Below, piece by piece: positions 1 to 64,000 of a DNA stretch of 64,000 nucleotides (position 1 is the first letter of the stretch; each line of letters starts with the position of its first letter). The DNA comes from Gemmatimonadota bacterium (GTDB lineage Bacteria; Gemmatimonadota; Gemmatimonadetes; Gemmatimonadales; GWC2-71-9). The position numbers and the translations under genes are program-made. Below the pieces are notes generated by a model that worked only from the letters and a program-made list of their open reading frames with translations, did no database searches and was not told where the DNA came from. The stretch spans positions 1 to 64,000 of the forward strand of contig SHZT01000004.1 in NCBI GenBank assembly GCA_009692185.1, in the 5' to 3' direction.

Positions 1-2
1 CG

Positions 3-116
3 CAGATTCCGGCCTGGATTGCAGACTACAATGCCGTCGCGCCGCACTCGGCGCTCGGCTATCAGTCACCCCAGCAGTACCGGAGCACCCGGCTCATGGT
101 AGGTCCGAAGTGTTAG
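3..116 (+). pseudogene. IS3-family transposase (OrfB), C-terminal end only
   Basis: The frame from base 3 reads through a conserved IS3/IS150-type integrase tail (WIADYN, then PHSALGYQSPQQYR) and stops at TAG 114-116. This is the end of the DDE integrase core of an IS3-family OrfB. The rest lies left of the window, so it cannot be told whether the element is complete. I could not identify a convincing terminal inverted repeat in the next 200 bases. It is the only mobile-element sequence seen in the window. Confidence 0.8.
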
Positions 117-338
117 CCCAAACTGCCTCACGAAATGGGGTACAGAGCAGCAACGTCCAGGTACTGGAGGACCTGTCGGCTTACGAGGGTCAGGATCGGC
201 GGGTTCCGCGCAGCGCGTTCCGGCCGGCCAGCGCAGGGTGGGAGTCAGAGGTTGCTAGCGCGAGCGGACGCCCGCCGATCCGTGCTCCGCAGATCTAGCG
301 ATCTACTGGAGTGGAGCTGACCGAGCAGCGTCAGGCGG

Positions 339-583
339 CTAGGTCGTTATCCGCACGGCATCGTGCAGGAACTCGAGGGCGATGTCGGCTCCGTTTGGCC
401 AGACCAGTGTGTGAAACTCTGGATGCACGGTGAAGGTCCTGATGTAGCTCAGCTCGAGCAACGGCTCGAACACCGGTCCCCACAGCGCTGGGCGGAGATC
501 CACTTCCCCAGCCGTGCCGTCCCGGAACCGGAGCCAGATCACATAGTCGCCAACGTACCGGCCTCCATGACGTGGTAGTCCAT
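339..583 (-). pseudogene. DUF2442 family protein, probable N-terminal frameshift
   Basis: The frame 542 to 339 (GTG at 542) encodes a DUF2442-type domain: DGTAGEVDL, GPVFEPL and the family hallmark WPNGADIALEFLHD. A conserved-looking N-terminus begins at ATG 583 (MDYHVMEAG) in a different frame, and the domain frame continues RYVGDYVIWLRFRDG. An indel near 560 therefore separates the start from the domain. If translation begins at GTG 542, a 67-residue shortened protein is still possible. The gene lies 4 bases downstream of a DUF4160 remnant; the two families are often neighbours, and a toxin-antitoxin-like role is only a suggestion. Function unknown. Confidence 0.6.
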
Positions 584-587
584 TTTC

Positions 588-680
588 TCATTCCAAGGGT
601 GCAATCCGCTTGAGCGGCTCGTGCTGGCGGGCCAGGTCCCAGTTGGTCAACAACGCTTCTCGATCCGGATTCCAAGGGCC
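588..680 (-). pseudogene. DUF4160 protein remnant (C-terminal ~28 residues)
   Basis: The short frame ending at TGA 590-588 reads NPDREALLTNWDLARQHEPL and then KRIAPLE. This matches the C-terminus of DUF4160 proteins (helix with a 'LL.NW' motif and terminal 'I.PL'). The upstream part is missing: the frame runs directly into the end of the neighbouring GIY-YIG nuclease gene. It sits immediately before a DUF2442 gene, the usual partner. Inference: a deletion brought the nuclease gene up against the tail of this pair. Confidence 0.5.
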
Positions 681-683
681 GCT

Positions 684-1778
684 TTAGTTCGGGGTGAGAG
701 GCTCGGTCCGCTTCAGCGCCCCCGGGTGTTTCCGGAACCAGCTCATCAGCAGCAGCATTTCCTCAATGCCGTCCACCGGCAGGTGAACGCCCGGCTGTTC
801 CTCCGCCGTGGCGTGCTCCGCGACGAGCGCCTGGAATGCCTCGCGCTCGATCGGGGTGTGGGGCGTCGGGGCGGACGCGCAGACCCGCGCCCGCCGGATG
901 ACATACGAACGATCGTCGCCGAACGCACCGGGGCAGTGATACACGAATGACAGCGTCGCGATGGCCGTGCGCGTGCGCGTGAGCGCCGCGAGCAGCCATT
1001 CCAGCGCCTCGAACCGGTCGCGCCAGCGCGTGGCGACTTCGAAGTGGTCCGAGTTGCTCGCGGCGTTCATGGCCGCAACTACGCGGTCCAGCGGCGCAAT
1101 ACCCAGCCCCTCCAGGAACCCCAGCGCCACGCCGACCCGTCCGCGGTAGTCTCCCTCGGTCACGAGCCCTGCGCAGGGACCAGCGCACGTCCCCAGCTCG
1201 TGGCGAATGCAGGCCGCGCGGCGCGCCACGGCGAACAGGTCCCCCTGCTCGGCGTACACCACCGGCATGTCCAGCGCGCAGTCCCTGAGTCCCAGCAGAT
1301 CGTTCAGCACCCGCACGGATTCGGCCAGCCGGCGTGACGCGGGGAGCGGTCCGTACAATCGTTCGCTCGTTCCTCCGTTCGCTCGTTCGCTCGTTCGCTT
1401 TCCCGCATAGATCTTCGGCGCCGGCCCCTCCGCCACTTTCACGAACGCCACCCTCCGCGCCCGGTTCATCTGGACGTTGAAGTGGGGGTGACACCGCTGG
1501 ATCTGTCGCAGCTCGCCCAGGTGGGCCGCGAACTCGGAGGGCTGGTAGTCCCATTCGATCCGCTCGGTCATCTCCAGGATGCGGAGCTGCCGGTCGTCGT
1601 CGGACCCAGGAGCGAAATAGGAATTGAGGCGGGCGCGGAGCCGCTTGGCTTTTCCGACGTACACCACCCGCCCCAGTGGGTCGAGCATGCGGTAGACCGC
1701 CGGTCGGTTCTCCGCGAGCGGAATCGTCCGCCGCTTGAGGGTCTCAATGTCCCCGAGGGGAAGGGTGAGGGAACTCAC
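684..1778 (-). CDS. UvrC-like (Cho-type) GIY-YIG endonuclease
   Basis: 364 residues from the GTG at 1778, which overlaps the mutM stop as GTGA and so is translationally coupled. Residues ~20-60 form a GIY-YIG nuclease domain (PAVYRMLDPLGRVVYVGKAK then LRARLNSYF). The UvrC-type cysteine cluster CIRHELGTCAGPC follows mid-protein. There is no UVR motif, RNase H-like nuclease or HhH region, so this is a Cho-like short UvrC homologue rather than full UvrC. The likely role is 3' incision in nucleotide excision repair; pairing with mutM supports DNA repair. A GCGAACGA-type octamer repeat is translated inside the protein just before LYGPLPASRR. Confidence 0.8.
   Translation of the reverse strand: MSSLTLPLGDIETLKRRTIPLAENRPAVYRMLDPLGRVVYVGKAKRLRARLNSYFAPGSDDDRQLRILEMTERIEWDYQPSEFAAHLGELRQIQRCHPHFNVQMNRARRVAFVKVAEGPAPKIYAGKRTSERANGGTSERLYGPLPASRRLAESVRVLNDLLGLRDCALDMPVVYAEQGDLFAVARRAACIRHELGTCAGPCAGLVTEGDYRGRVGVALGFLEGLGIAPLDRVVAAMNAASNSDHFEVATRWRDRFEALEWLLAALTRTRTAIATLSFVYHCPGAFGDDRSYVIRRARVCASAPTPHTPIEREAFQALVAEHATAEEQPGVHLPVDGIEEMLLLMSWFRKHPGALKRTEPLTPN
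1360..1402. repeat. Octamer microsatellite (CGTTCGCT)n inside the UvrC-like gene
   Basis: Imperfect tandem copies of CGTTCGCT/CGTTCCTC lie within the GIY-YIG nuclease frame and encode a hydrophilic Arg/Ser/Glu-rich insert. A unit of 8 is not a multiple of 3, so gain or loss of one copy would shift the frame and cut off the C-terminal half. Confidence 0.75.
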
Positions 1779-2611
1779 CCTCCGACCGCCTGACAGCGCC
1801 AGCAGAACGTGGTCGCGCGGGCGTCGATCGCGTGCGTGGTCGCGAGGCGCGCGCCGCACCGCCGGCACGGCTCCCCGCCGCGGCCATACACCATGAGCGA
1901 AAACTGGTAGTTGCCCTTCTCCCCGGTGCCCGTGCGATAGTCGCGGAACGTCGTGCCGTTCGCGCGGATGGCGCTGGCCAGCACCCGGCGCACCGCGCCG
2001 TGCAAGCGCTGAGCGGCGGCCCGGTCCACCCGGTTCGCCGGCAGCGAGGGGTCAATTCGCGCGCGGAACAGCGCCTCGTTGGCGTAGATGTTGCCGACCC
2101 CGGCCAGGCGCCGCTGGTCCATGATCACTTTCTTGATGGCCTGCCGGCTCCTGGTGAGTGTGCCGACGAACTGGTCCACTCCGAAGTCATCGGCCAGCGG
2201 CTCCGGCCCGATCCGCGCCGAATACGCACGCCACGCGTCAGGATCGAGCAGCAGCAGCGTGCCGAGTCGCCGGACGTCGCGGTACACCAGTGTCTCGCCC
2301 TTGCCGAGCGAGGCTTCCAGCACGGCGTAGCGGCGCTCGGCGGCGGTGAGGGGCTGGTCGTAGATCAACAGGGAGCCGCTCATTCCCGGCTGGATCACCA
2401 GCCGGGAACCAGACGACAACTCGATCACCGCGTGCTTCGCGCGCCGCGTCATTCCTGACACGCGCACATTCGAGAGCGCGGCGATGACGCGACGCTTGGT
2501 CGTGTGATAGAGAATGTCGGTCTTGTGAAGTTTCGGGTCCCGGAGCCGCCGGCCGACCAGCCGGGGCGCGAGTTGCCGGACGATCGTCTCGACTTCAGGA
2601 AGCTCGGGCAC
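1775..2611 (-). CDS. mutM: Formamidopyrimidine-DNA glycosylase
   Basis: 278 residues from GTG 2611, giving an N-terminal PELPEVETIVRQL in which the proline after the initiator is the catalytic Schiff-base nucleophile; this fixes the start. The C-terminus carries the zinc finger CRRCG...CWRCQ (C-x2-C-x16-C-x2-C). The enzyme excises 8-oxoguanine and formamidopyrimidines and nicks the abasic site by beta/delta elimination. It overlaps the purD 3' end by 17 bases upstream and the UvrC-like gene by 4 bases downstream, making one leftward transcription unit. Confidence 0.95.
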   Translation of the reverse strand: MPELPEVETIVRQLAPRLVGRRLRDPKLHKTDILYHTTKRRVIAALSNVRVSGMTRRAKHAVIELSSGSRLVIQPGMSGSLLIYDQPLTAAERRYAVLEASLGKGETLVYRDVRRLGTLLLLDPDAWRAYSARIGPEPLADDFGVDQFVGTLTRSRQAIKKVIMDQRRLAGVGNIYANEALFRARIDPSLPANRVDRAAAQRLHGAVRRVLASAIRANGTTFRDYRTGTGEKGNYQFSLMVYGRGGEPCRRCGARLATTHAIDARATTFCWRCQAVGG

Positions 2612-3872
2612 GCGCCGCCTCGCGCCAGGCGATGTCCCGGCGGAATACCTTGCCTTCAAAGTCCACGGCCTCGGCCAGGGCCTGGCTGGCCGCCCGGGCC
2701 GAGGCGATATCGGGTCCCAGGCCCGTCGCGCACAACACGCGCCCTCCCGACGTGCGAAGTGTGCCACCGGGGTCCAGCGTCGTGCCCGCGTGGAACATCA
2801 GCGCATCCGGGGGAAGGAGCTGGGGAAGCGAGATCGGCACGCCTTTGACCGGGGCGTCAGGGTACCCGCGCGAGGCGAGCACCGTGGTGACTGCCGCACC
2901 CTTCGGCCGGCGAACCGCGTGCGTGGGGCGCCAGGCTTCGCCGCTCCCGATGGCCCACAGGTCCTGGACCAGCGTATCGTCGAGCAGGGGGAGAATCACC
3001 TGCGTCTCGGGATCGCCGAAGCGGCAATTGAACTCGATGACCGACGGCTGGCCTTCGGGAGAAATCATCAGGCCCGCGTACAACAGTCCACGATACGGCG
3101 CGCCGTCCCTGGCCATCTGGCGCAGTGTCGGTTCCAGGATCGTACGCTGGACCTCGTTCAGCAGCGCGTCAGTCACCAGGGACACCGGCGAGTAGGCACC
3201 CATGCCGCCGGTGTTGGGCCCCGTGTCTCCGTCGAGCAGGCGTTTGTGGTCCTGGGCCGGCGGAAGGATGACGATCCGCTCGCCATCTGTCAGCGCGAGC
3301 ACGGACAGTTCCTCCCCCTCGAGGAACTCCTCGATCACCACCTCGCGTCCGGCGTCGCCAAACTTGCCGTCGAACATTTCCGTGGCCGCCTGGCGGGCGG
3401 CGGCGCGCGACTCACATACGACCGCGCCTTTCCCCGCCGCCAGGCCCGACGCCTTCACCACCACCGGTTCCCGGTGCTGGGTGAGGTGGGGGAGGGCCTG
3501 TTCGAGACTGGTAAACGTGCGGCTCGCGGCGGTGGGCACGCCGGCCCGGGTCATGACCTCCTTGGCCCAGGCCTTCGAGGCTTCGATGCGAGCGGCCGAG
3601 GCGGTGGGACCGAACGCCGCGTGTCCCGCGCGGGAGAGGGTATCAACCAGCCCCAGGGCGAGTGGGCCCTCGGGGCCGACGATCGTGAGGTCGATGTTGA
3701 ATTCGCGCACGGCCCGGAGAATGGCGGCGTGGTCGTCTGGGGAAGCAGGAATGTTTCGGCCGAGCTGCGCCGTGCCGGCATTGCCGGGGGCGCACCATAC
3801 GGTCGCCGAGCGGGCGAGGAGCCAGCAGAGCGCGTGCTCGCGCCCCCCGCCGCCGACGACCAATACCCTCAC
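2595..3872 (-). CDS. purD: Phosphoribosylamine-glycine ligase (GAR synthetase)
   Basis: 425 residues, the normal family length. The N-terminus MRVLVVGGGGREHALCW is the PurD N-domain glycine-rich signature. The ATP-grasp region contains VVKASGLAAGKGA, and the metal/ATP-binding FNCRFGDPETQ follows at ~290. It catalyses step 2 of de novo purine synthesis (phosphoribosylamine + glycine + ATP to GAR). The ATG overlaps the M48 protease stop (ATGA). Nothing unusual is seen. Confidence 0.95.
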   Translation of the reverse strand: MRVLVVGGGGREHALCWLLARSATVWCAPGNAGTAQLGRNIPASPDDHAAILRAVREFNIDLTIVGPEGPLALGLVDTLSRAGHAAFGPTASAARIEASKAWAKEVMTRAGVPTAASRTFTSLEQALPHLTQHREPVVVKASGLAAGKGAVVCESRAAARQAATEMFDGKFGDAGREVVIEEFLEGEELSVLALTDGERIVILPPAQDHKRLLDGDTGPNTGGMGAYSPVSLVTDALLNEVQRTILEPTLRQMARDGAPYRGLLYAGLMISPEGQPSVIEFNCRFGDPETQVILPLLDDTLVQDLWAIGSGEAWRPTHAVRRPKGAAVTTVLASRGYPDAPVKGVPISLPQLLPPDALMFHAGTTLDPGGTLRTSGGRVLCATGLGPDIASARAASQALAEAVDFEGKVFRRDIAWREAARARAS

Positions 3873-4867
3873 CGCTTGGTGGCGTCCTTGAAGGCGTCCG
3901 AGACCGCCTGCGCGGCCTTCTTCGCCGCGTCCACGACGCTGCCCGCCGTCTTCTTCGCTTCGCGGGCATAATGGCCGGCGGCGTCAGCCAGGTCGTTCGC
4001 GAGGGGACGCTCGGCCTGCTCGGCGCCGCGGCGTGCGTATTCGCCCTTCATGATCTTGCCGTACTCGCCGGCGGCAACCCACCGCTCCAGCTCCGCGGCG
4101 CGCAGCGTATTGAACGGGTGCGTGGCGCCGAGCGTGTTGATGATCTTGTACACGGTATCTACGGCGCCGCCCTGTTCCTCGTACTCACGGGCCTGGTCCA
4201 TGAAGGCCTTGAGGTCGGTCTCTCCCGGCGAGCCGCCGCCCGCGAGCTTGAGGAACACCCGCATGGCTGCGTCCGGGTCCTGGGCGCCGATCAGGCCCGC
4301 GCGGTCCGCTGACAACTCGCTCTTCCGGGACCATTCGAGCAGTGCCAGCTGCACCGGCAGAAGCACCAGCCCCGCGAGGAACGGCAGGTTCTGGAAGCCG
4401 ACAGTGAGAATCAGGACGAGCAGGGTGCGGTAAAGCGCGTGCCCGCTCATCACGTGTCCGAGCTCATGCGAGATGAGCACGCGAAGCTCATCGTGATTGA
4501 GCAGACCGACGGCGCCGGAGTTGAGGATGATGAACGGACGATCCATCCCGATGGCGCCGGCATTCACGATCGGTGTCTGCGTGATGAACAGGTCCGGCCG
4601 CTCCGGGCAGTCCATCGTGGTGCAGACTTCGGTGAGCAGTGTGTGCAGGACCGGGAACTGGGTCGGCCCGGTGCGCACCGCGTTGGCCTGGAACAGGAGC
4701 CGGATACCGCGCTCGCCGAAGAATCCCACGATGCGCTTCACCACTTCGTCGAACCCCGGAACCGAGCGCAGCGATTGCAGGGCCGCGCGGTCGGCGGGGT
4801 GTTCCCACGCGACCGGTGAAATGTCTTTGAGAATGAGACGGGAACGGGCAGCGGGAATGCTGGTCAT
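3869..4867 (-). CDS. M48-family zinc metalloprotease
   Basis: 332 residues from ATG 4867, chosen because a GGAG sits just upstream; longer in-frame starts have no support. The zinc motif HELGHVMSGH is followed by two hydrophobic segments (TLLVLILTVGF, FLAGLVLLPVQLAL) and then SELSADRAG, whose glutamate is the third ligand region in Ste24/HtpX-like M48 enzymes. The last ~45 residues are Ala/Lys-rich and helical (AKKTAGSVVDAAKKAAQAV), an amphipathic tail of unknown purpose. It probably acts at the inner membrane in protein quality control; the substrate cannot be inferred. It is coupled to purD by ATGA. Confidence 0.85.
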   Translation of the reverse strand: MTSIPAARSRLILKDISPVAWEHPADRAALQSLRSVPGFDEVVKRIVGFFGERGIRLLFQANAVRTGPTQFPVLHTLLTEVCTTMDCPERPDLFITQTPIVNAGAIGMDRPFIILNSGAVGLLNHDELRVLISHELGHVMSGHALYRTLLVLILTVGFQNLPFLAGLVLLPVQLALLEWSRKSELSADRAGLIGAQDPDAAMRVFLKLAGGGSPGETDLKAFMDQAREYEEQGGAVDTVYKIINTLGATHPFNTLRAAELERWVAAGEYGKIMKGEYARRGAEQAERPLANDLADAAGHYAREAKKTAGSVVDAAKKAAQAVSDAFKDATKR

Positions 4868-4934
4868 GTCGGTCTCCGGGTGAAGGACTGCTTGTCCCCC
4901 GTACGCTCCGCCCACGGGCCGGTTTCAGGGCGGT

Positions 4935-6110
4935 TCACTTACCGGCCCTTGCCAGTGCCTGCTCCAGGTCCGCCATCAGGTCGCCCACGTCCTCGATGCC
5001 GACCGAAAGGCGCACCAAGCCATCCGTGAGACCCATCGCGTCCCGCATTTCCTTCGGCACTGACGCATGCGTCATGGACGCCGGGTGCCCGATCAGGCTC
5101 TCGACCCCGCCCAGTGACTCCGCCAGCGCGAACAGCCGTGTCGCTTCGACCATCGCGCGCGCCCGCTCGAGCGAGCCCAGTTCGATCGAGATCATTCCTC
5201 CGAAGCCGGACATTTGCCTGCAGGCCAGGTCGTGCTGGGGGTGCGAGGGCAGACCGGGGAAGTAGACCCGCCTGACCGCCGAGTGCTTCTCCAGCCACTC
5301 CGCTATTCGGCGCCCGTTCGCATCGTGCTGACGCATTCTGATGGCCAATGTCTTGGTGCCTCGCAGGGCGAGCCAGCAGTCCAGCGGGCCCGGGACTGCG
5401 CCCGACGCGTTCTGCAGGAACTGCAGGCGCTCGGCGATATCATCCCGGTTTACCACGACGATTCCACCGACCATGTCGCTATGGCCGTTCAGGTATTTCG
5501 TCGTTGAATGAAGAATGATGTCGCTACCAAATTCGAGAGGGCGCTGAAAGCATGGTGTCGCGAAGGTGTTATCTACGGCGAGGAGGATTCCGCGGGCCTT
5601 TGTCAGCTGGGCGACGGCCGTGAGGTCGGTGATTCGCATCAGCGGGTTCGTCGGCGTTTCGACGAACACCATCTTCGTCTTCGGCGTGATGGCCGCGGCG
5701 ACGCGGTCGGTTTCGCGACTGTCTACGAACGTGAACGTGAGGCCGAGTCGGCCGAAGACCTGGGTCATCAGGCGGTGGGTCCCGCCATAGACGTTCTCGC
5801 CCGCGACCACGTGATCCCCGGCCGAGAACAGTTTGAGAACCGTGTCGGTGGCAGCGGTGCCTGAAGCGAAGGCGAATCCGTGGCGCCCCCCTTCCAGGGC
5901 CGCAACGTTCTTTTCCAAGGCGTCGCGCGTTGGGTTCCGCGTGCGCGCGTACTCGAAGCCTTTGTGCTCGCCGAGGCCCTGCTGGACGTACGTGGAGGTC
6001 TGGTAAACCGGTGTCATGATGGCGCCGGTGGATGGGTCGGGTTGCTGCCCCGCGTGGACCGCGCGGGTGGCGAAAGCGTCCTTCAAATCATCATCGCTGA
6101 TGCGGGTCAT
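4935..6110 (-). CDS. Cystathionine gamma-synthase / gamma-lyase family PLP enzyme
   Basis: 391 residues from ATG 6110 (MTRISDDDLKDAFATRAVHA). Fold-type I PLP enzyme of the Cys/Met metabolism family: YARTRNPTRDALE, the ETPTNP motif and PLP lysine K205 in HSTTKYLNGHSDMVGG. Alternatives are cystathionine gamma-synthase (metB), O-acyl-homoserine sulfhydrylase (metZ) or gamma-lyase; sequence alone does not separate them. It stands alone, divergent from the response-regulator/glmM operon, with a weak candidate promoter. Confidence 0.9.
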   Translation of the reverse strand: MTRISDDDLKDAFATRAVHAGQQPDPSTGAIMTPVYQTSTYVQQGLGEHKGFEYARTRNPTRDALEKNVAALEGGRHGFAFASGTAATDTVLKLFSAGDHVVAGENVYGGTHRLMTQVFGRLGLTFTFVDSRETDRVAAAITPKTKMVFVETPTNPLMRITDLTAVAQLTKARGILLAVDNTFATPCFQRPLEFGSDIILHSTTKYLNGHSDMVGGIVVVNRDDIAERLQFLQNASGAVPGPLDCWLALRGTKTLAIRMRQHDANGRRIAEWLEKHSAVRRVYFPGLPSHPQHDLACRQMSGFGGMISIELGSLERARAMVEATRLFALAESLGGVESLIGHPASMTHASVPKEMRDAMGLTDGLVRLSVGIEDVGDLMADLEQALARAGK

Positions 6111-6139
6111 CGCGCGCCGCAGGAGAGGGGAGCGCCGGA

Positions 6140-6168
6140 ACGTAACCGGCTTCCGCGCGGCACGGCAA
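6140..6168 (-). promoter_or_regulatory. Weak candidate sigma70 promoter for the Cys/Met PLP gene
   Basis: On the minus strand TTGCCG (6168-6163) is followed after 17 bases by TTACGT (6145-6140), about 30 bases before ATG 6110. The -10 is poor; offered only because position and spacing fit. Confidence 0.25.
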
Positions 6169-6177
6169 GCGATTGGC

Positions 6178-6206
6178 TTGAAGCGTGTTACGGCGGACGG
6201 TACGTT
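6178..6206 (+). promoter_or_regulatory. Candidate sigma70 promoter for the response regulator-glmM-glmS-dtd-maf operon
   Basis: TTGAAG (6178-6183), a 17-base spacer, then TACGTT (6201-6206). A start near 6213 would leave almost no leader before ATG 6217. No other obvious promoter occurs in the 106-base divergent gap. Confidence 0.4.
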
Positions 6207-6216
6207 AGGGTTTGAA

Positions 6217-6708
6217 ATGGCTGACAGGAAGGTCACGATCCTCGTGGTCGACGACGAGCCGCCGGTGCGGAACGCCATGGTGCGCGTGGTGCAGGGCGCC
6301 GGCTATGCTGCTCTTGCCGCCGGCTCGGGATTGGCTGCCATCGCCATCCTCGAGAGTCAGCCGGTCGATCTCGTGGTGTCGGATCTGCAGATGCCCGGCA
6401 TGAACGGCATGCAACTGCTCGACGTGGTCCAGCGGCGCTGGCCTGGAGTGGCGACGGTCATGGTGACCGGTGTTACCGAACTCAACACGGCGGTGCAGAT
6501 GCTCCAGGCCGGCGCATTGAACGTGGAGCGGGCACTTGCGGAGCTGGGCGCCAACACCGGCAACCAGTTCGACCCCGACATCGTGGCCGCCTTCGTGCAG
6601 GCCTACGGCGGTTCCGGGGTTCGTCTTCCCATCCCCACACCGCGCATTGCGCATCGCCAGCTTCCGCAGGGCATCGCGGACGCCGTCGCGGTCTCCGCGG
6701 CATCGTGA
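6217..6708 (+). CDS. Response regulator with internally deleted receiver and HD-GYP tail remnant
   Basis: 163 residues from ATG 6217. Residues 6-100 are a receiver domain: acidic pair DDE (12-14), phospho-acceptor D56 (VVSDLQMPGMNG), T84 (VMVTG). Where a receiver should continue with the conserved Lys-Pro, the sequence goes from LQAGA (96-100) directly to ALAELGANTGNQFDPDIVAAF, which looks like the last helices of an HD-GYP phosphodiesterase. The beta5-alpha5 part with the switch lysine and the whole HD domain are absent, so signalling is probably lost. An in-frame deletion in an RpfG-like cyclic-di-GMP phosphodiesterase is the simplest reading. It is coupled to glmM by GTGA. Confidence 0.7.
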   Translation: MADRKVTILVVDDEPPVRNAMVRVVQGAGYAALAAGSGLAAIAILESQPVDLVVSDLQMPGMNGMQLLDVVQRRWPGVATVMVTGVTELNTAVQMLQAGALNVERALAELGANTGNQFDPDIVAAFVQAYGGSGVRLPIPTPRIAHRQLPQGIADAVAVSAAS

Positions 6709-8060
6709 CCGGTACGCTGATGGTCGGCGTCTCGGGAGTCCGGGGCGTCGTGGGCCGGGACCTGACGCCCGAAGTGGTCACCCGGTACGCCGCGGCCTTC
6801 GGAGCGCTGGTCCGCGAGGCGGGGCACCGGTCGGTCGTGCTCGCTCGTGACTCCCGCCAGTCCGGTCCCATGTTCTCGGCCATTGTCGAGGCGGCGCTCC
6901 AGGCGGCCGGCTGCCGCGTCATCGCCTGCGGAGTGATTCCGACCCCGACGGCCCAGCTGGCGGTGGAGCACCACCACGCCGGCGGCGGCATCATCGTCAC
7001 CGCGAGCCACAACCCCGTGGAATGGAACGCGCTCAAGTTCGTCGGGTCGGACGGCGTATTCCTCGATCAGGAATCCTGGCGGAGGCTCGAAGCCCTCATG
7101 TCGGCGCCGCCGGCCCCCGGCGGCGGCGGGGATACGGTTGTGGACGAGCAGGCCATCGCCCGGCATCTCGACCTCCTCTTTGCGTTGCCGATTGCAAATC
7201 CCCCGGCGGTTCGAGCGCGGAAGTTCCGAGTGGCGCTCGACTGCATACGCGGTGCGGGCGGGCCCATCATGACCCAGCTCCTGCACCGGCTGGGGTGCGA
7301 CGTGCATGGGATCAACCTGGAAGCCGACGGGGCATTCCCTCGCCCGCCGGAACCGGTTCCCGCAAATCTTGGCGCCCTTGCCGGCCTCGTGAAGAAGACC
7401 CGGGCCGACATCGGGATCGCGGTGGACCCGGACGTCGATCGACTTGCCCTGGTGGATGAGACCGGCGCGCCGATCGGCGAGGACTACACGCTCGCGTTCG
7501 CGGTTGAGGCGGTTCTGGCCCGGACGCCCGGCCCGGTGGTGGTGAACCTCTCGACATCGCTCGTGGTAGACGATGCGGCGCGGGCCTTCGGCGTCGCGGT
7601 GGAACGCGCGCCAGTTGGTGAGGCGAACGTTGCCCGCGTCATGCGCCGCCGTGGCGCTGTTGTCGGGGGGGAAGGGAACGGCGGGGTCATCCTGCCGGCG
7701 CTTCACCTGGGAAGAGATGCCCCGCTGGCGACCCTGCTTGTGCTCCAGCTGCTGGCCGGCGACGGGCGCCGGGTGAGTGAACGCGTCGCCGCCAGCCCGC
7801 GTTACGTTATCGTTAAGGACAAGGTGCCACGTGGGCCGCATGTGGAATCAGTGTACGCCGCCCTGCTGCAACAGTTCGCGGATGCCACGGTGGACCGGCA
7901 AGATGGCCTTCGGCTCGCCTGGCCCGACCGGTGGCTTCACGTGAGGCCATCGGGAACCGAGCCGGTCGTCCGGGTGATTGCGGAGGCGCGTACGTCGATA
8001 GATGCGGCGAACCTGATCGACCGCGCCAAGGCCGCATGTGTTTCGGAAGGAGCTCCCTGA
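6705..8060 (+). CDS. glmM: Phosphoglucosamine mutase
   Basis: 451 residues, GTG start overlapping the previous stop. Phosphohexomutase signatures are in order: active-site phosphoserine S101 in TASHNP, metal-binding DPDVDR, and the C-terminal phosphate-binding RPSGTEP. The immediate coupling to glmS (TGATG, one-base overlap) argues for glucosamine-6-phosphate to glucosamine-1-phosphate conversion for cell-wall UDP-GlcNAc, rather than phosphomannomutase activity, though dual specificity is possible. Confidence 0.88.
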   Translation: MTGTLMVGVSGVRGVVGRDLTPEVVTRYAAAFGALVREAGHRSVVLARDSRQSGPMFSAIVEAALQAAGCRVIACGVIPTPTAQLAVEHHHAGGGIIVTASHNPVEWNALKFVGSDGVFLDQESWRRLEALMSAPPAPGGGGDTVVDEQAIARHLDLLFALPIANPPAVRARKFRVALDCIRGAGGPIMTQLLHRLGCDVHGINLEADGAFPRPPEPVPANLGALAGLVKKTRADIGIAVDPDVDRLALVDETGAPIGEDYTLAFAVEAVLARTPGPVVVNLSTSLVVDDAARAFGVAVERAPVGEANVARVMRRRGAVVGGEGNGGVILPALHLGRDAPLATLLVLQLLAGDGRRVSERVAASPRYVIVKDKVPRGPHVESVYAALLQQFADATVDRQDGLRLAWPDRWLHVRPSGTEPVVRVIAEARTSIDAANLIDRAKAACVSEGAP

Positions 8061-9892
8061 TGTGCGGAATCGTAGGTTATACGGGACGGCGCGAGGCAGC
8101 GCCGCTCGTGCTCGAGGGCATCAAGCGGCTCGAGTACCGCGGCTACGACTCCGCGGGACTCGCGGTGCTGGGCGCCGGTGGCCTCGTGGTCGAAAAGACC
8201 GCGGGCCGCATCGCCGCGCTCGAAGCCCGCATCAAGGGCCGCGTCCCCCGCGGCCACACCGCCCTGGCGCACACCCGGTGGGCCACTCATGGTGTTCCCA
8301 ACGAGGTGAATGCCCATCCGCACACCGATTGTGGGGGCAACCTCGCGCTGGTGCACAACGGCATTATCGAGAATGCCGCGGCCCTGCGCGCGGCCCTCGC
8401 CAAACGGGGCCACAAGTTCCGGTCGGAGACCGATACCGAAGTCCTCGTCCATCTCATCGAGAGCGCTTACACGGACGGAGTTCCCCTGGAGGGCGCCGTT
8501 GCGTGGGCGCTCAAGAAGGTCGAGGGGACCTATGGCATCGCGGTCATTTCGGCCCGGGAGCCCGAGAAGGTGGTGGCCGCCCGCCTGGGTTCGCCGCTCC
8601 TCGTGGGCCTGGGGGAAGGCGAGAACTTCATCGCGTCGGATGCGAGCGCCGTCGTGGAGCACACCCGGTCCGTGGTTTACCTGGACGACGGCGAGCTCGC
8701 GGTGCTGACACCCAGGGACTACTACGTCACGGATCTCGACAGCGCCCGGGTGGACAAGGCGGTCAGCACGGTGGACTGGGACCTGGGAACAGTCGAGCGT
8801 GGCGGGTACGCGCACTTCATGCTCAAAGAGATCATGGAGCAGCCCGAGTCGCTGCGGAACGCGCTGCGGGGCCGTCTCCAGGAAGATGAAGGGAACGCGC
8901 GGCTGGGCGGCCTGAACCTGACCGACGAACGCCTCCTCTCGATCAACCGCGTCGTCCTCACGGCCTGCGGCACGTCGTGGCATTCGGCACTGATCGGTGA
9001 GTACATGCTGGAGGAACTGGCGCGGATCCCGACCGAGGTGGAGTACGCGTCGGAATTCCGCTACCGGAATCCCATCGTTGACGAGCACACGCTCGTGGTG
9101 GGCATTTCCCAGAGCGGCGAAACCGCCGACACGCTGTGGGCCCTGCGAGAGGCGAAGCGGCGGGGCGCGCACACCATCGGAATCGTGAACGTCGTCGGAA
9201 GCACCATCGCCCGCGAGGTCGATGGCGGCATTTACATCCATGCCGGGCCCGAGATCGGCGTGGCCAGCACCAAGGCCTTCACCTGCCAGGTAGCGTCGCT
9301 GGCCCTGCTCACCCTGCACCTCGGCCGGCTGCGGTCGCTCTCGGTGCTCCAGGGGCGGGAAGTCGTGAAGGCGCTTCGGAAGATTCCCGACCAGGTAGAC
9401 CAGGTGCTGGCCCGGGCGCACGAGGTTCAGAAGCTGGCGCTGGTGTTCGACGGCGCCACCAACGCCTTGTACCTCGGCCGGGGGTACAATTTTCCGATCG
9501 CCCTCGAAGGCGCGCTCAAGCTCAAGGAGATTTCCTACATTCACGCCGAGGGGTACCCGGCGGCGGAAATGAAGCACGGGCCCATCGCGCTGATCGACGA
9601 GTCCATGCCGGTGGTGTGCGTCGCGCCCCGCGACGCGGTCTACCAGAAAATCGTGTCCAACGTCCAGGAAGTGAAAGCGCGCGGCGGCAAGGTGATCGCG
9701 GTGGTTACGGAGGGCGATGACCAGCTGGCCGGCCTGGCGGATCACGTGTTCACGATCCCCGAGACGATCGATTCCCTGACGCCCGTCCTGTCGGTGATCC
9801 CCCTCCAGTTGCTGGCGTATCACATCGCCGTCAACCGCGGGAAAGACGTCGATCAGCCACGCAACCTCGCGAAGAGCGTGACGGTGGAGTGA
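8060..9892 (+). CDS. glmS: Glutamine-fructose-6-phosphate aminotransferase (isomerizing)
   Basis: 610 residues from ATG 8060, preceded by GGAAGGAG. The N-terminal nucleophile follows directly after Met (MCGIVGYTG), confirming the start. The glutaminase domain (1-~220) is followed by two SIS sugar-isomerase domains with TACGTSWHSALIGEY and SQSGETADT, and the C-terminal DQPRNLAKSVTVE typical of GlmS. It makes glucosamine-6-phosphate from fructose-6-phosphate and glutamine, feeding GlmM encoded upstream. Confidence 0.97.
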   Translation: MCGIVGYTGRREAAPLVLEGIKRLEYRGYDSAGLAVLGAGGLVVEKTAGRIAALEARIKGRVPRGHTALAHTRWATHGVPNEVNAHPHTDCGGNLALVHNGIIENAAALRAALAKRGHKFRSETDTEVLVHLIESAYTDGVPLEGAVAWALKKVEGTYGIAVISAREPEKVVAARLGSPLLVGLGEGENFIASDASAVVEHTRSVVYLDDGELAVLTPRDYYVTDLDSARVDKAVSTVDWDLGTVERGGYAHFMLKEIMEQPESLRNALRGRLQEDEGNARLGGLNLTDERLLSINRVVLTACGTSWHSALIGEYMLEELARIPTEVEYASEFRYRNPIVDEHTLVVGISQSGETADTLWALREAKRRGAHTIGIVNVVGSTIAREVDGGIYIHAGPEIGVASTKAFTCQVASLALLTLHLGRLRSLSVLQGREVVKALRKIPDQVDQVLARAHEVQKLALVFDGATNALYLGRGYNFPIALEGALKLKEISYIHAEGYPAAEMKHGPIALIDESMPVVCVAPRDAVYQKIVSNVQEVKARGGKVIAVVTEGDDQLAGLADHVFTIPETIDSLTPVLSVIPLQLLAYHIAVNRGKDVDQPRNLAKSVTVE

Positions 9893-10326
9893 AGGTCGTC
9901 CTTCAACGCGTTTCGAAGGCTTCTGTCAGCGTCGACGGTCGCGTCGTGGGCGCGATCGGCCGCGGGTTCCTCGTGCTGGTGGGGTTCAAGGCGGGCGACG
10001 GGCAGGAGCAGGTGGACTGGATGGCCGAGAAGATCTTCGGCCTCCGGGTGTTCGTGGACGACGCCGGGAAGATGAACCGGGACCTCGCGGCTGTTGAGGG
10101 CTCGGTGCTGGTCGTCTCGCAGTTCACCTTGTACGGCGATGCGAGCCGTGGGCGACGGCCGTCGTTCGTGAATGCCGCACAGCCGGATGATGCGACTCCG
10201 CTCTACGAGTCGTTCGTGAAAGCCCTCCGCACCCGCAACGTGCCGGTCGAGACTGGTGAGTTCGGCGCGATGATGCAGGTCGAACTGGTCAACGACGGTC
10301 CGGTCACGCTGATCCTCGAGAAATGA
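9889..10326 (+). CDS. dtd: D-aminoacyl-tRNA deacylase
   Basis: 145 residues, the exact usual size, with the GTG overlapping the glmS stop (GTGA). DTD signatures: SQFTLYGDASRGRRPSF and the C-terminal NDGPVTLILE (Gly-cisPro-like motif region). It removes D-amino acids from mischarged tRNAs. It is followed by maf with an ATGA overlap. Confidence 0.95.
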   Translation: MKVVLQRVSKASVSVDGRVVGAIGRGFLVLVGFKAGDGQEQVDWMAEKIFGLRVFVDDAGKMNRDLAAVEGSVLVVSQFTLYGDASRGRRPSFVNAAQPDDATPLYESFVKALRTRNVPVETGEFGAMMQVELVNDGPVTLILEK

Positions 10327-10898
10327 CCATCGTCCTGGCTTCGGGTTCCCCCCGCCGCCATCAATTACTGGACATGCTGGGCATCGCGCACGACGTGGAC
10401 CCCTCGGACGTTCCCGAAGCCGCGCTGCCCGGCGAAGCCGCCGAAACCACGGCTATCCGGCTGGCGCGCGAAAAGGCCACGCAGGTCGCCCGGCGGCATG
10501 CCGGCCGGTGGGTGCTGGGGGCCGACACGCTGGTCGCACTGGCTGACCAGGTGCTCGGAAAACCCGGCGGCGTGGCGGAAGCCGAAGCCATGCTGGCGCG
10601 CCTGCAAGGCGCCGAGCACAGGGTGGTGACGGCCATTGCCCTGGTCAGGAACGGCGACGCCCATGAACGACACGACGTGACCCGCGTGTGGTTCCGGCCA
10701 CTCAGCCCGGTTCAGATTCGTGCCTATGTGGCAACGGGCGAGCCGCTCGACAAGGCGGGCGCATACGGCGTGCAGGGGTACGGGGCTGCGCTGGTGGAAC
10801 GGATCGAAGGGGATTTTTTCGGGGTGATGGGACTGCCGCTGCGCCTGGTCGTCGAGGTGCTCGGCCGGGCAGGAATGCCCTACAGCTTCACCCGGTAG
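10323..10898 (+). CDS. maf: Maf-family nucleoside triphosphate pyrophosphatase
   Basis: 191 residues. Starts with the family motif LASGSPRRHQLL, then GADTLVAL and the C-terminal GAYGVQGYG..IEGDFFGVMGLPL. It hydrolyses non-canonical or modified NTPs (dTTP/UTP or m5U/7-methyl-GTP type). It is the last gene of the glmM-glmS-dtd-maf run, and its 3' end overlaps the convergent cyclase gene by 19 bases. Confidence 0.93.
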   Translation: MTIVLASGSPRRHQLLDMLGIAHDVDPSDVPEAALPGEAAETTAIRLAREKATQVARRHAGRWVLGADTLVALADQVLGKPGGVAEAEAMLARLQGAEHRVVTAIALVRNGDAHERHDVTRVWFRPLSPVQIRAYVATGEPLDKAGAYGVQGYGAALVERIEGDFFGVMGLPLRLVVEVLGRAGMPYSFTR

Positions 10899-11944
10899 GC
10901 CGCCACCGGCTGGGCCTTGTTCTTGAGGGCCAGGGGTTCGGATGCCTCGACCTTGGGCTTCTTCTTCAACTGATTGTACATCGGCTCCGAGATCAGGATT
11001 TCGCCCGGGCCCGCCTTGCCGCAGAGCCGTGATGCCACGTTCACGGCATCGCCGATCACCGTGTACTCCAGCCGCTGGTCACTGCCGATGTTGCCGGCGA
11101 ATACCTCTCCGTAATTGATCCCGATGCCGATGTTCACCTGCCGGCGCCCCTGCTCGGCCCACTTCTTGTTCATCTCGGCCAGCCGGTGCATCATGTCGAG
11201 TGCCGTCTGCATGGCCTTGTCGGCGGCGGCGTCCGTCTGGATCGGCGCGCCCCACAGTGCCATGATGGCGTCCCCCATGAACTTGTCCAGCGTCCCGTCG
11301 TGGGCGAAGACGATGCCCACCATTTCCGTGAAGTAGCCGGTGAGCAGGTCGGCGATTTCGTTGGGCGCCATCGTCTCGGACATGGACGTGAAGCCGCGGA
11401 TGTCGCTGAAGAAGATCACCACCGGCTTCTTGTCGCCGCCCAGCTTGATCGACTCCTTCTGCTCGGCGATCTGCTTCACCAGATTGGGCGCGAAGTACCG
11501 CTGGAAGTTCGACAGCACCACGGCCTCCCGGGTGATCCGGTCGGTCAGCTGGCCGTTCTCGATGGCCACCGCCGCGATACCCGAAAACGCGATGAGGAAC
11601 TCGAGGTCTTCGTCGTTGAAGGAGTTCGTGGCGGTCAGGTTGTCCACGTAGATGATGCCGATGACCTTGCCGTCCCTCGCGAGCATGGGCGTGCACATGG
11701 CGCTCCGCACGCTCTGCATGAGGATAGACTTGCCCTTGAACCGCTCGTCTGCGGCGGCGTTGTCGGTAAGGATTGCCAGGCGTTCCGTCACCGCCCGCCG
11801 GGCGATCGACTGCGGCACCCGGTGCTGCCCGCCGAACTCACCCAGCCGGTTCTTCGAAATGCGGGGCACCAGCTCGGCCCCTTCGCCCTCGACCATCAGG
11901 ATCGAGACGCGATCCACGTTCATGACCTGGAACGTGATGGTCAC
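10880..11944 (-). CDS. GAF-class III adenylate/guanylate cyclase, 3' part of a frameshifted FHA-GAF-cyclase gene
   Basis: 354 residues from the first in-frame ATG, but homologous reading clearly starts further upstream: the frame is open from about 12095 with KKLSLLLDISKELSKQQAVDKLLEKVV split over the junction. Residues 1-~150 are a GAF domain; the cyclase catalytic domain begins at VVIFFSDIRGFTSMSE (first metal Asp), with FMGDAIMALWGAP (second metal Asp) and VIGDAVNVASRLCG. The upstream FHA domain is encoded at 11965-12501 in another frame; one missing base in an A-run near 12095 separates them. The protein probably makes cAMP in response to phosphothreonine partners and a GAF ligand, if the frame is intact in vivo. 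Confidence 0.8.
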   Translation of the reverse strand: MTITFQVMNVDRVSILMVEGEGAELVPRISKNRLGEFGGQHRVPQSIARRAVTERLAILTDNAAADERFKGKSILMQSVRSAMCTPMLARDGKVIGIIYVDNLTATNSFNDEDLEFLIAFSGIAAVAIENGQLTDRITREAVVLSNFQRYFAPNLVKQIAEQKESIKLGGDKKPVVIFFSDIRGFTSMSETMAPNEIADLLTGYFTEMVGIVFAHDGTLDKFMGDAIMALWGAPIQTDAAADKAMQTALDMMHRLAEMNKKWAEQGRRQVNIGIGINYGEVFAGNIGSDQRLEYTVIGDAVNVASRLCGKAGPGEILISEPMYNQLKKKPKVEASEPLALKNKAQPVAAYRVKL

Positions 11945-11964
11945 GACCTTCTCGAGGAGCTTGT

Positions 11965-12501
11965 CTACTGCCTGCTGCTTCGACAGCTCCTTCGAGATAT
12001 CGAGCAGGAGCGACAGCTTCTTGGCCTGCCGCTCCTCGGGCGATTCGCCGCCGACCTTGACGTGCGAATCGGTGCTCGGCTGTCCTTTTCTTCCGACGCC
12101 TGATTGATGACTGCCGACTCCACCGACACGTTCCGCACGATGGTGGCGCCGGGCGGCGGGGACGTCCCGAACGTGCTCGCAACGGGGTCCACGGCGGGCT
12201 GGGCGGAGGGCGGCGTCACCTCACGCACGCGGAACGCGACCTTTCCGAACGTGACGACATCACCGGCGGCGGCCACGGTGTCCGAGACCTTGGCGCCGTT
12301 CACGAACGTCCCGTTGCTCGACCCCAGGTCTTTGATCTGCACGCCGCCATTGGCGAGCGTGACCTCCGCGTGCTGGCGGGAGATCGTGGGATCATAGATG
12401 GGGACGTCGCTCGTCGCCGCCCGGCCAACGACCAGGCGTTTGCCTTGGACGACCTCGATGGTCTGGTCCCCGGACGTGGAGATCAACTTGAAGACTGACA
12501 C
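11965..12501 (-). CDS. FHA domain, 5' part of the frameshifted FHA-GAF-cyclase gene
   Basis: The first ~135 residues from ATG 12501 are a forkhead-associated domain: LVVGRAATSDVPI, TISRQHAEV, DLGSSNGTFVNG (phosphothreonine-binding loops). After SAVINQASEEK the frame degenerates into an Arg/Ser-rich shadow. Adding one base at the AAAA run gives GQPSTDSHVKVGGESPEERQ and joins the GAF-cyclase frame. The true product is therefore one ~540-residue FHA-GAF-cyclase. A single-base sequencing error is as likely as a real mutation. Confidence 0.75.
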   Translation of the reverse strand: MSVFKLISTSGDQTIEVVQGKRLVVGRAATSDVPIYDPTISRQHAEVTLANGGVQIKDLGSSNGTFVNGAKVSDTVAAAGDVVTFGKVAFRVREVTPPSAQPAVDPVASTFGTSPPPGATIVRNVSVESAVINQASEEKDSRAPIRTSRSAANRPRSGRPRSCRSCSISRRSCRSSRQ

Positions 12502-12535
12502 AGGCTCCTAAAATACCCCGTGGGTCGGGGAGGCG

Positions 12536-14029
12536 CTAACGCGGGTTGGCCAGGGCGAGGGCGGCAAGCACGGCGCCGGCCTTGCTTTGGGTTTCGTCGA
12601 ACTCGCGGGCGGCCTGGCTGTCGGCGACGATTCCGGCCCCTGCCTGCACGTAGGCCGTCCCGTTCTTGATGAACGTCGTCCGGATCGCGATCGCGGTATC
12701 GAGGTTCACCCCACCCCACCCGACGTACCCGACTGCGCCGGCATACGGCCCCCGCCGGGTGGGCTCGAGGCCATCGAGGATCTCCATGGCACGGATCTTC
12801 GGCGCCCCGCTGACGGTTCCCGCCGGAAAACAGACCCGCAGGGCATCGATGGCGTCGAGGCCGGCCCGGAGCCGCCCGCGCACCTCGCTCACGATGTGCT
12901 GCACGTGGGAGTAGCGCTCGATCACGCGGTCCGCCGTTACGCGCACGCTCCCGTACTCGGCCGCGCGTCCGACGTCGTTCCGGCCCAGGTCCACCAGCAT
13001 CATGTGCTCCGCGAGCTCTTTCTCGTCCGCCAGCAGGTCCTCCACGAGTCGCGCATCCTCTTCGGGGGTGGCGCCCCGGGGCCGCGTTCCCGCGATCGGC
13101 CGCACCGTGACCTCCCGGTCTTCGACTCGAACGAGCACCTCCGGGGATGAGCCCACGATGGCGAGATCGTCCAGCGCGAGGTAGTAGAGGTACGGAGCCG
13201 GATTGAGCGCCCGGAGCGCCCGGTACACCTGGAACGGATCGGCGGGGCAGGGCACCTCCTGCCGGCGCGAGAGCACGGCCTGGAAGATGTCTCCCGCCCG
13301 GATGTGGTCGCGAATCCGCTCGACGTCCCGTTCGAAATCCTGGCGTGGGTACGGAGTGCCCGGCACCGGTGGAGCGGCCGCGTTCAGCGCGACGGGAGCC
13401 AGCGAGGGCGGAGTCGCCAGCCGGGCTAGTAGCGTCTCGATGCGCGCTTCGGCCCGGTCATACTCTCGGCGCAGGTCCTGCGGTGACGCCCCCGGCGGGA
13501 CGTCGGTGTTCGCCACCACGATCGCGCGGCCGAACGCATTGTCGAAGATCACCAGCGAATCGGCGATGATGAACATGGCGTCCGGCAGGTTGAGATCATC
13601 CGTGGGGCCCCCGGGGAGGCGCTCGAAGGAACGCACTACGTCGTATCCCAGGTAGCCGACCGCGCCGCCGGTGAAGCGCGGCAGGTCGTCGGGAACCACG
13701 GTGGTCAGCGGCCGCACCACGCCGGCCAGGTGCACCAGCGGATCGGGCGCGTCGCCGGCCGCGACCCAGCCCGTGGCAGGAGTCCAGCGGTCGGCCTTTC
13801 CCCGGGCATAACGCCACGCTTCGCGTGGTTCCGTCCCGAAGAACGTGTACCGTGCCCACCGCTCGCCGCCGACCAGCGATTCGAGGAGGAACCCGAACGG
13901 CGGGCGCTGCACCGCGGCGAATGCGCTGACCGGCGTCAGCGTGTCGGCGGCGAATTCGCGGACCACCGGGACGATCCGGCCCCGGGCCGCCAACGCCCGG
14001 TAGTCGTCGAACGTGGTGTGGCGGGTCAT
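12536..14029 (-). CDS. trpE: Anthranilate synthase component I
   Basis: 497 residues from ATG 14029, which overlaps the lipoprotein stop (ATGA). Chorismate-utilising enzyme: N-terminal LLESLVGGERWARYTFFG (tryptophan-binding LLES region), then VRPIAGTRPRGATPEED, VDLGRNDVGR and PAGTVSGAPKIRAMEI. It converts chorismate and ammonia/glutamine to anthranilate. No trpG or other trp genes are adjacent. A PabB-type function is an alternative, but the LLES motif and length favour TrpE. Confidence 0.88.
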   Translation of the reverse strand: MTRHTTFDDYRALAARGRIVPVVREFAADTLTPVSAFAAVQRPPFGFLLESLVGGERWARYTFFGTEPREAWRYARGKADRWTPATGWVAAGDAPDPLVHLAGVVRPLTTVVPDDLPRFTGGAVGYLGYDVVRSFERLPGGPTDDLNLPDAMFIIADSLVIFDNAFGRAIVVANTDVPPGASPQDLRREYDRAEARIETLLARLATPPSLAPVALNAAAPPVPGTPYPRQDFERDVERIRDHIRAGDIFQAVLSRRQEVPCPADPFQVYRALRALNPAPYLYYLALDDLAIVGSSPEVLVRVEDREVTVRPIAGTRPRGATPEEDARLVEDLLADEKELAEHMMLVDLGRNDVGRAAEYGSVRVTADRVIERYSHVQHIVSEVRGRLRAGLDAIDALRVCFPAGTVSGAPKIRAMEILDGLEPTRRGPYAGAVGYVGWGGVNLDTAIAIRTTFIKNGTAYVQAGAGIVADSQAAREFDETQSKAGAVLAALALANPR

Positions 14030-14610
14030 TTGGGGTGGGCGGCGACCAGATAGTGGCCGGACGAGGTAACCGACGCGCGAATGGCGTCGGTGCCCGCGCT
14101 GGCGGTGCCCGCGCTGGCGGTGCCCGACGCCACGCGGTAGCCCAGCTGGTCCTCGGCCCACACTTCTAGGGCCGACGCCAGTTCGGAGGTGCCGGCGTAC
14201 CGGGAGCCGGCTCTCGACGCCGTGAAGTCGGCGTAGCGGCCATAGAAAAACGTGACGGTCGGCGGGTTGGTCGAGGACAACGTAGCGCCGGAGAGACTGA
14301 TCGCGAGCCCGTAGGCGCCTGTCTCGGGTGCCAGGCCGATGAGAACCGAGTCGGTCGTTGCGGCCCGGGTTCCATTGAGCGTGGTGATACTGCCAGCGGG
14401 GAAGCTGACCTGGGCGAAGGGGGTATTGGCGGCATCGGGATGGGAGATCGTCCGCGTGGCGACGCGGCTGTTCACCGCATACATGGACGCCGAGGGTGGC
14501 TGTGGCGCGTTGGACTGCATCAGCAGTAGTACCAGGTCGCTCCGCTGGCGCCCGGTGGCCAACGACAGCACGTCGCCGCACGCCGCCGCGACCACGCTTG
14601 CCGCGACCAC
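14026..14610 (-). CDS. Putative secreted lipoprotein, unknown function
   Basis: About 194 residues if translation begins at the GTG at 14610. A lipobox-like VVAAACGD follows a short hydrophobic stretch. The preceding Ser-Arg-Trp would complete a signal peptide, but no ATG/GTG/TTG lies before it, so the exact start is open (an ATA at 14625 is the other candidate). The body is Ser/Thr/Ala-rich and ends HYLVAAHPK. A 15-bp tandem repeat encodes GTASAGTASAGTDA near the C-terminus. I recognise no domain. It is coupled to trpE by ATGA and divergent from the barrel-like gene. Confidence 0.5.
   Translation of the reverse strand: MVAASVVAAACGDVLSLATGRQRSDLVLLLMQSNAPQPPSASMYAVNSRVATRTISHPDAANTPFAQVSFPAGSITTLNGTRAATTDSVLIGLAPETGAYGLAISLSGATLSSTNPPTVTFFYGRYADFTASRAGSRYAGTSELASALEVWAEDQLGYRVASGTASAGTASAGTDAIRASVTSSGHYLVAAHPK
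14089..14126. repeat. 15-bp in-frame tandem repeat in the lipoprotein gene
   Basis: GGTGCCCGCGCTGGC occurs twice (14089-14103, 14104-14118) followed by a partial third copy. It encodes GTASA repeats, and copy changes would keep the frame. Confidence 0.8.
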
Positions 14611-14631
14611 GACCCACCGAGATATTGCGCG

Positions 14632-16686
14632 GTGATGATGGTTTCCCGGTTCATAGCCGCCTCGCTGCTGTGCCTCCCGCTTTCCCTCGCCCGAGCGCAG
14701 TCCTGGAACGGCCCGGACGTCCAGGCGTTGGTGGCCCGCGCGATCGCGCGCCGGGCCACCGTCCAGGCTGACAGCGGGCTCAGGTCGTTCCGTGCTCGGG
14801 CGCATGGATTCGTGTTCTTCCTGGGGCAGCTCGGCGAGGGGTTCAGGGAACCGCCGCGGCTGATCAAGTCGGATCAGCTGGAGTTGGAAGTGTACTGGCG
14901 GGCTCCCGGGCTCAGCAAGCAGATCATCATCGGCCGCCGCGACCGGCGCGACCTCCCGACCGACATCCAGTACCACCGCGACCACCTCGGCATCGTCCAG
15001 AACAATTTCGGCGACAGCATCCGGCTGGGTGAGGGCGACGAAGTGCGGGACGTGCCCCACCCGCTCTCGGCGGCCGGCCCGACGCTCTACGACTACGCGC
15101 TGACCGACTCGCTCACCATCGAGCTGCCCGACCGGGCAGTGCGGGTGTACCGGGTGGACGTCCGGCCACGGGCGTTCGACGCGCCGCGCCTCGCTGGCGC
15201 GATCTACCTCGACGTGGAGCAGGCCGAGCCCGTCCGCTTCCAGTTCAACTTCACGCCCGCGGCGTACCTGGACAACACGGTGGAGGACATCACCGTGGTG
15301 CTGGACAACGGCCTCTGGTTCGGGAAGTACTGGCTTCCCCGCCGGCAGGAGATCGAGATCCGGCGCCGCTCGTCATGGCTCGATCTTCCCGCGCGCGGGA
15401 TCATCCGCGGCCGGTGGGAAATCGGGACGTACGAATTCAATCCCGTGATTCCGCCCGGCACGTTCGCTCCGGGCGCCCCGGAAATCGTGAGCATTCCCAT
15501 CCCCGCGCGCGACACCTTTCACTGGAACGCTCCGCTCGCAGACGAGATTCGCCGGGTGGCCGGGCCGGTGGAGGCCGCCGACCTGGAATCCGTCCGCGCG
15601 ACGATCGCGGCGGTCGTCGGACGACACGTGCTCGCGTCTCTCCCCGGCTCCACGCCGTCGTTCGGGAGCCTGTCCGACATCCTGCACGTGAATCGCGTAC
15701 AGGGACTCACGTTCGGGGCCGGGTGGCGGGTTCGCCCCGGCGTCCACCGGGTGGTCGTGTCGGGCGCCGCCGGTTTTGGCGTGGCCGACCACCGGTTCAC
15801 GGCGCGTCTCGCGATCTCCCGGCCGGCCGGGGCATGGACCTGGGAACTGCGGGGCGCGCGCGAAGTGCGCGACATCGGGGATGAACCAGTGATCTCGGGC
15901 GCACAGAACTCGATCCTCGCCCAGGAGCGAGGTGTCGATTTCGGCGACTACGTACTCCTCCACGTCGCATCCCTGTCGGTGTCCCGGCGAGTCGGGCCGC
16001 TGGGTGGTGTCCGTTTCACGGCCGGCGCAGAGCGACCGTCGAGCGTTGGGCTCGCGGCCCGTCCGGCGACCGGGCAATACCGATTGAATCCTGCTTTGGG
16101 CGGCGAACTGCGGGGGGTGACCCGCCTCGTGCTCGAACACGAGGGAGCGGCGCTGAGTGGCTCCGCCAGCCTGAGTGGCCGCGTGCTCGTCGAGGCAGGA
16201 GCCACACGCACCTCGCGCTACGTCCGCGGGCTGGCGTCCGGCAGTCTTCGCGTTGCCGCCGGCAACACCGAGGTCGCGCTGGACGCCCGGGGCGGATGGG
16301 GATCCGCCGGTCTGCCGCTGGATCGCGGATTCGTGTTGGGGGGACGGGGAACGCTGCCCGGCGAGCCCGTTCGCGCATGGGGCGGGCGGGACATCGCACT
16401 CGCCCGGGTCGAATGGCGATTCCCCGTACCGTTCCCCGGCTTGCCCCTCGGCGCGTTCGGCACCACTGGCAACCGGGCGACGCTGGCTCCGTTCCTGGCC
16501 GTGGGAGGCGCGGGCGGCGCCATGCCCGGCGTTCCCTGGCTGCCGACCTCAAACGCAAGGAGCTCGGCGGGCGTCGCCATCGAGTTGTTCCACGGGCTCC
16601 TGCGTATCGAAGGCGGCGCGAGCCTCCGGGGCGGCCGCCCCGAGTGGTCGGTGGACATCAGGAGGGACCTCTGGTCGATCATGTAG
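14632..16686 (+). CDS. Secreted outer-membrane beta-barrel-like protein (BamA/Omp85-like C-terminus)
   Basis: 684 residues with a Sec signal (MVSRFIAASLLCLPLSLARA). The N-terminal ~280 residues are a soluble beta-rich domain, and a linker leads to a C-terminal half of alternating short hydrophobic strands. RGTLPGEPVRAWGGRDIALARVEWRFPVPFPGLPL is reminiscent of the late strands of Omp85-family barrels (RG.. and EWR.P). No POTRA domain is recognised. The exact family is unknown; an outer-membrane location is an inference. It is transcribed divergently from the lipoprotein/trpE pair. Confidence 0.55.
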   Translation: MMMVSRFIAASLLCLPLSLARAQSWNGPDVQALVARAIARRATVQADSGLRSFRARAHGFVFFLGQLGEGFREPPRLIKSDQLELEVYWRAPGLSKQIIIGRRDRRDLPTDIQYHRDHLGIVQNNFGDSIRLGEGDEVRDVPHPLSAAGPTLYDYALTDSLTIELPDRAVRVYRVDVRPRAFDAPRLAGAIYLDVEQAEPVRFQFNFTPAAYLDNTVEDITVVLDNGLWFGKYWLPRRQEIEIRRRSSWLDLPARGIIRGRWEIGTYEFNPVIPPGTFAPGAPEIVSIPIPARDTFHWNAPLADEIRRVAGPVEAADLESVRATIAAVVGRHVLASLPGSTPSFGSLSDILHVNRVQGLTFGAGWRVRPGVHRVVVSGAAGFGVADHRFTARLAISRPAGAWTWELRGAREVRDIGDEPVISGAQNSILAQERGVDFGDYVLLHVASLSVSRRVGPLGGVRFTAGAERPSSVGLAARPATGQYRLNPALGGELRGVTRLVLEHEGAALSGSASLSGRVLVEAGATRTSRYVRGLASGSLRVAAGNTEVALDARGGWGSAGLPLDRGFVLGGRGTLPGEPVRAWGGRDIALARVEWRFPVPFPGLPLGAFGTTGNRATLAPFLAVGGAGGAMPGVPWLPTSNARSSAGVAIELFHGLLRIEGGASLRGGRPEWSVDIRRDLWSIM

Positions 16687-16766
16687 GGGAGGTCAGGTGG
16701 CGGGTTCCGGCCGGCCGGATATGTTAACTTTACCTACTATGTCGGTGAGACAGACGGGCGAGTGCC

Positions 16767-19077
16767 GTGGCTGACAAGCCTCCGAAAGTGTTTCCGGATC
16801 TCTGGCTGCTTCCGACCCTCTCCGAAATGCTCGGCAAGGAGAAGGTCGAGGAGTTGCTGCTGGTGGTCGAGGGCGCCAAGGACACCTTTTGGGAGACGGT
16901 CGTGGCCGTGGGGGCCGCCACCGACGAGCAGGTCCTCGGGGGCGCTGTCCAAGCGGTTCCGCATGAAGGTCAGCGATTGTGCCAAGGTGGAGCGGGCGGG
17001 GCGGGACGTTGTCCCCGAGAGCTTCGCCAAGAAGTACCACATCCTGCCGCTGCGAGTCACCGACTCCTTTCTCGAAATCGCCGCGTCCAACCCGTTCGAT
17101 CTCGACTGCGAAAAGGCGCTGGCGTTCTCCACCGGCCGCGAAGTCCGTATCCAGCTTGCCAGCCCGTCGAAGATCCGGGACAAGACCGAGGAGCTGTACC
17201 GCCCCGAGAACGTGATCGACAAGCTGCTCGAGGGCATGGAGTCAGACGCCGAAGTCACCCAGATCGAGGAGCACGACGACGCCGAAGAACTGCGGATCTC
17301 CGCGGAAGAGGCGTCGCAGCGTCCGGTCGTCCGTCTGGTGGACCTGATCCTCTCCGAAGGCATCCTGTCGAGGGCGTCGGACATTCACATCGAGCCGGAA
17401 GAGGGCGGCGTGGCCGTCCGGTATCGTATCGACGGCGTGCTCCGGCAGGTCATGAAGGTGCCGCGTGCCGCCGGGCTCCCGCTGGTGTCCCGGATCAAGA
17501 TCATTTCGTCGATGGACATCGCCGACCGTTTGCGTCCGCAGGACGGGCGCGCGCGCGTGGGTGTGAATGGGGTGCCCGTGGACCTCCGCGTGTCCACCCT
17601 GCCGGCCGCCTTGGGCGAGAAGGTCGTGATCCGGGTGCTCGACGCCCGGCGCACGGTCCTGTCGCTGGACTCCATTGGCCTCTCGACCGACGAGACGGTC
17701 GCCATTCACGGCCTGCTCGAGAACAAGGACGGGGTCATCCTCGTCACCGGTCCCACCGGCTCCGGGAAGACCACCACGCTCTATTCCTGTATCCGCCACG
17801 TCCAGAGCGAGGGCGTGAACATCGTGACGGTGGAAGACCCGGTCGAGTACCGGCTCCAAGGCATCGTCCAGGTGCAGGTGAACGAGAAGGCCGGGCTCAC
17901 GTTCGGCTCCGCGCTGCGTTCCATTCTCCGCCAGGACCCCGACGTGGTGCTGGTCGGCGAAATCCGCGACAAGGAAACGGCCCAGATCGCCATCCAGGCG
18001 TCGCTCACGGGTCACCTCGTCCCGTCCACCCTGCATACCAACGACGCGCCCAACGCGGTCACGCGGCTCATGGACATCGGGATCGAGCCGTACAAGATCG
18101 CGACGGCTATCCGCGGGGTCGTGGCCCAGCGGCTCATGCGGCGCCTCTGTCCCGGCTGCAAGGAAGTGTGGGTCGAGGCCATTCCGGCCAAGCTCCATCA
18201 ATGGCTCCCGCCGGACACGCCCGTGTACCGCTCCGCCGGATGCCCGGAGTGCGCCCAGACCGGCTACCGCGGGCGCTTCTCGATCGTCGAGGTGCTGCGC
18301 AACACGCCGGAAGTCGAGCGCCGGATCGGGGCGGGGGAGACTGCGGACCGCATTGCCGAGGCCGCTCGGGCCACGGGCATGAAGTCGCTCTGGGAGAGCG
18401 GATTGGCCCACGTGCTCAAGGGCGCATCCACGATCGATGAACTGCTGCGCGTGGTCGACGTGCCGCAAGATGACGAAGAAGGGCGGTCACCGCCTGCCGG
18501 AACCGCCAAGCCCAGCCGGCCGTCGGATCCGCGCGTGTCCGGACGGGTGAGCGTCTCCACTCCAGCCCCGCGGCCGTCCGACCGCCACCGCTCGCCGGAA
18601 CCTCACTCGGCGAACGAGGCGATGACCGCGAAGTTCGACCTCCTCGAGCCCCTGACGCCCACCGGAAGGCCGATCGGCCCGGGAGGAGCGACGGTCTTGC
18701 TGGTGGACGACGAAGACCAACTCAGGCGGGTGATGAAAGACCTGCTGGAGCGGGAGGGTTACCGGGTCGCGGAGGCCGCCAACGGAATCGAGGCCCTGGA
18801 CCAGGTGGACCGGCACGCGCCGGACATCATCGTCCTGGACCTCAACCTGCCCGGCCTCGACGGCTACGGAGTGCTCTCCCACCTGCGGTCCCGGCCGTCG
18901 ACGGCAAAGATCCCGGTCGTGGTCCTGACGGCGCGGGGAGACGAGGACAATGAAGTCAGGGTCCTCGAACTCGGTGCCGATGACTTCCTCAGCAAACCCT
19001 TCCGAGCCCGGGCCCTCTCAGCCCGCCTCAAAACCATCCTGGCCCGCCGTTACGGATGGACGCCACCACAACACTAG
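16767..19077 (+). CDS. PilB/GspE-type assembly ATPase fused to a CheY-like receiver (frameshift near 16937)
   Basis: GTG 16767 begins MADKPPKVFPDLWLLPTLSE, a GspE/PilB N-terminal (MshEN-like) region reaching DEQVLG. The frame then breaks in a run of five Gs (~16936-16940); removing one G gives DEQVLGALSKRFRMKVSD and the rest reads to 19077. Downstream: Walker A GPTGSGKTTTLYS, Asp box, Walker B-region VLVGEIRDKETAQIA, HLVPSTLHTNDA, and the CPGC...CPEC zinc knuckle typical of GspE. After a proline-rich linker a full receiver follows (VLLVDDEDQ, LDLNLPGLDGYG, VLTARG, DDFLSKPF). The hexameric ATPase powers type IV pilus or type II secretion assembly; the fused receiver suggests direct phospho-control. 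The indel may be a sequencing error. Confidence 0.82.
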
Positions 19078-19086
19078 GGAGCATAT

Positions 19087-19113
19087 GGTGCTCCCGCCCT
19101 ATGTGGGAGCACC
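19087..19113. terminator. Hairpin between convergent pilB-like and histidine kinase genes
   Basis: Perfect 9-bp stem GGTGCTCCC / GGGAGCACC with a 9-base loop, placed just after the pilB-like stop and covering the last codons of the convergent kinase gene. There is no strong T-run, but the position fits a bidirectional terminator. Confidence 0.55.
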
Positions 19114-21240
19114 GGTATTCTGCTCCATGACTCGCTGTACCGTGCTTCGCAAGTCGCTGACCTTGAACGGCTTCTGGAAGTAGAAGCAACCTGTGCTCCT
19201 GAGCCATTCGTGGGTCTCAGGTCGTACATCAGCCGTCAGGAATATTGTCCGAGACTTGTGCTCCGGCCACAGGCGCAGGAGCGCTTCGGAGAACGTTTCC
19301 CCGGCGGAGACGGCGGCGCGTGCGTCCGCAATGATCAATTCGAACCGGGACGTCTCCAGCAGCCGAACAGCGTCGCCCGCATTGGGGGGCGTGGAGACCA
19401 CCTGGCCTTCCCTGGAGAACAACGCCCGGATCATCCGCTGAACTACTGGGTCCTCATCCACCAGTAGAATGCTCCGTGGTTGAGCGTTCTTCCTGGGGTC
19501 ATCGGGTGGGGGTCGTTGGATGCGCCCGGAGCTGCGCCGGCTTCCGTGGTCTCCTGCGGTTTTGCTCCCAGCCGGCAGGGTCATGACAAAGGTGGCGCCG
19601 TCGGTTCCCGGCTCGACGGAAAGTTTGCCCCCATGCCGTTCGGCGATTCCGAATGAGATCGAGAGGCCCAACCCTGTGCCCTCGCCGGACTCATTCGTGG
19701 TGAAGAACGGCGTGAACAGGTTGGGGAGGTGTGCCGGATCGATGCCCGGGCCGGTGTCGGATACCTTGAGGAGCACGTGGTCCTTGGAGCGCCCCGTCGA
19801 AACCACTACGCGGCGCTCCCGGCCCGTTTCGTTGTCCGTGACGGCATGGGCCGCGTTGGTGACCAGATTGAGGATCACCTGCTGCAACTCGTACCGGTCT
19901 CCGGAGACCGCCGGGAGGTCCTTGGCCAGGTGGGTCTCGATTCCCACGTTCCGCAGCCGCAGTTCGTACTCCATGAGCTGGACGGTCCTCTGGGCGATGT
20001 CGTTCAGGTCCACGTCGCCGTAGTCGCCGGTCCCCTTTCGCGCGAACGTGAGCAGGTTCCGGACGATCCGTCCGGCTCGCTCCGCCTGTTCCTGGATCAC
20101 GCGGAGGTGTTCGCGGTCCTTCTCGCCCACGCTGCCCTGCTCCAGGAGGAACTCTGACAGTCCGGCGATAGAAGTCAGCGGGTTGTTCAGTTCGTGCGCC
20201 ACTCCCGAAACAAGCTGGCCGACCGCCACCATCTTCTCATTCTGGATGAGCTGGGTTTCCAGGGACTTTTGCTCGGTCACGTCTTCGATGAGCAGGACGA
20301 CCCACCCGGACTCGGGTGCGCCGCGCATCGGGGCAGCGGCAATCCGGAACACGCGGCTCCGGGCCCCGGGCGTGGCCAACGCCTGCACGGTGATCGCCGC
20401 CGGAGGTTCTCCGTGGTCCGCGCCCCGGATCAGGCCAGGCAATTCGGAAGAGTCTGACAGGAGGTCTCGTCCAAACTCGAGGCCGATGACCGCCGGCAGG
20501 GAGCGGCCGAACAGGTTGGCCAGGGCCTTGTTGGCGCGGCGAATCCGCCCCGCGCCGTCGATGACCGCGATGCCGTCGGCCAGGGCGTCGAATGTGGTTT
20601 CCCACTGTTCCTTGCCCGCGCGGATCAAGTCGAAGAAGCGTGCGTTGGCCAGTACCACGGCGGCATGCGTCGCGACGGTCGACAGGAGCCGCAGGTCCTC
20701 GGCCGTGAACGGTCCTCCGACGCGGTTGACCACCGCGATGGTTCCCACGGTCACGCCATGCGAGCGGAGCGGCACCGCGGCAACCCGCTGGACGGTGATG
20801 CCCCCGATTTCGGGCGCGGGCTGGTCGGCGCCGGCTTCAACGACCTCGAGCTGGTCCTGCCCGATCACGGTCCCAATGAGCCCGGCCCGCGCACGGGTCA
20901 TGGTGGTGTTCGCGAGCGCCGAAACGACACCTTCCGCGGCGGCCACGTGGACCTTGTCCGGATCGGTCTCGTCGGCCAGGGCGACGAGCGACCCCTCGAC
21001 CTCGATGAAGCGGGTGACGTACCGGGCTACCTGGCTCACGATGCGATCCAGCTGCAGTGATTCCGACAGGAGGTAGGAGAGTTCCTGCAGGGAGAACAGC
21101 TCGTTCAGGCGTCGTGCCAGTTCGTGCCGGACCTGCTCCAGCTCCCTGGCGGTCCTGGCAGAAGCCGTGGCCCCGATGCGGAAGGCGCCCCACAGCCCCG
21201 CCGCGACCGCAGCCGCCACAGCGAGCGCCCACCAGGTCAT
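19099..21240 (-). CDS. Hybrid histidine kinase (GAF-PAS-HisKA-HATPase-receiver)
   Basis: 713 residues. Order: one N-terminal membrane segment (~1-22), a short coiled coil, a GAF domain (~50-200), a PAS domain (~212-330), HisKA with the phospho-acceptor H349 in GVAHELNNPLTS, HATPase_c (NLVTNAAHAV, DTGPGID, GEGTGLGLSI) and a C-terminal receiver (ILLVDEDP, acceptor Asp in LIIADARAA, lysine in YFQKPF). NtrB/ZraS-like kinase. It converges on the pilB-like gene whose product also carries a receiver, so the two may be functionally linked, but no direct evidence exists. It is the last gene of the tig-clpP-clpX-engB leftward run (ATGA overlap with the lipoprotein). Confidence 0.9.
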   Translation of the reverse strand: MTWWALAVAAAVAAGLWGAFRIGATASARTARELEQVRHELARRLNELFSLQELSYLLSESLQLDRIVSQVARYVTRFIEVEGSLVALADETDPDKVHVAAAEGVVSALANTTMTRARAGLIGTVIGQDQLEVVEAGADQPAPEIGGITVQRVAAVPLRSHGVTVGTIAVVNRVGGPFTAEDLRLLSTVATHAAVVLANARFFDLIRAGKEQWETTFDALADGIAVIDGAGRIRRANKALANLFGRSLPAVIGLEFGRDLLSDSSELPGLIRGADHGEPPAAITVQALATPGARSRVFRIAAAPMRGAPESGWVVLLIEDVTEQKSLETQLIQNEKMVAVGQLVSGVAHELNNPLTSIAGLSEFLLEQGSVGEKDREHLRVIQEQAERAGRIVRNLLTFARKGTGDYGDVDLNDIAQRTVQLMEYELRLRNVGIETHLAKDLPAVSGDRYELQQVILNLVTNAAHAVTDNETGRERRVVVSTGRSKDHVLLKVSDTGPGIDPAHLPNLFTPFFTTNESGEGTGLGLSISFGIAERHGGKLSVEPGTDGATFVMTLPAGSKTAGDHGSRRSSGRIQRPPPDDPRKNAQPRSILLVDEDPVVQRMIRALFSREGQVVSTPPNAGDAVRLLETSRFELIIADARAAVSAGETFSEALLRLWPEHKSRTIFLTADVRPETHEWLRSTGCFYFQKPFKVSDLRSTVQRVMEQNTGAPT

Positions 21241-21893
21241 GGCCTAAGGCCGGCGCGGGAACGGGAGTACACGCTGGCTCGCTCGCGTTCCAGCGTACGC
21301 AACGTGCCCTCCCACTGGTCGGTGGACGCGGCGCCGTAGGACAGCGTGATCGGCTGGCCGAGCGTTATGCCGTCCTCGAAGAGATAAATGGCGCTGGCGG
21401 TTTCCCGCTGGGTCAGCCGCAGCTCACTCCAGGAGGCCGACAGGGGCAGGATGGCGACTGGACGGAAGAACTGGTTCTGGCTGGTAATGCCGACATCCTC
21501 GGGACTGAACCTGGCCCCGGGCCCCACGCCGAAGAACGTCACCAGGAACGTGCGGGGGCGATGGATTCCCGCCCGGGCGGCAGCGCTGTCGATGCCAGTC
21601 GAGTGACCGGCGACCAGGCGAAGCAATGACTCGTACGAGTCCGGGGCGAGCAGGCGTATGATCTGCTCGTCCAGGGGCAGCACGCGCAACTGCACACCAT
21701 CGGTTGAAAGCTTTAGTGCGACGGCGTCCTGGTGGAGGGTGCCGTAGCCGGCCGGCGGCAGATCCTGCGTGGAGTCCGCGATCGCGATCGCGGTCGGGGC
21801 CGGCTGCTGGGCGGACGTGGACCGCGAGGCGCACCCGAGCAAGGTGCACGCGGCGATCAGGACGGCGAGGCCGTCAGACGGACGGACCGTCAT
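21237..21893 (-). CDS. Putative lipoprotein of unknown function
   Basis: 218 residues with a lipoprotein signal: VLIAACTLLGCAS (lipobox LLGC). The mature part begins with a Thr/Ser/Gln/Ala/Pro linker and a ~170-residue domain of mixed beta character (TFLVTFFGVGPGARF, LRVLPLDEQIIRLL). I recognise no family. It overlaps the engB 3' end by 20 bases and the kinase gene by 4, so it is co-translated with both. It could be a periplasmic sensor partner of the kinase, which is only a guess from position. Confidence 0.6.
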   Translation of the reverse strand: MTVRPSDGLAVLIAACTLLGCASRSTSAQQPAPTAIAIADSTQDLPPAGYGTLHQDAVALKLSTDGVQLRVLPLDEQIIRLLAPDSYESLLRLVAGHSTGIDSAAARAGIHRPRTFLVTFFGVGPGARFSPEDVGITSQNQFFRPVAILPLSASWSELRLTQRETASAIYLFEDGITLGQPITLSYGAASTDQWEGTLRTLERERASVYSRSRAGLRP

Positions 21894-22505
21894 CTTCCTT
21901 CTCCGCGTGTCCGCCCCCCGGCCCCCGGGGCATGCCGGCCACCAGGGCCTCGATCGACTCTCTCAGGTCTTTCACCCCTTCTCTCGTCTTCACGCTCGTC
22001 AGCACGCATTGCTCTCCCGGCACGCCCACGGTCTCCAGTATCGACGCCAGGCGGGCGGCGCGCTGGCCCCGGGGAATCTTGTCCGCCTTGGTCACTGCGG
22101 CGAGGATCGGGAGCTGGCGCTCGGCCAGCTGCTGGCCCATGGCGATGTCGTCGGCGGTGGGGGGATGCCGGATATCCAGTAGCCAGATGGCCGCGGCCAG
22201 TTCCTGTCGCCCGCCGACGTAGGCGGCCAGGAGTGAATGGAACAGGGTGCGGTCTTTGTGCGAGGCCCGGGCGTATCCGTAGCCGGGGAGATCCACGAGG
22301 TACCACCGGTCTTCCACGTTGAAGACATTGCAGGCGCGGGTCTTGCCCGGCGTCTTGCTGACGCGGGCGAGAGCCCGGCGCCCGGTGAGAGCGTTGATCA
22401 GCGACGACTTGCCGACGTTGGAGCGGCCGAGGAAGGCGATTTCGGGGAGCTGCGGCCGGACGCGGAAATCCGCGGCCGGGAAACTGCCGACGAACGTGAC
22501 GCCGG

Positions 22506-22509
<4 letters not shown>
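21874..22509 (-). CDS. engB: Ribosome-biogenesis GTP-binding protein EngB/YsxC, apparent CTG start
   Basis: 211 residues if read from CTG 22509. Homologous sequence begins TGVTFVGSF and continues to G1 GRSNVGKSS (28-36), the threonine region TPGKTR, G3 DLPGYG and G4 TKAD. The first ATG/GTG/TTG in frame (GTG 22317) lies after the P-loop and would destroy the GTPase, so it cannot be the real start. The CTG overlaps the clpX stop as CTGA with AAAGAGG upstream, the arrangement normally seen with ATGA/GTGA. It is required for 50S assembly in relatives. Confidence 0.85.
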
Positions 22510-23756
<1,247 letters not shown>

Positions 23757-23788
23757 GGTCTAGAGTATGGTCCCCTACGGTGTGAGCG

Positions 23789-24409
23789 TCAAGGCAACGG
23801 CTTCTTCGGTTCCGTCTTTTCCGTCTTTTGCTGGATCACCTTGTCGATGATCCCGTAGGCCATGGCCTCTTCGGACGACATGAAGCGGTCGCGGTCCATG
23901 TCCCGCTCGATCTGCTCCACCGTCTGCCCGGTGTGGACCGCGTACAGCTCGTTGAGCTTGGACCGCAGGTAAAGGATCTCGCGGGCCTGGATCTCGATGT
24001 CGGACGCGGTGCCCTGCGTGCCGCCCGAGGGCTGATGCATCATGATCCGGGCATGGGGCAGGGCGGCCCGCTTGCCCTTGGTGCCGGCGCACAGCAGGAA
24101 CGACCCCATCGAGGCCGCCATGCCCATACAGATGGTATTCACGGGCGCGCGCAGGAACTGCAGCGTGTCGTAGATAGCCATCCCGCTCGAGATGATGCCG
24201 CCGGGCGAGTTGATGTAGAGGTAGATGTCCCGTTCCGGGTTGTCCGCGTCCAGGAAGAGGAGCTGGGCGATGACGATGTTCGCCACGTCATCGTTGATCG
24301 GCGCTCCCAGGAACACGATACGGTCCATGAGGAGGCGCGAGAAGATGTCGTAGCTTCGCTCGCCGCGGCTCGAACGTTCGATGATATACGGAGGATAGAT
24401 CGTCGCCAT
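23789..24409 (-). CDS. clpP: ATP-dependent Clp protease proteolytic subunit ClpP
   Basis: 206 residues from ATG 24409, immediately after the tig stop. The longer upstream open frame is a shadow of tig. Catalytic serine in [11 protein letters not shown], histidine in [11 protein letters not shown], aspartate in MDRDRFMS. It has the usual [21 protein letters not shown]-terminal segment. Forms the tetradecameric serine protease barrel used with ClpX. Confidence 0.97.
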
Positions 24410-24410
24410 G

Positions 24411-25676
24411 TCAGGTGTCGGTAACGGTTGATTGGGAGAGGAGATGGGCAAACACCTTCTCCTCGGTGATGGTGCGTTCCAGCTCCCGGAGGCGGTTCGC
24501 CTTCTGGAGGGACGCGTACAACTGTCCAGGCTCGATTTTCCGGCGGGCCGCAAGCTCGGCGACCCGCTCGTCCACTTCCTGCTCGGTCGCGCGCAGGCCG
24601 TTTGATTCGGCCACGTGGTCGAGCACCAGGTCCCGCCGGACCTGCGCCTCCGCGATGGGCGCAAACTCATTCGCGAACTTCTGGAGCTCAGTTTCCGGAA
24701 TCTCGTATGCCCTCGCGAACGCGGCCAGCACGCGTTCGACCAGCGACCGGGGCGCGGGCACGGTGTTGGCCGCCACGATCTGCTCGATGACCTGCCGCCG
24801 GACGTCGGCGTCGGCCTCGCGGGCCGCATCCAGCTCCATGTCCTGGCGGACGGCCTTCCTGAGGTCGTCGAATGACTCGAAATCGCCGATTTCCCGCGCG
24901 AACGCATCTCCCAATTCGGGCAGTTCCCGGCGCTTCACCTCGTGGACGCTCAGGCGCACCGACCGTACCTGGCCCCGCTTGGCCTCTTCGGGGAAATCGT
25001 CCGGGAACCGAATGTCGGCATCGGCGCTCTCCCCAGGGGCCAGGCGCAGGATGTGCTCCTCCAGCTCCGGGATTGCGCGGCCTTCGCCCAGCACGATCTC
25101 GTGCTGTTGCGGGTCCTTGGGCTCGCCGTTCTCCAGCGTCGCGAGCGTGAGCCGCACGAGCTCGCCGGGCTGGGGCTTGGCGGCTTCCGCGGCCGCGGGC
25201 ACCCACGGCGCCTTCTGCCGGCGCAGCTCTTCGATTTGGGTGGTCACCAACTCGTCCGTTACCGGCTGGGCGGTCCGCGTGAGGGTGAAACCACCCGCCC
25301 GTTCGAGCGTGATCTCGGGGCGCACCTCGACGTGGAACTCGAACGTGAGCGGCGCGCCGTCGTCGAACTTGAGGTGGTGAATATGCGGCTCGGTCAGGGG
25401 CTTCAGGCTTTCCTGTTCGAGTGCCGCTTTCCAGCTTTCGTCAATCAGTTCACGGAGGGCGCTCTCGCGGATCTGGTCCCGGTAGCGCTTCCGCACCAGC
25501 TCCGCCGGTGCCTTGCCCGCCCGGAACCCGGGCAGGCGGGCCTGGCGGGTGTAGTAGCTGGTTGCCTTGGCCTGGGCCTCGTGCACGCGCTCCGGCGGCA
25601 CCTCGACCTTGAGGCTCCTGGCGCCGGGCTCATCACCCGTGGGCGTAATGCGAATGGTTGGGGTGGCGACCGTCAT
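24411..25676 (-). CDS. tig: Trigger factor (ribosome-associated chaperone, PPIase)
   Basis: 421 residues. The ribosome-docking loop is visible as [10 protein letters not shown] (family signature GFR.GK.P). Then come the PPIase domain with [17 protein letters not shown] and a long helical C-terminal domain. It binds nascent chains at the ribosome exit. First gene of the tig-clpP-clpX-engB leftward block; its start lies 55 bases from the end of gltB across a hairpin. Confidence 0.93.
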
Positions 25677-25698
25677 GTGGACAGGAATCTAACCTGAA

Positions 25699-25720
25699 CC
25701 CGGCCGGTCCGGCGGCCGGG
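25699..25720 (-). terminator. GC-rich hairpin between gltB and tig
   Basis: CCCGGCC (25699-25705) pairs perfectly with GGCCGGG (25714-25720), 8-base loop. It lies just downstream of the gltB stop. There is no long T-tract, so it is a weak intrinsic terminator at best. Confidence 0.4.
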
Positions 25721-25730
25721 CCGTTAGCAG

Positions 25731-28700
25731 CTAAACCGGGGCGCCTTGAGCGGGAACCGGCGCCTCGACGGGGGTCGCGACGGTCGCCCCGCGCGCCGAA
25801 ATCACCCGGACCATCGGCCGGAAGCGATCCCAGTCCGCCAGGACCGCGCGGGCGCGGGGACTGGACGTCAGGGTGAGGTGTTCCTCGAGGAGCGAAAGGA
25901 CCGCCCGTTCGTCTTCCGGCTCAAGGCTCCGAACGGCCACCATGTCGGGATTGTACCGCTGGCCGAAATCCCCCGCTTCGTCCAGCACATACGCCGTGCC
26001 GTTCGACATTCCGGCGCCGAAGTTCCGGCCGACCCGGCCGAGGACCAGCACGACGCCACCGGTCATGTACTCGCAGCAGTGGTTCCCCGCGCCCTCGATA
26101 ACGGCCGTTGCGCCCGAGTTCCGGACCGCAAACCGATGGCCCGCCCGCCCGCCCGCGAACAACCTTCCGCTTGTCGCGCCGTAGAGCGCCACGTTCCCCA
26201 GGATTACGTGGGCGTGCGTCGCGTCCGCGTAGGCCGCGTTGCGGAACGGCCGGATGACGAGGTCGCCGCCGGAAAGCCCCTTCCCGACATAGTCGTTTGC
26301 CTCGCCTTCCAGTTCGAGGTGCATCCCGGCGCAGGCGAAGGCGCCAAAGCTCTGTCCAGCGCTGCCACGGAACCGAAGCTGGACGCTCCCTGCGGGAAGG
26401 CCGGCCCCGCCCCGGATATCGATGATAGTGCCCGCGATGCGGGCCCCGGTCGTGAGATGGTGGTTCCCGATCTCGTAGTTCCCCGTAAACGGCTGGCCGG
26501 CCGCGAGCCGGGGAGCCAGGTCAGGCAGGATGCGCTCATCCATCGACTCGATGCCGGGCCGGTCGTTCCGCTCGACCGTCCGCCGCCGGGGAGCGCCGAC
26601 AGGCGCCTCGGCAAGAAGGAGGGAAAGGTCGAGCAACTGCGCGCGCGGGGTCTCCGGCCGGTCCACGCGTTCGAGCCAGCTCGCCTCCCCGATGATGTCG
26701 TCCAGCCCGCGAACCCCCATGCCGGCGAGGATACCCCGCACGTCTTCGGCGATGGCCGTGAAATAGGCCACGACCTGTTCGGGCGTCCCCTTGAACTTCT
26801 TCCGGAGGTCGGGCCGCTGGGTGGCGATGCCGGTTGGGCAGGTATTGAGGTGACACTGCCGTGCCATGGCGCAGCCAATGGCGACCAGGGCGGCCGTCCC
26901 GAACCCGAATGATTCCGCGCCCAACAGGGCGGCGATCACCACGTCGCGCCCGGTCTTGAGCCCGCCGTCGGTCCGGACCTCGATGCGGTGCCGCATACCG
27001 GACTCGATGAGCAGGGCTTGGGTCTCCGCGAGGCCCAGCTCCCACGGCTGGCCGGCATGCTTGATAGACGAAAGCGGCGAGGCACCCGTGCCGCCGTTGT
27101 GCCCCGAGATCAGCACATAGTCGGCGTAGGCCTTGGCGACACCGGCTGCCACGCGACCGACCCCTGCCTCCGACACCAGCTTGACCCCTACGCGCGCGCG
27201 AGGATTGACCTGCTTCAGGTCGTGAATCAGCTGGGCGAGGTCTTCAATGGAGTAGATGTCGTGATGCGGCGGCGGGGAAATGAGGGAAATCCCCGGCACG
27301 GCGTGCCGAAGCCGGGCGATGAGGGCCGTGACCTTGTGGGCAGGCAACTGGCCGCCTTCGCCGGGCTTCGAGCCCTGGGCCACCTTGATCTCCAGTTCCT
27401 CGGCGCGCATGACGTACTGCGTGGTGACACCGAACCGGCCGGACGCGATCTGCTTGATCTTGTTGTCCGCCCGGTCGGCACCCGACGTGGCATAGGTGTC
27501 CGGGTCCTCGCCGCCCTCGCCGCAGTTGGACCGCGCGCCCATCCGGTTCATTCCAATCGCCAGCGTCCGGTGCGCCTCGGGAGACAGGGAGCCGAGGGAC
27601 ATGGCCGTGGAAATGAACCGGCGGCGGATCTCCTCGACCGGCTCGACCTCGTCAAGAGGAATGGGTGTACCGGCACGGATCCCGATGAGGTCGCGCGGGC
27701 CGGCCGGCGCGCGGGTGCCCACTTCCCGGAGGAATCCGGCATAGCCCTCCCGCTGGAGAGCCCGCACCACCGGCGGCGACCAGCCGTGGTCTTCACCCTG
27801 CCGGCGGTACCGGACCCGGCCATGGTCGGGCACGGCCCGCGGCGCGGCGTCACCATCGGGGTACGCCAGGCGGTGGCGCCCGAGAATGTCCTCGGCGATT
27901 TCGGCGAACCCGATGCCGCCCAGCGTAGAGACCGTCCCAGTCAGGCAGCGATCGATGACCTCGAAGCCCAACCCCAATGCCTCGAAGATCTGCGCGCCGC
28001 AGTACGAGGACAGCGTGGAGATGCCCATCTTCGAGATGATCTTGAGCAGGCCCTTTTCCGCCGCGGACCGGAACCGGTTCTGCGCCTCGGCCGCCTGGTC
28101 TCCAGCCTGCCACCGGACCGACTCGAGTGCCAGCCATGGATGTACCGCTTCCGCCCCGTAGCCGATCAGCGAAGCGACATGGTGAATGTCCCAGGCGTCG
28201 CCCGCCTCGGCGACCAGGCCGATTTGCGTCCGGAGGCCCTTGGCGATCAGGTGCTGGTGTACGGCGCCGATGGCCAGCAGCATGGGCAGGGGCGGGTGGG
28301 TCGCATCTGCGTCCAAGTCGCTGACGATGACGATCCGGGCGCCTTCCCGAACGGCGCGCTCCGCGTCGCCGCAGAGCCGGTCGAGCCCGGCGCGCAGAGA
28401 GTCCGCGTCGCCCAGGCTCCACGTGGCCGAGAGCTTCACCGTGGCCACGCCGGCAATGGCGCGCAGCGCAGCCATCTCGTTCGACAGCAGGACGGGGTGG
28501 TCGTTCCGCACGAGCAGTGGGCCGGTCGGGCGATCAAGGAGCAAAGAACCGTGCCGCCCCAAGTGCATCCGGAGCGACATGACCAGCCCCTCGCGGAGCG
28601 AGTCGATGGGCGGGTTGGTTACCTGCGCGAAACGCTGGCGCACGTAGGCGTACAGGCCGTGCGGGATCCGGGAGAGCGGAGGGATTGGCGTATCATCGCC

Positions 28701-30215
28701 CATGCTCCACACGGCGTCCTGGCCATCCCCGCTCATCGGTTCAACGGTGTAGCGCAAGTCCTCGTGGCTCCAGCCGAACGCGAGATAGAGGCTCACGAGG
28801 TCTGTACGAACCGGTTGTGCCGGCGCCATGCCCGCGGCCGGGCGCAGGAGGCGTACGCTCCGGGCGGCCCACCGACCGTACGGCTGGCGGCGCGCCACGG
28901 CCCGCTTGGCTTCGGTGTTATGCAGGATGGCGCGCGAGCGCGTATCCACCACGATTAGCTCGCCCGGTCCCAGTGTTCCGCTTTCGATCACGTCGGCCGG
29001 GTTCAGGTCCACCAACCCGACCTCCGAGCCCGCGACCACGAGTCCGTCCCGGGTGATCTTGTAGCGGCACGGCCGGAGCCCGTTGCGGTCGAGCGCGGCG
29101 CCGGCGAGGACGCCGTCGCTGAACGAGAGCGCGGCCGGGCCGTCCCAGGGTTCGATCAGGCACTCGTGGAATTCGTAGAACCCGCGAAGCGCGGGCTCGA
29201 GGTCGCTGACTCCCTGGTGGGCCTCGGGCACGAGCATCATCAGCGCGTGGACCGGGTCCCGCCCCGACTGGACCAGCAGCTCGAGGGCGTTATCGAGGCT
29301 CGTTGAGTCGCTTCCCTCGTCCCAGATGACGGGGGCCAGGCGCTCCACGGCGCCGCCCCACACCGGCGAGGCGAGACCCGGCTCGCGCGCCCGCATGGCG
29401 TTCCGGTTTCCCCAGAGGGTGTTGATCTCTCCATTGTGCCCAAGGAGCCGGAAGGGCTGGACCAGCGACCACGTGGACCGCGTATTGGTTGAATAGCGCT
29501 GGTGGAACACCGCGATCGCCGTGTCGTAGGCCGGAGCGTCGAGGTCAGGGAAGAACGTGCTGAGGTCCGTCCCGGTAAGGAGCGCCTTATAGACGACGGT
29601 CCGGCAGGACAGCGAACAGACGAATGTCTGCGCGACCTCGGGCCCGGCGTCCGCCAGGCGCCGCTCCATGGTCCGTCGGGCCAGGTACAGCGCCCGGTCC
29701 CACGGCGTGCTGCGGACCCGGGCGCGTTCCGCGGGAGGCGCGATAATCGCCTGGCGAATCGTCGGGGCGGCGGCCCGAGCCGTGGGCCCGAGGACACCCG
29801 GGTTCACCGGCACGTCTCTCCAGCCGAGGACCGGCATTCCTTCTTCGCGGAGGACCTCTTCGATAATGGTCGTGGCTTCGGCCAGCGCGGGCTCGCCGAC
29901 GGGCAGGAAGAACATGCCCACGGCGAATGGACGGCCCGGCTCCATCGGAATGCCCAGCCGGCGGCATTCCTCCACCAGGAACCGGTAGGGGATCTGGGTC
30001 AGGACGCCGGCGCCATCACCGGAATGATCCGAGGAGGCGGCCCCACGGTGGGCCACGCGTTTCAGGGCCTGCAGCGCGTGTGCAAGAATGACGTGCGATC
30101 GCTGGCCCGAAGACTGGGCGACGAAGCCGACCCCGCACGCGTCCTGTTCCCGCCAGGGGTCCAGGTGCCGTGCCCGGGCGTTGGTCCAGCCGGATTTGGC
30201 GGTAGTGTCGGTCAT
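25731..30215 (-). CDS. gltB: Glutamate synthase large subunit (GOGAT alpha)
   Basis: 1494 residues, the full family length. A short propeptide precedes the catalytic nucleophile C27 (EQDACGVGF) of the class II glutaminase domain. The central domain is followed by the FMN-binding synthase domain (GGTGASPLSSIKHAG, ALVAIGCAMARQCH) with the 3Fe-4S cysteines in CHLNTCPTGIATQ, and a C-terminal GXGXG beta-helix domain (GGDLVIRPF, GGVVLVLGRVGRNFGAGMSNG). It makes glutamate from glutamine and 2-oxoglutarate. No gltD small subunit is adjacent, so the electron donor subunit must be elsewhere or the enzyme is ferredoxin-linked. Confidence 0.96.
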   Translation of the reverse strand: MTDTTAKSGWTNARARHLDPWREQDACGVGFVAQSSGQRSHVILAHALQALKRVAHRGAASSDHSGDGAGVLTQIPYRFLVEECRRLGIPMEPGRPFAVGMFFLPVGEPALAEATTIIEEVLREEGMPVLGWRDVPVNPGVLGPTARAAAPTIRQAIIAPPAERARVRSTPWDRALYLARRTMERRLADAGPEVAQTFVCSLSCRTVVYKALLTGTDLSTFFPDLDAPAYDTAIAVFHQRYSTNTRSTWSLVQPFRLLGHNGEINTLWGNRNAMRAREPGLASPVWGGAVERLAPVIWDEGSDSTSLDNALELLVQSGRDPVHALMMLVPEAHQGVSDLEPALRGFYEFHECLIEPWDGPAALSFSDGVLAGAALDRNGLRPCRYKITRDGLVVAGSEVGLVDLNPADVIESGTLGPGELIVVDTRSRAILHNTEAKRAVARRQPYGRWAARSVRLLRPAAGMAPAQPVRTDLVSLYLAFGWSHEDLRYTVEPMSGDGQDAVWSMGDDTPIPPLSRIPHGLYAYVRQRFAQVTNPPIDSLREGLVMSLRMHLGRHGSLLLDRPTGPLLVRNDHPVLLSNEMAALRAIAGVATVKLSATWSLGDADSLRAGLDRLCGDAERAVREGARIVIVSDLDADATHPPLPMLLAIGAVHQHLIAKGLRTQIGLVAEAGDAWDIHHVASLIGYGAEAVHPWLALESVRWQAGDQAAEAQNRFRSAAEKGLLKIISKMGISTLSSYCGAQIFEALGLGFEVIDRCLTGTVSTLGGIGFAEIAEDILGRHRLAYPDGDAAPRAVPDHGRVRYRRQGEDHGWSPPVVRALQREGYAGFLREVGTRAPAGPRDLIGIRAGTPIPLDEVEPVEEIRRRFISTAMSLGSLSPEAHRTLAIGMNRMGARSNCGEGGEDPDTYATSGADRADNKIKQIASGRFGVTTQYVMRAEELEIKVAQGSKPGEGGQLPAHKVTALIARLRHAVPGISLISPPPHHDIYSIEDLAQLIHDLKQVNPRARVGVKLVSEAGVGRVAAGVAKAYADYVLISGHNGGTGASPLSSIKHAGQPWELGLAETQALLIESGMRHRIEVRTDGGLKTGRDVVIAALLGAESFGFGTAALVAIGCAMARQCHLNTCPTGIATQRPDLRKKFKGTPEQVVAYFTAIAEDVRGILAGMGVRGLDDIIGEASWLERVDRPETPRAQLLDLSLLLAEAPVGAPRRRTVERNDRPGIESMDERILPDLAPRLAAGQPFTGNYEIGNHHLTTGARIAGTIIDIRGGAGLPAGSVQLRFRGSAGQSFGAFACAGMHLELEGEANDYVGKGLSGGDLVIRPFRNAAYADATHAHVILGNVALYGATSGRLFAGGRAGHRFAVRNSGATAVIEGAGNHCCEYMTGGVVLVLGRVGRNFGAGMSNGTAYVLDEAGDFGQRYNPDMVAVRSLEPEDERAVLSLLEEHLTLTSSPRARAVLADWDRFRPMVRVISARGATVATPVEAPVPAQGAPV

Positions 30216-30240
30216 GGGGGAGCGGCTCGAGTCTTACTGA

Positions 30241-30260
30241 TTATGCATCCGTGAGCATAA
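30241..30260. promoter_or_regulatory. Inverted repeat at the gltB transcription start (candidate operator)
   Basis: TTATGC (30241-30246) and GCATAA (30255-30260) form a perfect 6-bp dyad with an 8-base spacer. It overlaps the predicted -10 edge and start region of the gltB promoter, where a repressor or nitrogen regulator could bind. The regulator is not identified. Confidence 0.4.
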
Positions 30261-30288
30261 ATATACTTCGACCACGACCGTTGGTCAA
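30260..30288 (-). promoter_or_regulatory. Sigma70-type promoter for gltB
   Basis: On the minus strand TTGACC (30288-30283), a 17-base spacer, then TATATT (30265-30260). Start predicted near 30253, giving a leader of about 38 bases to ATG 30215. One of the two best promoters in the window. Confidence 0.65.
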
Positions 30289-30305
30289 GCGGTGTTTTCG
30301 GGTCG

Positions 30306-32179
<1,874 letters not shown>

Positions 32180-32183
<4 letters not shown>

Positions 32184-32194
32184 AGCGACTGTGA
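32180..32194. promoter_or_regulatory. Palindrome between divergent ABC exporter and icd
   Basis: TCACAG-CGA-CTGTGA, a perfect 6-3-6 dyad touching the GTG start of the exporter. Size and location fit an operator, but no cognate regulator is nearby. Confidence 0.35.
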
Positions 32195-32270
32195 AGATAA
32201 CGACTGCAAGGTGCAGGCGGCGGGCGTATATTATCGACGCACGTTCACCTTCTCCATACGAGTCCTGCCA

Positions 32271-33533
<1,263 letters not shown>

Positions 33534-34310
33534 CTACGGGGTCCGGTTCAGGATCATGTCCACCCCGAAGTGAATCATGCTCCAGCCGCCGGACTGGATT
33601 CCGAGGCGGACGGGGTGAATTGACACGCCATACGCCTCGACCAGGTCCACCGGGATCATGTCGAGGCGGGACGTCACCCGGAGTCCCGGCGGCTCCCGCC
33701 ACACCTGGATCAGCGCGGTGGTGGGCGCCTGGACGTCGCGGAAATGGAACACTCCGTAGGCCACCGCCCGCATCGTGTCTCCCGGGACGATCTGCGTCAA
33801 ACTGTCGATCGTGAACGAAATCGTGTGCCACATGTAGGTATTGAAGATTTCCCGCGAGGCCGTCCGGTCGCGCAAGGCGAGGCCGCTGAACAGCGAATCG
33901 GGCTCGATGCTGATGGTCCCCTTGAGACCGCGCCAGGTAACCGTGTCTTCCGCCGAGATCGAGCCATGGACCGCGTTGGCGCAGTACGGCCGCGCAGCCG
34001 GGCGGCGATAGAGCGGGATCACCGAGTCTTTCACGTTGGCGGTGCCCGATCTTGGCGGCGCCAGCCCGCGCGTCCCACCTGCCGAGCTGCGGCTTTCTCC
34101 CGGGCGCCAGAACGGGTCGCCAGGGCAGGTGGTCGCCCAGAGCACGGACGTGTGCGGGTTGATCTGGTACCAGGCCAGGCTGTACGGCTCGTTCACGGTA
34201 TAGCTGAATGTGCCCGGCTCGGTCTGGGCTGCGACGGGATTGGTTCCCAACCCGACGGCGACGAGTACCGCGCCGATGAAGCGGCCGTGCCAACGTGACC
34301 GGTATCCCAT
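33534..34310 (-). CDS. Secreted YceI-like domain protein
   Basis: 258 residues from ATG 34310 with a clear signal peptide (RFIGAVLVAVGLGTNPVAAQ). The mature part opens FSYTVNEPYSLAWYQINPHTS and later has LKGTISIEPDSLFSGLALRD and EIFNTYMWHTISFTIDSLTQI, resembling the YceI lipocalin-like fold that binds polyisoprenoids in the periplasm. It has two cysteines (TTCPGDPFW, PYCANAVHG). The assignment is by pattern only. It converges directly on icd with no gap and lies upstream of tRNA-Leu. Confidence 0.5.
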   Translation of the reverse strand: MGYRSRWHGRFIGAVLVAVGLGTNPVAAQTEPGTFSYTVNEPYSLAWYQINPHTSVLWATTCPGDPFWRPGESRSSAGGTRGLAPPRSGTANVKDSVIPLYRRPAARPYCANAVHGSISAEDTVTWRGLKGTISIEPDSLFSGLALRDRTASREIFNTYMWHTISFTIDSLTQIVPGDTMRAVAYGVFHFRDVQAPTTALIQVWREPPGLRVTSRLDMIPVDLVEAYGVSIHPVRLGIQSGGWSMIHFGVDMILNRTP

Positions 34311-34376
34311 CAACCCCACCTCGAAACGGAGAAGTTCAGACAGTTGTACGTCTTGCGGCCGGCGGCCGCTGACAAT

Positions 34377-34458
34377 GCGACCGGAGGGAGTCGAACCCTC
34401 ACGGGGGTAGCCCACGGGATCCTAAATCCCGCGCGTCTGCCAGTTCCGCCACGGTCGC
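34377..34458 (-). tRNA. tRNA-Leu (anticodon UAG)
   Basis: 82 nucleotides. The acceptor stem GCGACCG pairs perfectly with CGGTCGC, the T-loop is GGTTCGACTCC, the anticodon loop TTTAGGA reads UAG (codon CUA), and the variable arm is long as in class II tRNAs. The discriminator base is A; the CCA end is not encoded. It is flanked by the YceI-like gene and the decayed ABC transporter. Confidence 0.95.
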
Positions 34459-34502
34459 GCGACCCGGAAGATAGGCTAGGGGCACGGCTCCCGTCACGGG
34501 TC

Positions 34503-34711
34503 TCAGGGGGCGACCGCCCCGTTTGCGAGGACCACCGTCCGGTCGGCGCACGCGCGGGCGAATTCCACGTCGTGCGTCGCTGGGCTTCTCCGCCGGAAAG
34601 CTCCGCCGGAAACGCGCCGGCGCGGGCCACAACGTCGAGCGACAGCGCACGCAGAACGTGCCCGTTGTCCCGCGACAGAGAGAGGGCGTCGATCGTGAGC
34701 AACGCGCTCAT
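34503..34711 (-). pseudogene. Polar amino-acid ABC transporter ATPase, two internal deletions
   Basis: From ATG 34711 the frame reads MSALLTIDALSLSRDNGHVL and RALSLDVVARAG, as in GlnQ/HisP ATPases. It jumps to the signature AFPAELSGGEAQR without Walker A. After a second break with a frame change only the H-loop and C-terminus remain (THDVEFARACADRTVVLANG), ending TGA 34503. About 70 codons are left of a protein normally over 200. It cannot bind ATP. Confidence 0.85.
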
Positions 34712-35355
34712 GCCCGGCTCCAGCGCCGCTCGAGGCGACGCGACAACTCACCGAGGGGGAGGGACATGGCCAGGTAGATCGCTGAACACAGGATGCCCGG
34801 CACGACCCAGCTGCCCGCGTTCGTCGCGTAGATGGCTGTTTGCTTGGTGAGTTCGACCACGGTGATGACGGAGACGAGCGAGGAGTCCTTGAGTAGCGCG
34901 ACGAAGTCGTTGGTCATCGGCGCCAGGGCCTGCGGTCCCCGCACCAGTCGGAATACCGGGAGCTCTGAAAGTCCCAGCGTGCGAGCGGCTTCGAGCTGGG
35001 CCCGCGGCACCGCGCGCAGGGCGCCCCGGTAGATCTCGGATTCGTAAGCGGCGTAGTTGAGCCCCAGGCCGAGCAGGGCCGCGAGGAAGGCCGGGAGCCG
35101 CACGACCCCCGAGAGCCCGTAATAGATGACGAACAGCCGCAGGAGGAGTGGGGTCCCCCGCGTGACCTCGACGTACGTCGCCAGCAGGGCGCGGGGGACC
35201 AGGCCCCCATACACGCGTCCGGCGGCAACCAGCCCGCCGACCATGACCGCCATGGCCATGGCGAGTACCGACAGCGCCAGCGTAATGCCGGCCGCGCGGA
35301 ACAGGGTAGGGAGATACGCGCTGATTGATCGAGTCTCGCAAGGCGGCGCTACCAC
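34708..35355 (-). CDS. Polar amino-acid ABC transporter permease (GlnP/HisM type)
   Basis: 215 residues from GTG 35355. About five membrane helices (ITLALSVLAMAMAVMVGGLV, LPAFLAALLGLGLNYAAY) and the EAA loop YRGALRAVPRAQLEAARTLGLS, the contact for the ATPase. It appears intact, but both partners are broken, and its N-terminus is fused onto binding-protein debris, so the natural start may be lost. It overlaps the ATPase remnant by ATGA. Probably non-functional unless partners exist elsewhere. Confidence 0.75.
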   Translation of the reverse strand: MVAPPCETRSISAYLPTLFRAAGITLALSVLAMAMAVMVGGLVAAGRVYGGLVPRALLATYVEVTRGTPLLLRLFVIYYGLSGVVRLPAFLAALLGLGLNYAAYESEIYRGALRAVPRAQLEAARTLGLSELPVFRLVRGPQALAPMTNDFVALLKDSSLVSVITVVELTKQTAIYATNAGSWVVPGILCSAIYLAMSLPLGELSRRLERRWSRA

Positions 35356-35825
35356 GCGATAACACTCCCACGTACACGCCTGTGGCCGCGGGATCCGGCT
35401 GAATCACGAAGCCGCCGCCCCGCCGGAGCGCCCGCTCGGCGATGACATGATCGAGCAGGACGGCGTCGACGCGTCCCGCGGCGAGGTCCGTGTACGGGTG
35501 AACGTCGTCGAGTGTTCGGCCCGCCGCGCGGGCCCGTCCTCGACGCCGGACAGCCCGATATCGAAGTCACCGCGCTCCGCCGACTGGTCGATGGACGACC
35601 ACGCCACCTGGACGAATTCGGCGCGCCGGCCCAGTCCACGGGCGATCTCCCCGGCGATCTCGACGTCGAACCCCCGCACCCTGGCCGGGTCGGCCGGGTC
35701 CGCCTCGACGAATGGGGCCCCGCCCTCCGCATCGCCACCCCAGCGCAACGCGGGGATGGTTCGGTCGGCGGAAGCGCAGCCCGACGAGAGAATCAGCGCG
35801 AGGAACGCCGCGCGGGGACGCGTGC
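35321..35825 (-). pseudogene. Amino-acid-binding lipoprotein of the ABC transporter, broken
   Basis: Upstream fragment: a lipoprotein-like AFLALILSSGCAS without a usable start codon, then DPARVRGFDVEIAGEIARGL and DFDIGLSGVEDG, as in SBP_bac_3 periplasmic binding proteins. Near 35520 the frame shifts by one and skips a large part of the domain. A second fragment follows: TLDDVHPYTDLAAGRVDAVL and PAATGVYVGVLSRGSAALRD, the C-terminal lobe. It ends by running into the permease gene. An indel or deletion has disabled it. Confidence 0.8.
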
Positions 35826-35967
35826 AGGGACCGTGAGCCAGGTTCGGGACTCCGGAGGGTTTCGAGGATGAAGTTAGTGATGCCGATTGCCGCTCGGCAG
35901 ATTCCTCTGCACATTTGCGCGGGGCAGGCGGTACGGGGCCGGCCTGCCAACCTCCAAGGAGACGCAA

Positions 35968-37341
35968 ATGAAGGCGAGTCTTTCGGTCATTGGAATCCTG
36001 GTGCTCGCGGCCGTCGCCGCACCGGCGGCTGCGCAACGGACGGTTCATCCCGCTCCGGGCATGCAGAAGAGCCCGAATGTCAAGATGGTCGCCCACATTC
36101 CCATGGGCGGCCCATTCTATTCGAACGACGTGGAGTTCGAACAGGAACCGTCACGCCCGTTTGCCTACGTGTCCGGCCGCTCTCAGTACGGATTCAAGGT
36201 GATCAGCCTGAAGGACCTGAATAAGGTGCATGAAATCTGGCGCTGGACGATCGAAAACCCCGAACTGCACACCGGCCGGGCGACGGCGCCGGCGTATTTC
36301 AAGATCGCGGGCCGCTACTACCTGGTGGAGTCCTTCCAGTTCAGCCAGAGCAGCCCAGACGCCGACCTGGGCGCCGTGGTCATCGACATGACGGCTCTGC
36401 CGGACACGACCAAGATCAAGGAAGTGGCCCGCGTCCGGTTGCCGGAGAACCCCGGCGGGTTCCACGAGATCTATTCCTACAAGCACTCGAACGGGCAGGC
36501 GCTCCTGTTCGCGCAGGTCTCGGCTCCGCAGGTCAACGTCTACGACATGGCCAAGGTGGTCGCGGGTGACAAGGATCGCGGCCTCGTCGGCAAGGTGCCC
36601 AACCCAACGTCGGCGGAAGCCGGCACCCAGCGCGGGTACCATGACATGATCGTGCAGTACGATGCCGCCACCCATCGCGACCTCTTCTACGGGGCCGGCG
36701 GTGGCGGCTACTACATCTTCGATGTCACCAACCTGGCCGAGCCCAAGCTGCTGACGTCCGTGGTGGGCGTGGCGGGCCTGAACAACGGCCACACCTTCTC
36801 GCCCGATCCCACCGGGCGGTATGGCATCCTCGAGTCCGAGTACCGGTTCGCGCCCCTTCGGATCGTGGATCTCAAGCCCAGCGGGGATACGCTGGCGAAG
36901 AGGGTGTCGCGGCCCATTGGCGCTTACACGGCCCGGTGGGATGGACTCCCGCATAACCACCTGGTGCGCTGGCCGTACGTGTTCGTGTCGCACTACGAGG
37001 ACGGGCTGCAGGTGTTCAACATGATGGACCCGACCAATCCCTACACGGTCGGGTTCTACGACACGTACGACGGGCCGAACATGCTCAACAAGAGCAAGCC
37101 CTTCGACGCGCCGACTCCGGGCATGGGCAGCGAGCAGAACGGCGCCGACGGCGTGGACGTGCGGAACTACGACGGCCTGGTCATGATCGGAGACCTGTTC
37201 ACCGGCGTGTGGTTCTTCAAGATGGAGGGCTTCGACGGCTGGAATGGCCACCAGTGGGGCGTGCCGAACAACTCGGATGTCCAGGACTGGGACAATGGTC
37301 CTGACGGCGCGCCCAAGCTTCAGAAAGTGAGCGTTCGGTAG
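35968..37341 (+). CDS. Secreted LVIVD-repeat protein
   Basis: 457 residues from ATG 35968, preceded by AAGGAG. Signal peptide SVIGILVLAAVAAPAAAQ. The rest is a beta-propeller-like series of LVIVD-type blades (FKVISLKDLNK, AVVIDMTALPD, YYIFDVTNLAEPKLL, PLRIVDLKPSG, LQVFNMMDPTNPYTVGFYDT, VMIGDLFTGVWFFKM). Such proteins are extracytoplasmic; their function is poorly known. It is followed by DUF4956 and CotH-like genes on the same strand. Confidence 0.8.
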   Translation: MKASLSVIGILVLAAVAAPAAAQRTVHPAPGMQKSPNVKMVAHIPMGGPFYSNDVEFEQEPSRPFAYVSGRSQYGFKVISLKDLNKVHEIWRWTIENPELHTGRATAPAYFKIAGRYYLVESFQFSQSSPDADLGAVVIDMTALPDTTKIKEVARVRLPENPGGFHEIYSYKHSNGQALLFAQVSAPQVNVYDMAKVVAGDKDRGLVGKVPNPTSAEAGTQRGYHDMIVQYDAATHRDLFYGAGGGGYYIFDVTNLAEPKLLTSVVGVAGLNNGHTFSPDPTGRYGILESEYRFAPLRIVDLKPSGDTLAKRVSRPIGAYTARWDGLPHNHLVRWPYVFVSHYEDGLQVFNMMDPTNPYTVGFYDTYDGPNMLNKSKPFDAPTPGMGSEQNGADGVDVRNYDGLVMIGDLFTGVWFFKMEGFDGWNGHQWGVPNNSDVQDWDNGPDGAPKLQKVSVR

Positions 37342-37346
37342 CGGTG

Positions 37347-38393
37347 ATGGCGACACAACGGGGATCGTTCCGCCGGCTCTGGGATGACCTGGTAGTCAGG
37401 ACCATCGGCTACTACATCGTCCTGATCGCCGCAGCGGCGTTGCTGTGGAAGTTCGTGCCTGCCGTGGCGCACATCCTGATGTTCCCGCCGGTGGTGGACG
37501 GAGCGTTCTCGCTCGGCAAGAGCGCTGCCCTCACCGGGGCGGCCGAGGCCGCGACCGCCCCCAGGGGCGCCCTGGACCAGATGATCAGCGCCGCGACGGC
37601 CATGACGGTGTCCGCGCTGCTCTCCCTTCCCGTCACCTGGCTCTACATCCTGACCCGCCAGAAAAAGGGATTCCGCCAATCACTGGTGCAGTCCATGATC
37701 ATGCTGCCCCTGGTGGTGGCGGGCGTCGTGGTGCTGGTCAAGAACAGTCTTGCCCTGGCGTTCAGTCTCGCGGGCATCGTGGCGGCCGTCCGGTTCCGCA
37801 ACACGCTCGAGGACAGCAAGGACGCGGTGTATGTGTTCCTCGCCACGGCGGTCGGCCTGGCCGCGGGCGTCGACCCGCCGGTCGCATTTGCGGTGTCGTT
37901 CATTTTCAACATGTGCATCCTGCTGATGTGGTACACCGACTTCGGCCGCACGTCGGCGGTATTTGAAGGCGGCGTTGCCAAGCAGCGCCTGGAAGAGGCC
38001 AAGGCCTTCGCGGGGCGTCAAAGCAGTTTCATCACGATGCTCGACGACGAAATTCTCAAGTCGCTCTCCGCCGAGCAACTGGACGTGGTGGCGGAAAAGG
38101 CAAAGAAGCGGAAGAAACAGGCGGCGCCCGATCGGGAGGGTGATGACGAACCGACGTTCGATGTCCTCCTGCGCCTGCGCACCACCAGCGTTGACGAGGC
38201 CAAGCAGGTTGCCGAGGCCGTCCTGACCCAGCACCTCAAGAAGTGGCGCTTCACCGGGGCCGAAGTTGAAAGCGGCGGCATCCAGGTCCTCGAGTACGCG
38301 CTCCGGATGCGCAAAGGCGTGACGCCGAACGTGCTCAGGGACGCCCTCCAGGCGTACGGCAGCGCGCACATCATAGGCGTAGAACTGCAGTAA
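37347..38393 (+). CDS. DUF4956 membrane protein
   Basis: 348 residues from ATG 37347 (a GTG three bases earlier is equally possible). About five membrane segments in the first 200 residues; the hallmark AGIVAAVRFRNTLEDSKDAV is the DUF4956 signature. The soluble C-terminal domain (EPTFDVLLRLRTTSVDEAKQ) resembles a ferredoxin-like fold. DUF4956 proteins are commonly found beside VTC polyphosphate-polymerase-like and CotH proteins; here a CotH-like gene follows but no VTC domain is seen. Function unknown. Confidence 0.8.
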   Translation: MATQRGSFRRLWDDLVVRTIGYYIVLIAAAALLWKFVPAVAHILMFPPVVDGAFSLGKSAALTGAAEAATAPRGALDQMISAATAMTVSALLSLPVTWLYILTRQKKGFRQSLVQSMIMLPLVVAGVVVLVKNSLALAFSLAGIVAAVRFRNTLEDSKDAVYVFLATAVGLAAGVDPPVAFAVSFIFNMCILLMWYTDFGRTSAVFEGGVAKQRLEEAKAFAGRQSSFITMLDDEILKSLSAEQLDVVAEKAKKRKKQAAPDREGDDEPTFDVLLRLRTTSVDEAKQVAEAVLTQHLKKWRFTGAEVESGGIQVLEYALRMRKGVTPNVLRDALQAYGSAHIIGVELQ

Positions 38394-38421
38394 CCCACTC
38401 ACGAGGCCCCGGAGAACGCCC

Positions 38422-39456
38422 ATGCGCCCCCAGCTCCTCTCGATTCTTGCCGCGGCGTCGGTCCTGCTGCCGCCGTCCCTTCAAGCACAGGGGACGGGTC
38501 TGTTCGAATCCGACAAGCCGCTCCCTTTGCGGGTCTCGATGGACCAGAAGGCGCTGATGGGGGAACGGGACTCGAGCAAGCTCAAGCCCCAGCCCGCGAC
38601 GATCACGTACGCGGGACCCGACGGCCAGACGGTCGCCATCGAGACCCAGCTTTCCCTGCGCGGGCACTGGCGCCGGCAGAAAGCGAATTGCGAGTTCGCG
38701 CCGATCAAGGTGGAGTTCCCCAAAGGCAAGAAGGACGGCACCATCTTCGAAGACCAGGGCGACCTGAAGCTCGTGACGCATTGCCGGAACAAGGACAAGG
38801 ACTTCGAGCAGTATGTCTTGCGGGAGTACCTGGTCTACAAGGTCTACAACATCCTGACGCCGGTGAGCCTGCGTGCGCGCCTGGCCCGGGTTACGTACCT
38901 CGACACGGGGCCGAAGGGCGACTCGCTCACGAAATGGGGATTCTTCATCGAGAACGAGAAGAAGATCGCGTCGCGGCTCAAGACGAAGGAACTGGAGCTG
39001 ATGGGGGCGACCTGGGCGGACGTTGACCCTGAACAGGGAGCCCTGCTGTCCGCGTTCGCCTACATGATCGGCGGGACGGACTGGGCTCTCAGTGCCCTGC
39101 ACAATGTCCTGCTGTACCAGGACACGACCACGGGTGTCGTCCGACCCATGTTGTACGACTTCGACTGGACCGGCTTGGTCAATACGAAGTACTCGTTCCC
39201 GGACTACCGACTGTCGATCAAGACCGTGCGCGAACGCATCTACCGGGGCATATGCCGCAGGCCGGAGGAATGGGCGCCCGTCATTGCCCAATACCAGGAA
39301 AAGAAGGCCGCGATCTACGGGGTGTACGAAAGCCTGCCGGACGTGGATCCCAAGTACGTCAAAGACACCAGGCAGTACCTTGACGAATTCTATGCGCTGC
39401 TTGGCAATCCGCGGAGGTTCAAGGCCGAAATGATCGACACCTGCAAGCCGGCCTAG
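38422..39456 (+). CDS. Secreted CotH-like (kinase-fold) protein
   Basis: 344 residues with a signal peptide (LLSILAAASVLLPPSLQAQ) and a GGAG upstream of ATG 38422. The sequence follows the CotH layout: SLRGHWRRQK (K-rG-S-like strand), lead-in YVLREYLVYKVYNILTP, then GGTDWALSALHNVLLYQD and PMLYDFDWTGL, where the N-D and D-F-D residues match the catalytic loop and metal site of CotH-type atypical kinases. The call rests on pattern and the DUF4956 neighbour. Its TAG stop lies inside a CTAG shared with the convergent gene. Confidence 0.55.
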   Translation: MRPQLLSILAAASVLLPPSLQAQGTGLFESDKPLPLRVSMDQKALMGERDSSKLKPQPATITYAGPDGQTVAIETQLSLRGHWRRQKANCEFAPIKVEFPKGKKDGTIFEDQGDLKLVTHCRNKDKDFEQYVLREYLVYKVYNILTPVSLRARLARVTYLDTGPKGDSLTKWGFFIENEKKIASRLKTKELELMGATWADVDPEQGALLSAFAYMIGGTDWALSALHNVLLYQDTTTGVVRPMLYDFDWTGLVNTKYSFPDYRLSIKTVRERIYRGICRRPEEWAPVIAQYQEKKAAIYGVYESLPDVDPKYVKDTRQYLDEFYALLGNPRRFKAEMIDTCKPA

Positions 39457-41072
39457 CGCAGAGCAGCCGTCAGCACCTTTCCGTCAATCTCTCCGGTCGG
39501 CGTGATGCCGAGCAGACGGGCCAGCGTCGCGGCCAAATCCGCCGTCGCGACCCGCTCCCCATGCTGGCCACCCACCACCCCGAAACCCGCGAACACCAGC
39601 GGCACGTGCGTGTCGTAGTCGTACGCTGACCCGTGGCTCGTGCCGAACCGGCTGCTGGCCAGGTAGACCATCGGCTTGAACCGGAGGAGAACGTCTGGCG
39701 ACCGGCCCTTGAAGTACGAGTGCCGGAACTGCTCGTAGTACTCCCGGCTACTTCCGCTCCCCGTTTCCATTTCCGTGGCCGTGAACGCATCCGCCACGAA
39801 CGAAATTTGCCGGAACCGGGCGGCCACCGCGCCCTGGAGGGCCGCCTCGTTGATGCCTTTTGCCTTGGCGGCCGAGTAGTGCAGCAATAATCCCTCGGCA
39901 TACCCGGCGAGCAGCGGGCCGCTCAAGCCGAGTTGCGCCGCCACCTCGTCCTGGGCCTGGTTGAATACCGGGTTCGCCTCGGAGGTCAGGACCCGCCGGG
40001 TCGCCTCGCCGTGCCGGGCGAGTTCCTCGGGAAGGGGCTGGGCGCCGTGGTCGGCCGACAGGACGACGGTGTACCGGTCGCGGCCAACGGTCTGGTCAAG
40101 GAACGCGAAGAAATCCGCCAGGTACCCGTCCAGGCGCAGGTAGTAGTCCTCGGCCTCCTGGGAGAACGGGCCGTACCGGTGACCGACGTAGTCGGCCGCG
40201 GAGCAGGAGACCCAGAGAATGTCCGGCGTGTTGTCCTGCCCCATATGCTCGCGGCGGGCCAGTTCCGCGGCGAACCGGAGCGTGACCTCGTCCGCGAACG
40301 GCGTGTACTTGATCTCCGTGTTTGACTTGCCGTTGGTAGCCACGCTCGTGAGCAGGTGTGGGAACGTGACGTGCACCCCGTCGAACTCCTCGGGGACGGA
40401 GTCGGCCGAAGAGGCCGAGTAGGCGTCAGCGGCCAGCAACCGGGTCCAACCGGTGGCGAAATACTTCTCCATGGGCCGAGTCAGGTTGAACGAGTCCACC
40501 CACGCGGGAACGTTCCTGGCGTAGTAGGTGGATGTGACGTAGTTCCCGTTGTCGTCGTACCAGAACGCGCCGTCTGGCTTCTGACCTCCCATGAGGACCG
40601 CGGCGCGGTCCTTCACCGCCACGGAAAACACCTTGCTGCGCGGCGAGGCGCGCTTGAGCCAGTCGCCCAGAGCGTTGGTCTTCAGCCGACGGGGGGATTT
40701 CCCCACGGCGCGCGCGCCCCCAACGGCCTGGGTCTTCTCGTCATCAACCGAGTAGATCGTTCGTCCTTCGGCCCGCTCGAACCAGTCGTTTGCGATGATT
40801 CCGCTGCGGGAGGGGAAACTGCCGGTGGAGAGCGTGGCATGGCCGGGCGCCGTCTCGGTGCCGGCGTGGTTGTGATGCGCGTCCGTGAAGACGGCCCCTT
40901 CCTTGATCAGCCGGGCGAGCCCGCCGTGATACAGCTCGGGGAACCGGGTGAGGAAGTCCGCGCGCATCTGGTCCACTGCCACGACGACCACCAGCCGCGG
41001 ACGGACTGGCGCCTGGGCAGTCGGGGCGGCGACGAGGAATGTTCCGGTGAGCAGGACGGCCAATGCGCGCAT
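39453..41072 (-). CDS. Secreted alkaline-phosphatase-superfamily phosphodiesterase (PafA/NPP-like)
   Basis: 539 residues with a signal peptide (RALAVLLTGTFLVAAPTAQA). Metal-binding Asp in VVVVAVDQMRADFLTRF; the threonine nucleophile region is NHAGTETAPGHATLSTGSFP. Later metal ligands are in VVLSADHGAQPLPEE and HGSAYDYDTHVPLVFAG. Threonine rather than serine is typical of PafA-like monoesterases and nucleotide pyrophosphatases. It probably releases phosphate outside the cytoplasm, consistent with other phosphate-scavenging genes here. Confidence 0.88.
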   Translation of the reverse strand: MRALAVLLTGTFLVAAPTAQAPVRPRLVVVVAVDQMRADFLTRFPELYHGGLARLIKEGAVFTDAHHNHAGTETAPGHATLSTGSFPSRSGIIANDWFERAEGRTIYSVDDEKTQAVGGARAVGKSPRRLKTNALGDWLKRASPRSKVFSVAVKDRAAVLMGGQKPDGAFWYDDNGNYVTSTYYARNVPAWVDSFNLTRPMEKYFATGWTRLLAADAYSASSADSVPEEFDGVHVTFPHLLTSVATNGKSNTEIKYTPFADEVTLRFAAELARREHMGQDNTPDILWVSCSAADYVGHRYGPFSQEAEDYYLRLDGYLADFFAFLDQTVGRDRYTVVLSADHGAQPLPEELARHGEATRRVLTSEANPVFNQAQDEVAAQLGLSGPLLAGYAEGLLLHYSAAKAKGINEAALQGAVAARFRQISFVADAFTATEMETGSGSSREYYEQFRHSYFKGRSPDVLLRFKPMVYLASSRFGTSHGSAYDYDTHVPLVFAGFGVVGGQHGERVATADLAATLARLLGITPTGEIDGKVLTAALR

Positions 41073-41124
41073 GTTGTTTTCCGTATGGGTTGAGTGACTA
41101 CCGGTGTACCACCGGGACTGGGAA

Positions 41125-42354
41125 TCAGTTCCGGTAGATCCGCCCGTCCTTCATGACGAACCGCACGGCCTCGATGGCGGCGATGTTCTCGGTCGGGTCT
41201 CCCGTCACCGCGACGAGATCGGCGAGGTAGCCCGCCTTGATCTGGCCCAGGTCTTCTGACCGGCTGAGGATCTTCGCGCTCACGGCGGTCGCGGCAAGCA
41301 GGGCCTGCGCCGGCGTCATGCCGAACTTCACCATCAACTCGATTTCCTTGTAATTCGTTCCGTGCGCGAACACGCCGACGTCGCTCCCGCAGCCGATGAT
41401 CACGCCGTTCTTCATGGCCAGTTGAAATGCCTGCCGGGCCCGTTCCCCCGAGACCGCGAGGGTCGGCAGGTAGGCCACGCCGCGCTCCGCCATGAGCTTG
41501 AAGACCTCGTCGGTGCCGTTGGTGCCGTGCTCGATCGTGCTGACGCCGGCCAGGACCGCGCGCCGCATGCCTTCCGCCGTCGCGGCGTGCGCCGCGACCA
41601 TCCGCCCGGCGCTATGCGCCTCGGCCACCAGCGCCTGGAGTTCCTCGAGACTGAACGTGGGCGTGGCGGCTCCATTGGGCCCCCGCCGGTAGTCCGCGTA
41701 CACCTTGATCCAGTCGGCGCCGTGTCCAGCCTGTTCCCGGACGGCCTTGAGAATCTCGGGAATGCCACTCGCTTCCTGGGCGCCATTGGGTGGATTGAAC
41801 TCCGGCGCGAAGCCGAGCGGTCCGGGTCCGTAGCTCGCGGTCGCGACAATCGCGAGCGTCGCCACGAACATTCGCGGGCCGGGAATCCGGCCTTCATTGA
41901 TGGCCTGCCGGATGGACAGGTCCGCATAGCCCGCCCCCTCGGTCCCCAAGTCCCGCAACGTGGTGAATCCGGACACCAGCGTGCTCTCGGCGTGGATCAC
42001 AGCCGCGATCGTGCGGTATGCCGCGGCCTCCTTGAGCACCTGGTCGTTCCACACGGCCTCGGTGTACGGGTGCAGGAACACATGCGAGTGAAGGTCCATG
42101 AGGCCCGGCAGGAGCGTGGTGCCCGGCAGGTCGATGGTCTTCGCGCCGGCCGGAGCGCGAATGCCCGCGGTCGGCCCGGCCGCGGTGATCTTGTTTCCCT
42201 CGACGACCACGCTCCACCCGCTGTGCATCGCCTCGGACGTCGCGTCGAAGACGCGGTCGGGCTTGAGGACGAACGACGTGGCTGGCGGGGCAGGGCGCTG
42301 CTGCGACATCGCCGCCGAAGAGGTGAACAAGATGCCCAGCAAGAGCCTTCTCAT
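41125..42354 (-). CDS. Secreted amidohydrolase (imidazolonepropionase/prolidase-like)
   Basis: 409 residues from ATG 42354, which overlaps the VOC gene stop (ATGA). Signal [18 protein letters not shown]. Amidohydrolase motifs: HxH in [15 protein letters not shown], lysine in DWIKVYADY, histidines in [11 protein letters not shown] and TIEHGTNG, and catalytic Asp in [12 protein letters not shown]. Related to Xaa-Pro/Xaa-Arg dipeptidase-type metal hydrolases. Together with the neighbouring M20 peptidase it suggests peptide or amide scavenging in the periplasm. Confidence 0.87.
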
Positions 42355-43142
42355 GACTCCTCCTCGATGATGCCTATCCTGGTCCCGTTCAGGCGGGCGG
42401 GATCGAACCACAGCGCCGGCCGGCCGAGCCAGGTTCCACGGGTCGTGGGCAGGCGTCGTGCTGACTCCGCCAGGTCCTTGCTGCGAAGAATGATCGCAGC
42501 CGGGCATTCGCCGAAAGCATTCAGCCGGTCGTTCAGCCAGGTCCCAGGGCCGGCGGGAGCGGCTATGGACACGGGCGCAACCCGAAAGCTTGAGATGATC
42601 GCGTCGAAGGCCGGGTCCGGCTGAGTGACGCGTGGTACCCAGTCGTACACCTGCTCGAACATCGCGACGGTCCACGCAGCGTTCCGGACACCGATCACCA
42701 CGGAAGCGATGCCGGTCAACTCGGTCCCCGTTACGCTGGCCGACGGCTGGACCCGCAGCGCTCGCGGCGTCCGGTCTTCTATAAGGAATGGGAGGACTGT
42801 TCCCGGCGGTCCATCGTCGGGGAACGCCAGGTCCCATTCCACCCGCGTACCGTCCGGCCGTGCTCGGTGATAGGGCAGGGGTCCGCGAGCCGGAACACCC
42901 ACTGACCGGAGCCGGTCGCATTCGGCGCCGATGTCGGTAACCCGGGCGCACCAGCCACAGGGACCGGCGTCGCCCGCGATGTGGTCCGGCCACCACGGCG
43001 AGCGAGCACCGGGTTCGACTGTCGAGATCAGCTCGATGTACGAGCCGTCGTCGAACCCGACCAGCGCCATGTGTGTGATGCCGTTCGAATGCACGCCACC
43101 GTAGTCGGCGATCAACCCGACCGAGGCGAATACTGCCCGCAA
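42351..43142 (-). CDS. Glyoxalase-like VOC domain protein
   Basis: 263 residues from TTG 43142. Two VOC half-domains: [26 protein letters not shown], and later [19 protein letters not shown]. Family-typical sequence continues upstream in the same frame ([14 protein letters not shown], to ~43187), but no ATG/GTG/TTG precedes it, so either an unusual start is used or the start was lost. The substrate is unknown. It sits between the M20 peptidase and the amidohydrolase. Confidence 0.7.
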
Positions 43143-43188
43143 CCGGTCAAGGCTCGAGCCGGCGACGGTGACATGATCGATTCGGACC

Positions 43189-44586
43189 CTATTGGACGTA
43201 GCGCAGGACGTCGAACAGGTAATGGACGCCGAACCCCAGGCTCTCGATACTCACGCGCTCGTCGTTGCCGTGCACACCCTGCTGCTCGATGGCTTTTTCC
43301 GTCTTGAACGGGTCGAACCCGTACGTGATGATGCCCAGCCCGCGGTACACTGGCCGGTCCGTCGCTCCCGTAAGCATGGGCGTAGTGACCAGCGCATCCG
43401 GGTCCCGCTCACGGGCCGCCCGCTCGATCGCACGGAACAGGTCGGTGTCAATCGGGTTCTCCAGCGGCGTCTTGGGCGCCAGCAGGGGCGACCAATGCAC
43501 CGCGGTATCGCCCACGATTCGCTGGAGCGTGGCAAGGAGCTCGGCAGGATCGGTGTTCGGCAGGAGGCGAATGTCGATCTCCGCGGTGGCCTCCGCCGGG
43601 ATGACGTTGGTCTTGTTGGATGCGTTGAGGACCGTGAGCGAGATCGTGTTGCGCAGGATCGCGTTCCAGTACACGTCGGACAGGATCCAGGCGCGCGCGG
43701 CGGAGTCGGCCACGGCCGACTGCACGTCTGCCAGCCACGCGCGCTTTTGCCCCGTGTACGTGCGGGAAATGTCCCGGAAATACTTTTGCACCCCGGGGGT
43801 CGCGTGGAGAGGCGTTTCGTAGCGCGCGATGCGGTCGAGCGCGGCGATGAGTCGCGGCACCGGGTTCTGGCGGGTGGGCCGCGAGCCATGCGACGGCGTT
43901 CCCTTGACTGTGACCTTCTGCCAGAAGGTCCGCTTCTCGGCGATGCCGACGCCGTAGTACCCGAGCATCCCGTTCTCCACCAGGTTCCCGCCGCCCTCGG
44001 TCATCAGGAACTCGACATCCTGGAGCAGGTCCGCGTGGCGGTTCACGAACGTCGCGACGCCGGTCGAGCCCAGCTCCTCGTCGGCGTTGCCGATGAACAC
44101 GATGTCCCGCGTGAGCGGCACGCCGCTCCGTTTGAGCGCCAGCAGGGCCATGAGCTGGACGATGCCCTCGCCCTTCATGTCGAGCGCGCCTCGGCCCCAG
44201 ACGTACCCGTCCTTCACCAGCCCGGCGAAGGGCTCGACGCTCCAGTACTGCGGCGTCACCGGGACGACGTCCAGGTGATTCACCAGTGCGATCGCACGCT
44301 TGGCGCCGGTGCCCTTGAACCGCGCGTACAGGTTCGCCCGGTTGGCCCCCAACTCTGCCGTATCCAGGATCTGGGCGGGGATTCCCTCACGCTCGAGAAC
44401 GGCCTTCAGGAACTTCGCGGCGGCGAGCTCGTTCCCCGGCGGGTTGGTGGTGTTGACCTTGAGGTAGTCGGAGAGGAGCCGGACGGTTTCATCACGTACG
44501 GCATTCCAGTCAACAGGCTTTTGCTGAGCGAAGGCGCTTCCGGCCGCGAGGATCGTCGCGAAGGCGACGGCGATGACAATCCGCAA
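43189..44586 (-). CDS. Secreted M20-family zinc peptidase
   Basis: 465 residues from TTG 44586; signal peptide RIVIAVAFATILAAGSAFAQ. M20 motifs: LVNHLDVVPV (His/Asp), GRGALDMKGEG (bridging Asp), NADEELGSTG (catalytic and ligand Glu pair), TEGGG, and the C-terminal HGNDERVS histidine. A dimerisation insert lies between. It is a carboxypeptidase/aminoacylase-like dizinc hydrolase exported to the periplasm. Its TAG stop lies just before the VOC homology. Confidence 0.9.
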   Translation of the reverse strand: MRIVIAVAFATILAAGSAFAQQKPVDWNAVRDETVRLLSDYLKVNTTNPPGNELAAAKFLKAVLEREGIPAQILDTAELGANRANLYARFKGTGAKRAIALVNHLDVVPVTPQYWSVEPFAGLVKDGYVWGRGALDMKGEGIVQLMALLALKRSGVPLTRDIVFIGNADEELGSTGVATFVNRHADLLQDVEFLMTEGGGNLVENGMLGYYGVGIAEKRTFWQKVTVKGTPSHGSRPTRQNPVPRLIAALDRIARYETPLHATPGVQKYFRDISRTYTGQKRAWLADVQSAVADSAARAWILSDVYWNAILRNTISLTVLNASNKTNVIPAEATAEIDIRLLPNTDPAELLATLQRIVGDTAVHWSPLLAPKTPLENPIDTDLFRAIERAARERDPDALVTTPMLTGATDRPVYRGLGIITYGFDPFKTEKAIEQQGVHGNDERVSIESLGFGVHYLFDVLRYVQ

Positions 44587-44592
44587 TGTGAC

Positions 44593-44988
44593 CTACTTCC
44601 TCAGGTACGCATCGGTCTTGTTGAGCCAATCCTGCCGGGGCGGGCTGAACACGTCCACATCGAGTGTGTCTTCCACGGCGTGCGCCTCGTGCCAGACGTT
44701 GGACGGGATGTGCAGCACTTCGCCCGCGCTCACGGTAATCACGTTCTTCCCGTCGGGGCCCAGGAAAAACTTGAGGGCTCCCTCGAGGATGTAGGTCAGC
44801 TGTTCGTTCTCATGCTGATGCTTCGGGACGATGCATCCCTTCTTGATGTACACGTGGGCCAGCATCATGCGCTCGCCCGTGACGAGCCGGCGGGAAAGCT
44901 GGTCCGACACTTTTTCCTTGGGCATGTCGTTCCAGCGGTAGAACGTGCAACCGGCGAGATCAGACACCAATCCTCCTTGTTTCGTCAT
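44593..44988 (-). CDS. Small cupin-domain protein
   Basis: 131 residues. Single cupin_2 barrel: motif 1 PKHQHENEQLTYILEG (metal His/Glu) and motif 2 VLHIPSNVWHEAHAV. Cytosolic, no signal. It overlaps the greA stop (ATGA), so it is translated from the greA message. Function unknown. Confidence 0.85.
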   Translation of the reverse strand: MTKQGGLVSDLAGCTFYRWNDMPKEKVSDQLSRRLVTGERMMLAHVYIKKGCIVPKHQHENEQLTYILEGALKFFLGPDGKNVITVSAGEVLHIPSNVWHEAHAVEDTLDVDVFSPPRQDWLNKTDAYLRK

Positions 44989-45461
44989 TCATCGATTTGT
45001 TCATGAAACGTCCGGAGTTCGACGATCTTGAGCTTCCGGGGGCCTGCGGGTAGTTGCACCGTAACCGTGTCGCCTTTTTTCCGGTCCAGCAGCGCCCGCC
45101 CAATCGGCGAGGCCACCGAGATCTGGCCGCCTTCGAAATCCATCGCGTCGGAGATCACCAGGTCGTACGTCTCTTTTTCCTTGGTGGCCTGGTCCACCAC
45201 TGCCACCCGCGAGCCGAGCCCCACGCATCCCCTGGGGATCTTGGTCAGGTCGATCGAGGAAAGCTTGGAGAGCCGGTTGCGGAGGTGGGACAGCCGCGCC
45301 TGCACGAATACCTGCCGTTCCCGGGCGGCGTGATAGTCGCCGTTCTCCTTCAGGTCGCCCAGCTGGACCGCCGTCTTGAGCGTTGCCGGCAGGGTCACGT
45401 TCAACTCGTGGTTGAGCGCCTCGACCTCCGCTTGGAGCTTTTGTTTGATCGCTTCAATCAT
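44985..45461 (-). CDS. greA: Transcription elongation factor GreA/GreB
   Basis: 158 residues from ATG 45461; a longer in-frame start at 45542 would overlap the terminator hairpin and is unlikely. N-terminal antiparallel coiled coil with the tip motif LGDLKENGDYHAARERQ, which carries the acidic residues that enter the RNA polymerase channel. The C-terminal FKBP-like domain has ISVASPIGRALLDRKKGDTV. It rescues backtracked polymerase by stimulating transcript cleavage. Confidence 0.92.
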   Translation of the reverse strand: MIEAIKQKLQAEVEALNHELNVTLPATLKTAVQLGDLKENGDYHAARERQVFVQARLSHLRNRLSKLSSIDLTKIPRGCVGLGSRVAVVDQATKEKETYDLVISDAMDFEGGQISVASPIGRALLDRKKGDTVTVQLPAGPRKLKIVELRTFHEQIDE

Positions 45462-45545
45462 GCCCGGCTCCGGAAATTGCGGGGGTGAAACCAGAGCCCG
45501 CCGCGCGATTGGCTGCGCGGCGGGCGATGTCGGAACATACAAAAC

Positions 45546-45575
45546 AACCCCCTCTCCCGTTAGGGAGAGGGGGTT
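45546..45575 (-). terminator. Intrinsic terminator after degP
   Basis: Perfect 13-bp stem (45546-45558 with 45563-45575) and a 4-base loop. Read leftwards it is followed by GTTTTGT. It lies 27 bases past the degP stop and before greA. The CT-rich stem also resembles a widespread REP-like hairpin. Confidence 0.85.
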
Positions 45576-45601
45576 GGGGGTGAGGCGGGGGTGAGGGTTG
45601 G

Positions 45602-47185
<1,584 letters not shown>

Positions 47186-47209
47186 GGTTTTCTGCTCCAG
47201 TATGAGCGC

Positions 47210-49159
47210 CTAGTTCTTTGAATCGTCGACGATCTCGTAGTCCGCGTCAACGACGTCCTTCTTGTCCGCTTCAGTCTTGCCGCCGGCCGCGCCGGTCGTT
47301 CCCGCATCGGCGCCGGGTGCTGCTCCTTCGGCCGGTGCGCCGGCCGCGTCTGCGCCGGGAGCGGCCTTGTACACCGAAGCCCCGGCCGCCGAATACGCCT
47401 GCGTCAACTCCTCCAGCGCCTTCTCGATTTCAGCGGTCGCGCCGGACCGGAGCCCCTTCTTGCCTTCGTCGATGGCCGCGTTCAGGCGGTCGCGGAGGCT
47501 CTGCTCGACCCGGTCCGCCCAGTCCTTGGAGTTCTTTTCGACGTCGTAGATCATAGTGTCGAGGCGGTTCCGTCGCTCGATTTCTTCACGGCGCTTCTTG
47601 TCGTCCTGCGCATGCTCTTCGGCCGACTTGACCATTTTCTGGATGTCCGCCTCGGTCATGCCGCTCGACGCCTCGATCCGGATCTTCTGTTCCTTGTTCG
47701 TCGCCTTGTCCTTGGCCGATACGTGCAGGATGCCGTTGGCGTCGATGTCGAACGTGACCTCGACCTGCGGCATGCCGCGCGGCGCGGGCGGCAGGCCAGT
47801 CAGCTGGAACCGGCCGATTGTGCGGTTGTCCTGCGCCAGGTCCCGCTCGCCCTGCAGGACGTGGATCTCGACCGTCGTCTGGCTGTCCTCGGCGGTGGAG
47901 AACACTTCCGTCCGCTTGGTCGGGATCGTCGTGTTCCGCGGAATGAGGACCGTGGTGACCCCGCCGAGCGTCTCGATACCCAGTGACAACGGCGTCACGT
48001 CGAGCAGGAGGACGTCCTTCACGTCGCCGGAGAGCACGCCGCCCTGGATCGCGGCTCCGATGGCCACGACTTCGTCCGGGTTCACGCCCTTGTGGGGTTC
48101 CTTCCCGAAGAAGGCCTTCACGATTTCCTGGACCTTGGGCATGCGCGTCTGGCCGCCCACCAGGATCACTTCGTCAATTGACTTGGGGTCGAGCCCGGCG
48201 TCCTTGAGGGCCTGCTGCATGGGCGGAATGGTCCGCTGCACCAGGTCATCCACCAGCTGCTCCAGCTTGGAGCGCGACAGCGAGTAGTTCAGGTGCTTGG
48301 GGCCCGCCTGGTCCGCAGTGATGAACGGCAGGTTGATGTCCGTTTGCATGACGCTGGACAATTCCATTTTGGCCTTTTCTGCCCCCTCCTTCAGGCGCTG
48401 GAGGGCCATGGCGTCCTTGGACAGGTCGATGCCCTGGTCCTTCTTGAACTCGGTCACCAGCCAGTCGATGACGCGCTGGTCGAAGTCGTCACCGCCCAGG
48501 TGCGTGTCGCCGTTCGTGCTCTTTACCTCGAACACGCCTTCGGCCAGCTCCAGGACTGATATGTCGTACGTGCCGCCCCCCAGGTCGAACACGGCGACCT
48601 TCTCTTCCTTCTTCTTGTCGAGACCGTAGGCCAGCGCTGCCGCCGTCGGCTCGTTGATGATGCGCAGCACGTCGAGCCCGGCGATCCGGCCGGCGTCCTT
48701 CGTGGCCTGCCGCTGGGCGTCGTTGAAATACGCGGGGACCGTGATGACGGCCTTCTCGACCTTGTGGCCGAGGTAGTCTTCCGCCGTCTGCTTCATCTTC
48801 TGGAGGATCATCGCGGAGATTTCGGGTGGCGTGTACGACTTGCCGGAGATATCAACGGCCACCAGTTCATTCGGCCCGCTTTGGACCTTGTACGGAACCC
48901 GCTTGCTCTCCTCGGGCACCTCGGCGATGCGGCGGCCCATGAAGCGCTTGATGGAGAAGACGGTGTTCTTGGGGTTGGTGACGGCCTGGCGCTTGGCCAC
49001 CTGCCCGACCAGCCGCTCCCCGTCCTTGGTGAATGCCACAACCGAAGGCGTAGTCCGGCCACCTTCCGAGTTGGGAATCACGATGGGGTCGCCCCCCTCC
49101 ATGATCGCCACAACGGAGTTGGTCGTCCCGAGGTCGATACCGATGACTTTCTGCCCCAT
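47210..49159 (-). CDS. dnaK: Chaperone protein DnaK (Hsp70)
   Basis: 649 residues. Starts [20 protein letters not shown]; ATPase signatures [15 protein letters not shown] and [14 protein letters not shown]; substrate-binding domain and lid follow, ending in an Ala/Gly linker and the [12 protein letters not shown] tail common to DnaK. No grpE, dnaJ or hrcA is in the window and no CIRCE element is seen upstream. Confidence 0.98.
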
Positions 49160-49236
49160 GCCTTCGCTCCTGACAAAAGGAAAGATGCGTGTTCGTGCTT
49201 GATGGTCGCTAAAGCAAACGTCGTACCACGTTATGG

Positions 49237-49260
49237 TGCCACTTTGGCAGGTAACTGGCA
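49237..49260. promoter_or_regulatory. TGGCA repeats upstream of dnaK
   Basis: TGCCA-CTT-TGGCA (49237-49249) is a perfect dyad, followed by another TGGCA at 49256-49260, in the 170-base gap between dnaK and the rhomboid gene. Not a CIRCE element. It may be a binding site for an unidentified regulator. Confidence 0.25.
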
Positions 49261-49296
49261 GAGCGTAGTGTTGTCAGGCAGTAGCAGGCTAAGTAA

Positions 49297-49325
49297 TTGA
49301 CCTACATGCATTTCTGAGCTAGTAT
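49297..49325 (+). promoter_or_regulatory. Sigma70-type promoter for the rhomboid-microcompartment gene run
   Basis: TTGACC (49297-49302), a 17-base spacer and TAGTAT (49320-49325). A start 6-8 bases downstream falls on the GTG start codon at 49331, suggesting a leaderless message. No Shine-Dalgarno sequence is present. Confidence 0.6.
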
Positions 49326-49330
49326 AGGCC

Positions 49331-50113
49331 GTGTTTCCGTACCGCGACGACAACCCGACTCTCCAGACCCCGTTTGTCACAGTCGGGGTGATCATACTGA
49401 CGTCGGTCGTCTGGCTCCTGGTTCAGGGGGGCGGCAGCGACCCCGCCCTCGGCCGGTCGGTATGTGAGCTTGGCGCGATCCCGGGCGAGCTGCTCGGCCG
49501 AGTAGCGGCCGGCACGACCGTACCGATTGGTCCGCAACTCTCCTGCGTGCTGACTGACACGCCGCACTGGTACACGGTCGTGTCATCCGTATTCCTTCAT
49601 GGCGGCTGGCTGCATCTCATCGGCAACATGTGGTTCCTGTGGATCTTCGGGAACAACGTGGAAGATTCCATGGGACACGTCCGATTTGTGGTGTTCTACC
49701 TCGTCTGCGGAGTGCTGGCGGCCCTCGCCCAGATCTATGCCAGCCCGGCGTCCGCGATCCCAATGGTCGGCGCATCGGGCGCCATCTCCGGAATCATGGG
49801 GGCGTACGTGGTTCTCTACCCGCGGGTCCGGGTGCACCTGATCGTCTGGTTAGGATTCTGGGTGACGACCGTCGCGGTGCCGGCGTACTTGATGCTCCTC
49901 TACTGGGCGTTGGTGCAGCTTCTCGGGAGCCTGCCGGCGCTGGGTCAGAGCACCGCGCAGGGCGGCGTGGCATTCCTGGCGCACCTCGGCGGGTTCGTAG
50001 TTGGCGCCGTGTTGATCCGCGCGTTCACCCGCACGGAACTGGTTGACGCTCACCGCCGGCATATTCTCGCCGTCAGCTCGGGCGCTCCATGGCAGCGGAA
50101 TCCTTGGGAGTGA
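49331..50113 (+). CDS. Rhomboid-family intramembrane serine protease
   Basis: 260 residues from GTG 49331. Six or so membrane helices. Rhomboid features: SVFLHGGWLHLIGNMWFLWIFG (conserved HxxxN region), catalytic serine in VGASGAISGIMGAY, and catalytic histidine in FLAHLGGFVVG. It cleaves membrane proteins within the bilayer. Located 4 bases before the first microcompartment vertex gene, with which it is probably co-transcribed; a functional link is not obvious. Confidence 0.9.
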   Translation: MFPYRDDNPTLQTPFVTVGVIILTSVVWLLVQGGGSDPALGRSVCELGAIPGELLGRVAAGTTVPIGPQLSCVLTDTPHWYTVVSSVFLHGGWLHLIGNMWFLWIFGNNVEDSMGHVRFVVFYLVCGVLAALAQIYASPASAIPMVGASGAISGIMGAYVVLYPRVRVHLIVWLGFWVTTVAVPAYLMLLYWALVQLLGSLPALGQSTAQGGVAFLAHLGGFVVGAVLIRAFTRTELVDAHRRHILAVSSGAPWQRNPWE

Positions 50114-50117
50114 CCTC

Positions 50118-50417
50118 GTGTACCTGGCCCGCATAGTCGGCCGAGTGGTCGCGACGGTGAAGCAGGACACGCTCAAGGCGCAGCCCTTGCAGTGGATCCA
50201 GCCGATCGATGCCGCGGGCAAGGATCACGGAAAGCCCATCGTGGCCGTGGATCCCATCGGCCTCGGGCCCGACGAGGTGTGCTACTACATCACCGCACGA
50301 GAAGCGACGCTCTCCCTATCGGAGACATTCGTGGCGGTGGATGCCAGCATCGTCGGCAAGGTAGATCGGGTGGATTTGGCAAACGGGGAAAAGGGAAAAG
50401 GGAAAGGGGAAAAGTAG
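50118..50417 (+). CDS. Bacterial microcompartment vertex protein (EutN/CcmL, BMC-P), copy 1
   Basis: 99 residues from GTG 50118 with GGGAG upstream. Pfam EutN_CcmL pattern: VYLARIVGRVVATVKQDTLK, QPLQWIQPIDAAGK, VAVDPIGLGPDEVCYYITAR and the C-terminal VDASIVGKVDRVDL. These pentamers cap the vertices of microcompartment shells. The last residues (NGEKGKGKGEK) come from a simple purine repeat and are not part of the fold. It is followed after 3 bases by a second EutN gene. Confidence 0.9.
   Translation: MYLARIVGRVVATVKQDTLKAQPLQWIQPIDAAGKDHGKPIVAVDPIGLGPDEVCYYITAREATLSLSETFVAVDASIVGKVDRVDLANGEKGKGKGEK
50385..50414. repeat. Purine simple repeat (GGGAAAA)n at the end of vertex gene 1
   Basis: A 30-base all-purine tract made of about four GGGAAAA-like units with slight variation, directly before the TAG stop. 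It encodes an EKGKGKGEK tail. Length change would alter the stop and the spacing to the next gene. Confidence 0.8.
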
Positions 50418-50420
50418 GAC

Positions 50421-50696
50421 TTGTACCTGGCGCGGGTGGTTGGCAGCGTGGTCTCCACGCACAAGAATGAGCGGCTGGTCGGCAAGAAGCTCTTGCTGGT
50501 GCAGCGGCTCGATCTTGACGACAAGCCGGACGGCTCGGTCGAGGTGATTGCGCTGGACGTCGTGGACGCAGGCGAGGGAGACAAGGTCCTGGTCGTGCAG
50601 GAAGGCAGTTCGGCCCGCACGATTTTCAACGACCAGAAGATCCCGGTTCAGGCGGTGATTGTGGGAGTTGTGGATCGGGTGGACATAGAGAGATAA
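50421..50696 (+). CDS. Bacterial microcompartment vertex protein (EutN/CcmL, BMC-P), copy 2
   Basis: 91 residues from TTG 50421. The whole length fits one EutN/CcmL domain: MYLARVVGSVVSTHKNERLV, KKLLLVQRLDLDDKPDG, VEVIALDVVDAGEGDKVLVV, and the end AVIVGVVDRVDIER. It is clearly divergent from copy 1, as in shells that use several BMC-P paralogues. Hexamer/trimer shell proteins (BMC-H/T) are not in the window. Confidence 0.92.
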   Translation: MYLARVVGSVVSTHKNERLVGKKLLLVQRLDLDDKPDGSVEVIALDVVDAGEGDKVLVVQEGSSARTIFNDQKIPVQAVIVGVVDRVDIER

Positions 50697-50768
50697 GGCG
50701 ATGGTGGGAAGAGCGATGGTGGAGGAGGCGATGGTGGGAAGGGCGACGGTGGAAGAGGCGATGAGGCG
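50697..50768. repeat. Minisatellite in the leader of the DeoC gene
   Basis: Two 30-bp copies (50697-50726 and 50727-50756) differ at 3 positions and are each built of two GCGATGGTGG half-units; a partial copy (GGCGATGAGGCGATGG) runs into the DeoC start codon. The tract fills the gap between vertex gene 2 and deoC and contains several GGAG/GAGG and ATG triplets. Confidence 0.85.
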
Positions 50769-51779
50769 ATGGATATGGACGAGAGAGAGCTGAACGAACT
50801 CGCCCGAGCGGTCGCGGCTCGACTCGCCGAGAGTCGGAGACGTGGTCGTCGCGAGCCCGAAGCGCGCGCCGTTGTTCCTATCCGCCCAACCGCCCAACCG
50901 CCTGTCCGCCAAGGCGGCCCGTGGATGAACGCGGATCCGGCGTGGAGGATGCCGGTGGGGGGGCGCACGGCGCACGGCGCACCGGGCTTGGTCGTCGCGG
51001 AGACGACCGTAGTCCCCGTTCCCGTTGTCGTTCAAGCTGCCTCAGTTCGCGTCGCAGACTTCATCGATCATACGGTCTTGAAGGCCGAAACGACACGTGG
51101 CGAGATAGACAAGCTGTGCGCCGAGGCGGTGGAGCACCGGTTTGCCGCGGTGTGCGTGAATGGCGTGTGGACGGCGCGTTGCGCCAGGCTGGTGAAGGGA
51201 AGCGGCGTGAAGGTCGCGACCGTCGTCGGGTTCCCGCTGGGTGCGATGACCAGTGCGGCAAAGGCGTTCGAGACGAAGCAGGCGGTCGCTGACGGGGCCG
51301 ATGAGATCGACATGGTCGCCGCCCTGGGTCACATCCTGGACGAAGACTGGGACCACGTAGAGGATGATATTCGCGCGGTCGTGGAGGCCGCGGCCGGCCG
51401 TACGGTCAAGGTGATCCTTGAAACCGCCGCGCTTCAGCCGCTCACGGTGGTGAAGGCCGCCGCGATCGCGATGGAAGCCGGCGCCCATTTCGTGAAGACG
51501 TCAACCGGCTTTCATCCGTCGGGAGGAGCGACGGCCGAGGCCGTGGCGCTGATGCGGCTGGTGGTCGGCGACGCGCTGGGGGTGAAGGCGTCGGGCGGCG
51601 TGCGGGACTGCGCCACCGCGCTCAAGATGATCGCGGCCGGTGCCAGCCGGCTGGGAACGTCGAGCGGGGTGAAGCTGGTGGATTGCCTTGGCGCGGGACC
51701 GATGCCGCTGGCAGACTTGCTCGCGTCGCCCGACAAGCACGAGGCGAGCTGCAAATCGGGGAACTGCGAGACGTACTGA
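50769..51779 (+). CDS. deoC: Deoxyribose-phosphate aldolase with encapsulation-peptide-like N-terminus
   Basis: 336 residues; ordinary DeoC is ~220-250. Residues ~4-25 (DERELNELARAVAARLAESR) form an amphipathic helix like known microcompartment encapsulation peptides. A low-complexity linker (to ~90) is followed by the class I aldolase barrel: DHTVLKAET, VATVVGFPLGAM, Schiff-base lysine in HFVKTSTGFHPSGGAT, and VKASGGVRDCATAL. It splits 2-deoxyribose-5-phosphate into glyceraldehyde-3-phosphate and acetaldehyde. With two vertex proteins upstream it is probably a shell cargo. The tail CKSGNC contains paired cysteines. Confidence 0.92.
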   Translation: MDMDERELNELARAVAARLAESRRRGRREPEARAVVPIRPTAQPPVRQGGPWMNADPAWRMPVGGRTAHGAPGLVVAETTVVPVPVVVQAASVRVADFIDHTVLKAETTRGEIDKLCAEAVEHRFAAVCVNGVWTARCARLVKGSGVKVATVVGFPLGAMTSAAKAFETKQAVADGADEIDMVAALGHILDEDWDHVEDDIRAVVEAAAGRTVKVILETAALQPLTVVKAAAIAMEAGAHFVKTSTGFHPSGGATAEAVALMRLVVGDALGVKASGGVRDCATALKMIAAGASRLGTSSGVKLVDCLGAGPMPLADLLASPDKHEASCKSGNCETY

Positions 51780-51794
51780 CTGACTCGCCTTCCT

Positions 51795-52193
51795 TTTGGT
51801 CAGCTTGCCGAGGAAAATGTCGGCCAGGATTGCCGGCGTGAACCGGATGGGCGCGGACAACCCCGGGAGGTTGTACGCCGGCACGACGGCGCCGAGGACC
51901 GTGGGTATGTGGAGGACGTTGCCCCCGATGGCAGTGATGGCCGAGTCGGTCATTGGCGCATCGCTGGTGCCAAAGTCCACGGTCTTGTCCGAGAATTGCC
52001 GGATCCCGCCGCCCGAACCGATGGACTGGTAGTTCAGCTCGGCTCCGAGGGCCTTCTGGTTGTAGGTGATGATCCAGTTCTGGTAGATGAGGTTCGGGAA
52101 CGTCGCGCCGGCCCCGTTCAGGCGAACCTGGCCAGCCGCGTGAGGGGCTGCAGCCGCCAGCGCGGCCAGGGCGATCAGGCAAACTCTCTTCAT
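51795..52193 (-). pseudogene. pstS: Phosphate-binding protein PstS, N-terminal third only
   Basis: From ATG 52193: signal peptide (RVCLIALAALAAAAPHAAGQ), then GAGATFPNLIYQNW, NYQSIGSGGGIRQF, VDFGTSDAPMTDSA and AILADIFLGKLTK, all typical PstS. Homology stops at ~51795 where the sequence runs into the deoC 3' end; the frame continues antisense through deoC to a stop at 51501, with no family resemblance. The C-terminal two thirds, including the second lobe, are missing. A rearrangement breakpoint lies within about 15 bases of the deoC stop. Confidence 0.9.
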
Positions 52194-52220
52194 GAGTAGC
52201 GGCCTCTCGTGTGCGGTCGT

Positions 52221-53258
52221 TTAGAAGGTGAACTGCATCTGGAACAAGGCCTGCGATCGGACCGCCTCGAGTGCCGGCGTGGTCACACCGCCCTCGTACA
52301 TCAGGTGGTCCAGGTCCAGCAGGAGGCGGAGGTTGGGAGTGATCTGGCAGGAAGCGCCCGCGATGATCCTGGTCTGGCGGTCCGCGGCGACGCCGGTGTT
52401 GGGGTCGATCACATCAACCCGTCCGATGAAAGTCACCTTGGACTTGGGCATGCGGTACACCGCGAACCCGCTCAGTATCCGGCCCGCGCGGGTGCGCAGG
52501 AGCGGCGTCGTGATGCTATCCCGGGTGAACGCGATCTCGGCCGCGACGGTGGCCCGGCGGCTTCGATAGGAGACCGCGGCCAGGGCTCGCTGACGGGTCC
52601 CACCGCTAGTGGGTTTTCCCAAGTGCCCGAACGCGCTGAGACGGAGCCCGCCCGTCCGGCTGCTATCGTCGGTCTTGGCGACACGCGCTGAGACCCGCAG
52701 CTGGGCGTCCTTCCGGCGGTCCCCGGGTGCGCGGTTATAGTTCTCGCCGTTCAGGACCGTGAATTGCGCGTTGACCCGGTCCGGGCCCCATTTCCCGTCA
52801 ATTCCCAGGCCGAAATCGGAGGACGACAGGTAGCTGAGCGGGGTGGCTTGGTCGCCGCGATCGAGCACGGTCGTGCCCTGCATCCGGTAATCCCACAGCG
52901 TCTCTTCGAAGTCGTTCCAGGCCGTCTGCATCTGGCCGAACTTGAACGTCAGCTTGCTGTTCTTTGGCGTGTAGGCTGCGAAGGCGTACTTGAGCCGGTA
53001 GGCCAGCGATCCGTCCGCGACTCGGTAGATGTCGCCCGTGACTCGAGTGGTGAGCGCGTCAAACCGGCCGTTGAAATTCAGGTAGGCGCGGGTGACGTCG
53101 AAGTTGTTGCCCCGATTGGCGGTGTCGGCGAGGAGGTAGGAATACTGCGCGTAGACGACGCCGCCGCCCGTGAGGGACGGCGCCGTCTGGGCCAGGCCAG
53201 GTTGAGCCACGATCGCGGCGGCGAGAAATGCCGCGCCCGTGAGCTTGGTAAGTGACAT
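52221..53258 (-). CDS. Outer-membrane porin, phosphate-selective type likely
   Basis: 345 residues from ATG 53258 with signal peptide (TKLTGAAFLAAAIVAQPGLAQ). Alternating beta strands throughout, ending in QMQFTF with the C-terminal phenylalanine required for barrel insertion. KYAFAAYTPKNSKLTFKFGQMQTAW resembles porins of the OprO/OprP group. Position between truncated pstS and phoRB supports phosphate starvation control, and a Pho-box-like repeat lies upstream. Confidence 0.7.
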   Translation of the reverse strand: MSLTKLTGAAFLAAAIVAQPGLAQTAPSLTGGGVVYAQYSYLLADTANRGNNFDVTRAYLNFNGRFDALTTRVTGDIYRVADGSLAYRLKYAFAAYTPKNSKLTFKFGQMQTAWNDFEETLWDYRMQGTTVLDRGDQATPLSYLSSSDFGLGIDGKWGPDRVNAQFTVLNGENYNRAPGDRRKDAQLRVSARVAKTDDSSRTGGLRLSAFGHLGKPTSGGTRQRALAAVSYRSRRATVAAEIAFTRDSITTPLLRTRAGRILSGFAVYRMPKSKVTFIGRVDVIDPNTGVAADRQTRIIAGASCQITPNLRLLLDLDHLMYEGGVTTPALEAVRSQALFQMQFTF

Positions 53259-53313
53259 GTGTGAGCGTGTTCCTATATAGAAAGGGTTGAACTCGAACAG
53301 GGGAAAGGTCAGG

Positions 53314-53334
53314 GAGCCCGGTTTCGACGGGCTC
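53314..53334 (-). terminator. Hairpin between phoR and the porin gene
   Basis: GAGCCCG (53314-53320) pairs with CGGGCTC (53328-53334), 7-base loop. It follows the phoR stop and precedes the porin. There is only a short pyrimidine stretch after it, so it is a moderate terminator or attenuator candidate. Confidence 0.45.
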
Positions 53335-53340
53335 ACGGAA

Positions 53341-53358
53341 GTGCAACAATAGTGTAAC
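53341..53358 (-). promoter_or_regulatory. Candidate Pho box upstream of the porin
   Basis: On the minus strand GTTACAC-TATT-GTTGCAC: two 7-base direct repeats with 11-base periodicity and an AT-rich 4-base spacer, the architecture of PhoB sites (CTGTCAT-like units). It lies ~85 bases before the porin ATG, beyond a TATATA at 53274-53279 that may be its -10. Confidence 0.45.
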
Positions 53359-53377
53359 GGGGGCTGAACGCGGCGAG

Positions 53378-55087
53378 CTAGGCTATCGGGGATGGGAAGA
53401 AGAGTCGAACGGTCGTCCCCTCGCCGAGCGCGCTCTCGACCGACACCCGCCCGTCGTGCGCTTCGACCAGGTGTTTCACGATAGCGAGGCCCAGCCCTGT
53501 TCCGCCCTCGTCGCGGGAGCGGCCCGGATCCACGCGGTAGAACCGCTCGAAAACGCGCGGCAGGTGGTCCTTCGGAATGCCGGCCCCGGTATCGCGGACG
53601 ACTACTTCCATGCCGTCGGGCAGGCGCTGTGCGGAGAGGGTGACCCGGCCGCCCGGCGGCGTGTGGCGGATCGAGTTGTCGAAGAGGTTAGTCAGGATCT
53701 GCCGCACGGCGTCCGGTTCGGCGTGCAGGGACACGCCGGGGCCGGCCGAAACGTCGAGGCCGATGTTTCGCTCGGCGGCGCGCGGAGCGAGCGGGGCCCA
53801 GGCCTCACGCGCCGCCTGCGCGACGTCCACCGTGCCCGCGTTCGCCTGCCACCGGTCGGACTCGATGCGCGCGAGGTCCAGGAGGTCGTCCACCAATCGC
53901 TGCATGCGGCGGCTGTTCGCCAGGATGACGTCGAGGAACTTCCGGCGCGTCGCGGGATCGGTTTCGTCCGCCAGCAGTGTCTCGGCGTACCCCGCGATGC
54001 TGGTGAGCGGGGTTTTCAGTTCGTGCGACACGTTGGCCACGAAGTCGCGCCGCACGGTTTCCAGCCGCTTAAGCTCCGAAACATCGTGCAGGACGATCAC
54101 CGCGCCGCCCTTGGGTAGCGGCCGGGCGGTGAACAGAATCACGCGCTCGCCGATCGTGGTTTCGCGGTCAACGACCGCTTCGCCGCGGAGCGCCCGCTCG
54201 ACGATATCCAGGACGTCCCGCTGGTGAAACAGTTCCCGGGCATTCGGGATCCGCTCGTCCGGCCCGAACGCCAGCAGGCGCCTGGTTGCGTCGTTAGAGC
54301 TCACCACGTTGCCATCGCCGTCCACGGCCATGACGCCTTCCACCATGGACTGAATCAGCGTCTCCGTTTCCTCGCGGCCGCGCCGCAGGGCCTCCATTCG
54401 GGCGCCCAGGTCGTCGTCCATCGCGCGGAGGGAGCGCACGAGCTGGCGGATTTCGGGGGCCGTCGAGTGCGGGAAATCCGGACGCTCGCCGGCGGCCAGG
54501 GCGCGCGCCGCGCGCCCCAGTTCAGCCAAAGGGCGTCCGAACGCCCGCCCGCCCACGCCGGCCAGGACCGACCCGAACAGCAACGCCACGAGCGAGGCGA
54601 CCAGCACCGCCTGTTGTGCCACGCTCACCTGGGCGTCCACCTGTTCGAGCGGGGCCGACACGCGGACAACGCCGGGCCAGGCGGGGATCGCGATCTTGAG
54701 TTCCGGCCGGTTGGTGGACGTGGACAGCCTTCGGTCTGTTCCGGTTCTTCCCGCCAGGGCGGTTTCGACTTCGGGCCGGCCCCGGTGGTTCTCGAGGAGC
54801 TTGAGGCTGGCGTCGTCGAAGTCCGAATCACCGAGGACAACGCCGTCGCGGGCGATGAACGTGACGCGGCGGCCGAGCACGGCACCGAAGCGATGGGCAA
54901 GCGGGTTGAGCGTGGTTGAGCCACGCGGGATGGCCGACGCGATCAGGCTGGCTTCGCGTTCTAGTTCAGCGGCGAGGGATGCTTCGAGGTCTTTGCGCTG
55001 CCAACGGTCGGTCGCCACCACCATCGCGGTGACCGACACGAGCAGGATGGCCACCGCCCCAAGAAAGAGGCGGGTGGCGAACGTCAC
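53378..55087 (-). CDS. phoR: Phosphate-regulon sensor histidine kinase PhoR
   Basis: 569 residues from GTG 55087, overlapping the phoB stop (GTGA). Two membrane helices (~5-25 and ~160-182) enclose a periplasmic domain. HAMP-like linker, PAS (~240-340), HisKA with H355 in NVSHELKTPLTSIAGYAETL (a PhoR-like box), HATPase (LFDNSIRHTPPG, DTGAGIP, GGTGLGLAI). The coupling with phoB and neighbouring phosphate genes supports the name. Confidence 0.88.
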   Translation of the reverse strand: MTFATRLFLGAVAILLVSVTAMVVATDRWQRKDLEASLAAELEREASLIASAIPRGSTTLNPLAHRFGAVLGRRVTFIARDGVVLGDSDFDDASLKLLENHRGRPEVETALAGRTGTDRRLSTSTNRPELKIAIPAWPGVVRVSAPLEQVDAQVSVAQQAVLVASLVALLFGSVLAGVGGRAFGRPLAELGRAARALAAGERPDFPHSTAPEIRQLVRSLRAMDDDLGARMEALRRGREETETLIQSMVEGVMAVDGDGNVVSSNDATRRLLAFGPDERIPNARELFHQRDVLDIVERALRGEAVVDRETTIGERVILFTARPLPKGGAVIVLHDVSELKRLETVRRDFVANVSHELKTPLTSIAGYAETLLADETDPATRRKFLDVILANSRRMQRLVDDLLDLARIESDRWQANAGTVDVAQAAREAWAPLAPRAAERNIGLDVSAGPGVSLHAEPDAVRQILTNLFDNSIRHTPPGGRVTLSAQRLPDGMEVVVRDTGAGIPKDHLPRVFERFYRVDPGRSRDEGGTGLGLAIVKHLVEAHDGRVSVESALGEGTTVRLFFPSPIA

Positions 55088-55785
55088 CGGGCGGCCTTCA
55101 ATCGGTACCCGAATCCGCGCACGGTTTCCACGAGGTCGCCCGCGTGGCCCAGTTTCGCGCGCAGGCGCTGGACGTGCATGTCTACCGTGCGGGTCTGGAT
55201 GCTGGGGTGCGCCTCCCACACCGTTTCGAGGAGCTGGGCTCGGGATTGCACGCGGCCGCGGCGTTCGGCTAGCGTCAGGAGCAGCTTGTATTCGGTGGCG
55301 GTCAGGTCGAGGGGCTTCCCGCCGACGCTCACTTGGTGCGCCGCGCGGTCAACGGAGATCGGGCCGGCGACCAGGAGCGACCCGGGCGAGACGGCCGGAC
55401 CGGCGAGTCGCCGGAGTACCGCGCCCACCCGGAGGACCAGTTCTTTCGGGGAGAATGGCTTGACGACGTAGTCATCGGCGCCGAGCGCGAGGCCGCGCAC
55501 GCGGTCTACCTCGTCCTTGCGGGCGGTGAGGAGAATGACACCGATGTCTCTGGTTTCCGGCTTTCGGCGGATTTCCTGAAGGATGTCGTAGCCGGATGCG
55601 CCGGGGAGCATGAGGTCGAGTATGACCAGGTCAGGGGCGGCCTCGCCGGCGGCCTTGAGCGCCTCGGCGCCGTTGCTGGCCGTGGCGACGCGATAGCCCT
55701 CTTTCGCGAGATGATATGCGACGAGTGCGGTAATGTCGGGCTCGTCGTCAACAACCAGGATACGGTGGGTCAATGGTCCGGCCAA
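55084..55785 (-). CDS. phoB: Phosphate-regulon response regulator PhoB (OmpR family)
   Basis: 233 residues from TTG 55785. Receiver domain: acidic DDE (13-15), phospho-acceptor D57 (VILDLMLPG), T88, K109 (YVVKPF). The C-terminal winged-helix trans_reg_C domain contains LDLTATEYKLLLTLAERRG, RTVDMHVQRLRAKLG and ETVRGFGYRL. It activates Pho genes when phosphorylated by PhoR; likely targets here are the porin and the truncated pstS. Confidence 0.9.
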   Translation of the reverse strand: MAGPLTHRILVVDDEPDITALVAYHLAKEGYRVATASNGAEALKAAGEAAPDLVILDLMLPGASGYDILQEIRRKPETRDIGVILLTARKDEVDRVRGLALGADDYVVKPFSPKELVLRVGAVLRRLAGPAVSPGSLLVAGPISVDRAAHQVSVGGKPLDLTATEYKLLLTLAERRGRVQSRAQLLETVWEAHPSIQTRTVDMHVQRLRAKLGHAGDLVETVRGFGYRLKAAR

Positions 55786-55893
55786 TTGGGGACTTCGGGC
55801 GAATATAACGGTCGGTCAAGTGGCGACCATCACACTCCCTCAGCCGGCCGGCAATTGCGCCGGAGAAGGCGTTCTTTCAGATTGCGCTTCCTT

Positions 55894-58800
55894 ATGTATA
55901 TGTCGCTGACCCGCCGGTTCGCGGTCGGAATCGCGCTGGTCCTGGGCGCGCCGTGCGCCGCCGCCGCGCAGGATTCCCTCCACGTGGTCGTTGTGTCCAC
56001 GACCGATATCCACGGTCGGGTCACCTCCTGGGACTACGTCCAGGACCGCGAGGCTCCCTGGGGCCTCGATCGCGCCGCGACCGTTATCGACTCGTTACGC
56101 AAGGCGTATCCCGGCCAGGTCGTCGTGGTGGATGCAGGCGACCTGATCCAGGGCGATCCCTTCGCCGCGTATTTCGCGTCCGTCCGTCCCGCCGATCCGA
56201 ATCCGGTCGTGGACGCGCTGAACGCGGTAGGCTACGACGCGTGGACCCCCGGAAACCACGAGTTCAACTTCGGGCTCGAGGCGCTGGCCCGCGCCACGGG
56301 CAACGCCGCTTTCCCGGTGGTGTCGGGCAACGTCTTCGCCCTTCCGCGCGACACGCTGGCGTACCAGTCCTCGGCGGTGGTCGTCCGGCGCGGCGGCATC
56401 CGTGTTGGGATCACCGGTTTCACCACGCCCGGCGTGATGCGCTGGGATGCGCGCAACGTGTCGGGCCGGGTGCTGGTGCGTCCGATCCTTCCGCAGGCGG
56501 AGCGCATGCTGCGGTATCTGGACTCCCGGGTGGATCTCAAGCTGGTGCTCATCCATAGCGGCATGGACGGGCCTTCGTCCTACGACGCCACCGGCGTCGG
56601 CGACGAGAACGTCGCGGCCCGGCTCGCGACTCTGCAGGTGAAGCCGGACCTTGTAGTCGTCGGTCATTCGCACCGCCGGATGCGGGACTCCGTGATCGCC
56701 GGCGTCCATTTTGTGCAGCCTGACCCATGGGCGCAGAGTCTCTCGGTGGCGCACGTGTGGTTCACGCCGCGCGCCCGGCCGAGCGCGGACGGCTCGCGGT
56801 ATCGTGTGAGCCGCATCGAAGCAGACCTGGTTCCGCTGGCGGGCGTAAAGCGGGACCCGCGTGTTGTCGCCCGGTTCGCGCTCGCCAGGACGGCGGTGCA
56901 AAGCTGGGTGTCGCAGCCGCTGGCCACGATCGAAGGCGACTGGAGCGCGCGGAACGCGCGGGCCGAAGACACACCCGTCATTGACTTCATCAACGAAGTG
57001 CAGCGCCGCCAGACGGGGGCGCAGCTCTCGACCACGGCCGTGGCGGACACCCGCACCGGGTTCGGCACCGGGGTCGTCCGCCTGCGGGACGTGGCCGGTG
57101 TGTACCCCTACGAGAACACGCTCAAGGCCATCCGGATTCCGGGTGTCGCCCTCAAGGCGTACCTGGAGCAGTCGGCCGCGTATTTCCGCACGTGGAATCC
57201 CGGCCAGCCGATCATCAACGACAGCATTCCGGGCTACAACTACGACATCGTGAGCGGGGTGAGCTACACGGTAGACGTGTCCCGGCCGGTGGGGTCGCGC
57301 ATCCTCCAGCTCACCTACCAGGGACGGTTGGTGCAGCCGTCAGACACGTTCACGATGGCGATCAACAACTACCGGCAAGGCGGAGGCGGCGGTTTCCGCA
57401 TGCTTGCCGGCCTGCCGGTCGTGTACGATCACGACGAGAACGTGCGGGATGTCATCGTGGAGGCGCTTCGGAAGATCGACACCCTGCGGGCGAAGGACTA
57501 CACCGACCGGTCGTGGCAGATCACGCCGCCGGCGGCGGCCGCCGCGGTGCGGGGGCAGTTCGGGGGCCCGGTGGCGGCCGCGCGGGACTCGCTGCTCCTC
57601 CGCGTATTCCATATCAACGACCTGCACGGGGCCCTCGAGCCCCGCGTCACATCGTGGTCCGGCGGCAAGCGCGTCGGGGGGGTGGCGGCTATCAAGGGCC
57701 TCATGGATTCCCTGACAAAGGAATGTGCCTGCGCCACCATACGGCTCGACGGCGGCGACGAGATGCAGGGGAGTCCCGCCTCGAACTGGGTGTACGGGAA
57801 GTCCGTCATTGAAGCGATGAATGCCATGGGGATCAGCGCCGCCGCCGTGGGCAACCACGAGTACGACTGGGGTGTAGACACCCTGCAGGCCCGCATTCAG
57901 GATGCTCACTACCCCTTTCTTTCGGCCAACACGATCGAGACGCGCACCGGGAAACCGCCTGCCTGGGTCATTCCCTGGACGGTGGTGGAAGTGGGTGGCA
58001 AGAAGGTCGGGCTGATCGGGATCACGACGATCACGACGCCGACGTCGGCCCGCCCGTCCATCGTCGCGCCGTACACGTTCGAGAAGGCGGCCCTCGCGAT
58101 TCACCGGGCGCTTCCCGACGTACGGTCGAACCGGCCGGATTTCGTCTTCGTGCTGGCCCATGAAGGCGGCTTCTGCGACTCGACCTGCCACGGCGAGATC
58201 TTCGACGTCGCCCGGACGCTCGATTCAGGGTCGGTGGACCTGATCGCCGCCGGGCACACGCACGTGCCGTTCAACACGACGGTCAAGGGAATCCCGATCG
58301 TGGATGCCGGTGCCTTCGGCGGCGGCGTCGTGGTCGTGGACTTCTGGCGCCGCGCCAACGGCGTACGGCAAACCGTGGCGCAGGTCCATACCGTGTGGAC
58401 CGATAGCATCCGGCCCGACCCGGCCCTCACCGCCCTGGTCGAGCGGTACAAGCAGCTGACCAACCGGGTGGCGGCGCGGACGGTGGCCGACTTCAAGTTT
58501 CCCCTCGAGAAACGCGAGGCGGAATACCCCCTGGGCCACCTCATTGCCGATGCCCAGCGCGCCACTGGTCGCACCGATGTGGCGATCATGAACAACGGCG
58601 GGATACGCACGCGGATTCCCGCGGGGCCCGTGACGTTCGGCCATCTGTTCGAGGTGCATCCGTTCGGGAATATCCTGGTCAAGCTCACGGTCCGGGGAGA
58701 CAGCCTCCTGCGGGCTTTCGAGACGGTTGTGGCGGGAGACCAGCCCGACGCCAACGTGTCGGGTGTCGAGATCTGGTACGACCCGTCCAAGCCCAACTGG

Positions 58801-59034
58801 TCACGGGTCAAGCGCGCGAAGCTCTCCGACGGCAAGCAGGTGACCAAGAATGGCACGTACACACTGACGGTGAGCGATTTCATGGCGGAGGGCGGCAGCG
58901 GTTTCTCCATGCTGAAGGGCGCCGCCAAAGAAGAGACCGGCGTCACGGATCTCGACGCGCTGGTGTCCTACCTCGGCCGCCTGCCACGCCCGGTCGAAGT
59001 TCCCGAGACTGTACGACTGCATCCGGAGAAATGA
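55894..59034 (+). CDS. Secreted tandem (double) 5'-nucleotidase/UshA-like enzyme
   Basis: About 1046 residues from ATG 55894 (ATG 55900 also possible), signal peptide FAVGIALVLGAPCAAAAQ. It holds two complete copies of the metallophosphatase plus 5'-nucleotidase C-terminal domain. Unit 1 (~28-540): STTDIHGR, VVDAGDLIQGDP, PGNHEFNFG, VVGHSHRR, NNYRQGGGGGF. Unit 2 (~565-1040): HINDLHGAL, RLDGGDEMQGSP, VGNHEYDWG, AAGHTHVPF, MNNGGIRTRI, SDFMAEGGSGF. UshA is normally a single ~550-residue copy. It should dephosphorylate extracellular nucleotides. First gene of a coupled run with add, nupC and punA, divergent from phoB. Confidence 0.9.
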   Translation: MYMSLTRRFAVGIALVLGAPCAAAAQDSLHVVVVSTTDIHGRVTSWDYVQDREAPWGLDRAATVIDSLRKAYPGQVVVVDAGDLIQGDPFAAYFASVRPADPNPVVDALNAVGYDAWTPGNHEFNFGLEALARATGNAAFPVVSGNVFALPRDTLAYQSSAVVVRRGGIRVGITGFTTPGVMRWDARNVSGRVLVRPILPQAERMLRYLDSRVDLKLVLIHSGMDGPSSYDATGVGDENVAARLATLQVKPDLVVVGHSHRRMRDSVIAGVHFVQPDPWAQSLSVAHVWFTPRARPSADGSRYRVSRIEADLVPLAGVKRDPRVVARFALARTAVQSWVSQPLATIEGDWSARNARAEDTPVIDFINEVQRRQTGAQLSTTAVADTRTGFGTGVVRLRDVAGVYPYENTLKAIRIPGVALKAYLEQSAAYFRTWNPGQPIINDSIPGYNYDIVSGVSYTVDVSRPVGSRILQLTYQGRLVQPSDTFTMAINNYRQGGGGGFRMLAGLPVVYDHDENVRDVIVEALRKIDTLRAKDYTDRSWQITPPAAAAAVRGQFGGPVAAARDSLLLRVFHINDLHGALEPRVTSWSGGKRVGGVAAIKGLMDSLTKECACATIRLDGGDEMQGSPASNWVYGKSVIEAMNAMGISAAAVGNHEYDWGVDTLQARIQDAHYPFLSANTIETRTGKPPAWVIPWTVVEVGGKKVGLIGITTITTPTSARPSIVAPYTFEKAALAIHRALPDVRSNRPDFVFVLAHEGGFCDSTCHGEIFDVARTLDSGSVDLIAAGHTHVPFNTTVKGIPIVDAGAFGGGVVVVDFWRRANGVRQTVAQVHTVWTDSIRPDPALTALVERYKQLTNRVAARTVADFKFPLEKREAEYPLGHLIADAQRATGRTDVAIMNNGGIRTRIPAGPVTFGHLFEVHPFGNILVKLTVRGDSLLRAFETVVAGDQPDANVSGVEIWYDPSKPNWSRVKRAKLSDGKQVTKNGTYTLTVSDFMAEGGSGFSMLKGAAKEETGVTDLDALVSYLGRLPRPVEVPETVRLHPEK

Positions 59035-59273
59035 CCGGCGCCGTTCGTGTGTTCGTGAACGAGCGGCCGGTGAGCGTGGCGACGGGGGCGACGGTGCGTG
59101 ACGCCGTGGCGGTGTTCGATGAAACACTGGCAGGCAAGCTCGCGGCCGGCGCCGCCTACGTCACGGACGGCGTGGGTCGTCCCGCGGAACCAGGCGCCGC
59201 CGTCACGCCGGGAGCGATCATCCGCGTCGTTGTCTCCGCCCGACGGTCCGAAGAACCAGAAACCGCCGAGTGA
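59031..59273 (+). CDS. Small beta-grasp (ThiS/MoaD-like) protein, function unknown
   Basis: 80 residues, overlapping the nucleotidase stop (ATGA) and the add start (GTGA), so firmly within the operon. VRVFVNERPVSVATGATVRDA and PGAAVTPGAIIRVVVSARR follow the strand-helix-strand order of ubiquitin-like ThiS/MoaD folds. The C-terminal Gly-Gly needed for thiocarboxylation is absent; it ends in EEPETAE. A binding or regulatory partner of the purine enzymes is conceivable but unproven. Confidence 0.55.
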   Translation: MTGAVRVFVNERPVSVATGATVRDAVAVFDETLAGKLAAGAAYVTDGVGRPAEPGAAVTPGAIIRVVVSARRSEEPETAE

Positions 59274-60295
59274 CCCTCACCCGCGAACTCCTTCGCCGCC
59301 TCCCCAAGGCGGAGCTCCACGTACACCTGGACGGCTGCCTCCGGCCCGAGACCATGATCGAGCTGGCGCGGGAGCAGAACGTGCGCCTGCCGGCGGACGA
59401 CGCGGCTGCGCTCCGGCGCTACATGCTGGTGGACAACGTCAGGAACCTCGAGGAATACCTCGAGCGCTACTTCGTGACGGTGGCGGTCATGCAGACGTCG
59501 CGTGCGCTCGAGCGCATTGCCTACGAGTTCGTGGTGGACGTGGCGGCGGAGAACGTGCGGTACGTCGAAGTGCGATACTGTCCCGCCCTGCACACGCCGG
59601 CATTGTCGCTCACCCAGGCCGTGGAAGCGCCGCTGGAGGGCATCCGGAGGGCGTCGAAGGAAACAGGCGTGCGGGTCGGGCTGATCATTTGCGGGCTGCG
59701 CACGTTCGCGCCATCGGTGTCCCAGGAACTGGCGCGGGTTGCCGCCGACTATCGCGACGCCGGTGTGGTGGCGTTCGACCTGGCCGGGGCGGAGCAGGGG
59801 CACCCAGCGAAGGATCACGCCAAGGCCTTCGCATACGCTGCCGGGCACGGACTCCACTGCACCTGTCACGCGGGCGAAGCGGACGGGATCGATTCTATTC
59901 GCCAGGCGCTCCACGTGTGCGGTGCGCAGCGGATCGGTCATGCCACCCGCTTGTTCGAAGACCCGGCCATGCTGGAGGAGGTGCGGGAGCGTCGCATTCC
60001 GCTCGAGATGTGCCTCACATCGAATCTCCACAGCCACGCCGTGACGGATCTCGCCAAACACCCCGCGCGGCGTTACTTCGATGCCGGGTGTGTCGTGACC
60101 CTCAATACCGACGGGCGGCTCATGGACGGCGTCACGCTCACGGATGAGTACTGGGCAGCTCACGAGAAACTCGGCTTCACCCGCGCGGAACTTGACCGGG
60201 TGATCGTGAACACGTTCGAGAGCGCATTCCTGCCGGACGACGACAAGGCGCGACTGGTTGCCCAGGTCAAACACGAACTCGGGGAGATTCGATGA
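59270..60295 (+). CDS. add: Adenosine deaminase
   Basis: 341 residues, GTG start in a GTGA overlap. Zinc and catalytic motifs: PKAELHVHLDGCLRPE (HxH), CTCHAGEADG (His and Glu), RIGHATRL, and VVTLNTDGRLMDG (the metal Asp). The NTD-x-RLM variant rather than NTDDP occurs in some bacterial adenosine/adenine deaminases. It deaminates (deoxy)adenosine to (deoxy)inosine. It is coupled by ATGA to nupC. Confidence 0.92.
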   Translation: MTLTRELLRRLPKAELHVHLDGCLRPETMIELAREQNVRLPADDAAALRRYMLVDNVRNLEEYLERYFVTVAVMQTSRALERIAYEFVVDVAAENVRYVEVRYCPALHTPALSLTQAVEAPLEGIRRASKETGVRVGLIICGLRTFAPSVSQELARVAADYRDAGVVAFDLAGAEQGHPAKDHAKAFAYAAGHGLHCTCHAGEADGIDSIRQALHVCGAQRIGHATRLFEDPAMLEEVRERRIPLEMCLTSNLHSHAVTDLAKHPARRYFDAGCVVTLNTDGRLMDGVTLTDEYWAAHEKLGFTRAELDRVIVNTFESAFLPDDDKARLVAQVKHELGEIR

Positions 60296-61635
60296 CCACT
60301 CTGCTGTTGGTACAGACGGCCGCCGAGCAGTTGGCCCGGGCCCGGGAGGGCCTCGACACGCCGTTCCTGGCGCGCATGATGGGGCTGGTGGGCATCGCGA
60401 CCATGCTGGCGATCGCGTGGGCCATGTCGTACAACCGGCGCGGGATCCGCTGGGGCATGGTGGGCGCCGGCGTCGCCCTGCAGATGGTGCTCGGGTTCAT
60501 CGTGCTCAAGACGCCGCTGGGCCAGCAGATGTTCATCATCGCCAACGTGGTGGTGCTCAAGCTGCTCTCGTTCCAGGAGGCGGGCGCCCGGTTCATCTTC
60601 GGGAACCTGGTCCAGAACGAGATCCAGGTGTCCGGCGGCGCGGGGGTGGTACAGACCTTCACCGGGTTCGCGTTCAACGTCCTCCCGACGATCATCTTCT
60701 TTTCGGCGCTCATGTCGGTCCTCTACTACATGAACGTCATGCAGTGGATCGTGAAAGGAATTGCCTGGGTCATGCAGAAGACCCTGCACACCTCGGGCGC
60801 CGAAACGTTGTCAGCGGCGGGGAACATTTTCCTCGGCCAGACGGAAGCGCCCCTCCTCATCAAGCCGTTCGTGGGCAAGGCGACCAAGTCCGAGCTGATG
60901 ACCATCATGGTCGGCGGATTCGCCACGGTCGCGGGAGGCGTGATGGCCGCGTATGTCGCCATGCTTTCACGGCATTTCCCGGACATCGCCGGTCACCTCC
61001 TCACGGCTAGCGTCATGAACGCCCCGGCGGGGCTCGTCCTGTCCAAAATGCTCCTGCCGGAAACCGAAGTTCCGGTGACACGCGATTCGCTGAGTATCGA
61101 AGTCGAGAAGACGGAGGCGAACGTCATCGAGGCGGCGGCCGGCGGGGCCGCGGTCGGCGTCCAGCTCGCCATCAACGTCGCGGCCATGCTGATGGCGTTC
61201 ATCGGGCTCATCGCCCTGCTCAACTATGGCGTGAGCTGGATCGGCGGCCTGTTCGGCGCCACGAACCTGTCGCTCCAGGTGATTTTCGGCGTGGTGCTCA
61301 AGCCGCTGGCCTGGGTCATGGGCGTGCCGTGGGCGGACGCCGGCGCCGTGGGTTCCTATATCGGCGTCAAGACGGTCCTGAATGAATTCGTCGCGTACTC
61401 GACCTTCGCAGATCAACTGAGCGGGGGGCTGGTCATGTCGCCGCGCGCCGCGATCATCACGACCTACGCCCTGCTCGGCTTCGCCAACTTCTCGTCCATC
61501 GCGATCCAGATTGCCGGCATCGGCGGGCTCGCACCCGAACGCCGTGGTGACCTGGCCCGCCTTGGCCTCCGCGCCATGATCGGCGGCAACCTCGCCGCGT
61601 TCATGAGCGCCTCGATCGCCGGCATGCTGGCGTGA
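60292..61635 (+). CDS. nupC: Concentrative nucleoside transporter (NupC/CNT family)
   Basis: 447 residues, about ten membrane helices. CNT signatures: GFAFNVLPTIIFFSALMSVL, GAETLSAAGNIFLGQTEAPLL (substrate-binding hairpin), and GVKTVLNEFVAYSTFADQ with the late NFSSIAIQIAGIGGLAP. Cation-coupled uptake of purine and pyrimidine nucleosides across the inner membrane. It overlaps punA by four bases (GTGA), linking uptake to phosphorolysis. Confidence 0.95.
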   Translation: MTTLLLVQTAAEQLARAREGLDTPFLARMMGLVGIATMLAIAWAMSYNRRGIRWGMVGAGVALQMVLGFIVLKTPLGQQMFIIANVVVLKLLSFQEAGARFIFGNLVQNEIQVSGGAGVVQTFTGFAFNVLPTIIFFSALMSVLYYMNVMQWIVKGIAWVMQKTLHTSGAETLSAAGNIFLGQTEAPLLIKPFVGKATKSELMTIMVGGFATVAGGVMAAYVAMLSRHFPDIAGHLLTASVMNAPAGLVLSKMLLPETEVPVTRDSLSIEVEKTEANVIEAAAGGAAVGVQLAINVAAMLMAFIGLIALLNYGVSWIGGLFGATNLSLQVIFGVVLKPLAWVMGVPWADAGAVGSYIGVKTVLNEFVAYSTFADQLSGGLVMSPRAAIITTYALLGFANFSSIAIQIAGIGGLAPERRGDLARLGLRAMIGGNLAAFMSASIAGMLA

Positions 61636-62438
61636 CCATCGGCGCGGCGGCAAAGGCGGTCGGCCAATGGCTGGCCGACCTGAAGCCGCGCGCCGCCGTC
61701 GTCCTTGGGTCCGGCCTCGCCGCGCTCGCTGAGAAGGTCGACCAACGCCGGGCGCTGCCGTACCGGGACATTCCGGGGTTTCCGATTCCAACCGTCGCAG
61801 GCCACGGCGGCGAACTGGTGGCGGGGCACCTCGAGGGCGTGCCGGTCCTCCTCCAGAGTGGCCGCTTTCATCTATATGAAGGCCACGCCCCGGACATCGC
61901 GGCCCTGCCGATTCGCGTCTTCGCCGACCTCGGTATCGAAACAATCGTCCTTACCAACGCCGCCGGCGGTTTGAAGCCCACCATGCGCCCGCCCGCACTC
62001 ATGCTGATCGCGGACCACCTGAACTTCATGTTTCGGAACCCGTTGCTGGGTCCGGTGGCCCCGGGGGAACAACGCTTCCCGGACATGTCTGCGTCCTACG
62101 ACCCCGGCCTCCGCCAGTTGGCGCGCGATGTTGCGTTGGCGGGCGGCATTCCGCTCGACGAGGGCGCATACGCTGGCCTGCTGGGACCATCCTACGAGAC
62201 ACCGGCCGAAATCCGCATGCTCCAACGACTTGGTGCAGATGCCGTGGGCATGTCCACGGTTCCCGAGACCATCGCTGCCCGCGCCCGCGGGCTCCGGGTC
62301 TTGGGTATTTCGACTATCACCAACCTGGCCGCCGGCATATCGCCCACCCCCCTGTCACATCACGAAGTGGTCGCCGCCGGCAAGGCCGTAGGGGAACGAC
62401 TCGAACGTCTTGTACGGGGCGTACTTCGAGGCCTGTAG
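61632..62438 (+). CDS. punA: Purine nucleoside phosphorylase (PNP-I/trimeric type)
   Basis: 268 residues, typical of trimeric PNPs. AAVVLGSGLAAL (phosphate-binding), VAGHGGELVAGHLEGVPV, RFHLYEGH, VLTNAAGGLKPTM, GPSYETPAEIRMLQRLGADAVGMSTVPE and the base-binding ISTITNLAAGISPTPLSHHE. It converts (deoxy)inosine or guanosine plus phosphate to base and (deoxy)ribose-1-phosphate. Last intact gene of the purine operon; a sigma-factor remnant follows in the same frame right after its stop. Confidence 0.95.
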   Translation: MTIGAAAKAVGQWLADLKPRAAVVLGSGLAALAEKVDQRRALPYRDIPGFPIPTVAGHGGELVAGHLEGVPVLLQSGRFHLYEGHAPDIAALPIRVFADLGIETIVLTNAAGGLKPTMRPPALMLIADHLNFMFRNPLLGPVAPGEQRFPDMSASYDPGLRQLARDVALAGGIPLDEGAYAGLLGPSYETPAEIRMLQRLGADAVGMSTVPETIAARARGLRVLGISTITNLAAGISPTPLSHHEVVAAGKAVGERLERLVRGVLRGL

Positions 62439-62708
62439 CTCCGCGGCGACTCGGCGCTCTCGACGTGGCTGGATTCGATTGCAACGTCGGTCGTGCTGAA
62501 TGGACTGCGAAAGGTGAAACGGTTCCGGCTTCGTGAAACGGACCTGGAAGATGCGGGCGACGTGCCCGGCCACGACCGGTCGGCCGACCCGGACCTGAAA
62601 TACAACCTGGAGCGCGCCATTGATGGCTGCCAGAGAAATACTGCCTCCCGTCCGCAACTGACCGAGGTGAGGGCCATGGCACGGTTTGAGGAATTGTTCC
62701 TCAAGTGA
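62439..62708 (+). pseudogene. ECF sigma-factor remnant with internal deletion
   Basis: In the frame just after the punA stop: RGDSALSTWLDSIATSVVLN and GLRKVKRFRLRE look like sigma region 2 (the TW...IA...A...R pattern). ADPDLKYNLERAI fits the start of region 4, and SRPQLTEVRAMARFEELFLK fits the last helix (GTS..QL...RA.LR) up to the stop at 62706-62708. The middle of region 4 and the N-terminal part are missing, and no start codon serves it. I see no other gene in 62439-62809. Confidence 0.6.
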
Positions 62709-62809
62709 GCCGTCCGAAGCCGTAGGCACCTGTAATAGAAACCTTTGATGCGTCACTCGCTCGTGACGGGCACAGGCCCGTTGCGGGCGTTATGTTATCG
62801 TCTGATACG

Positions 62810-64000
62810 ATGACTGCGCCTCTTCTTCTCCCTGATCGCCCGCGCCTCGCCGCCATAGACGTCGGGACCAACACCATTCGGTTGATCGTCGCCGAGGTGG
62901 AGTCCGACGGGACGTATCGCGTGCTGGACGAAGAGCGGGAGCCCGTGCGGCTGGGAGAGGGCCTGTCGCAGAGCGGCCGGCTGTCTCCTGATGCATTGGC
63001 GCGTGGGCTCGCCACCATCGGGAAGATGAAGGCGATTGCAGACGGATTTCAGGTCACCGATCTCAAGGCCGTGGCCACCAGTGCCGTCCGCGAAGCCGCA
63101 AACGGCAAGGTGTTCTGTCGCGATGCATTCAAGCGGCACAAGGTCAAGATCGACGTCATCTCGGGCGACGAAGAGGCCCAGCTCGCCTTCCGCAGCGCGA
63201 CCCGGCATTTCAGCCTCGAAGATCGCGCGTCCGCACTGGTGGATATCGGCGGCGGAAGCCTGGAAGTGATCCTCACCGCCGGCACGGCCATCGACCAGGT
63301 GCATTCCATTCCCCTCGGCGCCCTGCGGGTCACCGAGCGGTACTTCAAGTCCGACCCGCTCAAGCGGAAACACTGGCGGAAACTCAAGTCGGGCATTGAC
63401 CGGACGCTCAAGGAAGCAATCGGGAAACCGCCCTTTGCCTCCGAGATCATGATCGGGAGCGGTGGCACGTTCACCGCGCTCGCGCACATGGCGAAATGGC
63501 AACGCGAGGGGCGCCATGGTTCGGTTCAGGGGTACCTGCTATCCCGCGCGGAAATCCTGCACCTGCTCGACCGCCTGCGCGAAACGCCGCTCGAGGCCCG
63601 GCGGCAGATCCCGGGCCTGTCACCCGACCGCGCGGACATAATCGTGGCGGGTGCCGCGGTGGTTGCCCGGCTGACCAAGCGCCTGGGTACCCAGCAAATC
63701 CGGGTCAACGAGCGGGGGATCCGCGACGGCCTTCTGCTGGAGATGATCGGGGAACTGCCGGGACACCATTCCGGGCGACCGGAGCCCGCCGACCGGATGG
63801 AATGGGTGCGGGTGCTGGCACGGAAATGCCGCTCGAACGAGCTGCATTGCGAACACATTGCCCGGCTGGCGGGGCAGGTCTGGGACGGGGTCCAGGCGGG
63901 TTACGACCTTCCAGCGTGGAGCCGCGAACTGCTCCAGGCGGGCGCCTTGTTGCACGACATTGGCTACATCATCAACCACGCCAAGCACCACAAGCACGCC
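62810..64000 (+). CDS. ppx: Ppx/GppA phosphatase with HD domain (cut by window end)
   Basis: 397 codons visible from ATG 62810 (ATG 62792 in the same frame is also possible), open to the last base. ASKHA-fold motifs: LAAIDVGTNTIRLIVAEV, AVATSAVREAANG, ISGDEEAQLAF, LVDIGGGSLEV, MIGSGGTFTALA. After ~330 a C-terminal HD-type domain starts (LLQAGALLHDIGYIINHAKH), as in long exopolyphosphatases. It hydrolyses polyphosphate or pppGpp, linking to the phosphate theme of the region. Confidence 0.93.
   Translation, partial: MTAPLLLPDRPRLAAIDVGTNTIRLIVAEVESDGTYRVLDEEREPVRLGEGLSQSGRLSPDALARGLATIGKMKAIADGFQVTDLKAVATSAVREAANGKVFCRDAFKRHKVKIDVISGDEEAQLAFRSATRHFSLEDRASALVDIGGGSLEVILTAGTAIDQVHSIPLGALRVTERYFKSDPLKRKHWRKLKSGIDRTLKEAIGKPPFASEIMIGSGGTFTALAHMAKWQREGRHGSVQGYLLSRAEILHLLDRLRETPLEARRQIPGLSPDRADIIVAGAAVVARLTKRLGTQQIRVNERGIRDGLLLEMIGELPGHHSGRPEPADRMEWVRVLARKCRSNELHCEHIARLAGQVWDGVQAGYDLPAWSRELLQAGALLHDIGYIINHAKHHKHA

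What the first reader, a model, noticed from the sequence alone, without database searches (positions are those of the whole stretch)
50118..51779. Minimal microcompartment module: two vertex proteins plus DeoC with a cargo-type N-terminus, but no shell hexamers
Seen: two adjacent EutN/CcmL genes and a DeoC whose first ~25 residues form an amphipathic helix plus linker absent from normal DeoC. Known: encapsulation peptides target enzymes into microcompartments, and DeoC releases acetaldehyde, a volatile aldehyde of the kind shells retain. Inference: a deoxyribose-phosphate (DNA/nucleoside) degrading compartment fed by the nearby nupC-add-punA genes. BMC-H/T genes and an aldehyde dehydrogenase are missing here, so the locus is split, truncated or of a new kind.
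Basis: partly seen in the sequence, partly recalled or inferred. Interest (0 to 1): 0.85.

Follow-up and report, generated by a model that had tools for sequence, protein, structure and literature searches.

The report
Dispersed DNA-sugar microcompartment in Gemmatimonadota
The two vertex-protein genes and the tagged deoxyribose-phosphate aldolase seen here are one of three scattered gene sets that together appear to build a protein-shelled compartment for breaking down the sugar of DNA; such compartments are known, but this dispersed, differently equipped version gives a testable function to a group whose function was unassigned.

Summary
In detail: two EutN/CcmL genes directly precede a DeoC that carries an amphipathic N-terminal helix and a disordered linker. 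The module is not truncated or shell-less. The same genome (99.94% complete) carries two BMC-H genes followed by an acetylating acetaldehyde dehydrogenase with a C-terminal helix and a PduL with an N-terminal helix (contig C1). A third vertex gene lies in a deoB-cdd operon (contig C9). This three-locus layout recurs across Gemmatimonadota: of 395 genomes, 34 have vertex genes and 19 of those have this type. The P1-P2 pair precedes deoC in 18 of 18 assessable genomes, and the third vertex gene lies beside cdd in 19 of 19. Eleven other genomes carry a consolidated SPU-like locus whose three vertex proteins are orthologous. BMC-free relatives have a different DeoC without the helix. Best reading: a dispersed DNA-deoxyribose metabolosome with 2 BMC-H, 3 BMC-P, no BMC-T, DeoC, a type I AldDH and PduL. 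DNA-sugar BMCs (SPU, HO) are published, and Gemmatimonadetes are listed among 'FRAG' BMCs of unassigned function, so this is a new variant of a known kind. Encapsulation and activity are untested.

The parts
50118..50417 (+). BMC-P1 (EutN/CcmL vertex protein), start GTG 50118
   Evidence: PF03319 66.7 bits; orthologous clade with SPU and f8 P1
50421..50696 (+). BMC-P2 (EutN/CcmL vertex protein), start TTG 50421
   Evidence: PF03319 91 bits; clade
50769..51779 (+). DeoC, deoxyribose-phosphate aldolase with N-terminal extension
   Evidence: TIGR00126 251.7 bits; profile match to solved DERA structures; D181, K243, K273 invariant
50781..50846 (+). encapsulation-peptide-like amphipathic helix, DeoC residues 5-26
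   Evidence: AlphaFold2; conserved in 16 orthologues; not seen in DeoCs of BMC-free relatives
50850..51023 (+). disordered, unconserved linker, DeoC residues 28-85
   Evidence: pLDDT below 50; alignment A1
51732..51776 (+). DeoC C-terminal tail with conserved His/Cys pair and terminal Tyr (HEASCKSGNCETY)
   Evidence: alignment A1; absent from the consolidated-type DeoCs
49331..50113 (+). rhomboid-like membrane protein gene, conserved upstream neighbour of locus A (role unknown, probably a positional neighbour)
   Evidence: present beside P1 in most three-locus genomes
59273..60295 (+). add, adenosine deaminase (likely substrate supply, not part of the module)
   Evidence: PF00962 329.9 bits
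60292..61635 (+). nupC-type nucleoside transporter (likely substrate supply)
   Evidence: PF07662 253.7 bits
61632..62438 (+). punA, purine nucleoside phosphorylase (likely substrate supply)
   Evidence: PF01048 179.7 bits
55900..59034 (+). two-domain 5'-nucleotidase (possible source of nucleosides)
   Evidence: two stretches of PF02872, plus PF00149

Best explanation
The module is one of three dispersed parts of a bacterial-microcompartment metabolosome that catabolises deoxyribose from DNA or deoxynucleosides. Locus A (window): BMC-P1, BMC-P2 and DeoC. Locus B (contig C1): BMC-H1, BMC-H2 with an extra C-terminal domain, acetylating acetaldehyde dehydrogenase, PduL. Locus C (contig C9): phosphopentomutase, cytidine deaminase, BMC-P3. 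Proposed working: nucleosides are taken up, deaminated and phosphorolysed; phosphopentomutase makes deoxyribose-5-phosphate in the cytosol; this enters the shell, where helix-tagged DeoC splits it into glyceraldehyde-3-phosphate, which leaves, and acetaldehyde, which helix-tagged AldDH and PduL turn into acetyl-CoA and acetyl-phosphate while recycling CoA and containing the aldehyde. Shown: the genes, their families, the conserved tags, the conserved three-locus linkage and the orthology of the vertex triplet to SPU. Inferred: assembly of one shell, encapsulation, flux and regulation.
For: BMC-H x2, AldDH and PTAC are contiguous on C1. The AldDH's best model is TIGR02518 acetylating acetaldehyde dehydrogenase (563 bits, cut-off 620) and its best solved relative is an acetylating acetaldehyde dehydrogenase. 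The third BMC-P follows deoB-cdd. Phylum survey: 34 of 395 genomes have BMC-P. P1-P2 (or P2) lies directly upstream of deoC in 18 of 18 assessable three-locus/f8 genomes, and P3 lies beside cdd in 19 of 19, with deoB in 16. BMC-H1-H2-AldDH-PduL is complete in 14 genomes. PTAC is found only in three-locus genomes among 30 tested. The tags LxxLAxxIAxxL on DeoC and PduL and xxIVxxFLA on AldDH are conserved, and the DeoC helix-linker is predicted. G000 has a single DeoC. Relatives in the same family carry a consolidated SPU-like BMC locus with DeoC, and with RpiB where checked (G019), and P1, P2 and P3 each group with their SPU-like counterparts.
Against: No experiment. Acetate kinase is absent from G000 and from 10 of 12 three-locus genomes tested in all, so the fate of acetyl-phosphate is unclear. 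No BMC-T and no locus-linked RpiB. AldDH is just below the curated equivalog cut-off. Shuffle controls for the helix use related sequences, and the helix is weakly amphipathic in some single sequences. Shared regulation of the three loci was not tested.
Confidence: 0.85

Rival explanations
1. Plain SPU metabolosome: the window simply holds a scattered copy of the catalogued SPU type.
For: Same signature enzyme DeoC and an orthologous BMC-P triplet; SPU-like loci exist in the same family.
Against: SPU types share DeoC and RpiB; here RpiB genes are unlinked. The AldDH is of the other main branch (C-terminal tag, about 30% identical to the SPU-like one), PTAC is PduL, and there is no BMC-T.
Confidence: 0.08
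2. Decayed or relic compartment: vertex genes and DeoC remain as leftovers and no shell is made.
For: The window lacks BMC-H; the downstream pstS is a truncated remnant, so the neighbourhood has been rearranged.
Against: All shell, tag and catalytic parts are intact and conserved across 19 genomes of several families.
Confidence: 0.03
3. DeoC and vertex proteins form a shell-less condensate or scaffold, with the BMC-H proteins serving another compartment.
For: The vertex and hexamer genes are never in one operon in this type; encapsulation peptides can drive condensation (PMC12339742, title and abstract only).
Against: The genome has only one set of BMC-H and one AldDH gene beside shell genes, and the three loci co-occur; no second compartment exists to claim them.
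Confidence: 0.04

Closest known systems
SPU (sugar phosphate utilization) BMC, PMC4207490 and PMC8217296
   Same: DeoC as signature enzyme making acetaldehyde, AldDH, proposed DNA-sugar catabolism; first reported from single-cell genomes including Gemmatimonadetes, most with PduL; vertex triplet orthologous to that of SPU-like loci in this phylum
   Different: here dispersed over three loci, no linked RpiB, no BMC-T, AldDH of the C-terminal-tag branch, third vertex gene in a deoB-cdd operon
HO BMC (Haliangium ochraceum type), PMC8217296
   Same: satellite locus of two BMC-P plus an aldolase, some aldolases with an EP-like N-terminal extension, BMC-P triplet
   Different: HO has BMC-T and an AldDH nearest to SPU5/7; the locus-B gene set differs
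FRAG BMCs, PMC8217296
   Same: shell genes dispersed over several genomic places, BMC-P triplet, found in Gemmatimonadetes
   Different: FRAG types were reported without an obvious signature enzyme; here DeoC is adjacent to the vertex pair. Whether these exact genomes are catalogued FRAG members could not be checked (supplement not available)
EUT2-type AldDH branch (type I, IPR013357, C-terminal EP), PMC8217296
   Same: acetylating acetaldehyde dehydrogenase with C-terminal helix
   Different: no ethanolamine ammonia-lyase gene was seen beside it in locus B; used with DeoC

Membership tests
Bacterial microcompartment (metabolosome) | BMC-H hexamer gene(s) in the genome | tested here: met
   two PF00936 genes on C1, 103.9 and 84 bits
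Bacterial microcompartment (metabolosome) | BMC-P vertex gene(s) | tested here: met
   three PF03319 genes
Bacterial microcompartment (metabolosome) | CoA-acylating aldehyde dehydrogenase and PTAC | tested here: met
Bacterial microcompartment (metabolosome) | alcohol dehydrogenase for cofactor recycling | not tested
   no search made; none recognised in locus A, B or C
Bacterial microcompartment (metabolosome) | assembled shell with enzymes inside | not testable with these tools
   needs microscopy or purification
Encapsulation peptide | 15-20 residue amphipathic terminal helix joined by a flexible linker | tested here: met
   DeoC; PduL and AldDH by sequence only:
Encapsulation peptide | directs the enzyme into a shell | not testable with these tools
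   needs a targeting experiment
SPU BMC | DeoC-type pfam01791 aldolase in the BMC gene set | tested here: met
   adjacency
SPU BMC | RpiB pfam02502 in the BMC gene set | tested here: not met
   two RpiB genes in the genome, unlinked to shell genes
SPU BMC | AldDH of the EUT1/EUT3/SPU branch (N-terminal EP) | tested here: not met
   AldDH best fits TIGR02518 and has a C-terminal helix; no AldDH tree was built
FRAG BMC | shell genes at several distant genomic places with a BMC-P triplet | tested here: met
   loci over 100 kb apart on one contig in G028, G089, G101, G155
FRAG BMC | shell-protein composition of a named FRAG1-7 subtype | not testable with these tools
HO BMC | BMC-T in the shell gene set | tested here: not met
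   no tandem or third PF00936 domain in G000
HO BMC | satellite locus of two BMC-P plus aldolase | tested here: met
   window 50118-51779

The most novel reading that the evidence does not exclude
An uncatalogued BMC subtype that assigns DNA-deoxyribose catabolism to a FRAG-like compartment: an SPU-derived vertex triplet and DeoC combined with an EUT2-branch aldehyde dehydrogenase and PduL, a shell without BMC-T, and vertex proteins distributed between pathway operons (deoC operon; deoB-cdd operon), suggesting that the vertex paralogues have pathway-specific roles.
Probability: 0.5. Interest if true: 0.62.

Novelty: new variant of a known kind. Interest (0 to 1): 0.52.

Why it matters
The 2021 BMC catalogue lists FRAG BMCs (Gemmatimonadetes included) among types without an obvious signature enzyme and states that their function is still to be revealed. 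Here genome context gives one: deoC sits with two vertex genes and cdd (usually with deoB) with the third, in every three-locus genome where this can be judged. That makes the function directly testable by growth on deoxynucleosides. The vertex orthology also gives a case of a BMC that apparently changed its gene layout, aldehyde dehydrogenase and phosphotransacylase while keeping signature enzyme and vertices. The idea of a DNA-sugar BMC itself is not new.

Tried and rejected
Truncated locus or assembly break: rejected. The module is at 50 kb of a 216-kb contig, and in G028, G089, G101 and G155 loci B and C lie 105-121 kb apart on one contig. Shell-less module: rejected by BMC-H genes on C1. 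Ordinary cytosolic DeoC with a chance extension: disfavoured by the conserved helix, by helix-tagged AldDH and PduL in the same genomes, and by the absence of the motif in DeoCs of BMC-free relatives. Those mostly belong to a different DeoC subfamily, so they are not a like-for-like control; G087, of higher score, has at most 18-31 residues before the domain motif. RNA elements: no Rfam match in 44000-64000. Promoter/terminator scan uninformative. C-terminal domain of BMC-H2: no Pfam match; the whole-chain fold search only finds the BMC fold among the matches shown. The held library gave no paper describing this arrangement in Gemmatimonadota, but supplements and subscription papers were out of reach.

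Full report
What is there. The window is bases 1-64000 of contig C27 (215,871 bases) of a 2.63-Mb, 99.94% complete genome in 30 contigs. Its nearest named relative is a Gemmatimonadetes MAG: a DeoC search hits RBC101 at 65%, and RBC101 has the same locus. BMC-P1 (50118-50417), BMC-P2 (50421-50696) and DeoC (50769-51779) are in one direction. DeoC has about 94 residues before the aldolase domain. Prediction gives helix 5-26, a disordered linker 28-85, and a confident barrel. D181, K243 and K273, which from general knowledge correspond to the catalytic residues of DeoC, are invariant in 19 aligned sequences, and the profile matches solved deoxyribose-phosphate aldolases with E down to 1e-106.

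The missing parts are in the genome. PF00936 finds two genes on C1. They are followed by an acetylating acetaldehyde dehydrogenase and a PduL-type phosphotransacylase; the dehydrogenase's best solved relative is an acetylating acetaldehyde dehydrogenase, 449 bits. The dehydrogenase ends in DDIAKAVEAFLAERR and PduL begins with KDELEALAARIADLLSRQ, helix-like tags of the same kind as DeoC's ERELNELARAVAARLAES. A third BMC-P on C9 directly follows a phosphopentomutase-like gene and a cytidine deaminase-like gene (named by sequence reading, not by a family search; conserved). There is no third PF00936 domain, hence no BMC-T.

Conservation. Among 395 phylum genomes 34 have BMC-P. I sort them, from loci fetched and annotated, into: three-locus type, 19 genomes (some with only part of the set assembled); consolidated type DeoC-(unknown 212 aa)-BMC-H-P3-AldDH-BMC-T-P1-P2 (preceded by RpiB in G019, the only one checked), 11 genomes; an intermediate f8 group, 3 genomes; and one other (G009). 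In the three-locus and f8 groups, P1-P2 or P2 directly precedes deoC in all 18 genomes where this can be judged (G354 from a gene fragment at a contig end; G378 has P1 about 11 kb away), and P3 lies beside cdd in all 19 where P3 was found, with deoB in 16. Locus B is complete in 14 genomes and cut by contig ends in three. In G028, G089, G101 and G155 loci B and C share a contig at 105-121 kb distance, so the dispersal is real.

The targeting helix. In 16 DeoC orthologues the first 22 residues have a mean maximal hydrophobic moment of 0.58 against 0.40 (sd 0.03) in shuffles, 0 of 1000 reaching it. Single sequences range from P = 0.002 to 0.57, and the rows are related. The linker is unconserved in length and sequence. 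DeoCs of BMC-free relatives lack the LxxLAxxIAxxL motif; most are of another DeoC subfamily (about 140-160 bits against about 235-285).

Evolution. A tree of 87 vertex proteins gives three clades P1, P2, P3, each holding the three-locus, f8 and consolidated forms (P2 97/89, P3 97/91, P1 96/62; only 92 columns, so forks are soft). The three-locus system thus shares its vertex triplet and signature enzyme with the SPU-like loci. Its aldehyde dehydrogenase is only about 30% identical to the consolidated one and carries its helix at the C-terminus, not the N-terminus, which in the published scheme separates type I from type II (PMC8217296). PTAC of the PduL family was found only in three-locus genomes among 30 tested.

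Mechanism. Add, NupC, PunA and a 5'-nucleotidase in the window, plus Cdd and phosphopentomutase at locus C, would deliver deoxyribose-5-phosphate. DeoC yields glyceraldehyde-3-phosphate and acetaldehyde; AldDH and PduL yield acetyl-CoA and acetyl-phosphate. The reactions are standard knowledge of these families; their enclosure in one shell is inferred. G000 has one DeoC only, so its deoxyribose-5-phosphate flux would all pass through the tagged enzyme. Acetate kinase is absent from G000 and 9 others of 12 three-locus genomes tested; acetyl-phosphate must have another sink, not identified.

Known or new. Axen 2014 (PMC4207490) named SPU from DeoC-bearing loci, some in Gemmatimonadetes, and proposed DNA catabolism. 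[quoted passage not shown] The present system is dispersed like FRAG, has vertices and DeoC like SPU/HO, and an AldDH that fits the EUT2 branch. It fails the RpiB and AldDH criteria for SPU and the BMC-T criterion for HO. I call it a new variant of a known kind. Whether it equals a catalogued FRAG subtype could not be tested.

Noticed in passing
window 51501-52193 (-): A pstS-like gene is truncated after about 130 residues; its frame then runs antisense into the 3' end of deoC, with the break close to the deoC stop codon. Relative G103 has a full-length pstS. Deletion or rearrangement, or an assembly join.
   Followed up: partly
L012 13744-14205 (-) and orthologues: BMC-H2 carries a conserved 45-residue C-terminal helical domain (KVVELRxxARxxPxFPxKGRxxARAGRDExLxxFR) with no Pfam match; predicted as four short helices with high confidence.
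   Followed up: partly
window 51732-51776 and orthologues: DeoC of the three-locus type has a C-terminal tail with a conserved His, a Cys pair (C-x2-C or C-x4-C) and in nearly all a terminal Tyr, lacking in the consolidated type. Role of the Cys pair unknown.
   Followed up: no
L113 6560-11616 (G096): In the f8 group the BMC-H locus also has a ParA-family ATPase gene (possible compartment-positioning factor), a Pta, and a BMC-H with a different C-terminal extension.
   Followed up: no
G378 contig C266, L157/L158: P1 and P2 are separated by about 10.7 kb, as if an element had been inserted between them.
   Followed up: no
L111 8296-8934 and orthologues: A 212-residue protein with no Pfam match, about 90% conserved, lies between deoC and BMC-H in the consolidated SPU-like loci.
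   Followed up: no
L013 9608-10825 and orthologues: A DNRLRE-domain, probably secreted, protein gene follows BMC-P3 in most three-locus genomes.
   Followed up: no
G000 and relatives: Acetate kinase is missing from 10 of 12 three-locus genomes tested although PduL is present.
   Followed up: partly
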